This document shows positions 1 through 35,607 of a stretch of 35,607 bases of DNA, one piece after another (positions within the stretch are counted from its first letter, which is position 1; each line of letters opens with the position of its first letter). Made by a program: the position numbers and the translations under genes. The DNA is from Elusimicrobiota bacterium (GTDB taxonomy: Bacteria > Elusimicrobiota > Elusimicrobia > JACQPE01). The notes beneath the pieces are model-generated. The model was given only the letters and a program-made list of their open reading frames with translations, did no database searches and was not told the origin of the DNA. Location: contig JACQPE010000162.1 in NCBI GenBank assembly GCA_016207685.1, positions 1 through 35,607 on the forward strand. Reading direction: 5' to 3'.

Positions 1-488
1 GCCTCGCGTCTCTCCACCGCCCCCGCCACCGCATAAAAGGCCCCTCCGAAGAGCACATTGGCGGCTAATTCATTCGTTAGGAAGGGCAAAGCGGCCCCAT
101 AGCACAGGGCCAAGCCGCTCATGGTGTGGGGATAAAGAGAGGTTGTCAGCCAGACGCCCAGATTGCTTAAGGCAAAGAAGATCAGGGAGGAAGCAGCCAG
201 TCCCATGGATCGTCCCATGGCGCTTGATCCGAGGAAGCGTCCCAGCGCCCAGGTGATGACAAAGCTGCCATAGACAAAAAGAAGGGTGCTATGCCACCCC
301 CGGACAATATCCGATAGGGCCAGGATTCCCAGGGGAATGAGAATTCCTAATAAACGATTTTTAATTTTATTGCCTGCAAAGAATGCCATGGCTCCCGTGG
401 GGGTGAAGTTAGGGGGATGCGGGAGAATGCGCGCCAGGGCGCCTAGGAGGACTAATCCTGCGTATAAAACAGAGAGTTTTTTATTCAT
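1..488 (-). CDS. DUF6580-type small membrane protein (3' end outside window)
   Basis: Reading the minus strand from the ATG at 488-486 gives an open frame of 162 codons that runs off the left edge. It begins MNKKLSVLYAGLVLLGALAR and continues with a R-I-L-P-H-P-P-N-F-T-P-T-G-A-M-A-F-F-A-G motif, which I recognise as typical of the DUF6580 family of putative multi-pass membrane proteins. Several hydrophobic segments follow, for example around residues 45-60, 70-85, 95-115 and 120-155. An AAGGAG Shine-Dalgarno (minus strand, 498-503) sits 9 nt before the start, which supports this start. The gene is divergent from the antiporter and looks unrelated to the glycan cluster. The function of the family is unknown; a transport role is only a guess. 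The family call rests on motif memory, not a search. Confidence 0.75.
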   Translation of the reverse strand, partial: MNKKLSVLYAGLVLLGALARILPHPPNFTPTGAMAFFAGNKIKNRLLGILIPLGILALSDIVRGWHSTLLFVYGSFVITWALGRFLGSSAMGRSMGLAASSLIFFALSNLGVWLTTSLYPHTMSGLALCYGAALPFLTNELAANVLFGGAFYAVAGAVERRE

Positions 489-634
489 GTCAAGGAACTC
501 CTTCAGTATTTATGGTTTTCATGATCAACCGGCTGGGCCGGTAATGGATATTAGCGTTTTTCTGATAGGGGTTCAACGCGCTGGGACAAGGAGAACCCGG
601 AGCGCCGGCCGACGAGCGGCCTTGATGAGTCCTT
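489..634. other. Divergent intergenic region with two GC-rich hairpins
   Basis: This gap separates two divergent genes and should hold both promoters. Two perfect short inverted repeats are visible: ACCGGC-TGG-GCCGGT at 528-542 and GGCCG-acgag-CGGCC at 607-621. They could be operator sites or RNA hairpins. TATGAT (634-639) and TAGAAT (639-644) resemble -10 boxes but overlap the first ATG of the antiporter, which hints that the real antiporter start may be further in. No convincing -35 box pairs with them. Confidence 0.35.
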
Positions 635-2020
635 ATGATAGAATTAGTTTTAATGTCAGCGTCTGATATGGGCTCCCTTGCCTTGACCCTGGGCGTTCTT
701 GTGGTCGGCGCTCATCTGTTGGGTTATTTTTTTGAGCGTTTGCGCCAGCCGCCGCTGATTGGCGAAATTTTGGCGGGTGTTCTTCTTGGCCCCTTTGTTT
801 TGGCCCATTTGGCGCCGGAGATATCTTCCACTATATTCGGAACTAACGGCGCCAATGACGTGATGGTCAAAATTGTTTTGCATTTCATTTATTGGCTGGG
901 GCTTTTACTGCTCATGTTTATTGCCGGCAGCGATACGCGGAGGTTGATGGCGCCTGAAAACCATCGTCCCCTCGCATGGCTGCTTGGCATTGGCATCCCG
1001 CTTCCGTTTTTTTTCGTGATTGCTTTGGCCATGACCTCGCTCCTGCCTTTAGATTCGTTGACCGGAAAAGCGGGCAACCCAACATCCGCCATGTTAGTGC
1101 TGGCGATTTCCGTAGCCGTCACATCTATCCCGGTTCTTTCTCGGATTTTTTACGATATTGGCATCCTTCAGACGCGTTTTGCCGGCCTGATTTTAAGCTT
1201 TGCGGTGATTGAGGACATCGTGCTGTGGGGGGTTTTGGCTGTGGCTACTTCTCTGGTTGGTTACAGCGGAAGTTCCAGTTTAGGTTTATTAGGCCACATG
1301 GGAGCGCATGTTGGCGCTTCCTTGATTTATATGGCTATCGGACTGTGGGTGGCCCCGGTTGCCTTAAGGCGGTTGCATCGCTCGCCGTGGAATTTTTTGG
1401 CCGCGCGATCCCCGATTGCGTATATTTTATCCATTATGCTGGTCTATGCCGCCATTGCATCGGCAATGGATGTTACCGTGGTGTTTGCGGCATTTCTAGC
1501 GGGCTTTGGAATTGTCGGCGGCATCGGCGGACATGAAAGACCTCGTTTTGCCACGGCGTTAGACTCGCTGGCCAAGGTCTCGATGGCCTTTTTTATACCT
1601 ATTTATTTTGCGATGGTTGGTTATCGGTTGGTTTTCGGGCAGGAATTTTCTCTAGGAATGCTATTGATTTTTATTATCGGGTCCACGGCTCTCTGTTTGG
1701 TATCCATCGCCGCCGCAGCTAGGTTGGCCGGCTTTCGGGGATTGGATATTATAAATCTGGCCATCGTAAAGAATGCCCGCGGGGGTCCTGGAATTGTTTT
1801 GGCCAGCGTGGCTTACGAGCAGGGGATTATTAACGCCGGATTTTATACGACATTAGTGTTGACCGCCTTGTTGACGTCCCAGGCAGCGGGCGCTTGGCTG
1901 CGTTTTATCCTCTCTCGAGGCTGGCCGCTGCTTTCGACGGGTCCTTCCAATGGGGCCATCAATGCCCCGGCTCCCGCGGATTTGAGTTTTGTCCCTCCAT
2001 TGGAAATTGAGCGGCGATGA
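635..2020 (+). CDS. Kef-type (CPA2) cation:proton antiporter
   Basis: The product (461 aa) is a hydrophobic protein with about 12 membrane segments. It is a member of the Na+/H+ exchanger-type CPA2 superfamily, which exchanges Na+ or K+ for protons across the inner membrane. Visible family marks are the N-terminal R-L-R-Q-P-P-L-I-G-E-I-L-A-G-V-L-L-G-P stretch (about residues 36-54), A-A-F-L-A-G-F-G-I near residue 285, and N-A-R-G-G-P-G-I-V-L-A-S near residue 380. It ends soon after the membrane domain, so it lacks the cytoplasmic RCK/TrkA-N domain of KefB/KefC. ATGs at 653 and 668 are alternative starts. None has a good Shine-Dalgarno, and -10-like boxes overlap the ATG at 635. The gene lies outside the glycan operon and is separated from it by a promoter-bearing gap. 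Ion specificity cannot be read from the sequence. Confidence 0.85.
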   Translation: MIELVLMSASDMGSLALTLGVLVVGAHLLGYFFERLRQPPLIGEILAGVLLGPFVLAHLAPEISSTIFGTNGANDVMVKIVLHFIYWLGLLLLMFIAGSDTRRLMAPENHRPLAWLLGIGIPLPFFFVIALAMTSLLPLDSLTGKAGNPTSAMLVLAISVAVTSIPVLSRIFYDIGILQTRFAGLILSFAVIEDIVLWGVLAVATSLVGYSGSSSLGLLGHMGAHVGASLIYMAIGLWVAPVALRRLHRSPWNFLAARSPIAYILSIMLVYAAIASAMDVTVVFAAFLAGFGIVGGIGGHERPRFATALDSLAKVSMAFFIPIYFAMVGYRLVFGQEFSLGMLLIFIIGSTALCLVSIAAAARLAGFRGLDIINLAIVKNARGGPGIVLASVAYEQGIINAGFYTTLVLTALLTSQAAGAWLRFILSRGWPLLSTGPSNGAINAPAPADLSFVPPLEIERR

Positions 2021-2050
2021 TCCTAAGGGGTTAATCCGCTTTGTATTTTT
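2010..2050 (+). terminator. Possible weak intrinsic terminator after the antiporter
   Basis: AGCGG (2010-2014) can pair with CCGCT (2036-2040), followed by TTGTATTTTT. The stem is only 5 bp and the loop is about 21 nt, so this is a weak candidate. Its position directly after the antiporter stop is the main reason for listing it. Confidence 0.25.
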
Positions 2051-2091
2051 AGTCCCTAAATCGGGGCGTCATGATAGAAAAGGTGGCTCTT

Positions 2092-2100
2092 TGCTATACT
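2092..2100 (+). promoter_or_regulatory. Extended -10 promoter for the glycan operon
   Basis: TGCTATACT fits the extended -10 pattern TGnTATAAT with 5 of 6 matches in the hexamer. There is no good -35 at 17 nt, which is tolerated by extended -10 promoters. Transcription would start near 2107, about 50 nt before the likely ATG at 2156. It is the best candidate for the start of the 2156-8473 sugar module. Confidence 0.5.
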
Positions 2101-2142
2101 TTTTTGTTGAATTTTTAGCGAGATGAAAATATCGCAGCAATC

Positions 2143-2148
2143 AAGGAG
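2143..2148 (+). promoter_or_regulatory. Shine-Dalgarno that fixes the start of the 3-dehydratase gene
   Basis: AAGGAG lies 7 nt before the ATG at 2156. It favours this start over the upstream in-frame ATG at 2123, which has no comparable ribosome site. Confidence 0.7.
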
Positions 2149-2155
2149 TTGTTCG

Positions 2156-3349
2156 ATGAGCATCAAATATCATTTGGCCGAAGACACCATTGATCACAAG
2201 GACATTGATCGTCTGGTCGCTTGGCTTAAAACGTACCCTCGTTTGACCAAGGGCCAAGTGACGGTTCAATTTGAGGAAAAGTGGAGCCAGTGGCTCGGTC
2301 AGAAATATTCGCTTTTTAATAACTCCGGTTCGTCGGCCAATCTGTTGATGTATGACACGCTTTTGCTGTCCAACCGCTTGAAAAATAAGAAAGTTGTCGT
2401 GCCGAGCGTGGGCTGGGTCACGACCGTAGCCCCGGCGATTCAGTTCGGCTTTGAGCCCTTGATGTGCGAGGCGGACCAAGACACGTTTGGTTTAGACTTG
2501 AATCATTTGGAAGATTTGCTCAAAAAGCATAACCCCAGCACCGTAGTTTTGGTACAGGTTTTGGGCGTGCCCCACAAGATGATGGAGATCATGGCCTTAA
2601 AGGAAAAATACGGCTTTTTCTTGTTGGAGGATGCCTGCGCGGCTCTGGGCGCGTCCTACCAAGGGCAGAAAGTGGGGACCTTCGGTGAAATGTCGAGTTT
2701 CTCTTTTTATTTCGGCCATCAGTTTTCTACGATCGAAGGAGGCATGGTATCAACGAACGACAAGCAATTTTTGGATATCCTGCGCATGATGCGCAGCCAC
2801 GGCTGGAGCAAAGATTTGGACCGTCCGGCGCATGAAGCCTTGGTGCAAAAATATCAGGTTAATGACTTTCACTCCCCCTTTGTTTTTTACGAGCCCGGTT
2901 TTAACTTGCGCTCGACGGACCTGCAGGCTCATATCGGCTTGGGCCAATTGGAGAAAGCCGAATGGATCATCTCGCGCCGCCAGGAGAATCACTCGTGTTA
3001 CATCAGGCATTTGGGGTCGAAGTTTTATGTTCAAAAGCCCCCTGCGGGTTCGGTGACATGCAGTATTTCTTTCGGGATGTTGGCTCATTCCACCGAGGAG
3101 CGCCAGGCCATTGTCAATGCCTTGGTTGCCAACGGCATCGAAACCCGCATTTTCTCCGCGGGCAACCTGGGACTGCATCCTTTTTGGTACAACCGCTATG
3201 GAAAATTTAGCGCGCCCATGGCCGATAAAATTCACCATTGCGGCCTTTTTTTGCCGAATAATCCCTCTCTTAAACTTGAAGATGTTGATTTTATTTCTCA
3301 AGTGGTGTTGAATTCAGTTCAAAAATCCAACCTGGCCGTAGCGGCATGA
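2156..3349 (+). CDS. ColD-like PLP-dependent sugar 3-dehydratase (DegT/DnrJ fold)
   Basis: The protein (397 aa from ATG 2156) has the DegT/DnrJ/EryC1/StrS aminotransferase fold. The N-S-G-S-S-A-N substrate/PLP loop is near residue 57 and the PLP-nitrogen Asp lies in L-L-E-D-A-C near residue 159. The Schiff-base Lys expected in the S-F-x-x-x-K-x-x-x-x-x-E-G-G block is His here: F-Y-F-G-H-Q-F-S-T-I-E-G-G, His at about residue 188. That replacement is the hallmark of 3-dehydratases such as ColD (GDP-4-keto-6-deoxymannose 3-dehydratase) and RfbH/E1, which remove the C3 hydroxyl instead of transaminating. I see no obvious Fe-S cysteine cluster of RfbH type, so ColD is the closer model. The next gene overlaps by ATGA and resembles the reductase that follows ColD. 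Likely product: a nucleotide-linked 4-keto-3-deoxy or 3,6-dideoxy sugar. The nucleotide (GDP or CDP) is not known. Confidence 0.82.
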   Translation: MSIKYHLAEDTIDHKDIDRLVAWLKTYPRLTKGQVTVQFEEKWSQWLGQKYSLFNNSGSSANLLMYDTLLLSNRLKNKKVVVPSVGWVTTVAPAIQFGFEPLMCEADQDTFGLDLNHLEDLLKKHNPSTVVLVQVLGVPHKMMEIMALKEKYGFFLLEDACAALGASYQGQKVGTFGEMSSFSFYFGHQFSTIEGGMVSTNDKQFLDILRMMRSHGWSKDLDRPAHEALVQKYQVNDFHSPFVFYEPGFNLRSTDLQAHIGLGQLEKAEWIISRRQENHSCYIRHLGSKFYVQKPPAGSVTCSISFGMLAHSTEERQAIVNALVANGIETRIFSAGNLGLHPFWYNRYGKFSAPMADKIHHCGLFLPNNPSLKLEDVDFISQVVLNSVQKSNLAVAA

Positions 3350-4281
3350 GCCTTTTGGTTACGGGTGGCAACGGCCTTTTGGGCCAGGCGCTGCGCGAAT
3401 TGTGCCCCAGCGCCGTCTTTGCCGCGCGCCGCGATGCCGATCTGACTGATCTTTCTCAAACCAGGGCGCTTTTCACGCGCCATAAGCCTTCTCAGGTGAT
3501 CCATGCCGCGGCTTTGGTGGGAGGCGTGAAGCGCAACGCTGAAAAGAACGCGGATTTCGCTTTAGTCAATTCTCAAATTAACGCCAATGTGCTCACGGCC
3601 TCGCGTGAAACCGGGGTAACCAGGCTTCTCTCATTTCTGGCCAGCTGCGCTTTCGGCGGTTGGGAAAAGGGCAAATTAAGCGAAGACGATCTCTACCAAG
3701 GCGCACCCTATGACGGCAATTCGGGCTACGGCTATTCTAAGCGCATGCTCGACGTCGAATTGCGGCTCATCAGCCGCCAGTACGGGGTTCATTACTCCAG
3801 CTTGACGCCGGTGAGCATGTATGGGCCTTATGATAATTGGGACTTGGAAGATGGTCACGTGGTGAGCGCCTTGATCCATAGATGTTATCTCGCGAAGCGC
3901 GATGGGAAGGCCCTGGATGTTTGGGGCAAAGGCGAGGCGGTGCGTCAATTCATTTTTGTCAAGGACGTCGCCCGCTTGGCGCTTGAGACCTTGCGCCGCA
4001 ATGACGATTCGGAAACAATGATCGTGGCCGCAGGCGGCGGCATCGCCATCAAGGATTTGGTCTCTGAAGTAGCGAAGGCCATGGATTTCAGGGGACCGGT
4101 CCATTTTGACGCCGCAAAACCCGAGGGACAGAAAATCAAGGTTTTAGAAAGCAGAATTTTTAAGTCGCGTTATCCTGATTTTGAATTTACGCCCCTGGAC
4201 CAAGGGCTGCGCTTCACCGTGGATTGGTTTTTGAAAAATATCGCCCAAGAGACCGGCAAAACGGAGGCCTCCGTTCAATGA
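3346..4281 (+). CDS. GDP-L-fucose synthase-like NAD(P)-dependent sugar epimerase/reductase
   Basis: An extended short-chain dehydrogenase of 311 aa. The Rossmann motif T-G-G-N-G-L-L-G is at residues 6-13. The catalytic Y-x3-K is Y128/K132 in G-Y-G-Y-S-K. C101 and H171 match the Cys and His that act in epimerisation by GDP-fucose synthase (Fcl/WcaG) and its colitose counterpart ColC. The catalytic Ser position appears to be Ala99 next to Ser100, so the active site may be altered or the alignment off by one. It overlaps the 3-dehydratase by 4 nt (ATGA), implying coupled translation. Role (inference): epimerise and/or reduce the 4-keto-deoxysugar made upstream. It could instead act on ordinary 4-keto-6-deoxymannose. 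A 4,6-dehydratase (GMD) is not in the window. Confidence 0.8.
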   Translation: MSLLVTGGNGLLGQALRELCPSAVFAARRDADLTDLSQTRALFTRHKPSQVIHAAALVGGVKRNAEKNADFALVNSQINANVLTASRETGVTRLLSFLASCAFGGWEKGKLSEDDLYQGAPYDGNSGYGYSKRMLDVELRLISRQYGVHYSSLTPVSMYGPYDNWDLEDGHVVSALIHRCYLAKRDGKALDVWGKGEAVRQFIFVKDVARLALETLRRNDDSETMIVAAGGGIAIKDLVSEVAKAMDFRGPVHFDAAKPEGQKIKVLESRIFKSRYPDFEFTPLDQGLRFTVDWFLKNIAQETGKTEASVQ

Positions 4282-5225
4282 GCGCCGGCGCGTTGAATAT
4301 TTTAATCACCGGTGGAGCCGGGTACTTGGGTTCGACGCTTACGAAAATATTGCTTGACGTGGGCCATCGGGTGACGGTGTTGGATAATTTTCTTTTCGGC
4401 CAGGCCAGCCTTCTCGATTGTTGCGCATATGAAACTTTTAATGTTGTTCGGGGCGATAGCCGGGACGAGCGCCTCTTGATCGAGCTGCTCAAAGACAAGG
4501 ATGTGGTTATTCCATTGGCCGCCTTGGTCGGCGCTCCTTTGTGCGACCGGGATCGCGTGGCGGCGGAATCCACCAATACGGGAGCCGTGCGTTCCATCTG
4601 CAAATTAGCCGGCAAAACCCAGAGAATATTGTTTCCGACAACCAACAGCGGCTATGGCTTGGGGCAGGGCAACATGCACTGCACGGAAGAAACGCCGCTA
4701 AGCCCGATCTCGCTTTATGGCGAAACCAAGGCCCAGGCTGAAAAGGCCGTGTTGGACCGCGGCCATTCCATCACATTTCGGTTAGCCACGGTTTTTGGCG
4801 CGTCGCCGCGCATGCGGCTGGATTTGCTCGTCAACGATTTTGTTCACCGGGCCGTGCATGACCGGGCGGTCGTTATTTTTGAGGGCCATTTTAAGCGCAA
4901 TTACATTCATGTGCGCGACGTGGCCAAGGCTTTTGTTCACGGCATCAATCATTTTGAGGCCATGAAAAACAAACCTTACAATGTGGGACTCGAAGACGCC
5001 AATCTCTCTAAAACAGAGCTGTGCCAGGAGATACGGAAAATTATTCCCAATTTTATTTTTTTGGAAGCCCCTATCGGCGAGGACCCGGACAAGCGCAATT
5101 ACATCGTCTCGAACGCCCGAATTTTGGCGACGGGCTATCAGCCTGATTGGAGTCTTGAGCGCGGCATTCGGGAACTGGTCAAATGTTATAAAATACTTCG
5201 TAAATCCGTTTATGCCAACGTTTAG
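4278..5225 (+). CDS. NAD-dependent nucleotide-sugar epimerase/dehydratase
   Basis: The extended-SDR fold is clear: T-G-G-A-G-Y-L-G at residues 11-18 and Y147-G-E-T-K151 as the catalytic pair, in a 315-residue protein. I chose ATG 4278 because it overlaps the previous stop as ATGA and has GGAGG at 4263-4267; the frame is open further upstream but without support. The family includes UDP-sugar 4-epimerases, 4,6-dehydratases and reductases, and the sequence does not separate these. It lies between the Fcl-like reductase and the GHMP kinase. The Y-N-V-G block near residue 235 and N-Y-I-H-V-R-D near residue 211 are typical substrate-side motifs of sugar epimerases. Confidence 0.8.
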   Translation: MSAGALNILITGGAGYLGSTLTKILLDVGHRVTVLDNFLFGQASLLDCCAYETFNVVRGDSRDERLLIELLKDKDVVIPLAALVGAPLCDRDRVAAESTNTGAVRSICKLAGKTQRILFPTTNSGYGLGQGNMHCTEETPLSPISLYGETKAQAEKAVLDRGHSITFRLATVFGASPRMRLDLLVNDFVHRAVHDRAVVIFEGHFKRNYIHVRDVAKAFVHGINHFEAMKNKPYNVGLEDANLSKTELCQEIRKIIPNFIFLEAPIGEDPDKRNYIVSNARILATGYQPDWSLERGIRELVKCYKILRKSVYANV

Positions 5226-5244
5226 AAATCCTAATTAACCCCCG

Positions 5245-6342
5245 ATGATCATTACTCGAACGCCTTTTCGCGTTTCATTTTTCGGCGGCGGAACAGACTA
5301 TCCCGTTTGGTATGAGGAACATGGCGGGGCCGTGCTGGCGACGGCCATTGACAAGTATTGTTATATCACATGCCGTTACCTGCCGCCTTTTTTTGAACAT
5401 CGCACGCGTATCCTGTATTCCAAAATCGAAAACGTGAGGTCGCATGATGAAATTGAGCATCCGTCGGCGCGGGCGACGCTTGAGTTTATGAATATTTCGG
5501 AGGGTCTGGAGATTCATCATGACGGTGATTTGCCGGCGCGCACGGGCCTTGGGTCCAGTTCCGCTTTTACCGTGGGACTGCTTCACGCGCTTTATGCGCT
5601 TAAGAATACGATGCCTACCAAGCAAAAATTGGCTCAAGAGGCGATTCATATCGAGCAGAATATTCTTGGGGAGAACGTGGGCTGCCAAGACCAGATTTTG
5701 GCGGCTTATGGTGATTTTTGCCGGATTGATTTTCATCCCGCGCATAGGAATCGGACCGTCAATTTTACCGTGACACCGATGATTGTCAGCCGGACCCGCC
5801 GTCAAGAGATGCATGATCACCTGCTGCTATTTTTTACCGGATTTTCTCGTATCGCTTCGGAGGTGGCCAAAGAACAGGTGGACCGGACAAAGGAAAAGAC
5901 GCCGGAGTTGGCCACGATGCGCCAAATGGTGGACGAAGCGATCGGCATTTTAACGGGAACCGGCGACATCAAAGATTTCGGCCGGCTTTTAAATGAAAAT
6001 TGGAAAATCAAGCGCAGCTTGACCTCAAGGATTTCGACGCCTCAAATCGATCAAATTTATGAAACGGCCCTGCGCGCCGGAGCTTTGGGCGGCAAGCTTT
6101 TGGGCGCCGGAGGCGGAGGTTTTATGTTATTATTTGCTTCTCCGGACCGGCATCGGAAAATTAGAGAGCAATTGAATCAGTATATGTATGTTCCATTTTC
6201 TTTTGAGGATGGCGGGAGCCAGATTATTTTTTATCAACCGTCGCTCTATGAGGATTTCCATAAAAATCATTCCGGACCCCTATCCGGGCCGGGCCAGCAT
6301 TGGCGCCAAGAAAGTCTAAAGGAACCCAAGGAAGTTCAATAA
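5245..6342 (+). CDS. GHMP-family sugar kinase, HddA-like
   Basis: The protein (365 aa) begins M-I-I-T-R-T-P-F-R-V-S-F-F-G-G-G-T-D-Y-P, the usual start of D-glycero-D-manno-heptose-7-phosphate kinase (HddA)-type enzymes. The ATP-binding GHMP loop P-A-R-T-G-L-G-S-S-S-A is at residues 97-107 and the C-terminal glycine motif L-G-A-G-G-G-G-F near 286-293. Known relatives phosphorylate a sugar (phosphate) at C1 before nucleotide transfer. No heptose isomerase (GmhA), phosphatase (GmhB) or nucleotidyltransferase (HddC) is next to it. Those may lie elsewhere, or the substrate may not be heptose. It is followed by a TAATG 1-nt overlap with the E1 alpha gene. The ribosome site is weak, but the start agrees with the family. 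Confidence 0.85.
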   Translation: MIITRTPFRVSFFGGGTDYPVWYEEHGGAVLATAIDKYCYITCRYLPPFFEHRTRILYSKIENVRSHDEIEHPSARATLEFMNISEGLEIHHDGDLPARTGLGSSSAFTVGLLHALYALKNTMPTKQKLAQEAIHIEQNILGENVGCQDQILAAYGDFCRIDFHPAHRNRTVNFTVTPMIVSRTRRQEMHDHLLLFFTGFSRIASEVAKEQVDRTKEKTPELATMRQMVDEAIGILTGTGDIKDFGRLLNENWKIKRSLTSRISTPQIDQIYETALRAGALGGKLLGAGGGGFMLLFASPDRHRKIREQLNQYMYVPFSFEDGGSQIIFYQPSLYEDFHKNHSGPLSGPGQHWRQESLKEPKEVQ

Positions 6343-7364
6343 TGACCGCAGCCGTCCGTTCAGGCCAGCGCTCAAAATTACCGATGGGCTACGGTCGAAA
6401 AAAACTCACCAAGGAGGAGGGCCTGAAGCTCTACCGGCAACTTTTGCTGGCGCGATTATGCGAGGAAAAAATTAGGGAAGAATATTTTAACGATGAAATG
6501 AAAACACCCGTGCATTTAGGCATCGGGGGCGAAGCCATCGCCGTCGGTGTTTGTCACTGCCTGGCTCCCGGCACAAGAACTTTTGGCACATATCGCAATC
6601 ACACTCTCTATTTGACCAAAAGCGGCGATGTAGACGGATTTTTTGCGGAACTCTACGGCAGGGCAACGGGCCCGGGCAAGGGAAAGGCGGGATCCATGCA
6701 TTTAATGAATCCCCAAAAAGGATTGGTTGCGACCTCGGCCGTCGTGGCCACGACCGTGCCTTTGGCCGTGGGCGATGCCTTGGCCCAAAGTTATCTTAAG
6801 ACTGGCGCCATGTCCGTGGCCTTTTTCGGTGACGGCGCCGTTGAGGAGGGCGCATTCTGGGAGAGTTTGAATTTTGCCTGTTTGAAGCGGCTGCCGGTTT
6901 TGTTCGTGTGTGAAGACAACGATTTGGCTATTCATACGGCCAGGGCCCAGCGCCGGGGCTTTGCCTCATTAAGGAATACCGTGGCCACATATGATTGTCA
7001 TGCCGCGGAAGGCGACGGCGCCAGTGTAACGAATGTTATTCGTCTGACTCGCCAAGTGATGGGGCGCATGGCTAAAGACCCCAAGCCCGGATTTATTCGC
7101 TTGGCATATTTTCGTTTTTTAGAACATGTCGGACCCAGGGAAGATTTTGACGCGGGCTACAGGCCGCGCCCCCCTGAACAATTACTTCGAAAAATGGACC
7201 CGGTTGTACGCTTTGAAAAGGAATTGGTCCCCCTGGGCCTGCGCGAACGCGATCTTGCTCCCATCCGCGCTGAACTCAAGGCGCTGATTGACGCCGGCGT
7301 GGCCAAGGCAAAGGCCGCTCCGTTTCCGCAGGCGGCTGAACTCACGACGGATGTTTACGTCTGA
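6342..7364 (+). CDS. Thiamine-diphosphate-dependent dehydrogenase-type E1, alpha subunit
   Basis: The product (340 aa) matches the alpha subunit of pyruvate/2-oxoacid dehydrogenase E1 and acetoin dehydrogenase. The ThDP/Mg motif is intact: G163-D-G, 27 residues, then N193. The block H-L-G-I-G-G-E-A-I-A near residue 50 and G-K-G-K-A-G-S-M-H near 110 are family marks. Start ATG 6342 overlaps the kinase stop by one base and follows AAGGAAG; the longer frame from 6300 lies inside the kinase gene. No lipoyl E2 or E3 gene is present, so a role in central metabolism is unlikely. In avilamycin, aldgamycin and (with another ThDP enzyme, YerE) yersiniose pathways, ThDP enzymes add a two-carbon unit to a keto-sugar. 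By inference this pair could do the same with the upstream 3-deoxy-4-ketosugar. Confidence 0.85.
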   Translation: MTAAVRSGQRSKLPMGYGRKKLTKEEGLKLYRQLLLARLCEEKIREEYFNDEMKTPVHLGIGGEAIAVGVCHCLAPGTRTFGTYRNHTLYLTKSGDVDGFFAELYGRATGPGKGKAGSMHLMNPQKGLVATSAVVATTVPLAVGDALAQSYLKTGAMSVAFFGDGAVEEGAFWESLNFACLKRLPVLFVCEDNDLAIHTARAQRRGFASLRNTVATYDCHAAEGDGASVTNVIRLTRQVMGRMAKDPKPGFIRLAYFRFLEHVGPREDFDAGYRPRPPEQLLRKMDPVVRFEKELVPLGLRERDLAPIRAELKALIDAGVAKAKAAPFPQAAELTTDVYV

Positions 7365-8473
7365 TGCCCTCCGCAATATTGAAGTCTCAAACACCAGCGA
7401 AGCTATCGCTCAATGGTCATATGCCTGAAAGCGCCATCTCGATGATGCGCTATCGGGACGCTTTAAGTTTGGCGGTTCGGCGCGAAATGGAGCGCGACCC
7501 CAAAGTTTTCGTTTTTGGTTTAGACGTGCCGGATCATAAGAAGATTTTTGGCAGCACCAAGGGACTCTTGGAGCAATTCGGCGGCCAACGCTGCTTCGGA
7601 ACGCCGCTTTCGGAGGATGCGATGACCGGGGTGGCCCTGGGCGCCGCTTTGGCGGGCCTGCGTCCGGTGCACGTTCATATCCGCGTTGATTTTATGCTCT
7701 TGGCGATGAATCAAATTGCCAATATGATTTCTAATCTTGCCTACATGAGCGCGGGGTCTCTCAAAATTCCGCTTGTCTTGCGTGCCGTGATCGGCCGTGG
7801 GTGGGGGCAGTCGGCGCAGCACAGCAAGTCCCTGCATAGTATTTTTGCGCATATTCCGGGCCTTAAGGTTGTCATGCCGACCTCGCCGCAGGATGCCTAC
7901 AGCCTGACGCGAGCGGCCATTCGCGATGATAACCCCGTCATTATTTTAGAACACCGCTGGCTTTATGATATTGAGGGGGAGGTTAATGAGGCAAAGGTGG
8001 TTCCTTTGGGCGAGGCGCTGGTGCGCCGGCAGGGCCGGGACGCCACGGTTGTTGCCACCTCATGGATGAATATTGAAGCCATGAAGGCCGCCGAAGTGCT
8101 CGCGAAGCGCGGTGTTGAGCTTGAGGTGGTGGATGCCCGCTCTATCGCTCCTCTTGACGAGAACACGATCCTGCAGTCCGTAGAAAAAACCCAGCGATGC
8201 TTGGTAGCCGATTATGACTGGACTTATTGCGGTTTCAGCGCGGAGCTATCCGCGTTGATTCATCAGTGCTGCTTCGGGTCGTTGAAGCTTCCGGTGGAGC
8301 GTTTAGGGTTTGCTCCTGTTCCCTGTCCCACCACCCGCCCTTTGGAAAATTTATTTTATCCATCCGCCGTTTCGATTATCCGTTCGGTGGAGCGCATGCT
8401 TTCATTATCGGAGACTGATCTCGCGGGAGAGCAATTTTACAGCTACGAGCAAAAATTCAAGGGACCATTTTAA
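7364..8473 (+). CDS. Thiamine-diphosphate-dependent E1, beta subunit
   Basis: Partner of the preceding gene, overlapping it by one base (TGATG). The 369-residue protein has the transketolase pyrimidine-binding domain, with the ThDP-activating Glu at about residue 84 in P-L-S-E-D-A-M-T-G. Further E1-beta marks are the G-R-G-W-G-Q-S-A-Q-H-S-K-S block near residue 145 and V-V-M-P-T-S-P-Q-D-A-Y near 168. The C-terminal transketolase domain follows, with V-V-D-A-R-S-I-A-P-L-D. Length is slightly above the usual 325-340, owing to about 25 extra N-terminal residues; ATG 7421 (M20) is a possible shorter start. Donor may be pyruvate or a hydroxy-ketoacid. Acceptor unknown. Confidence 0.87.
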   Translation: MPSAILKSQTPAKLSLNGHMPESAISMMRYRDALSLAVRREMERDPKVFVFGLDVPDHKKIFGSTKGLLEQFGGQRCFGTPLSEDAMTGVALGAALAGLRPVHVHIRVDFMLLAMNQIANMISNLAYMSAGSLKIPLVLRAVIGRGWGQSAQHSKSLHSIFAHIPGLKVVMPTSPQDAYSLTRAAIRDDNPVIILEHRWLYDIEGEVNEAKVVPLGEALVRRQGRDATVVATSWMNIEAMKAAEVLAKRGVELEVVDARSIAPLDENTILQSVEKTQRCLVADYDWTYCGFSAELSALIHQCCFGSLKLPVERLGFAPVPCPTTRPLENLFYPSAVSIIRSVERMLSLSETDLAGEQFYSYEQKFKGPF

Positions 8474-8526
8474 CCGTTTCCAACGGGACCTGCCGAGGAT
8501 GGAAAACCAGCATTGAGAGTATTAAT

Positions 8527-9585
8527 TTGATCAATATATCCCTGCTTATTCCCACCAGAAATCGCCCTTTATTTATCCGGCGATTATTGAATTATTACGC
8601 TCAAGAGAAATTTTCAGGCCAATTGTTGATCGGCGACTCAAGCGATCCCGAAGAGGCCGCGTTGACGCGCCGGAGCATTGAGGAAGGCGGCCGGGGATTG
8701 CAGATTCGCTATGAAGAGTGTTTTGGCAAGCACATAGCGCCAACGGTCAAGCATCTGTTTAATTTTGTCGCAACGCCCTACGCGGCCATCTTGCCGGATG
8801 ATGATTTTTTAGTTCCCGCAGGCCTGAAACAGGCTGCGGCATTTTTGGATCAACATCCTGCCTGTGTGGGCGCGCAAGGCAAGGCTGTTATATATTCTTT
8901 AAAAACCCCCGGTCCTTTTGGCATTTTAGAATCAGTTGAGCCTTACGGTTTGCGACCGATTTCGGGAATGACGGCCAGCGCGCGATTGCGGCGTCACTTC
9001 CGTCAATATTCGGTGACGATGTTCGCTCTTTATCGCGCGGAAATTTTGGCATTAATGCATGATGACGTAGATCGGATTTGCGACGTGCCTTTTGCTTCCG
9101 AATTGCTGCCGTGTTGTTTATCGGTGATTTGCGGGGAGATCGCGCAGTTGCCCGGACTGTATTTGGCCCGCCAAGCGCACGGCAGCCGGTATTCGCTTTA
9201 TGATGTCTTTGATTGGTATGGCAGCATTAATTGGGCGCCGTCCTATCAATTTTTTCAGGAACGTTTAGTGAAAGAGCTCATGCGCCGCGATGGCCTAACG
9301 GCCCAGGCAGCCACTGCCCTTGTCAAGGAAACTTTTTGGGGGCATATTGTTAAAGGGATGGGGGAAAGTTGGTCCCAGCGTTACAGTGTCTCAACGTTAG
9401 TTTCTTGGAAAGAACGACTCCGGCAGTTGTTCAGGCGTTATTCGATGCCGCGTTATTTTTGGAATTACTTAAAGCCCCTGGTAACGGACCAAGGAGAGTT
9501 GACATGGCCGGCGCTTCAACGCCCCGCGTCGCCCTACTATCATGATTTCCGGTCCATCCAAAAGACCGTATCGGCTAATGTTTGA
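8527..9585 (+). CDS. TIGR00180-like glycosyltransferase, GT-A type
   Basis: The 352-residue protein starts I-N-I-S-L-L-I-P-T-R-N-R-P, the entry strand of GT2-like glycosyltransferases and especially the TIGR00180 group. The metal/nucleotide motif I-L-P-D-D-D-F is at about residues 88-94. There is no ATG near the start of the fold, so TTG 8527 is the likely start; GAGAG lies about 8 nt before it. It would transfer an activated sugar to the growing glycan at the inner face of the membrane. Donor and linkage cannot be told. A 53-nt gap without a clear promoter separates it from the E1 pair. It is the only clear GT-A enzyme in the window, which is few for so many sugar-making genes. Confidence 0.78.
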   Translation: MINISLLIPTRNRPLFIRRLLNYYAQEKFSGQLLIGDSSDPEEAALTRRSIEEGGRGLQIRYEECFGKHIAPTVKHLFNFVATPYAAILPDDDFLVPAGLKQAAAFLDQHPACVGAQGKAVIYSLKTPGPFGILESVEPYGLRPISGMTASARLRRHFRQYSVTMFALYRAEILALMHDDVDRICDVPFASELLPCCLSVICGEIAQLPGLYLARQAHGSRYSLYDVFDWYGSINWAPSYQFFQERLVKELMRRDGLTAQAATALVKETFWGHIVKGMGESWSQRYSVSTLVSWKERLRQLFRRYSMPRYFWNYLKPLVTDQGELTWPALQRPASPYYHDFRSIQKTVSANV

Positions 9586-9603
9586 GTATTTCTGGAGGAA
9601 ATA

Positions 9604-11112
9604 GTGTCGAAACAGCTTGATGTTTTATTTATTCATCCCAATGCGGCGGAGAAAATTTATCAAGATTTAAGCCGTGATTTTTCTGCCATTGAACCCCCTA
9701 TTTGGGCGGCTTTGTTGGCAAACCATGTGCGCGCCAAGGGATATTCATGCGCTATTTTAGACTGCGAAGCCGAGCGCTTGAGCGTCGCCCAGGCGCTTGA
9801 GGCTATACATGACCGCAACCCCCGGTTGGCGGCATTTATTGTTTATGGCCAGCAACCTTCAGCGTCCACGCAAAACATGACCGGAGTCTCGTTATTAAAT
9901 AACGCGCTAAAGGATACTTATCCTCAATATCCAACCATAGCGATCGGCCTTTATCCATCCGCATTGCCTGAAAAAACTTTGCAGGATGAAAAATTGGATT
10001 TTGTCGGACAGGGCGAAGGCGCGGCGACTTTGGTCGGCCTTTGTCAGATTGATGATAAGGGCGACCATTCTCGCCTGCGCCAAGTCCCTGGATTATGGTA
10101 CCGGCACGACGGCGCTATTGTGGCGGCCGGCCCGGCGCATAATATTGCCCAAGAGATGCTGCCTCAAGAACTACCGGGCATGGCCTGGGACTTGCTGCCC
10201 ATGAAAAAATATCGAACCAGCAATTGGCATGCATTCACCAATAATAATCAGAATATGCCCTTTGCCTCGCTCTACACGAGCCTGGGGTGCCCTTTTAAGT
10301 GCAGTTTTTGCTGCATCAACGCTCCCTTCGGCGGGTCAAGTTTTCGCTATTGGAGTCCTGAATTTATTTTGGGTGAGTTTGACAAGATTGCCGATATGGG
10401 CATCATCAATGTCAAGATTGCGGATGAAATGTTCGTTTTGAATCAGAACCATTTCATGAAGGTTTGTCAGTTGATTGCCGGACGTGGGCACCATTTCAAT
10501 ATTTGGGCCTATGCCCGAATTGACACCGTTAAAGAGGAGTATTTGGAGACTCTCAAAAAAGCCGGGGTCAACTGGCTGGCCTTGGGTATCGAAAGCGGCG
10601 TCAAAACGGTTCGGGCTGATGTCATTAAGGGAAAATTTGAAGACATCAATATCCGTGACGTTGTTCAAAAAATCAGGGAGCATGGGATCAGCGTGATCGG
10701 GAATTTCATTTTCGGCTTGCCGGAAGATACCGAGGAGACGATGCGGCAGACCTTGGATTTGGCTTTGGAGATGAAATGCGACATGATTAATTTTTACAGC
10801 TGCATGGCTTATCCGGGGAGCGCCCTGCACCATGTGGCCCTAGAACAGAAATGGGAACTGCCGGATACCTACGCCGGTTATTCGCAGCATGCTTATGAAA
10901 CAAAACCTTTGCCCACCAAGCATATTTCCGCCAGAGAAGTTTTGGCGTTTAGGGATAGGGCGTTTACCCGCTATTTTTCGGACCCCGGGTATTTAGCTTT
11001 TGTCAAAGAAAAGTTCGGCCAAGAAACTTTCGACAATATCGCCGTCATGAACAGCCACAAATTACGCAGGGCTATCGTCGAAAAAAGCGCCGCGAGCGCC
11101 CTGTCTGTTTAG
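9604..11112 (+). CDS. B12-binding-type radical SAM protein
   Basis: The 502-residue protein has an N-terminal Rossmann-like domain (about 1-160) in the position of a cobalamin-binding domain, then the radical SAM cluster motif C229-x3-C233-x2-C236 in L-G-C-P-F-K-C-S-F-C. Further radical SAM marks are the W-L-A-L-G-I-E-S-G block and a G-x-I-x-G-x-x-x-F-G-L-P-E strand. Start is GTG 9604 with GGAGG at 9594-9598. Relatives methylate unactivated carbons or remodel carbon skeletons. Here a sugar or lipid-carrier modification is likely, but the substrate is unknown. The cobalamin-binding His signature D-x-H-x-x-G is not visible, as in many class B enzymes. The second radical SAM gene follows. Confidence 0.8.
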   Translation: MSKQLDVLFIHPNAAEKIYQDLSRDFSAIEPPIWAALLANHVRAKGYSCAILDCEAERLSVAQALEAIHDRNPRLAAFIVYGQQPSASTQNMTGVSLLNNALKDTYPQYPTIAIGLYPSALPEKTLQDEKLDFVGQGEGAATLVGLCQIDDKGDHSRLRQVPGLWYRHDGAIVAAGPAHNIAQEMLPQELPGMAWDLLPMKKYRTSNWHAFTNNNQNMPFASLYTSLGCPFKCSFCCINAPFGGSSFRYWSPEFILGEFDKIADMGIINVKIADEMFVLNQNHFMKVCQLIAGRGHHFNIWAYARIDTVKEEYLETLKKAGVNWLALGIESGVKTVRADVIKGKFEDINIRDVVQKIREHGISVIGNFIFGLPEDTEETMRQTLDLALEMKCDMINFYSCMAYPGSALHHVALEQKWELPDTYAGYSQHAYETKPLPTKHISAREVLAFRDRAFTRYFSDPGYLAFVKEKFGQETFDNIAVMNSHKLRRAIVEKSAASALSV

Positions 11113-11122
11113 GCGGCTCATC

Positions 11123-11156
11123 TTGTTATGTCCGCATAAATCGGATAAGATATAAT
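11123..11156 (+). promoter_or_regulatory. Sigma70-type promoter before the second radical SAM gene
   Basis: TTGTTA (11123-11128) and TAAGAT (11146-11151) are spaced by 17 nt, each with 4 of 6 consensus matches. A perfect TATAAT overlaps at 11151-11156 and could be used with an atypical upstream contact. It lies in the 79-nt gap before ATG 11192. Confidence 0.45.
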
Positions 11157-11180
11157 AATCGTTACTAAAAAGTATTGATC

Positions 11181-11185
11181 GGAGG
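11181..11185 (+). promoter_or_regulatory. Shine-Dalgarno deciding the start of the second radical SAM gene
   Basis: GGAGG is 6 nt upstream of ATG 11192. It supports that start over the adjacent in-frame TTG at 11189. Confidence 0.7.
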
Positions 11186-11191
11186 ATATTG

Positions 11192-12691
11192 ATGAAAGTA
11201 ACATTCGGTTATCATAGTTGGACGGGCGAGTATGGACTTTTCGGCCACTTTGCCAAAAGGAATTCAACATGGCCGCCCCTTAATCTGGCGTTGCTTGGCG
11301 CTATTGTGGAGGCCAGCGGACACAAGGCCATGATTATTGATGGCGAGGCAATGGGCCTTAAAGCCGATAAATTGGCCAAGGCCATCATTGAATCGAAACC
11401 GGATATCGTCGGCCTAACTTGTTATAGCCCGTTTTTTCATTTGAGCACGGATGTCGCCAAAGCGGTCAAAAAATTAGATCCGAATATGCCCATTATGGTG
11501 GGCGGGCCGCATCTGACTATCATGAAGGAGAAGGCGATGTTGCCGCATTTTGATTATGGATTTATCGGCGAAACGGAAAAATCTTTACCCGCTTTTCTTG
11601 AAGCTTTTCAAACCGACCGCGACTTTTCTAAAGTCCACGGTTTGATGTATCGAAAGGGCGAGGAAATTGTCAATACCGGCGAGCCTCAATGGGTCGAGGC
11701 TGAGTCTGCGACCAAAGGAATCAATATTGGCAAGTATTATCCGCTTGATGAGTTTCCTCTTCCGGCCAGACACCTCTTGCCAATGAACAAATATCGTTTG
11801 GGAACAATGCATGGTCGGCGGCATTTCACCTCTATTCAAACCATGCGGGGTTGCCCTTGGACATGTATTTTTTGCGCATCAGCAGCTTTGAAAACGACGA
11901 GGGTCGTCATGCGAAGCCCTAAGTCCGTGGTTGATGAAATGGTCAAAGTCAAAAGAGATTTTCCTTTCATTGACCATTTTTATGTGGTTGATGACGTTTT
12001 GACCCTCTGGCCCAAGCATATCAGGGAAATTTGCGATCGAATCAACGCCGAGGGATTAAAAATTACCTTCGAAGGCAGCACCCGGGCAAACCTGGTTGAT
12101 AATGAACTTATTAAATACATGGCCAAGACCGGCCTTGTCAGGCTGTCTTTTGGACTGGAAACCGTTGATCCTCAAATGCGCGAAACCATGCAAAAGAAAG
12201 TTCCGATGGAAGCTTACGTTAAGGCTAACCGTATCTGCGCTGATAACAATGTCGAGGCCATGAATTCGATGATGTTGGGGCTTCCCGGGGAAACCAAGGA
12301 GACCATCAGAACAACTCTCCAATGGCTAAGAAATGCCCGGGATGTTAAACAGGCCAATTTTGCCATTGCGATCCCATATCCGGGAACGGAATTTCACGAT
12401 ATGGCGATTAATGGGACGCATGGCGTCGAGCTGCTGTCCGAGGACTTTTCGGAATACTTGCGCTATGGCTCGGCCGTGACCAAAATCGGAGAGCTCACCC
12501 CCAAGGACTTGATTGATCTTCAGAACGAGGGTTTCGTGAGCATTTATTCGGCGCCTTGGCGCTGGATGCCCGTTTGGCATAAACACGGGACAATAGGGTT
12601 TCTTCTCATGATGTGGCGTGTCGTCAAACTTTGGAAGCGCAAGTTTTTTGAAGCCGCGCAGCCATTCAGGGTTCATCCCGGGGTTCCATAA
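11192..12691 (+). CDS. B12-binding radical SAM protein
   Basis: The 499-residue protein has a cobalamin-type N-terminal domain (about residues 1-135, with the V-G-G-P-H-L-T loop near 103) and the Fe-S motif C221-x3-C225-x2-C228 in R-G-C-P-W-T-C-I-F-C. The C-terminal part carries S-F-G-L-E-T and a glycine-rich M-L-G-L-P-G-E strand typical of the TIM barrel. It is similar in layout to the preceding radical SAM protein but clearly diverged, so they probably act on different steps. A putative promoter lies just upstream. Possible roles are C-methylation or methylene bridging of a deoxysugar or of the lipid anchor; none can be chosen from sequence. Confidence 0.83.
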   Translation: MKVTFGYHSWTGEYGLFGHFAKRNSTWPPLNLALLGAIVEASGHKAMIIDGEAMGLKADKLAKAIIESKPDIVGLTCYSPFFHLSTDVAKAVKKLDPNMPIMVGGPHLTIMKEKAMLPHFDYGFIGETEKSLPAFLEAFQTDRDFSKVHGLMYRKGEEIVNTGEPQWVEAESATKGINIGKYYPLDEFPLPARHLLPMNKYRLGTMHGRRHFTSIQTMRGCPWTCIFCASAALKTTRVVMRSPKSVVDEMVKVKRDFPFIDHFYVVDDVLTLWPKHIREICDRINAEGLKITFEGSTRANLVDNELIKYMAKTGLVRLSFGLETVDPQMRETMQKKVPMEAYVKANRICADNNVEAMNSMMLGLPGETKETIRTTLQWLRNARDVKQANFAIAIPYPGTEFHDMAINGTHGVELLSEDFSEYLRYGSAVTKIGELTPKDLIDLQNEGFVSIYSAPWRWMPVWHKHGTIGFLLMMWRVVKLWKRKFFEAAQPFRVHPGVP

Positions 12692-12741
12692 CTTTTGGGT
12701 TGACTCGCCCCCACGGGCGTCTGATTTAATAATTTATTTGG

Positions 12742-12791
12742 TTGACGATTGAATAAGACGCCTCTTTTATCATTGCCTCTTTTGGTAAAAT
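12742..12791 (+). promoter_or_regulatory. Promoter region for the exporter and following genes
   Basis: Two overlapping candidates: TTGACG (12742-12747), 17 nt, TTTTAT (12765-12770); and an extended -10, TGGTAAAAT (12783-12791). With the second, transcription begins near 12798 and the leader would include the inverted repeat at 12829-12917. The same TGGTAAAAT sequence occurs in the promoter at 29148-29176. Confidence 0.5.
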
Positions 12792-12828
12792 AGATTAAGT
12801 CAAGTCAGGCAGATCTTCCACCATCCCG

Positions 12829-12917
12829 CGTCATTGCGAGGGACCGAAGGGCCCGTGGCAATCTCATCAAAGGAAGTTTCCCTGTGTTGAGGCCGCTTCG
12901 CTCTGTCCGCAATGACG
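12829..12917. repeat. Dispersed inverted repeat with CGTCATTGCG ends (MITE/REP-like)
   Basis: The ends are a perfect 10-bp inverted repeat, CGTCATTGCG (12829-12838) and CGCAATGACG (12908-12917), with imperfect pairing continuing inward: both arms read as variants of GAGGGACCGAAGGGCC / GGACAGAGCGAAGCGGCC. Sequences of this CATTGCGAG...CAATGAC type are common dispersed repeats in diverse bacterial genomes. It lies in the leader of the exporter gene and carries an in-frame ATG (12912) that is probably not the true start. Confidence 0.75.
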
Positions 12918-12944
12918 GATAGGGGAAGCTCTGTAAGTTCGGCA

Positions 12945-14789
12945 ATGAATACACAGAATTATTCCCAAACCTCGCCAAATAATTGGGCCGCGCGTGAATC
13001 CGGTTTAGGGGCGTTTTATTGGCGCGTTGTGCTGCGGCCTTATTTTTGGGATTCACTCGCCGTCTTATTTTTGATGAGCGGCAACGCTCTTTTGGATACC
13101 TTAACCATCGGATTTACCGTGCCCTTGCTGGACGCGGTCACGCGTCCCCGGGAAGCCATGGAGAGCAAGGCGGTCCTATGGTTTCGGGAAAAATTGGGTT
13201 GGTCCTACTTATCCGATCCCGGCCATGTTATTTTTGTTTTTTTAGTGATTGTCACCGTCTTTTTTATTCTGCGGGGAGCTTTTAATCTTTTTAATCAAAT
13301 TTGCATTTCCGGCATCGCCCATAAACTTCGGCGTAGCATCAAGATCATGCTTCTGGACCATTTTTTGCAGGCGCGCTACACGAGCTTGACAAGCCGTGGG
13401 CGCGGCGCTATTTTGCGCGATTTGGTGGCTCCCGCGGATTCGCTTTATATCAATATTTCTAATTTAGGTTTTTTGTTGACCAGCAGTCTTAATGTGTGTC
13501 TTTTAATTGGGATGTTGATGTATCTTTCGTGGTGGATGACAGTGTTAACAGCGGCAGTGGCTTTAAGCATGATCTATCTGTGGCGGCGATTGGCGGATGA
13601 GAAGGCGCGCCATTACGGAGGCGTTGTCTATGAGAATGACCGCAGCATGTCGAAACTGGAGGTTGATTCCATTGACGGCATTAAGGTCGTTAAGGCGCAT
13701 TTGCTTCAGGCTAACATCTTAAAGCGCTACAAGGAAATTTTGCTTGCTGATTTCATGCCGCAGATGCGCCTGGTTTTTTTGCGCAGCGCGCCGTCTTTCA
13801 TCAATGAAACGGTTGGCGGCGTGGCGGTGTTGTCGCTGGGAGCGTTGGTATTTTTGGCGCCGTCATTGGGTTTGAGCTTTTCGATTTTTGGCGCTTTTTT
13901 GCTGGCATTGCGACGCATCAGCCCTTCTGTTGCGGCCATCAACGCCTCATTTGTTGAGTTCCGCCGGTCGCAACGCGGCCTAGAAGTCATCGATGAGGTG
14001 CTTCATGCGATGCCCATGGAGCCTTCCGGAAACCGAGCCCTGCCTGATGTTGAACGCATTGAGTTTGATGGATTAAATTTTAGCTACCCAACGGTTCACG
14101 AAATCCCCACCCTGACCAACATTAATTTTGATATGCAGCGCGGCACGATCACGGCTTTAGTGGGTCCGACGGGGTCGGGCAAAAGCACGCTGGCCAATTT
14201 GCTTCTTCGATTTTATGAACCGACACAAGGCGCTATTAAATTAAATGGTCATGACTTGAAAGAGTACCGGCTTTTTGAATGGCGCCGTAAGATCGGCTAT
14301 GTTTCCCAGGATGTTTTTTTATTTAACGCTTCCATCGGCGACAACATCGCTCTTTGGCAGGATGGGGTCACTCAAGAGCAAGTCGAGGAAGCCTGCCGCT
14401 TGGCGCAGTTGCACGATTTTATCGTGACTTTACCGGAGGGCTATGACACCGTGGCCGGCGACAGGGGCTTGCGTTTATCGGGCGGACAATGCCAGAGAGT
14501 CGCCATTGCGCGCGCGATTTTGCAGAAGCCGCAAGTTTTGATTTTGGATGAGGCGACCAGCGCTTTAGACAATTTGACGGAGAAGGCGATCTATGAGGCG
14601 ATCGGCCGCCTGCGCTCGCAGTCGGTGGTTATTGTGATTGCCCATCGCTTAAGCACCATCGGCCATGCCGACCAGGTTATTGTTTTGGAGAATGGCCGGA
14701 TTTTGGAATCGGGAAGCCCTCCGGGCTTGATGGAGGCCAGGGGATTATTTTGGCGTTTGTGTCAGGCCGAAGCGCTGGCGGCGCTGTAG
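12945..14789 (+). CDS. MsbA-like ABC exporter, fused membrane and ATPase domains
   Basis: The half-transporter (614 aa from ATG 12945) has a six-helix type IV exporter domain (about residues 35-335) and a nucleotide-binding domain. Visible ATPase motifs are Walker A G-P-T-G-S-G-K-S-T (407-415), signature L-S-G-G-Q (511-515), Walker B V-L-I-L-D-E (531-536) and the H-loop His567. It would work as a homodimer, flipping a lipid-linked sugar or glycan across the inner membrane (MsbA/PglK-like role). The in-frame ATG at 12912 lies within the dispersed repeat, so I prefer 12945 although its ribosome site is poor. Its place in the middle of the glycan cluster suits export of the product. No Wzx/Wzy genes are in the window. 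Confidence 0.88.
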   Translation: MNTQNYSQTSPNNWAARESGLGAFYWRVVLRPYFWDSLAVLFLMSGNALLDTLTIGFTVPLLDAVTRPREAMESKAVLWFREKLGWSYLSDPGHVIFVFLVIVTVFFILRGAFNLFNQICISGIAHKLRRSIKIMLLDHFLQARYTSLTSRGRGAILRDLVAPADSLYINISNLGFLLTSSLNVCLLIGMLMYLSWWMTVLTAAVALSMIYLWRRLADEKARHYGGVVYENDRSMSKLEVDSIDGIKVVKAHLLQANILKRYKEILLADFMPQMRLVFLRSAPSFINETVGGVAVLSLGALVFLAPSLGLSFSIFGAFLLALRRISPSVAAINASFVEFRRSQRGLEVIDEVLHAMPMEPSGNRALPDVERIEFDGLNFSYPTVHEIPTLTNINFDMQRGTITALVGPTGSGKSTLANLLLRFYEPTQGAIKLNGHDLKEYRLFEWRRKIGYVSQDVFLFNASIGDNIALWQDGVTQEQVEEACRLAQLHDFIVTLPEGYDTVAGDRGLRLSGGQCQRVAIARAILQKPQVLILDEATSALDNLTEKAIYEAIGRLRSQSVVIVIAHRLSTIGHADQVIVLENGRILESGSPPGLMEARGLFWRLCQAEALAAL

Positions 14790-14796
14790 GGATAAT

Positions 14797-16821
14797 ATGT
14801 ATTTCGGATTGGTTATCACGGTCGCCGGCCTGTTCACTATCTTGTTGGCGGCAGCATCCCGCGACGTCATGTTTTATGCGTTAGACAGTGATACGGAGAA
14901 ACAAACTAGAGCCGCGGCCGGAATTAATGAGTGGAAATGGCCCTCTGATATGCACCGGTTTGCAGGGGGTAAGGCGTATATGAAGGATGCGGGAATCCTA
15001 GGCGTCGCTTTAATGCAGAGACTTCGCCGTGACCGCCAGGGAGCCTTCCCAATTCATCTTTTGTGCTACCTTTCCAATGCAACGGCCGCGATTTTTCTTT
15101 ATTTGATCGCTTCGCATTATTGGGACGCCAAAATTGGCGCCGCGCTGGCTGTGCTTTTCATGACTTCTTTTTGGCCGCACCAAGTCGCCTTAATGGGTGG
15201 TTTCCAAACATTGGCTCATGCCTTGCTTCTTGTTGCCGTTTATTGTTTCCAAGCCGCTGAAAACGGCTCGTTCTTTATCCAGGGAAGCGCTTATTTGGCC
15301 GGAGGCGTTGCCATGGGATTTTTGATTTTTGCATCCGCTTCAAGCAGGAAGTATTTTCCTTTGGCTGCGGGCGCATTCTTTTGGAGTCAACGCAGCAATC
15401 TTATTCCCATGCGGCAAGCCGTAGCCGCATTTGAGCAAACGTTGGTTTTGGAAAAATTGATTCTTGTGGGATCGATGGCGGCATTGTTTATCTTGCTCGG
15501 TGTTATTTATTTCGGGTTTGATTCTTTTGTTACGGCTCTTTATGAGGGCCGGGGACCGAAGTGTTTGCGTCCGATTGTTTCGGGACAACGCAGCCGGGAG
15601 CTTTCATTTTATCTGGATAAAAAAAGAAGCGTCATGAAGGCCATGGGATGGGGCGGGTTGGGCTTGTGGAGTTTGCTGGCAGTGTCTTTGGTGTTCACGA
15701 AAAGCGCCGTCAATTATTGGGCTCAAGCGTTGGTCGCGCTGGGAATGATTGCCGTTATAGGAGCGTTAATTTTTCCCAATGTCATTGAGAACGTCAAAAG
15801 TTTCATTGGGTACTGGGACAGCTACTCGATGAATCCACATTTTCAATTTTATATCGATTTTTTTGCCAAAAAAAATATCCGGATTACGGGGCAGACCAGA
15901 GGAGCTGGCTGGCGCTGGCTTCCCGTATTTTTTTGGAGAATGACCCCCGTTCCTTTTTTGCTCACCATCGTATTGACGGGCATTTGGATGATCTTAGCCG
16001 CCTCTGGGTTTCTCCGGCAGGACTCTCCCGGAGAGATTGTTTTGCTCGTCGCGCTTGGTTTGTCACCGGTCCTTTTTGGGGAATTGACAGGATCGCCGCA
16101 GTTGGCCCGCCCCTATTTTCCCGCATTGACCGGATTGTTTATGCTCATTGGATTTTCTTTGTTCCGGCTCTCGCCTGTTGCGGGAGATACGTTATGGTTG
16201 TTGCTTTCCGGAGTCATTGCCGTGAGCGCCATGTGGAATTGCCGGATTTTTTTAAAAGACGTTTGGCCGGCAAGGATGGCTGCTCGAGAGTTGCACCGGG
16301 TATTGGGCCGGATGGGGATTAAGAAATTTTATACTTATGACACGCCTTTTAATGACGCCTTAGTCTTTGTCTGGCCCGCTTATATTCGAAAAAAATATGA
16401 TATTCAATTTATTAAAAGCGCCCATGAACCCGAGGACGGTTATATTGTTTTGCCTGGAATGAGCGCCAAAGCCTTAAACATGGAGTCGCAGCGCGTGGCC
16501 TATGAGGGGGGCGATTTCAAGAATGATCCCATCATCGGTGCGCTCGTGGCGCGCCGGCTCATTGACCGGTGCTCGGTTGCCACGTTTCAAACCTTTGGCA
16601 GCAGCAGGATTTGGGCTCAGGAAAGCGAAGTGATGACTTATCGCGATCTTATTTTGAAAGAAGTCACTGACCATGACCGATGGCTTGGTTTGGCGCGAAT
16701 TTTGGATGTTTCAAAATTAAGGGCCGTTCTTGAATTGGACCGTAGCCAAGAAAAAATGAAAGAGAGCATTGTTGCATCGTCCCATCTTGGCATGGCGATT
16801 GAACACGGGGCGCGTGCTTGA
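14797..16821 (+). CDS. Large multi-pass membrane protein, possible GT-C glycosyltransferase
   Basis: The 674-residue protein has many hydrophobic segments over roughly residues 1-490 (for example about 1-20, 88-106, 114-150, 165-185, 222-248, 285-330, 380-410 and 415-480). A soluble C-terminal region of about 190 residues follows. An acidic loop after the first helix and the layout of helices recall GT-C enzymes (ArnT/PMT type), which use lipid-phosphate sugars at the outer membrane face. I do not see a decisive motif, so this is tentative. It lies 7 nt after the exporter and 7 nt before the APS kinase gene, which points to a role in assembly or transfer of the glycan outside the membrane. 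Confidence 0.6.
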   Translation: MYFGLVITVAGLFTILLAAASRDVMFYALDSDTEKQTRAAAGINEWKWPSDMHRFAGGKAYMKDAGILGVALMQRLRRDRQGAFPIHLLCYLSNATAAIFLYLIASHYWDAKIGAALAVLFMTSFWPHQVALMGGFQTLAHALLLVAVYCFQAAENGSFFIQGSAYLAGGVAMGFLIFASASSRKYFPLAAGAFFWSQRSNLIPMRQAVAAFEQTLVLEKLILVGSMAALFILLGVIYFGFDSFVTALYEGRGPKCLRPIVSGQRSRELSFYLDKKRSVMKAMGWGGLGLWSLLAVSLVFTKSAVNYWAQALVALGMIAVIGALIFPNVIENVKSFIGYWDSYSMNPHFQFYIDFFAKKNIRITGQTRGAGWRWLPVFFWRMTPVPFLLTIVLTGIWMILAASGFLRQDSPGEIVLLVALGLSPVLFGELTGSPQLARPYFPALTGLFMLIGFSLFRLSPVAGDTLWLLLSGVIAVSAMWNCRIFLKDVWPARMAARELHRVLGRMGIKKFYTYDTPFNDALVFVWPAYIRKKYDIQFIKSAHEPEDGYIVLPGMSAKALNMESQRVAYEGGDFKNDPIIGALVARRLIDRCSVATFQTFGSSRIWAQESEVMTYRDLILKEVTDHDRWLGLARILDVSKLRAVLELDRSQEKMKESIVASSHLGMAIEHGARA

Positions 16822-16828
16822 GGATGAA

Positions 16829-17359
16829 ATGGTAATTTGGGTGACGGGATTATCAGGCGCGGGGAAAACCACGCTGTGCCGCGCGCTCAAAGAGCTGCTT
16901 CGGCCCAAGCTGCCGCAGGTTGTGATGATTGACGGCGACATTGTGCGCGAAACCTTTGATGACGGTTTGGGATATGGCGAAAAGGACCGGTGGGTTCAAG
17001 TGGCGCGTATTCAGCGCATGGCTAGAATGTTGTCGGACCAAGGTCTTATTGTGCTGGCCGCGGTGCTTTATTCGCACCCTGAACTTCTTCAATGGAACCG
17101 CCGCGAGATACGGTCTTATTACGAGATTTATCTGAAAACTTCCCTAGACGCCTTGCGCCATCGCGATTACAAGGGGATTTATGCCCAAGCGGACGCCGGT
17201 CAAATGCGTGAGGTCGTGGGCTTGGACATTGCGTGGCATGAGCCGACGTCGCCGGATTTGGTTATTCATCAGGACCACCCTGAAGAAGCTTCTCAACTGG
17301 CCCGCAAGGTGGTTGCCTCAATTCCTGAATTAAATCTGTTGTTGGAGCCGGTTTCATGA
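16829..17359 (+). CDS. cysC: Adenylylsulfate (APS) kinase
   Basis: The protein (176 aa from ATG 16829) is a P-loop kinase with G-L-S-G-A-G-K-T-T at residues 7-15, D-G-D-x-V-R-E near residue 36, and the family-typical D-Y-K-G-I-Y-A-Q-A block near residue 110. It phosphorylates APS to PAPS, the sulfate donor of sulfotransferases. The middle region Y-S-H-P-E-L-L-Q-W-N-R differs from the usual F-x-S-P-x-R of CysC. A few CysC homologues in capsule loci (Campylobacter Cj1415) phosphorylate a CDP-phosphoramidate instead. The adjacent ATP sulfurylase, PAP phosphatase and sulfotransferase make the APS role far more likely. The start was chosen because GAGG is 5 nt upstream and the preceding gene ends at 16821. 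Confidence 0.85.
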   Translation: MVIWVTGLSGAGKTTLCRALKELLRPKLPQVVMIDGDIVRETFDDGLGYGEKDRWVQVARIQRMARMLSDQGLIVLAAVLYSHPELLQWNRREIRSYYEIYLKTSLDALRHRDYKGIYAQADAGQMREVVGLDIAWHEPTSPDLVIHQDHPEEASQLARKVVASIPELNLLLEPVS

Positions 17360-18432
17360 ACAAGAGCCTATCCTTAAGCCGCTATCAATACTTGGAGTTT
17401 GAAAAAATCGCCTTGGGCGCCTTGGCCCCTTTAAAGGGATTTATGACGAGCCCAGAGTTTGAAAGCGTGGTTGAAACCATGCGTTTGCCCGCCGGCGAGG
17501 TGTTTCCATTGCCCGTGATTTTGGATGTTTCCAAGGAAGACGCTCTGGCGCTCTCCGGCGTATCTGTCGTGAATTTGATCTACGATGGAGTTGTGGTCGG
17601 GGAACTCGAGCCTGCCGGCGTTTTTCAATGCGACAAAAAGGCCGTAGCGCACAAGGTCTATGGCACAAGTGACCCGGCGCATCCCGGGGTAGCCTATTTT
17701 CTGGCAACGAAAGAGTTTTTTGTGGGCGGCGCCGTCCGTCTTTTGCAGAGGGCGCGTTTTGAGTTTTCTGATTATGAATTCACACCCCAGGAAATGCGGG
17801 CGTATTTTCAAACCCAGGGATGGAAAACAGTGGTTGGTTTTCAAACGAGAAACGTTCCGCACCGGGCTCACGAGTATTTGCTTCGATGCGCGCTGGAGCA
17901 GGCGGACGGCTTGTTTGTGCAGCCCTTGGTGGGATTCAAGAAAAGTGGCGATTACGCTCCAATGGCTATTCTTAAGGCCTATGAAACGCTCATTCAAGGA
18001 TTCCTTCCTCAAAACAGGGTTAAACTAGGCATTCTCTCGACAGCCATGCGTTACGCCGGCCCCCGCGAAGCGGTGTTCCACGCCATTGTCCGGCGCAATT
18101 ACGGCTGCACGCATTTTATCGTTGGCCGCGATCATGCGGGCGTGGGATCGTATTACGCCAAATATGCCGCGCACGATATGGTGAACCGTTATAATGGAGA
18201 TTTGGGGATCACTATTTTGAAATTTTACGGCCCCTTTTATTGCCGCCGTTGCGCCGCGATTGCAACCGAACGGACGTGTCCTCATTATCAACGAGAGCCT
18301 CAAGAAATTCAGGAAATCAGCGGCACTTTAATGCGCCAAATGCTTTCTGGGAGCGGCCAAGTTCCATCGAATTTGATGCGTCCGGAAATCGTGGCAAGCC
18401 TCCGGGGTATGCCCATTTTTATCGAGGAGTGA
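17356..18432 (+). CDS. sat: ATP sulfurylase (sulfate adenylyltransferase), homo-oligomeric type
   Basis: This makes APS from sulfate and ATP. The 358-residue protein has the ATP-site motif Q163-T-R-N-V-P-H-R-A-H-E (two HxxH-type histidines at 168 and 171) and G257-R-D-H-A-G. Cys296, Cys299, Cys308 and His310 match the zinc site of prokaryotic single-chain ATP sulfurylases. It is shorter at the N terminus than many family members. It overlaps cysC by ATGA and is followed 4 nt later by the pyruvate kinase-like gene. With cysC it feeds PAPS to the sulfotransferase downstream; no APS or PAPS reductase is present, so the sulfate is meant for ester formation, not assimilation. Confidence 0.92.
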   Translation: MNKSLSLSRYQYLEFEKIALGALAPLKGFMTSPEFESVVETMRLPAGEVFPLPVILDVSKEDALALSGVSVVNLIYDGVVVGELEPAGVFQCDKKAVAHKVYGTSDPAHPGVAYFLATKEFFVGGAVRLLQRARFEFSDYEFTPQEMRAYFQTQGWKTVVGFQTRNVPHRAHEYLLRCALEQADGLFVQPLVGFKKSGDYAPMAILKAYETLIQGFLPQNRVKLGILSTAMRYAGPREAVFHAIVRRNYGCTHFIVGRDHAGVGSYYAKYAAHDMVNRYNGDLGITILKFYGPFYCRRCAAIATERTCPHYQREPQEIQEISGTLMRQMLSGSGQVPSNLMRPEIVASLRGMPIFIEE

Positions 18433-18436
18433 CTTC

Positions 18437-19855
18437 ATGAGCAGAACAAAAATTATCGCCACGATCGGACCTAAAACTAATAACAGCGATTCTTTGCTGG
18501 CATTGCGAGAGGCCGGCATGAGCGCGGCGCGTTTAAATGGGTCTCATGCGGATGCGGCCTGGCACCGGTCAGCGATCGCTTTGCTGCGCGAAATTGTTCC
18601 TGATGTGCCGGTTTTGCTTGATATTCCCGGGCGCAAAATTAGAACAGGCGTCATGGAGCAGTTAGTCGAATTTAGCCCAGGAGAAACGGTCGTGTTTACG
18701 TCGCGCCCCGATATGAACGGACATGGAAAAGTGCCGGTTAATCATAACCGTTTTCATGAGATCGTTTCTGTGGGCCATGAGTTTTTGGTGGATGACGGAC
18801 GGCTGTGTTTTACGGTGACCTCGATCAAGGGAGAGGAAGTCTTTTGTCGGGCTCACTCACAAGGAATGATTTCAAGCCGGAAAGGAATTAATTTACCTTC
18901 ATTGGGACATGATCTCGAGGTTTTGACGGCCAAGGATCAGGAAATGTTGATGTTTGCCAAAGAAACAGGCGTTGATTTTATCGGCATCAGCTTTGTGGAT
19001 AGCGCCCTGCAAGTGGAGAAATGGCGGGAGATTTTAGGTTCTCATGGCCCCTCAATCGTCTCTAAAATTGAAAACCAGCCCGGCTTAAACAATGTCGAAG
19101 AGATTTTTGGGGTTTCAGACGCCATCATGATTGACCGCGGCGATTTGTCCGCGGAGACATCCATCGAGAGCGTGATTTTATCCCAAAAGAAAATTTTGCG
19201 GTCCGCGCGGCGGCATTGCAAACCGGTGATTGTGGCGACCGAAATGCTTCATTCCATGATTGAGCATAGCCTGCCCACGAAAGCCGAAATCAGCGATATC
19301 AGTAACGCGGTCATTGACGGCGCTTCGGCGTTGATGCTCTCCGGAGAAACAGCCATTGGGTTGCATCCTGTGGAGGCAGTGCGCATGATGCGGCGCATTG
19401 CTTCGGCTGTTGAGGAGTCTCGCGAGACCCCCTGGAGCCAGGCCTCCCAGAAAGCGCTAAGCGTGCCGGAGGCCATGGGCGAGGCGATTGCTCTTTTGTG
19501 CCGGCATTTGCCGGTCACTAAAATCGTGGCGATCACGATTTCAGGTTATGCGGCGCGCTCAATCGCGGCTTTTGCGCCGCGCCAGCGAGTGTTGGCGGTC
19601 AGCAACAATGCGGTTAATGCGCGACGATTTAATTTGCTTCCCGGTGTCACCGGCGTGCACTATGACATTGAATTTTCCCGAGTCAATACGAACCATGTGC
19701 CGCAGTGCCTTAAGCAATTATGGCTTGATGAAAAAATCGTTGATGATGATTTGATTTTGGTGACCGCGGTGGGATACCCGAGGTCGGGCAATCGAATGAA
19801 CATGATTGAGACGCACTATGTGCGTGACCTAAGGGAAGGTTTGGGATGGTGTTAA
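18437..19855 (+). CDS. Divergent pyruvate kinase
   Basis: The 472-residue protein has normal pyruvate kinase length and order of domains. Conserved catalytic residues are visible: R32, N34 and S36 (A-A-R-L-N-G-S-H), D62, K210 and E212 (S-K-I-E-N), D236 (R-G-D-L) and T268 (V-A-T-E-M-L). Several usually fixed positions have changed: N-F-S-H is N-G-S-H, the D-x-x-G-P-x-I-R loop reads D-I-P-G-R-K-I-R, V-A-R-G-D-L-G is I-D-R-G-D-L-S, and A-S-F-V-R is I-S-F-V-D. It sits between ATP sulfurylase and PAP phosphatase with only 4 nt and a 10-nt overlap. It may be a dedicated enzyme that supplies ATP for PAPS synthesis or pyruvate for the ThDP enzyme, or it may act on another enol-phosphate. The last is speculative. 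Confidence 0.82.
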   Translation: MSRTKIIATIGPKTNNSDSLLALREAGMSAARLNGSHADAAWHRSAIALLREIVPDVPVLLDIPGRKIRTGVMEQLVEFSPGETVVFTSRPDMNGHGKVPVNHNRFHEIVSVGHEFLVDDGRLCFTVTSIKGEEVFCRAHSQGMISSRKGINLPSLGHDLEVLTAKDQEMLMFAKETGVDFIGISFVDSALQVEKWREILGSHGPSIVSKIENQPGLNNVEEIFGVSDAIMIDRGDLSAETSIESVILSQKKILRSARRHCKPVIVATEMLHSMIEHSLPTKAEISDISNAVIDGASALMLSGETAIGLHPVEAVRMMRRIASAVEESRETPWSQASQKALSVPEAMGEAIALLCRHLPVTKIVAITISGYAARSIAAFAPRQRVLAVSNNAVNARRFNLLPGVTGVHYDIEFSRVNTNHVPQCLKQLWLDEKIVDDDLILVTAVGYPRSGNRMNMIETHYVRDLREGLGWC

Positions 19856-20688
19856 CAACGAACGACAAGGAGAATCTTAAGAATGGCCTCCGACAGGCGC
19901 TAGACGCAGCGGGCGCTCAAATTCTTCGGTTCTATCAGCAGTCCGCTGATGTTCGCTATAAAGAAGATTCATCGCCCTTGACGCAGGCTGATATTGCGTC
20001 TAATCGAGTCTTGCAGCAGACATTAACCATTCTTTGGCCTAAGGCCGCCTGGTTATCCGAGGAAACAGTTGATGACGCGCGCCGTTTGGGCAGCCGATGG
20101 GTCTGGATTGTAGACCCTCTTGACGGCACGAAGGAATTTGTTCGAGGTATCGCTGAATTTGCGATATCGGCGGCTTTGGTCGAGGACGGGGAAGTGATTT
20201 TAGGCGGCGTGTTTAACCCCGCCACCAAGGAGTGGGGCGTGGCCATGTCCGGTGAAGAGCCGGATTTTGGAGGGTTTCATTCCCAGGTTTCACGCGGTGA
20301 ACCATCGTCTGTTTTGAGGTTGAATCAAGCGGACGTTTCGGTCAGCCGGTCGGAACTGGAGCGCGGCACGATCAAGCCGTATTTGCCGTTTTTCACGCGG
20401 TTTACGGGCATTGGCAGCGTGAGCTATAAATTGCTCCGCGTGGCCGCGGGTCTGGAATCCTTGACGGTTTCAGCCGAGCCTAAATCCGAATGGGATGTGG
20501 CCGGAGGAAGTTTTTTGGTCAAGTCGGCCGGCATGGCGTATCAACGTTTTGACCGCCGAGAGGTTTTTTTTAACCAACAGCCGCCGCGTTTTCATACGGG
20601 CACGCTGGCCGGAACTTCAGAACTGGTTGATGAATTTTTAAAAATCCATGATCAATTGACCAAAGAGGCCCCTTGTGGCTATCCCTGA
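19846..20688 (+). CDS. cysQ: 3'(2'),5'-bisphosphate nucleotidase (PAP phosphatase)
   Basis: This removes the 3' phosphate from PAP, the by-product of sulfotransferases, which otherwise inhibits them. The 280-residue protein shows the inositol-monophosphatase-type metal motifs: S-E-E-T (71-74), W-I-V-D90-P-L-D93-G-T, and E-W-D217-V-A-G-G. K-E-D-S-S-P-L-T-Q-A-D near residue 39 is also family-typical. It overlaps the pyruvate kinase-like gene by 10 nt and is followed 7 nt later by the sulfotransferase gene. The arrangement completes a closed PAPS-PAP cycle within the locus. Confidence 0.9.
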   Translation: MVLTTNDKENLKNGLRQALDAAGAQILRFYQQSADVRYKEDSSPLTQADIASNRVLQQTLTILWPKAAWLSEETVDDARRLGSRWVWIVDPLDGTKEFVRGIAEFAISAALVEDGEVILGGVFNPATKEWGVAMSGEEPDFGGFHSQVSRGEPSSVLRLNQADVSVSRSELERGTIKPYLPFFTRFTGIGSVSYKLLRVAAGLESLTVSAEPKSEWDVAGGSFLVKSAGMAYQRFDRREVFFNQQPPRFHTGTLAGTSELVDEFLKIHDQLTKEAPCGYP

Positions 20689-20695
20689 AGCATAG

Positions 20696-21709
20696 ATGAG
20701 CATTGCCACTGGCGTTTCAAGAGATCTCAATTGTTCTCACGCTCACCTGTCTCGTCAAGTTCACCTCGCGCCTTTGGTGGCGTTTGTTGATGGCATCACG
20801 CGTTCCGGAAAATCCCTGCTAGGCCCAATTTTATCGAGTCTCGATCACGTTGAAATTGAACGGGTAGAAGAAATTTATGAATACATCGGCGCTCTCTATC
20901 AGATGGGCAAAATCAGCAGCGACGCGGCCGCGGCGGTTTTGAGCATGCAGGCTGACATGCATCTTTATAATTCTCTGCTCTCGCGCAACACGAACTATCG
21001 TTTTGGTGACCATTCGAGCGTTTGGCGTTCGCCAACACCATGGAAATTTATCAGACGCCTGTGGCTTGGCGAAGGCAGGGTTGTGATTGCCCGTGTTCAA
21101 AATGAACGTCCTATTTTTCAAAACATGACCCATGATCAATTGGCCAATTTTGCAATTTTTGCCGAGGCTTTCGGGGAACGCTTAAGAATGGTTGAAATGA
21201 TGCGGCATCCGGTGGACCTGGCGGATTCCTGGCTGCGTCGCGGCTGGGGAGAGCGTTTTGGACAGGACCCGACGGTTTTAACGTTCTGTATCCGGCATGA
21301 GGACCAGGATTTGCCGTATTATGCCTTAGGCTGGGAAGCGCTCTATCTTGGTTTGCAGCCGCCTGGCCGCGTGGTGCGCATGATCGCGCGTTGCTGGGAT
21401 TTTAACGCGCGCGCTTATTCGGCGCTTGGGCCCAAAGAGCGGGATCAAATTTTTTGCATCCCTTTTGAAGATTTTGTTCAGAGACCCTGGCCTTATGTGA
21501 AGCGGTTGGCCAGTTTTTTAGGCTCGACCGTAACCCCTAAAACATCCGCTGCTCTTAGAGAACAGCGCTGCCCGCGTGTTTATAGCGTTGCGGCGCGTGA
21601 TGATCGGCGGCGCAACCTCGAAGCGCTTTTGGGCCAGGAGGAACGGGAAATTCTTGAACGTTTGGTTGAGGAATTCGAAGAATGGGAATCCCGCTTTAAG
21701 TCATCATGA
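20696..21709 (+). CDS. PAPS-dependent sulfotransferase
   Basis: The 337-residue protein has the 5'-phosphosulfate loop D-G-I-T-R-S-G-K-S at residues 32-40 and the 3'-phosphate motif M-M-R170-H-P-V-D-L-A-D-S-W near 168-179. Both are standard in cytosolic P-loop sulfotransferases acting on carbohydrates or small molecules. It directly follows the PAPS synthesis and PAP recycling genes, so the donor is secure from context. The acceptor is likely a hydroxyl on a sugar of this glycan, made in the cytoplasm before export; no membrane segment is visible. It overlaps the following oxidoreductase gene by ATGA. Confidence 0.87.
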   Translation: MSIATGVSRDLNCSHAHLSRQVHLAPLVAFVDGITRSGKSLLGPILSSLDHVEIERVEEIYEYIGALYQMGKISSDAAAAVLSMQADMHLYNSLLSRNTNYRFGDHSSVWRSPTPWKFIRRLWLGEGRVVIARVQNERPIFQNMTHDQLANFAIFAEAFGERLRMVEMMRHPVDLADSWLRRGWGERFGQDPTVLTFCIRHEDQDLPYYALGWEALYLGLQPPGRVVRMIARCWDFNARAYSALGPKERDQIFCIPFEDFVQRPWPYVKRLASFLGSTVTPKTSAALREQRCPRVYSVAARDDRRRNLEALLGQEEREILERLVEEFEEWESRFKSS

Positions 21710-22707
21710 CCGCGGTTGAGGATCTTTTGGTCGGTGTGTTGGGAACCGGCAATATCGGCAGCCGGCATTTGCGCGTTTTAGGAAATCTTGACGGCATTAA
21801 GCCTGTGGCGATCCCGGCGCGGTCCGGGCGTCTGCGGCAACTTGAAGATACGGGCCTTAAGGTCGCCAAGAATTGGCAGGAAGCGTCCCGAATGGGTTCT
21901 CATTTGGGCATTGTGGCCACGGATACGGGTCGGCATCACCAGGATGCGCTTGAGGCTTTTGGGGCAGGTTTTGATTTGTTGATTGAAAAACCCATGGCCA
22001 CAGATCATGATCAGGCAGCCAAGATTCTTCAGGCCTCCAAGAAAAGCCGGAGAAAAGCTTATGTGGCTTGCGTGTTGCGTTTTTCCGAATCTTTAAATCA
22101 ATTTCGCCGGTGGCTTCCTCGCGCCGGGCGTCTTCATAGCGTGATGATTGCGTGCCGGTCTTATGTTCCCGACTGGCGTCCTGAACGGGATTACCGGCAA
22201 ATGTATTTGGCGAAGGCCTCGGAGGGCGGTGTTTTGAGAGACTTAATTCATGAGATTGATTACGCGGGCTGGCTTTATGGGTGGCCCGGCCGAGTTGAGG
22301 CGAGATTAAAGAATTTTGGGCGTCTTGGCATTGAAGCCGAAGAAATGGCTTGGCTGCGATGGGAGGCTTCCTGCGGCGCTTTGGTTTGCGTTCATTTGGA
22401 TTATTTGACAAGGCCGCCGACGCGCGGCATGGTGGCGCACGGCGAAGGCGGGACTCTTGAGTGGGACGGATTGCTCCAGCGCGTGCGCTGGCGTGGATGT
22501 CAAAGCAATGACAATGACGACATGCAAAGCCATCAAGAGCGCGATGTCATGTTCCGTGATCAATTTTTAGCTTTTCTCGAGGCTTGCCGAGGGTCCGTTG
22601 ACGAGCGTCTGGCCACGGACCATGATGGCGCCAGGGCTTTGGCTTTATGCGACGCGGCGCGCCGTTCATCAGAATCCGGCCGGAGCGAGGAAGTCGTTTA
22701 TGTCTGA
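21706..22707 (+). CDS. Gfo/Idh/MocA-family sugar oxidoreductase
   Basis: The N-terminal Rossmann domain has G-V-L-G-T-G-N-I-G-S-R-H at about residues 9-20 and the E-K-P-M-A motif near residue 95, whose Lys is the usual catalytic residue of Gfo/Idh/MocA dehydrogenases. The 333-residue length is normal. Such enzymes oxidise or reduce a sugar hydroxyl with NAD(P). It is translationally coupled to the sulfotransferase (ATGA) and overlaps the CMP-NulO synthetase gene by 8 nt, so it may belong to nonulosonate synthesis. A Gfo/Idh protein (PtmF) accompanies the legionaminic acid pathway of Campylobacter, which I offer only as a parallel. Confidence 0.82.
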   Translation: MTAVEDLLVGVLGTGNIGSRHLRVLGNLDGIKPVAIPARSGRLRQLEDTGLKVAKNWQEASRMGSHLGIVATDTGRHHQDALEAFGAGFDLLIEKPMATDHDQAAKILQASKKSRRKAYVACVLRFSESLNQFRRWLPRAGRLHSVMIACRSYVPDWRPERDYRQMYLAKASEGGVLRDLIHEIDYAGWLYGWPGRVEARLKNFGRLGIEAEEMAWLRWEASCGALVCVHLDYLTRPPTRGMVAHGEGGTLEWDGLLQRVRWRGCQSNDNDDMQSHQERDVMFRDQFLAFLEACRGSVDERLATDHDGARALALCDAARRSSESGRSEEVVYV

Positions 22708-23524
22708 ACGGATGCTGGCCTTGATTCCGGCGCGCGGCGGTTCCAGGGGTATTCCTGGAAAGAACATCCGTCCCTTTGCCGGCTTGCCACTGATCGGGCA
22801 TTCCATTAAATTAGCCCAGCGTTGTGCCAGAGTCAATCGTTTGGTAGTGTCAACGGATTCTTCGGAAATCGCCCAAATCGCGCGCGATTTGGGGGCAGAG
22901 GCTCCTTTCGTGAGGCCGCCTGACATCGCTCGCGATGATACGCCTATGTGGCCGGTCGTGCGCCATGCGCTGGCCTCTGTGGAAAAAGACGAGGGTCAGT
23001 CTTATGATTATGTTGTGCTTTTAGATCCCACAACGCCATGCCGCAAGATAGACGATATTGAAGGCGCTTTTCAGAAGCTATCGAAAAATACCGGAGCCGA
23101 TGGAATTATCGCCGTTTCCGAACCTCATTTTAATCCTATTTGGCATTCGGTGGTGGAGCGTGAAGGATGGATGGAGGATTTGATTCCGGAAGGCGCGCTG
23201 TACCATCGCCGGCAGGATGCCCCTGTTGTTTACCGGATCAACGGCGCGATTTATATTTGGCGCGCGTCATTCGTGCGCCGATCGATCCAAGGCTGGAGGG
23301 GTCATGGCCGGCATTTGATTTATGAAGTCCCTGATTTGGCCGCTATCTCGATTGACACGATCGAGGAGTTTGAATTGGCCGAATACCTAGTTTTAAGCGG
23401 AAAATACCCCATGCCGTGGATCAAGGATCATCAAAAGGCGTCCAAAGTTCAAGGCCTGAAGTCCAAAGTCGAAAATAGAAAAAAAGCGCCCGAAATTATC
23501 AAGCGGCGAGATGAGAACGATTAA
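22700..23524 (+). CDS. CMP-nonulosonate (sialic/legionaminic type) cytidylyltransferase
   Basis: The 274-residue protein begins with L-I-P-A-R-G-G-S-R-G-I-P-G-K-N (about 8-22), the nucleotide loop of acylneuraminate cytidylyltransferases (NeuA, PtmB/LegF). It activates the NulO with CTP to a CMP-sugar. ATG 22700 was chosen since the fold begins right after it and it overlaps the previous stop; the open frame from 22598 is inside the upstream gene. The family is normally about 230 residues. Here a charged tail of about 30 residues is encoded by a 21-nt repeat (see repeat at 23441). It overlaps the SDR gene by 14 nt. Confidence 0.88.
   Translation: MSERMLALIPARGGSRGIPGKNIRPFAGLPLIGHSIKLAQRCARVNRLVVSTDSSEIAQIARDLGAEAPFVRPPDIARDDTPMWPVVRHALASVEKDEGQSYDYVVLLDPTTPCRKIDDIEGAFQKLSKNTGADGIIAVSEPHFNPIWHSVVEREGWMEDLIPEGALYHRRQDAPVVYRINGAIYIWRASFVRRSIQGWRGHGRHLIYEVPDLAAISIDTIEEFELAEYLVLSGKYPMPWIKDHQKASKVQGLKSKVENRKKAPEIIKRRDEND
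23441..23480 (+). repeat. 21-nt tandem repeat in the 3' end of the cytidylyltransferase gene
   Basis: TCCAAAGT occurs at 23441-23448 and again at 23462-23469, exactly 21 nt apart, in a tract rich in AAAGT and GAAAA. In protein it gives two heptads, S-K-V-Q-G-L-K and S-K-V-E-N-R-K. It resembles the small AAAGTTCAAAG-type repeats scattered in some environmental bacterial genomes, and looks like a late insertion into the tail of the gene. Confidence 0.55.
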
Positions 23525-24314
23525 GTCCTTGTCGGATTTAAGCGGCCGCGTTGCTTTGGTGACCGGAGGCGCCGGACACATTGGAATGGCCATGGGCGCG
23601 GCTTTAGTGGAAGCCGGCGGGCGTGTTTGCATTCTTGACGCTGATCAATCAGCGTGCGCTCAAACTGCGGAAATCTTGGAGAAAATTCGTCCTCAAAGCG
23701 TTTTTTTTGTTGCTGCTGATTTAAGCCGGGAAAAAGACGTCAGACGGGCTATCCGCGAGGTTCAAGAGAAGGCGGGGCTAATTGATATTTTGATTCATTG
23801 CGCCGCCTATGTCGGCACAACGGAAATTCCAGGATGGGCCGTTCCTTTTGAAGAGCAAACCACCGATGCCTGGCGTCAAGCCATGGAGGTGAACGCGACC
23901 TCGGCTTTCATCATGGTTCAAGAGGCGAAAAAGTCTCTTGAGGCATCGGGTCATGGATCAGTAATTCTAATCGGCTCCATTTATGGCTTTTTGGGCCCTA
24001 ACTGGAAGCTCTATGAAGGAACGTCAATGTCCAATCCCGCTGGTTATGGGGCCTCCAAGGGAGCCTTAATGCAGCTCACGCGTTATTTGGCTACAACCCT
24101 GGCGCCTAAAATTCGCGTCAATGCGATTTCTCCCGGCGGGGTTTGGCGCCAACAGCCCGATGTTTTCCGCGCGCGCTACGAAGAACGAACACCGTTGCAG
24201 CGAATGGCCACGGAAGAGGATTTTAAGGGCGCATGTCTTTATTTAGCGAGCGATTTATCCGCTTATGTGACAGGGCAAAATCTTATCGTGGATGGGGGCT
24301 GGTCCGCGTGGTGA
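23511..24314 (+). CDS. Short-chain dehydrogenase/reductase, PtmA-like
   Basis: A classical SDR of 267 aa: cofactor motif T18-G-G-A-G-H-I-G25, N-x-x-x-S-x-Y-x-x-x-K active site with Y179 and K183, and C-terminal T-G-Q-N-L-I-V-D-G-G. It lies between the cytidylyltransferase and the NeuB-type synthase. In Campylobacter the SDR PtmA is tied to legionaminic acid formation, so a role in making or altering the NulO precursor is reasonable, though the exact reaction is unknown. The ribosome site is weak; translation is probably coupled through the 14-nt overlap with the upstream gene and the GTGA overlap with the next. Confidence 0.82.
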   Translation: MRTIKSLSDLSGRVALVTGGAGHIGMAMGAALVEAGGRVCILDADQSACAQTAEILEKIRPQSVFFVAADLSREKDVRRAIREVQEKAGLIDILIHCAAYVGTTEIPGWAVPFEEQTTDAWRQAMEVNATSAFIMVQEAKKSLEASGHGSVILIGSIYGFLGPNWKLYEGTSMSNPAGYGASKGALMQLTRYLATTLAPKIRVNAISPGGVWRQQPDVFRARYEERTPLQRMATEEDFKGACLYLASDLSAYVTGQNLIVDGGWSAW

Positions 24315-25360
24315 AGGCCATTAAAATAGGCGGTCGGTTGATCGGCCCAGGATATCCTTGTTTTATCATCGCCGAAGCCGGCGTTAATCATAACGGGCGT
24401 CTTGATTTGGCGTTTCAATTGGTGGATGCCGCTGTTGAGGCCAAGGCGGATGTTGTGAAGTTTCAGACTTTTAAGGCCGAACATGTGGCTTCGCCCAAGG
24501 CGCCTAAAGCCGATTATCAGCTTCAAACCACCCCGGCCCAGGAATCACAATTGGACATGATTAAAAAATTGGAGCTTCCCTTTGAGGCGTTTAAGAATCT
24601 CCAGGACTATTGCCGGCAAAAGGGGATTTTGTTTTTGTCCTCGCCGTTTGACGATGAGAGCGTTGATTTTTTGGCCGCGCTGGGCGTGGCCGCTTTTAAG
24701 GTGCCTTCGGGTGAAATCACCAATGAGCCTTATTTGTCGCGCATCGGGGGTTTGGGCAAGCCCGTGATTTTGTCAACCGGCATGTGCTATTTAGAAGAAG
24801 TCGCCCGGGCCGTTGAAGTTATCGGTAGCGCCGGAAATAATAATTTGGTGTTGCTTCATTGCGTCAGCCGATATCCGGCGGATCCCGGTTTTGTCAACCT
24901 TCGAGCCATGAAAACAATGCACGAGGAATTTCATGTTCCTGTGGGTTATTCGGATCACACCACAGGCATTGATGTGGCGTTGGCCGCCGTGGCCTTAGGG
25001 GCGTGCGTCATCGAGAAACATTTAACGCTCGATCATAATGACTCGGGTCCTGATCACTCCGCTTCTTTGGAACCGGCTGATTTCGCCGCCATGGTCCGCG
25101 GCATCCGGCGTGTTGAAGCGGCATTGGGCGATGGCCTCAAGCGTCCGGCCGCCGGCGAGCAGGAGATGGCTAAAATCGCCAGAAAAAGCCTCGTGGCGCG
25201 GCAAGTGATTCCCGTGGGCGCGTTGATGACGGATGACTTGGTCGGTATTTGCCGCCCAGGCACGGGGCTGCCTCCGGGCGCCAAAGCGCAAGTGCTGGGG
25301 CGGCGTTCCAAAACAGTAATACCTGAAGGCTCGCCCTTGTCATGGGAGATGTTTCAGTGA
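24311..25360 (+). CDS. NeuB-type nonulosonic acid synthase (Neu5Ac or legionaminate)
   Basis: The enzyme condenses phosphoenolpyruvate with ManNAc or a 2,4-diacetamido-hexose to give a nine-carbon acid. The TIM-barrel starts with F-I-I-A-E-A-G-V-N-H-N-G (18-29), followed by V-K-F-Q-T-F-K near 50 and G-Y-S-D-H-T near residue 215. The C-terminal SAF (antifreeze-like) domain (about 285-349) contains R-P-G-T-G-L-P-P. GTG 24311 overlaps the SDR stop as GTGA and places the fold at the right distance; the frame is open upstream only inside the SDR gene. Substrate choice between NeuB, LegI and PseI cannot be settled, but the hydrolysing NeuC-type epimerase next to it argues against pseudaminic acid. 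Confidence 0.9.
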   Translation: MKAIKIGGRLIGPGYPCFIIAEAGVNHNGRLDLAFQLVDAAVEAKADVVKFQTFKAEHVASPKAPKADYQLQTTPAQESQLDMIKKLELPFEAFKNLQDYCRQKGILFLSSPFDDESVDFLAALGVAAFKVPSGEITNEPYLSRIGGLGKPVILSTGMCYLEEVARAVEVIGSAGNNNLVLLHCVSRYPADPGFVNLRAMKTMHEEFHVPVGYSDHTTGIDVALAAVALGACVIEKHLTLDHNDSGPDHSASLEPADFAAMVRGIRRVEAALGDGLKRPAAGEQEMAKIARKSLVARQVIPVGALMTDDLVGICRPGTGLPPGAKAQVLGRRSKTVIPEGSPLSWEMFQ

Positions 25361-26550
25361 TTCAAACGGCCCTAGTGACCTCGGCCCGATCGGATTTGGG
25401 TTACTATTTGCCCCTCATGAAGGCTTTGCGCGGACATCCTCGATTTCAACTTCGCATCGTGGCCACGGGAATGCACTTATCCAACGAATACGGTGGCACG
25501 GTGGAGAGCATCAGGGAAGCGGGATTTAAGGTGGCCGAAGAGGTGCCCAGTTTATTGGCATCGGATGCTCCGCAAGGAGTGGTTAAGACAATGGGGGCCG
25601 CCATGATGGGTTTTGCTGATTTGTGGGCGCGTCTCAAGCCCGATCTTATTATTGTTTTTGGAGACCGTTTTGATATGTATCCGGCCGCGTTATCGGCACT
25701 ACCCTTTCGCATCCCCGTGGCGCATATGGCCGGCGGCGAACTCACGCAAGGCGCCATTGACGATGCGCTGCGCCATAGCCTGACCAAGCTTAGTCATTTG
25801 CATTTTGTGGCCATCGAAGAATATCGTCGGCGTCTCATGCGCATGGGCGAGGAGCCTTGGCGCGTGACGGTGAGTGGATCGCTTGCCGTTGATCACATTC
25901 GAATTTCCAAGCGCTGGACCGGCGCTCAAACAGCGCGCCATTTTGGATTCATCCTGGGTGAGCCATCGGCATTGATCACGTATCATCCGGAGACGTTGGA
26001 TCATGTTCCAGTCAAAGATAGAATCGAGAGCGTTTTACGGACTATCGAGGGGGAGCGTTCCTTGCAGTGTCTTTTCACGTATCCCAACGCCGATGCCGGG
26101 GGGCGCAGCATTATCGAGGCTATTGAACGGTTTTGTTCGCGTCATCCAAAATCAAAAATGATCAAAAATGCGGGACCAATCGGGTATTTCAGCTTGATGA
26201 GCGCCGTCAATCTCATGGTTGGCAATTCATCAAGCGGCATCGTGGAAGCGCCCTCGTTTCAACTGCCCGTCGTCAACATCGGCAAACGTCAGGATGGCCG
26301 CATGCGAGCGGCCAATGTCATTGATTGTGATTATGATTTGGTGCATTTGCGTTTGGCCTTGCGCCGGGCGCAAAGTCAGCAATTTCGCAGGCGTTTAAGC
26401 GGCTTGCGCAATCCCTATGGCGATGGGCAGGCGGCGTCCCGCATTGTGGAGCGCTTGGCGCGGATTTCTGATTTTGAGTCTTTGATTTTGAAAAAGTTTT
26501 ATTCGGCCCCATCTAAAAGGCAAGATTATCATGAACTCCAGCCGGCCTGA
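25357..26550 (+). CDS. NeuC-type UDP-GlcNAc 2-epimerase (hydrolysing)
   Basis: The protein (397 aa) has the GT-B-like fold of hydrolysing UDP-GlcNAc 2-epimerases. Diagnostic blocks include F-G-D-R-F-D-M-Y-P-A near residue 101, A-H-M-A-G-G-E-L-T-Q-G near 124 and G-N-S-S-S-G-I-V-E-A-P-S near 290, all characteristic of NeuC/LegG. It releases UDP and yields ManNAc, or the 6-deoxy-diacetamido analogue in the legionaminate route. GTG 25357 (GTGA overlap) gives the family-typical length before the V-T-S-A-R motif; ATG 25342 is a possible longer start. The aminotransferase, acetyltransferase and 4,6-dehydratase needed for legionaminate are not in this window, so Neu5Ac remains possible. Confidence 0.9.
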   Translation: MIQTALVTSARSDLGYYLPLMKALRGHPRFQLRIVATGMHLSNEYGGTVESIREAGFKVAEEVPSLLASDAPQGVVKTMGAAMMGFADLWARLKPDLIIVFGDRFDMYPAALSALPFRIPVAHMAGGELTQGAIDDALRHSLTKLSHLHFVAIEEYRRRLMRMGEEPWRVTVSGSLAVDHIRISKRWTGAQTARHFGFILGEPSALITYHPETLDHVPVKDRIESVLRTIEGERSLQCLFTYPNADAGGRSIIEAIERFCSRHPKSKMIKNAGPIGYFSLMSAVNLMVGNSSSGIVEAPSFQLPVVNIGKRQDGRMRAANVIDCDYDLVHLRLALRRAQSQQFRRRLSGLRNPYGDGQAASRIVERLARISDFESLILKKFYSAPSKRQDYHELQPA

Positions 26551-27259
26551 ATTCGTTCGATTCAGCGAATTAAGCCCGCGGTATCTTAACCGCGATTTGC
26601 AAACCCATACCGTCGCCAGCGATGGCCAAGCAACGGTCGCTCAAGCGTTGGAGCGCGCCGCAGAGCTGGGTTTGGGGGAGATTGCTTTCACGGATCATGT
26701 CAGAAAAACAAGCGCGTATTTTTCCGACCACGTGAACGACATTGTCGAGAAAAGAAAATCAGTGAAATTTCGCGTGTATGCGGGATTGGAAACAAAGGCT
26801 CTTGATGAGCAAGGGACCTTGGATGTTTCCCCGGAAGACTTGGCCAGGGCCGAAATCGTTTTGGGAAGCGTCCATCGCTTTCCCGGTGACAACGGCGCCC
26901 TCATTGACGCGCGCGATCTTACGTACGAAGAGGCCAGTAAGCGCGAGCTTAATTTGGCCCTGGGGATGCTTCGGGCCGCGCCGATTGACGTCTTGGCTCA
27001 TCCGGGGGGAATGTGTCAAAGGAAGTTCGGACGTTTTCCTCAAGAGTATTTGGAAATGTTGATGGCCGTTTCATTGGAGCGGCGCATTGCCATTGAAATT
27101 AATACCTCCTATTGGGCCCATCATCTCGATCAATTTATTGAAATCTGCAAAAAGGTTAATCCCTATATTTCAGTGGGTTCCGACGCGCACCGCCTGGAGG
27201 ATGTGGGGCGCTGCCGCGAGGTGCTCATGAGCAAAGGTTTTGCATGCCTATCCGCATAG
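26531..27259 (+). CDS. PHP-domain metal-dependent phosphoesterase
   Basis: The 242-residue protein has the PHP metal-site motifs: D22-L-Q-T-H26-T near the N terminus (first His of the common H-x-H replaced by Gln, as in some PHP enzymes), T-D-H at 54-56, L-A-H-P-G-G near residue 155 and S-D-A-H near 217. PHP enzymes hydrolyse phosphate esters such as histidinol phosphate or sugar/nucleotide phosphates. It overlaps the epimerase by 20 nt and the ATP-grasp gene by 16 nt. A possible job is removing phosphate from a nonulosonate or sugar intermediate. Histidinol phosphatase is unlikely despite the nearby hisF/hisH-like genes, since no other histidine gene is present. Confidence 0.78.
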   Translation: MNSSRPEFVRFSELSPRYLNRDLQTHTVASDGQATVAQALERAAELGLGEIAFTDHVRKTSAYFSDHVNDIVEKRKSVKFRVYAGLETKALDEQGTLDVSPEDLARAEIVLGSVHRFPGDNGALIDARDLTYEEASKRELNLALGMLRAAPIDVLAHPGGMCQRKFGRFPQEYLEMLMAVSLERRIAIEINTSYWAHHLDQFIEICKKVNPYISVGSDAHRLEDVGRCREVLMSKGFACLSA

Positions 27260-28257
27260 CGGTTTCCGGCGCCGGATCCTTGTTTGGCCAAGGAATTTTA
27301 AAAGCGCTCAAAATGTCAACGCTTCAATACCGCGTCACGGCGCTTGATTTTTTTCCGTTTGCCGTGGGTCTTTATTGGACCGAGAGCGCTTATTTGATGC
27401 CGGATATTTTGTCGCCGCAGGTTTCCGAAAATGACTATTTGGAGCGACTCATCGCCATTTTAAAGCGCGAAGAGATCGATATCATGTTTGTGGGAACTGA
27501 ATTTGAGCTGCCGCTTTTAGCCAAGCATAAGGAAATGATTGAGAAGGAATCAGGTTCTAAAGTCGTCGTTAGCAGGCCGGAGGTTATTGAAATAGGAGAT
27601 GACAAGTGGGCCACCTGCCAATTTCTTAAAACCCGCCGTTTTCCTTATCCCGATTCCTTGATTGACTTAACGAAGCTCGATGAATTCGTGGGACGCGTCG
27701 GGTTTCCCTTGATCGTCAAGCCGCGCCGCGGCAGCCGCTCGCGCGGGGTGAGCCTGTTGCGTTCGCCGGCGGATTTAGACGCGGCGATAAAACTGGCCGG
27801 GCCGGAGCCCATTATTCAGGAGGCCGTCGGTTCCATAGATGCGGAATATACCTGCGGCGCCGTTGTTCTGGGCGGGCAATGCCAGGGAGTCATCGCCTTG
27901 CGCCGAAATCTTAAGGACGGCAACACCATCCGCGCTTATTTGGAATCCTATCCGGAGATTGAAGCCTTGGTTGAGAAAATTGCCCTTGAGTTAAATCCCG
28001 AAGGGCCCGTCAACGTGCAATTAAGAGTCGGAAAAAAAGGCGCGGCGGTTTTTGAGATCAATACCCGATATTCGGGGACAACCGTAATCCGAGCATTGGC
28101 CGGATTTAATGAAGTCGAGGCTGTGGCGCGCTGGGTACTTTGGGGCGAGCGACTGGCATTAACCCGCCGCAAATCAGGCGTTGTGTTGCGTTACTGGGAA
28201 GAACAGTTGGTTCCTTTTGGGGATTACGAGCGTTTGAGTTCGCTGGCGCCCATATAA
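27244..28257 (+). CDS. ATP-grasp ligase (carboxylate-amine type)
   Basis: The 337-residue protein has a pre-ATP-grasp Rossmann-like domain (V-S-G-A-G-S-L-F-G-Q-G at about residues 7-17), then the ATP-grasp core with I-V-K-P-R-R-G-S-R-S-R-G-V near 157-169 and the metal-binding F-E-I-N-T-R-Y-S-G-T near 270-280. CarB/PylC-like relatives join a carboxylate to an amine or other nucleophile. In this setting it may attach an amino acid or form an amide on the nine-carbon acid, for example at its C1 carboxylate or an amino group. The substrate is unknown. It is translationally linked to the PHP gene, suggesting consecutive steps. Confidence 0.78.
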   Translation: MPIRIAVSGAGSLFGQGILKALKMSTLQYRVTALDFFPFAVGLYWTESAYLMPDILSPQVSENDYLERLIAILKREEIDIMFVGTEFELPLLAKHKEMIEKESGSKVVVSRPEVIEIGDDKWATCQFLKTRRFPYPDSLIDLTKLDEFVGRVGFPLIVKPRRGSRSRGVSLLRSPADLDAAIKLAGPEPIIQEAVGSIDAEYTCGAVVLGGQCQGVIALRRNLKDGNTIRAYLESYPEIEALVEKIALELNPEGPVNVQLRVGKKGAAVFEINTRYSGTTVIRALAGFNEVEAVARWVLWGERLALTRRKSGVVLRYWEEQLVPFGDYERLSSLAPI

Positions 28258-28259
28258 AT

Positions 28260-29180
28260 ATGTCCCGTCCAATCGCGCTCGTAACGGGCGCCACAGGATT
28301 TATTGGCCGGCCCTTGATTCAAAAGCTGGCCCAAGCGGGATATTTTATTATTAGCGTGAGCAGACGGGGCCGTGGCCCGGAGAGCCCATGTGTTCAACAT
28401 GTTTCCTTAGATATTAACGATCCCGAAGCGTTTCATCAACTTTCCGGCCCTGTTGATGTGGTGATCCACGCGGCAACCCAGCGCATGAGTGATCGCGACG
28501 GCCGCGCCGGGATTGAGGCTTTGGTGCGGACCAATATCTTGGGCACCTGGAATATGCTTGAGTCGGCCAAATCGCTAGGGGCTAAAAAAGTGATTTATTG
28601 CTCAAGTCTTTCTGTTTATCAACTGCCGCAGCCGCTGCCTATTGCGGAAGAGGGGTTTACGTACCCGGTTGAGTTGCCGGATAGCTATTACGGCATTTCC
28701 AAATTATCGGGAGAGCTTTTGGGTTCCCATTTTTGCCGGAAACAAGGGATAAAATGGATTAATTTACGTTTAGGCCGTGTTTATGGCCCCGGCGAAGCTT
28801 CGGAAAGCCTTCTGGGTCAGTGGATTCGCTCGGCTCAAAATTCCCAGGAAATCGTGATTTATGGCGATGGCCGGCGAAGCATGGATTTTATTTATCTTGA
28901 TGATGCCGTCGAGGCTATTGTCATGGCCGTTAATTCTTCAGGATATCAAGGCACATTAAATATCAGCCACGGAACGGAAACCACCTGGCGCGAGCTGGCG
29001 TCGGCTGTTATCGGCGTTTTTTCAAAATCAGGCAAGCAGTCTTCATTGAAATTTGAGCCGCAGGGCAGCCGCGTCCGCTGTTATTTGGATGTCAGCAAGG
29101 CCAGGCGAGAATTGGGTTTTTCAGCGCGTTTTTCACTAGACGGCGGCTTGACGGCCTGGAGCGAGTCTGGTAAAATTTGA
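28260..29180 (+). CDS. NAD(P)-dependent nucleotide-sugar epimerase/dehydratase
   Basis: A 306-residue extended SDR. The Rossmann motif is T-G-A-T-G-F-I-G at residues 9-16 and the active-site pair is Y144-G-I-S-K148. R-x-x-x-x-Y-G-P-G near residue 177 and F-I-Y-L-D-D near 211 are typical of sugar epimerases and reductases. ATG 28260 follows the previous stop by 2 nt, and the frame upstream lies within the ATP-grasp gene. It may act on a nonulosonate precursor or on a further sugar. A strong promoter for the following genes lies in its last codons. Confidence 0.8.
   Translation: MSRPIALVTGATGFIGRPLIQKLAQAGYFIISVSRRGRGPESPCVQHVSLDINDPEAFHQLSGPVDVVIHAATQRMSDRDGRAGIEALVRTNILGTWNMLESAKSLGAKKVIYCSSLSVYQLPQPLPIAEEGFTYPVELPDSYYGISKLSGELLGSHFCRKQGIKWINLRLGRVYGPGEASESLLGQWIRSAQNSQEIVIYGDGRRSMDFIYLDDAVEAIVMAVNSSGYQGTLNISHGTETTWRELASAVIGVFSKSGKQSSLKFEPQGSRVRCYLDVSKARRELGFSARFSLDGGLTAWSESGKI
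29148..29176 (+). promoter_or_regulatory. Strong internal sigma70-type promoter for the HisF/HisH/WbpG-like trio
   Basis: TTGACG (29148-29153, 5 of 6) and TAAAAT (29171-29176, 5 of 6) are exactly 17 nt apart, and TG precedes the -10 in extended form (TGGTAAAAT, 29168-29176). The site lies inside the end of the epimerase gene. Transcription would begin near 29183, about 60 nt before the ATG at 29243. Confidence 0.6.
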
Positions 29181-29242
29181 GTCGAGAATTGGTTAATTAG
29201 ATTCCGTTGGATACCAAAGAAAATCACCCACAATCCACATTA

Positions 29243-30232
29243 ATGTTGAATAAAACTACGGTTATTCAGGGTCAAACCGCTTCGGCTCTGTTGGATCAAG
29301 GTTTGCGCACGCGCATTATTCCGCGACTCGATATCAAAGGCCCCAATTTGGTCAAGGGTATTTCTTTTGATGGTTTTCGCGTGCTGGGCACGCCCAATGA
29401 AATGGCGCTTCTTTATTATCAAGAAGGCGCGGATGAGCTTTTGTATTACGACACGGTGGCAAGTCTTTATCAGAGAAACAGCTTGAAAGAGATTGTCCGG
29501 AGGACCGCTGAAGAAACCTTTGTGCCCTTAACCGTGGCCGGGGGTATTCGAACGATCGAGGATATCAGAGAAATTTTGCGCTCCGGCGCCGACAAGGTGG
29601 CCATTAACACGGCCGCTGTTAATCGCCCCGAATTTCTTAAAGAGGCGGCTCAAACTTTTGGCTCCCAGTGTATCGTGCTTTCGATCGAAGCGAAAAGGCT
29701 TGCCAACGGCTCTTATGAAGCTTGGGTTAATTATGGACGCCAGCCAACCGGCGTTGATGCCGTGGCCTGGGCTCTCCGGGGCGTGGGACTGGGCGCCGGG
29801 GAGATTTTGTTGACCTCCATTGACCGGGAGGGAACGGCTAAAGGTTTTGATTTGGATTTGATCCGCAAGATTGGCGCCGAGGTGGATGTTCCGGTGATCG
29901 CATCAGGCGGCGCGGGGAAAAAAGAGCATATGGCCGAAGCTGTTCTTGGGGGCAAGGCGGATGCCGTTTCCGCAGCCGCGCTATTTCATTATCACTATAT
30001 GAAACGCGTGGACACTCTTTACATGTCGTCTAATCACGCGGGTTTGAGAATGGGCCAGCAGGTTGACGAGGGCAATATTGATTTTTTGAGGGCAGGCGCT
30101 TACAGCGGGCTTAAAGAATCCCGGTACCAGCCCATGGCGATTCCGCAGATCAAGGACTATTTGGCCCGGCAAGGAGTTGCTTGTCGGGCGCCGACGAGGA
30201 GCGATCGGGAAGTTTCCGGAGCGCCGCAATGA
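29243..30232 (+). CDS. HisF-like ammonia-accepting subunit of a sugar amidine-forming complex
   Basis: The (beta/alpha)8 HisF fold is plain: R-I-I-P-R-L-D30-I-K-G, L-T-V-A-G-G-I-R, D-K-V-A-I-N-T-A-A-V and L-T-S-I-D-R-E-G-T. It differs from true HisF. The catalytic Asp of the I-D-A-K-R motif (D130 of Thermotoga HisF) is Glu149 here, and about 40 extra residues are inserted after L-F-H-Y near the C terminus. With the HisH- and WbpG-like genes it matches the HisH2/HisF2/WbpG set of Pseudomonas O-antigen loci, needed for acetamidino groups, where HisF is thought to pass ammonia from HisH to WbpG. I chose ATG 29243; TTG 29207 and TTG 29303 are alternatives. No other histidine genes are nearby. Confidence 0.85.
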   Translation: MLNKTTVIQGQTASALLDQGLRTRIIPRLDIKGPNLVKGISFDGFRVLGTPNEMALLYYQEGADELLYYDTVASLYQRNSLKEIVRRTAEETFVPLTVAGGIRTIEDIREILRSGADKVAINTAAVNRPEFLKEAAQTFGSQCIVLSIEAKRLANGSYEAWVNYGRQPTGVDAVAWALRGVGLGAGEILLTSIDREGTAKGFDLDLIRKIGAEVDVPVIASGGAGKKEHMAEAVLGGKADAVSAAALFHYHYMKRVDTLYMSSNHAGLRMGQQVDEGNIDFLRAGAYSGLKESRYQPMAIPQIKDYLARQGVACRAPTRSDREVSGAPQ

Positions 30233-30954
30233 GTTTAAATCGCGTCGTGATTGTTGATTATGGCCTGGGCAATCTTTTCAGCGTGGTCCGGGCTCTGCAT
30301 CAACTGGGCGCCGAAGGCCGCATTAGCGGCAATCCTCAAGAGATTGTATCCGCCGAGCGTCTGATTTTGCCCGGCGTCGGCGCTTTTGGCGATGGTATGG
30401 CCCATTTGAACGAGCGCGGCTTGGTTCCGGCGCTGCATCAATATGCCGCCAGCGGCCGGCCTCTATTGGGCATTTGCCTCGGCATGCAGATTCTCATGAG
30501 CACATCGGAGGAATTTGGTTTTCACCGTGGGCTTGATTTGATCAAGGGAAAAGTGATTCTTTTGGAGCGGCCCCGGGAGGACCGGCGTTTCAAAGTGCCG
30601 CATATTGGCTGGAATGCCCTTTACCGGCCTCAAGATTCCGGGCCAAACGGATCCGGATGGCGCAGTTCATTGCTTGACCATGTCGCCGAAGGATCCTGCG
30701 TCTATTTTCTTCATTCTTATGCCGTGGTTCCGGATTCTCAAGACACATGCGCGGCCGTGACGCGGTACGCGAATAATTTATTTTGTTCCGTTATCAAGCA
30801 GGGAAACGTTCAGGGCGTCCAATTTCATCCGGAACGCAGCGGCGAGGCGGGCCTGTCCCTATTGAGAAATTTTATTAACGACAACAGCCGGCCGCGGCCT
30901 TTAACGGACGGATCGGTTGTTGCCGGTTTTGGTTTAATTAAGGAGGATCAATGA
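30229..30954 (+). CDS. HisH-like glutamine amidotransferase
   Basis: Class I glutamine amidotransferase of 241 aa. The catalytic triad is visible: C83 in G-I-C-L-G-M-Q, and H200 and E202 in Q-F-H-P-E-R-S. Y-G-L-G-N-L near residue 11 and P-G-V-G-A-F-G near 48 mark it as HisH-like. It frees ammonia from glutamine for the adjacent synthase pair. ATG 30229 overlaps the HisF-like stop by ATGA; the open frame upstream lies in that gene. About 30 residues beyond the usual HisH end form a tail. It is translationally coupled to the amidotransferase gene that follows. Confidence 0.88.
   Translation: MSLNRVVIVDYGLGNLFSVVRALHQLGAEGRISGNPQEIVSAERLILPGVGAFGDGMAHLNERGLVPALHQYAASGRPLLGICLGMQILMSTSEEFGFHRGLDLIKGKVILLERPREDRRFKVPHIGWNALYRPQDSGPNGSGWRSSLLDHVAEGSCVYFLHSYAVVPDSQDTCAAVTRYANNLFCSVIKQGNVQGVQFHPERSGEAGLSLLRNFINDNSRPRPLTDGSVVAGFGLIKEDQ
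30940..30946 (+). promoter_or_regulatory. Full-consensus Shine-Dalgarno for the N-acetyl sugar amidotransferase gene
   Basis: AAGGAGG ends 4 nt before ATG 30951. It is the strongest ribosome site in the locus and supports this start. Confidence 0.65.
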
Positions 30955-32192
30955 CTAGTCCAGTTGCAGATTTGGCGACCAAAGCCAAAGCGAGCGGCGT
31001 ATTACTGCCGTATTCTTTGGATCGACAGTTAGAGAAATTGCCCAAGGAAGTTGTTTTTTGCCGCAATTGCGTAGTGTCCAACCAGCGGCCTAGAACAAGA
31101 TTTAATGAAGAAGGCATTTGTTCGGCTTGTCAGTGGGCTTATGAAAAAGACCATGTTGTTGATTGGGCAAAGCGCGGCAAGGAACTTGAGAAGCTTTGTG
31201 ATCAATACCGCAGCAAAGACGGCAGTTTCGACGTGGTGGTGCCGGGTTCCGGCGGCAAAGACAGCGGTTTTGTGGCCCATCAACTCAAGCGCCGCTATGG
31301 GATGAACCCTCTTTGCGTGACCTGGTCGCCATTTGAATATACGGATATCGGATGGCAGAATCTTCAGAATTTTGTGAAATCGGGGTTTTCAAATATTTTG
31401 GGCCAGCCCGAAGGGCAGCTTCACAGAAAACTCACCAAGCTTGCCTTCGCGTTGAAAGGAGATCCTTGGGAGCCCTTTACTTACGGCCAAAAGGCCTGGG
31501 CTTTCCATATTGCGGTCCGCTTTAACATCAAATTGATCATGTATGGGGAAAACGGCGAGCTTGAATATGGCGGCAGCGAGAAATACAAGAATTTGCCTTG
31601 TGAGGGTCCCGAAGAGTGGGCGGAGCAGTATTTTAAGGGCACCAGCGTTGATGACTTGGTTAAATTTGGCATTCAATATGGCGTTATCCAACAGAGTGAG
31701 ATTAAGCCCCAGACCCTGGCGCTTTATCGGTGTCCTCCGGCCGAAGAGGTGGTTCGTTCGCAAACTCAAATGCATTGGTATTCGTACTACCACAAGTGGG
31801 TGCCGCAGGAAAATTATTATTACTGCGTCGAGCATACCGGATTTCAGCCAAATCCGGAGGGCCGATCCGAGGGCACTTACACGAAGTATGTGAGTTTGGA
31901 TGACAAGCTCGATGGGTTTCATTGGTGGCTAAGCTATATGAAGTTTGGCATGGGCCGAGCTTCGCGCGATGCCCAAACGGACATTCGCCGCCATCATATC
32001 ACGCGTGACGAGGGTGTCGCTTTGGTGCGCCGTTATGACGGCGAAGCCCCGGCGAGGCAGTTTAAGTGGTTTTTGGATTATGCCGGGGTTACCGAAGAGT
32101 ATTATTGGGAAGTGTGCAATTACTACCGTTCGTTATCAAATGTTTGGGAAAAGAAAAATAACGAATGGGTCATGAAATACCCGGTTGCTTAA
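30951..32192 (+). CDS. WbpG/PseA-like N-acetyl sugar amidotransferase
   Basis: The 413-residue protein has a zinc-ribbon pair of CxxC motifs (C37-R-N-C40 and C57-S-A-C60) followed by the ATP-pyrophosphatase loop P-G-S-G-G-K-D-S (98-105). This is the layout of N-acetyl sugar amidotransferases (WbpG, WbuX, PseA, LegA), which turn an acetamido group into an acetamidino group using ammonia and ATP. The HisF and HisH-like partners upstream supply ammonia. Acetamidino groups occur on legionaminic and pseudaminic acids and on mannuronate derivatives. The nearby NeuA/NeuB/NeuC set suggests the nine-carbon acid or its precursor as substrate. ATGA overlap with the HisH-like gene. Confidence 0.9.
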   Translation: MTSPVADLATKAKASGVLLPYSLDRQLEKLPKEVVFCRNCVVSNQRPRTRFNEEGICSACQWAYEKDHVVDWAKRGKELEKLCDQYRSKDGSFDVVVPGSGGKDSGFVAHQLKRRYGMNPLCVTWSPFEYTDIGWQNLQNFVKSGFSNILGQPEGQLHRKLTKLAFALKGDPWEPFTYGQKAWAFHIAVRFNIKLIMYGENGELEYGGSEKYKNLPCEGPEEWAEQYFKGTSVDDLVKFGIQYGVIQQSEIKPQTLALYRCPPAEEVVRSQTQMHWYSYYHKWVPQENYYYCVEHTGFQPNPEGRSEGTYTKYVSLDDKLDGFHWWLSYMKFGMGRASRDAQTDIRRHHITRDEGVALVRRYDGEAPARQFKWFLDYAGVTEEYYWEVCNYYRSLSNVWEKKNNEWVMKYPVA

Positions 32193-32217
32193 GCGGCCAT
32201 TGCCTCTGGGGTCGCGA

Positions 32218-33213
32218 ATGGAAAACCATCAGGACATGAAGCGGGTTTTGCTCATTGGCTGCGGGCAGCTGGGCAGCCGCCATTTGCAGGCGGCGGCGAG
32301 TTTGCCTGGAATTGACGAAATTGAGCTTGTTGATCCGCGTCAGCCCGCGATTGATCAAGCGCTTTCCCATCTCAAGGAATTGCCCTCTCCCATTAAAGCC
32401 AAGGTTAAAAGTTTTACTTCGCTAGATCAAGCGACCCCGGGCGGTGACTTGTGCATTGTGGCCACGCTTGCCGATCATCGTCCGCAGGCCATTCGGCAGG
32501 CGGCAGATGATTTGGGCTACCGATCATTTTTGGCGGAGAAACTTTTAGCCCAGTCCGTGTCCGAGTATGAGGCCTTGTTGGTTTATTCGCGCGCGCGGCA
32601 GCTATCAATCTGGGTTGACCTGAATTATCGAGCGTATGAATTTTACCGCAAGCTTAAGCAAACGTTGGCCGGGGAACCCTTCATTTTCACAGCCACGGCC
32701 GGCGCCCAGGGTTTGGCTAACAATGGGATTCATAGCGCTGACTTATTTCTATTTTTGGATGGGTCTGATGATATTGGGCCGGTGGGCTCTTTTGTCTATC
32801 CCGGCCTTCTTTCCTCAAAACGGGGAAGCCATATATTTGATTTAAGCGGAACCTTGCATGGGGCAACCCCTAGGGGGAGCCAATTTATTCTTTCTTATTT
32901 TAAAGAAGGCAACGCATCCGAGCATGTCAATATTGTTTCAAGCCGCTATCGCGCGATTGTGGATCCGACCTTGGCCTGGGCTTATGAATCAGATTCTGCC
33001 TCTGGCTGGCAGTGGAGGAGCGTCCCTTTTGCGGAGAACATTTTTATCAGCCATATGTCTCGAGGATTTGTCACGGATATTTTGCAACGGGGGCAATGCT
33101 ATTTGCCCACGATTGAACAGGCTTGGCCGAGTCACCGGTTTATTTTGGGTGAGCTAACCCCGCATTTTCAAAAACTTTTGAAAGTCGAAGCGGAAAAGTG
33201 CCCAGTCGTTTAA
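32218..33213 (+). CDS. Gfo/Idh/MocA-like oxidoreductase
   Basis: The protein (331 aa) has the Rossmann entry R-V-L-L-I-G-C-G-Q-L-G-S-R-H near residues 8-21 and an E-K-L-L-A motif near residue 112 in the place of the usual E-K-P. ATG 32218 has GGGG about 6 nt upstream; ATG 32236 is a good alternative, and the TTG at 32185 is inside the previous gene. The C-terminal part is divergent but includes N-N-G-I-H-S-A-D near 170, a typical substrate-side helix. It follows the amidotransferase gene by 25 nt. Substrate unknown; probably a keto-sugar of this locus. Confidence 0.72.
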   Translation: MENHQDMKRVLLIGCGQLGSRHLQAAASLPGIDEIELVDPRQPAIDQALSHLKELPSPIKAKVKSFTSLDQATPGGDLCIVATLADHRPQAIRQAADDLGYRSFLAEKLLAQSVSEYEALLVYSRARQLSIWVDLNYRAYEFYRKLKQTLAGEPFIFTATAGAQGLANNGIHSADLFLFLDGSDDIGPVGSFVYPGLLSSKRGSHIFDLSGTLHGATPRGSQFILSYFKEGNASEHVNIVSSRYRAIVDPTLAWAYESDSASGWQWRSVPFAENIFISHMSRGFVTDILQRGQCYLPTIEQAWPSHRFILGELTPHFQKLLKVEAEKCPVV

Positions 33214-33256
33214 GGTTCGCTGAAAAATAAATTAATTTATCCATTCTTTCAAATTT

Positions 33257-33290
33257 CCCTCGCCCCTTGAGGGAGAGGGCAGGGTGAGGG
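33257..33290. repeat. Dispersed CCCTC...GAGGG hairpin repeat
   Basis: CCCTCGCCC (33257-33265) pairs with GGGTGAGGG (33282-33290) with one G-T wobble. The sequence resembles the widespread CCCTCACCCTGCCCTCTCCC-type intergenic repeat. It lies in the 115-nt gap before the next oxidoreductase and could stabilise the upstream mRNA end or act as a weak terminator, though no T-tract follows. Confidence 0.6.
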
Positions 33291-33313
33291 GTTAATTGGA
33301 ACAGTCATTTTCT

Positions 33314-33318
33314 AGGAG
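33314..33318 (+). promoter_or_regulatory. Shine-Dalgarno suggesting an internal start for the third oxidoreductase gene
   Basis: AGGAG is 4 nt before TTG 33323 and 10 nt before GTG 33329. The upstream in-frame TTG 33296 is preceded only by the GAGGGG that belongs to the dispersed repeat. Confidence 0.45.
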
Positions 33319-33328
33319 TCCCTTGGCG

Positions 33329-34354
33329 GTGGCCCCGGCCCATGAGCTTTTATCCAGCGCTCAATTGGCCCGTACGATCGCTCGAACGGATTTTTCATCA
33401 AAGAGCGTGTTGGTGGTGGGTTATGGGTTCATGGGCGCGGAGTATGTCAAGGCCCTTGAGGCATTGGGCGTGGGCGAAATCATCGTTTGCTCCCGTTCAA
33501 AAGAACGCCTTGAACCTTTAATCAGCCATCAAAAAATTAGAACGATTTCAGGCGGCTATGACGCTTTGGCGTCGGATGCCGGCGAAGCTCCTGATTTAGC
33601 CATCATTGCCACGCCGACCCAGGATTTGGCCGCTGCTGCCGAGCGCGCCGTTGAATGGGGTTCTAAAAAGCTTTTGATCGAAAAACCCGTTGCTTTAGAA
33701 TCTCAAAAAATCGAGGAGCTTAATCGGCGTTTGGCACGCGCCGGCATTGAGGCTTATGCCGCTTACAACCGCGCGGCTTACCCTGCGTTTGTCGAAGCGA
33801 GATCACGCATGGCCTCTGAAGGAGGCGTGACCTCGTGCGCCTATACGTTTACCGAACTTATCCGCAAGATTAAGTTTGAGGCGGTGCCGCAGGAAGAGCA
33901 AAAGCTTTGGGGCATTGCCAATAGTTTGCATGTGATGAGCCTGGCGCATTGTTTGATCGGGCTGCCGCGACAGTGGTCCAGCTATAAAAAGGGCGCTTTA
34001 GACTGGCACCCCAGCGGTTCGATTTTTGTGGGCAGCGGCATCAGCCAAAAGGGCGTTCCTTTTTCATTTCACGCGGACTGGGGGTCAACCGGCCGATGGT
34101 CGGTCGAGGCGCATACCGCAGCCTCCTCGTACCGTTTGTGTCCGCTGGAGGAGCTTTTTAGAAAAATTTCCTGGAACGGGGATTGGGAAAAAGTGGCGCT
34201 GACGACATTCGCCCCGGAAATTAAAACCGGCATTGCCGAGGAGACGGCGGCCATGCTGGATGAAAGCATCGCCCGGCAAATTCCTTTGCCCAGTCTTCAA
34301 GAAACGATTTTATTGACCCGTTTTGGCGAGGATATTTTCGGTTACTCCGCCTGA
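33329..34354 (+). CDS. Gfo/Idh/MocA-family oxidoreductase
   Basis: Third member of this family in the window. The Rossmann motif V-L-V-V-G-Y-G-F-M-G-A-E-Y lies at about residues 27-39 and E-K-P-V-A near residue 118. The start is uncertain: GTG 33329 (AGGAG 10 nt upstream), TTG 33323 or TTG 33296 are all possible, and all precede the fold by more than 20 residues. It probably oxidises or reduces a sugar for this glycan. It overlaps the following gene by up to 32 nt, indicating coupled expression. Sequence is clearly different from the other two Gfo/Idh proteins, so these are not recent duplicates. Confidence 0.78.
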   Translation: MAPAHELLSSAQLARTIARTDFSSKSVLVVGYGFMGAEYVKALEALGVGEIIVCSRSKERLEPLISHQKIRTISGGYDALASDAGEAPDLAIIATPTQDLAAAAERAVEWGSKKLLIEKPVALESQKIEELNRRLARAGIEAYAAYNRAAYPAFVEARSRMASEGGVTSCAYTFTELIRKIKFEAVPQEEQKLWGIANSLHVMSLAHCLIGLPRQWSSYKKGALDWHPSGSIFVGSGISQKGVPFSFHADWGSTGRWSVEAHTAASSYRLCPLEELFRKISWNGDWEKVALTTFAPEIKTGIAEETAAMLDESIARQIPLPSLQETILLTRFGEDIFGYSA

Positions 34355-35342
34355 TTCCAGAGGTTTCGTTTTTACCGCCCATGATCCCGGCGCTAAAGAA
34401 CATTTAAGGCCTCTCTATCAATACGCGATCCAGATGGGCAGGAGGGCCCATTTTTTGGATTTGGCTCGGATAAGCCTCCAGACCGCGCGCCATCGGCTGC
34501 GCGTATTGATTTTTAAAATCAAGAAAAGCGCTTTAATTGCCGGATGCAGCAGCAAGCAGGAGGAATGGCCGCTGTTGCGCGAGGCGAAGCTTTTGGGCGC
34601 GCGCACGGCTATGCTCGTTGAGATTGGCCCCGGAGATCGATTGCGGGGGATCAACGGGCGCCGTTATCCCGATTTGTTTTTGGCAACCAGCCAGGCTTGC
34701 GCTAATGACCTTGTGGCTTTGGGCGCTTATCCGGATCGCGTCAGAATCGCAGGCAGCGCGCATTTGGAAGCGCTCCCCGGACGTTCAGGGACGCAGGTAA
34801 GCGCTGTTCGCCGGGCATATAACCTCAAGGCGCGGTCATTGTTATTTTCTTTTTTTGGATGTCCGGATTCTTTGGCCACGATTGAGGCGGCAAGGTCTTT
34901 CTTAAGGGCCTTGCCGTTTGTGGCTTACGGCGGTCACGAGGTTGTCATTCGCCTGCATCCGCGCAGCGAGAAATACCTGCGGACGGAACTTGAAAAGTTG
35001 GTCAAAAATTATCCCTGGGCTCAAGTGGACCGGCGTTGGGCGGCGCCAACCATGGATTTATTGAGAGCGTCCACGTGTTCCTTGACCATGGGCTCCACCG
35101 TATCCGCCGAGAGTTTGGCGCTGGGCAAGCCATCCGCTTTTTTTCAAATGGGATGGGATTTTCGTTATTTAGACCGGATTTTTAAGAATATGACCTATGT
35201 CCCCAAAATTCGAACAATCGCGCATTTGCGCCGTTTTATTACCGGCGCTATTAAAAATCATGGCCGTATTTCCCATCATCGCGACATTGAACGCCATCGA
35301 GGTGCCCTCAATCGCTCCTGGCAAGCAATTGATAATCTTTAA
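34323..35342 (+). CDS. GT-B-fold-like protein, possible glycosyltransferase
   Basis: The 339-residue protein is not firmly recognised. It has an F-T-A-H-D-P-G-A-K near residue 17, H-P-R-S-E-K-Y near residue 212 and M-G-S-T-V-S-A-E-S-L-A-L-G-K-P near 257. The last resembles the nucleotide-sugar binding end of GT-B enzymes and of UDP-GlcNAc 2-epimerase-like and CDP-glycerol transferase-like proteins, so a sugar or polyol-phosphate transferase is the best guess. No ATG precedes the conserved N-terminal block, so TTG 34323, inside the upstream gene, is the likely start. It is the last gene of the plus-strand run before the poly-G tract. No signal peptide is seen. Confidence 0.6.
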   Translation: MARIFSVTPPDSRGFVFTAHDPGAKEHLRPLYQYAIQMGRRAHFLDLARISLQTARHRLRVLIFKIKKSALIAGCSSKQEEWPLLREAKLLGARTAMLVEIGPGDRLRGINGRRYPDLFLATSQACANDLVALGAYPDRVRIAGSAHLEALPGRSGTQVSAVRRAYNLKARSLLFSFFGCPDSLATIEAARSFLRALPFVAYGGHEVVIRLHPRSEKYLRTELEKLVKNYPWAQVDRRWAAPTMDLLRASTCSLTMGSTVSAESLALGKPSAFFQMGWDFRYLDRIFKNMTYVPKIRTIAHLRRFITGAIKNHGRISHHRDIERHRGALNRSWQAIDNL

Positions 35343-35373
35343 TTGGCGCCACGCCCGCGTCATGCCCACCCCC

Positions 35374-35404
35374 TTGACAGGGGGGGGGGGGGCTTAAGTG
35401 TTAT
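35374..35404 (+). promoter_or_regulatory. Candidate phase-variable promoter with a G13 spacer
   Basis: A perfect -35 hexamer TTGACA (35374-35379) is directly followed by 13 G residues (35380-35392). A -10-like TGTTAT (35399-35404, 4 of 6 matches) lies 19 nt from the -35. Loss of two G would give the optimal 17-nt spacer. Transcription would start near 35411, leaving a leader of about 40 nt before the ATG at 35450. Confidence 0.5.
35380..35392 (+). repeat. Homopolymeric G13 tract
   Basis: Thirteen consecutive G. Such tracts slip readily in replication and also in sequencing, so the true length may vary. CCCCC (35369-35373) upstream can pair with its first five G around the TTGACA loop, and a longer GCCCACCCCC / GGGGGGGGGC pairing is possible, so a terminator-like role for the upstream gene is an alternative. 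Confidence 0.9.
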
Positions 35405-35433
35405 TCTTCCCAAGCTTCCAAATTTGTTATTTT

Positions 35434-35440
35434 GGGGAGG
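35434..35440 (+). promoter_or_regulatory. Shine-Dalgarno of the tail-fibre-like gene
   Basis: GGGGAGG ends 9 nt before ATG 35450 and marks this frame as the real one, against the overlapping open frame beginning at 35398. Confidence 0.7.
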
Positions 35441-35449
35441 ATAAAATTT

Positions 35450-35607
35450 ATGGCCACCTACGAATACGATGCCGCAGGTTCGGATCCTATCGCCAAATGG
35501 CTCGCCAATGGAGCAGGAACGGAAAAGCTAACCCTCACCGCAGCCGGAAGACTCGGCATTGGCGCCACCTCTCCGGGAGAGCTTCTCGAAATCGCCGGCA
35601 ATTTTAA
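35450..35607 (+). CDS. Tail-fibre/adhesin-like repeat protein (5' end only)
   Basis: An open frame of 52 codons starting M-A-T-Y-E-Y-D-A-A-G-S-D-P-I-A-K and running off the right edge. The block R-L-G-I-G-A-T-S-P-G-E-L-L-E-I-A-G-N is the classic repeat found in phage tail fibres and in large bacterial surface proteins that end with an intramolecular chaperone domain. It has a good ribosome site and lies behind the G13-containing promoter candidate, so it is probably a surface-exposed protein with its own transcription unit. There is no obvious signal peptide at this N terminus. Only the first 158 nt are present, so domain content is unknown. Confidence 0.7.
   Translation, partial: MATYEYDAAGSDPIAKWLANGAGTEKLTLTAAGRLGIGATSPGELLEIAGNF

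Follow-up and report, generated by a model that had tools for sequence, protein, structure and literature searches.

Two-carbon (C2) branching by E1-type thiamine diphosphate (ThDP) enzymes has been proposed or shown, from pyruvate, for AviB1/AviB2, Pau11/Pau12, KbDH-alpha/beta and the aldgamycin enzyme in antibiotic pathways, and split transketolases have been proposed to add hydroxyacetyl branches in such pathways (PMC12247030, PMC4425429). A Gram-negative glycan parallel is yersiniose, in whose synthesis the ThDP enzyme YerE, a single-chain, flavin-containing protein of the decarboxylase type, adds a two-carbon branch to a CDP-linked 4-keto-3,6-dideoxy sugar. GDP-colitose synthesis relies on the His-type PLP 3-dehydratase ColD and an Fcl-like short-chain dehydrogenase/reductase (SDR); colitose is unbranched, derives from GDP-mannose and is not known to require a GHMP kinase or a ThDP enzyme. 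The described GDP-(6-deoxy)heptose pathway (GmhA-HddA-GmhB-HddC-DmhA) includes, to our knowledge, neither a 3-dehydratase nor a ThDP enzyme. Here, we describe a gene block of an Elusimicrobiota bacterium that shares features with each of these systems.

The block lies at positions 2156 to 8473 of a 35,607-nucleotide stretch (the window; contig JACQPE010000162.1) and consists of six genes, all on the + strand, at 2156-3349, 3346-4281, 4278-5225, 5245-6342, 6342-7364, and 7364-8473. They are joined by overlaps of 4, 4, 1, and 1 nt and one 19-nt gap (5226-5244), exactly the layout given by an earlier sequence-only reading of this DNA. In order, they encode a DegT/DnrJ/EryC1/StrS protein, an Fcl-like SDR, a second SDR of the GalE-like kind (here EPI), a GHMP kinase, an E1_dh protein (E1alpha), and a Transket_pyr plus Transketolase_C protein (E1beta). 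Downstream on the same strand are a TIGR00180-type glycosyltransferase (8527-9585; TIGR04440, 132 bits, passing the cutoff of 70), which is a candidate transferase of the product, and a radical SAM protein with a B12-binding domain (9604-11112; best PDB match AprD4, 6fd2, 1e-24). The latter belongs to the conserved block, and about 30 of the linked loci described below have an orthologue of it.

A scan based on E1beta recovered 77 non-redundant loci from more than 15 phyla, of which 42 hold a DegT protein with His in place of the PLP-binding Lys (His-type), 46 the same kinase, and 32 the same SDR; none has an E2 within 10 kb. This recurrence of one gene set across phyla led us to reject a chance neighborhood. 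The DegT proteins of linked loci comprise 57 with His and 19 with Lys, the Lys ones falling mostly in separate E1 clades. Those with His are either ColD-like or RfbH-like with extra Cys, and the 3-dehydratase step thus appears to be met by two enzyme types. Since the EPI gene is missing from view in 12 of the 57 His loci, and some E1 clades adjoin Lys-type aminotransferases or no DegT whatever, the acceptor must vary, which weighs against the explanation favored below. Such clades, together with NeuB, NeuC-like, and CMP-transferase-like genes on the contig, would also fit an E1 pair that serves a different sugar made by the cluster, such as that of a nonulosonic-acid-like set at 21706-29177, and that is just a neighbor of the 3-dehydratase. 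We regard this as quite improbable: what the block keeps across phyla is the His-type DegT, EPI, and GHMP genes, not NeuB-type ones, and the dehydratase gene lies immediately next to the E1 genes in two loci (L080 and L028).

The DegT protein (2156-3349; Pfam PF01041, 9e-70) matches ColD (2gms, E=2e-48) above every aminotransferase among its PDB matches. His188 (codon 2717-2719) replaces the PLP-binding Lys, as the sequence-only reading had claimed, and aligns with His188 of ColD; in the PDB rows this column holds H in 2gms and N in 3b8x. The same replacement is found in all members of its protein cluster and in all window-type orthologues. Unlike RfbH/E1, the window protein has no C-x-C motif for [2Fe-2S] cysteines after its HG motif, while 10 other His-type DegT proteins of linked loci do carry one. 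Judged by its His and its absent Fe-S cysteines, the protein is predicted to belong with the ColD-type PMP/PLP 3-dehydratases.

The Fcl-like SDR (3346-4281) is probably a ketosugar epimerase and/or reductase; it scores 181 bits against the NCBIfam GDP-L-fucose synthase model, below the cutoff of 500. The alignment shows that Tyr128 and Lys132 are kept, as are the epimerase-type Cys101 and His171. Ala99 stands at the column of the catalytic Ser of most relatives, and we count this against the best explanation. EPI (4278-5225), assigned by Pfam/NCBIfam searches and comparison of loci, is conserved at 50 to 72% identity in most dehydratase-containing loci and has the motif TTNSGYG...YxxxK. Because TTNSGYG does not include the acidic residue that we take to be expected of a 4,6-dehydratase, EPI is unlikely to be the 4,6-dehydratase of the block. 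No obvious 4,6-dehydratase for the block is present on the window contig, and no GMD scores above cutoff in the genome, whose CDP-glucose 4,6-dehydratase-like gene adjoins a separate RfbH set; this, too, counts against the best explanation.

The GHMP kinase (5245-6342) resembles HddA and WcbL and is a probable heptose-phosphate C1 kinase. Its top PDB matches are sugar/heptose kinases (4usk and 3k85, E of about 2e-35), and it may work like the heptose-7-phosphate kinase HddA, though it is not classed as one (134 bits against NCBIfam HddA, below the cutoff of 600). Genes like those for HddA, HddC, GmhA, and GmhB, the four activation families of the GDP-(6-deoxy)heptose pathway, recur in linked loci, and all four occur in one of them (L098). 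For this reason, we consider an activated heptose a likelier backbone than a hexose.

Both E1 subunits keep their active sites, in agreement with the intact ThDP motif reported by the sequence-only reading. E1alpha (6342-7364; PF00676, 3e-42) retains the GDG...N motif and both active-site His columns, with H87 near-invariant and H262 invariant in the alignment, and E1beta (7364-8473; PF02779/PF02780) retains the Glu84 and His153 columns. The two are closest to pyruvate dehydrogenase E1 and miss the NCBIfam cutoffs for pyruvate/branched-chain dehydrogenase E1. Their division into two chains, which carry E1_dh and Transket_pyr domains, also sets them apart from the single-chain, AHAS/PDC-like architecture of YerE. 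An AlphaFold2 (AF2) model of E1beta matches PDH E1beta folds, with a low-confidence tail in the monomer (pLDDT of about 44 in the last block). This tail, a C-terminal extension of about 22 residues that ends in FKGPF (8405-8470, + strand), is typical of E1s without E2: its xGPF ending was found in 99 of 122 E1betas without E2 and in 0 of 13 with E2. Together with the EHVGP loop of E1alpha, it appears to be a recognizable signature of E2-less E1s in glycan loci.

No E2 or E3 domain was found in those window ORFs that we searched against Pfam, as previously noted, and the genome's only E2 lies on another contig (C85) in a complete E1-E2-E3 operon. In the trees of both subunits (support, 98 to 100), the pair separates both from the E1 of the genome's E1-E2-E3 operon and from all tested E1s that are linked to an E2; one sequence caught by the loose profile (L123_6499), the C-terminal subunit of a split transketolase, was omitted from the second E1beta tree. 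With neither E2 linkage nor grouping with E2-having E1s, the pair falls outside the complex-bound pyruvate/branched-chain dehydrogenases, and its tree position and the separate operon reject a housekeeping PDH identity. The sequence-only reading had named a firm grouping with housekeeping PDH, in a genome with E2/E3 but no other E1, as a finding that would refute it; here the pair groups apart, and another E1 stands beside the genome's E2/E3. It is also very improbable that the pair is a second dehydrogenase E1 borrowing the genome's E2/E3. The fully conserved active site and the one complete operon would allow for this, but both subunits split from E2-linked E1s, the pair is surrounded by sugar genes in phyla of every kind, and the conserved tail extends the C-terminus of E1beta, which we take to be the E2-binding end in known E1s (1w85/1w88).

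Another kind of ThDP enzyme can occupy the same place. Among the genomes of class Elusimicrobia with the window-type dehydratase, seven have a nearby E1 pair and five others a split transketolase; one of the loci with a split transketolase (L031) has an E1 pair from another E1 clade and was not counted among the E1-pair-linked loci. Like the window pair in its predicted role, the split-gene transketolases proposed for the miharamycin and amipurimycin branches are ThDP carboligases encoded beside deoxyketosugar genes, although they differ in protein architecture and donor (hydroxyacetyl). This exchange, together with the transaldolase and SIS protein upstream at L080 and the hydroxyacetyl branching proposed for split transketolases, would fit a role for the E1 pair as a ketol transferase, with a ketose phosphate or hydroxypyruvate donating a C2 hydroxyacetyl unit to a ketosugar, or with extension of a sugar at C1. 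We consider such a role unlikely, as these E1s are nearest to pyruvate dehydrogenase E1 and the described E1-type branching enzymes take pyruvate (PMC12247030), and the transketolase and E1 loci may yield different branches.

We favor, with fair confidence, a two-subunit ThDP carboligase that works without E2 and attaches a two-carbon branch onto an NDP-4-keto-3,6-dideoxy sugar, providing an acetyl-branched 3-deoxysugar for a surface glycan. What we observed is which genes the block holds, their active-site residues, their linkage across phyla, the distance of the pair from E2-linked E1s, the tail of E1beta, and the replacement of the pair by split transketolases; the donor, acceptor, step order, and product of the pathway are our inference. 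The HddA-like kinase and a nucleotidyltransferase encoded elsewhere would activate a sugar that is probably a heptose. The next intermediate would be a 4-keto-6-deoxy sugar, from which the ColD-type enzyme would strip the C3 hydroxyl. The E1 pair would draw its two-carbon unit from a donor, most likely pyruvate undergoing decarboxylation, and the ThDP-bound carbanion would join the C4 ketone. The resulting tertiary alcohol would bear an acetyl branch, and neither E2 nor lipoate would be needed. The SDRs may act as epimerases of the ring, as reductases of the branch ketone, or as both, and the glycosyltransferase would hand the nucleotide-activated sugar onward to the surface glycan. The branched 3-deoxysugar made by a PDH-type pair, as the sequence-only reading had proposed, is thus partly supported by the E1 separation, the recurring His-type 3-dehydratase, and the split-transketolase exchange. 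To this we add the likelier heptose backbone, and its use of the pair in place of YerE becomes one option, since a transketolase-type hydroxyacetyl branch may be formed instead. Tentatively, these loci may represent an undescribed class of C2-branched 3-deoxy heptose sugars (nine carbons) in the surface glycans of many uncultured phyla, made by a modular route in which two exchangeable kinds of ThDP carboligase (E2-less E1 pairs and split transketolases) and two kinds of 3-dehydratase would lead to acetyl or hydroxyacetyl branches.

We found nothing relevant on E1 pairs in O-antigen, heptose, or colitose loci in the literature, and no assayed enzyme of this E1 family from a glycan locus in the literature searched. 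The chemistry itself is known from antibiotic pathways, for which C2 branching by E1-type enzymes is established (PMC12247030, PMC4425429), and it is the surface-glycan setting that is new. By description, the alpha-KADH2 branching enzymes are alike in being two-subunit E1-type ThDP enzymes without E2/E3 beside deoxyketosugar genes. Whereas these belong to antibiotic clusters, the window-type pairs occur in surface-glycan loci of more than 15 phyla with ColD/RfbH-type 3-dehydratases and heptose-activation genes. E2-less E1 pairs, described as C-C bond makers from actinobacterial antibiotic clusters, thus emerge here as a widespread glycan enzyme, a sign that the label “pyruvate dehydrogenase E1” is wrong for many genes within glycan loci. 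The block also occurs in Solidesulfovibrio magneticus RS-1, with homologues of the E1 pair at 27415-29438 of the plasmid pDMC1. Given this spread, the recognizable signature, and a cultured strain that carries the block on a plasmid, the function is directly testable, and synthesis of tertiary alcohols could draw on the family for many candidate ThDP enzymes that accept ketones. Two Streptomyces plasmid E1 pairs fall in the same clade as the window pair and have an FxGPY tail, with the EHVGP loop present in the one checked.

The window is one entire 35.6-kb contig of a draft genome of 2.37 Mb that is 90% complete, and within it the layout described by the sequence-only reading for the block at 2156-8473 (forward strand) is correct for all six genes, with overlaps of 4, 4, 1, and 1 nt and a single 19-nt gap. 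The family assignments agree with domain calls as well: a DegT/ColD-like dehydratase, an Fcl-like SDR, a GalE-like SDR, a GHMP kinase, and E1alpha and E1beta. ColD is the nearest match of the PLP protein (E=2e-48), whose His188 occupies the same alignment column as the catalytic His188 of ColD. The GDG...N motif is present in E1alpha, and two E1alpha histidine columns, as well as the E1beta Glu and His columns, are kept across the E1 family alignments. The Fcl-like protein aligns with Ala where Ser stands in most relatives, which makes its role as a reductase in this strain uncertain. The block conserved across phyla also includes a radical SAM gene (9604-11112), whose product has the deoxygenating AprD4 as its best solved relative (1e-24). 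Both this gene and a second radical SAM gene, which recurs less (11189-12691), encode B12-binding domains.

At the sequence level, the E1 pair is distinct from the housekeeping E1 of its own genome, which lies on contig C85 in a separate operon of a LipA-like gene, E1alpha, E1beta, E2, and E3 (LipA and E3 being named by eye); identities to these E1s are only 26% (alpha) and 35% (beta), and the C85 E2 is the sole 2-oxoacid_dh match in the genome. Phylogenies of both subunits likewise set the glycan-locus E1s apart from E2-linked E1s. All glycan-locus E1s fall on one side of one branch, with SH-aLRT support of 99-100 in E1beta trees with and without the C-terminal tail and 98 in the E1alpha tree, although long rows are a reason for some caution. 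On the opposite side are every E2-linked E1 and a PDH-type pair from Azospirillum (L140) with no E2 in view. As references the trees contained plasmid-borne E1s, the genome's own E1, and two E1s of related genomes; those of E1beta also included human PDHB.

Most of the glycan-locus E1beta group carries an extension of ~22 residues ending in F-x-GPF. This tail is found in 99 of 122 E1beta proteins without E2 nearby (99 of 121 once L123_6499, the C-terminal subunit of a split transketolase, is removed) versus 0 of 13 with E2 (Fisher p=5e-9, indicative only, as the rows are related). In known E1-E2 structures (1w85/1w88) E2 docks at the C-terminal end of E1beta, and thus the tail may block docking. 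An AF2 monomer of the window E1beta shows a plain E1beta fold and does not place the tail. Two E1 pairs of Streptomyces plasmid clusters, with endings FAGPY and FIGPY, lie on the glycan-locus side of the tree. An E1 pair on Streptomyces griseofuscus pSGRIFU1 (L131:13049-15095) that combines the EHVGP loop of E1alpha with a FAGPY tail neighbors a condensation-domain protein and butyrolactone regulators, with no sugar genes in view.

Among 98 same-class relatives, several families contain linked, closely similar genes for the dehydratase, the E1 pair, the GalE-like SDR, and the GHMP kinase. Scanning 84,980 genomes with an E1beta alignment yielded 80 loci in Omnitrophota, Myxococcota, Planctomycetota, Pseudomonadota, Chloroflexota, Nitrospirota, Verrucomicrobiota, and other phyla, 77 of which remained after three duplicates were dropped. 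Within ~10 kb, His-type DegT proteins (His at the PLP catalytic position) are found in 42/77 loci, the block kinase in 46, an HddC-like nucleotidyltransferase in 34, the window-type SDR in 32, the radical SAM protein in 30, a GMD-like SDR in 29, and E2 in none; because the loci were collected via E1beta, these counts describe the company of the E1 pair rather than the frequency of the block. A Nitrospira locus (L055) keeps the gene order of the window, dehydratase-Fcl-SDR-kinase-[nucleotidyltransferase]-E1alpha-E1beta-radical SAM. In cultured Solidesulfovibrio magneticus RS-1, the order on plasmid pDMC1 (L132) is radical SAM-NUDIX-kinase-E1alpha-E1beta-Fcl-DegT-SDR-nucleotidyltransferase, and Azospirillum plasmids carry E1alpha-E1beta-DegT. 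The whole block is plasmid-borne in pDMC1, where the dehydratase is RfbH-like with His and E1beta has no tail.

Among 76 DegT-family proteins in E1 loci, the catalytic position is His in 57 and Lys in 19, and a His-type protein accompanies 45 of the 48 E1beta copies that have the window-type SDR nearby. The His-type proteins are of two types, ColD-like and cluster DegT8; RfbH is the top-scoring family for the one DegT8 member tested (278 bits, under the RfbH cutoff of 423), and 10 His-type proteins have RfbH-like clustered cysteines. That either of two different 3-dehydratases can occupy this slot argues that 3-deoxygenation is part of the pathway. Lys-type proteins stand mostly alongside other E1 clades. 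In seven loci (L027, L033, L036, L037, L041, L042, and L146), tail-bearing E1s of other clades adjoin Lys-type DegT aminotransferases (SLHPLKN motif), some also with HldE- or SIS-like genes, which suggests branched amino sugars. Several loci, L069, L071, and L075-L078 (Reyranella and others), contain two different E1 pairs a few kilobases apart, with kinase and GMD-like genes and no DegT protein, perhaps reflecting two successive branchings. In the window's genome, two of four full-length DegT proteins have His: the window protein and an RfbH on contig C121 (L174), where separate RfbF, RfbG-like, and RfbH genes (CDP-3,6-dideoxyhexose route) occur with no ThDP enzyme in view.

The least biased set comprises the 13 same-class genomes that encode a window-type dehydratase, the copies other than the window's own being 69-76% identical to it. 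An E1 pair is close to the dehydratase in seven (G000, the window's own, G023, G071, G077, G079, G084, and G093), and in five (G003, G014, G021, G026, and G040; loci L198, L199, L201, L203, and L204) a split transketolase pair is found instead, at 3-11 kb. G021 has an additional E1 pair of a different clade at 9 kb, and the contig of G039 is too short to classify. Split transketolases also occur elsewhere in these genomes, so the exchange is suggestive rather than proof. It fits with both ThDP types being named ketosugar-branching enzymes, alpha-KADH2 (E1-type) with pyruvate as donor, supported by feeding, knockout, and in vitro work, and the split transketolases with a proposed role in hydroxyacetyl transfer (PMC12247030, PMC4425429).

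The best solved relatives of the window kinase are heptose-type sugar kinases (4usk, 3k85). E1-linked cluster representatives resemble GmhA (207 bits; cutoff, 265), GmhB (162; cutoff, 178), and HddC (130; cutoff, 300), all under curated cutoffs, and in L098 all four activation genes adjoin the SDR, Fcl-like, E1 pair, dehydratase, and radical SAM genes. To our knowledge, hexose pathways starting at glucose-1-P or mannose-1-P do not require a kinase of this kind, and this gene content makes a heptose backbone, by a narrow preference, a better guess than a hexose. In the window's genome, HddC-like genes occur on both C121 and C157, the former also encoding a second HddA-like kinase, and a GmhA-like gene is truncated at the edge of C79; no GMD above cutoff is found in this genome, and its CDP-glucose 4,6-dehydratase-like gene lies inside the separate RfbF-RfbG-RfbH set.

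The proposal of a C2-branched 3-deoxysugar made by an E2-less E1 pair holds up under strong tests, with the backbone altered and the setting broadened. The ColD-type enzyme would dehydrate at C3, a ThDP-bound two-carbon carbanion would then add to the C4 ketone, and the SDRs would finally epimerize and/or reduce. This reaction type is already known from antibiotics and YerE; in the open-access literature searched, we found no description of the E1 family, its signature, its breadth, or the transketolase exchange.

Elsewhere in the window's glycan cluster, an APS kinase, ATP sulfurylase, and pyruvate kinase precede a weak sulfotransferase match (20696-21709) within 16769-21709, making a sulfated glycan possible. 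The NeuB, NeuC-like epimerase, CMP-sugar transferase-like, PHP, ATP-grasp, and SDR genes at 21706-29177 probably serve a nonulosonic-acid-like sugar of unusual make-up, and a HisF/HisH-like pair lies within the cluster at 29207-30954.
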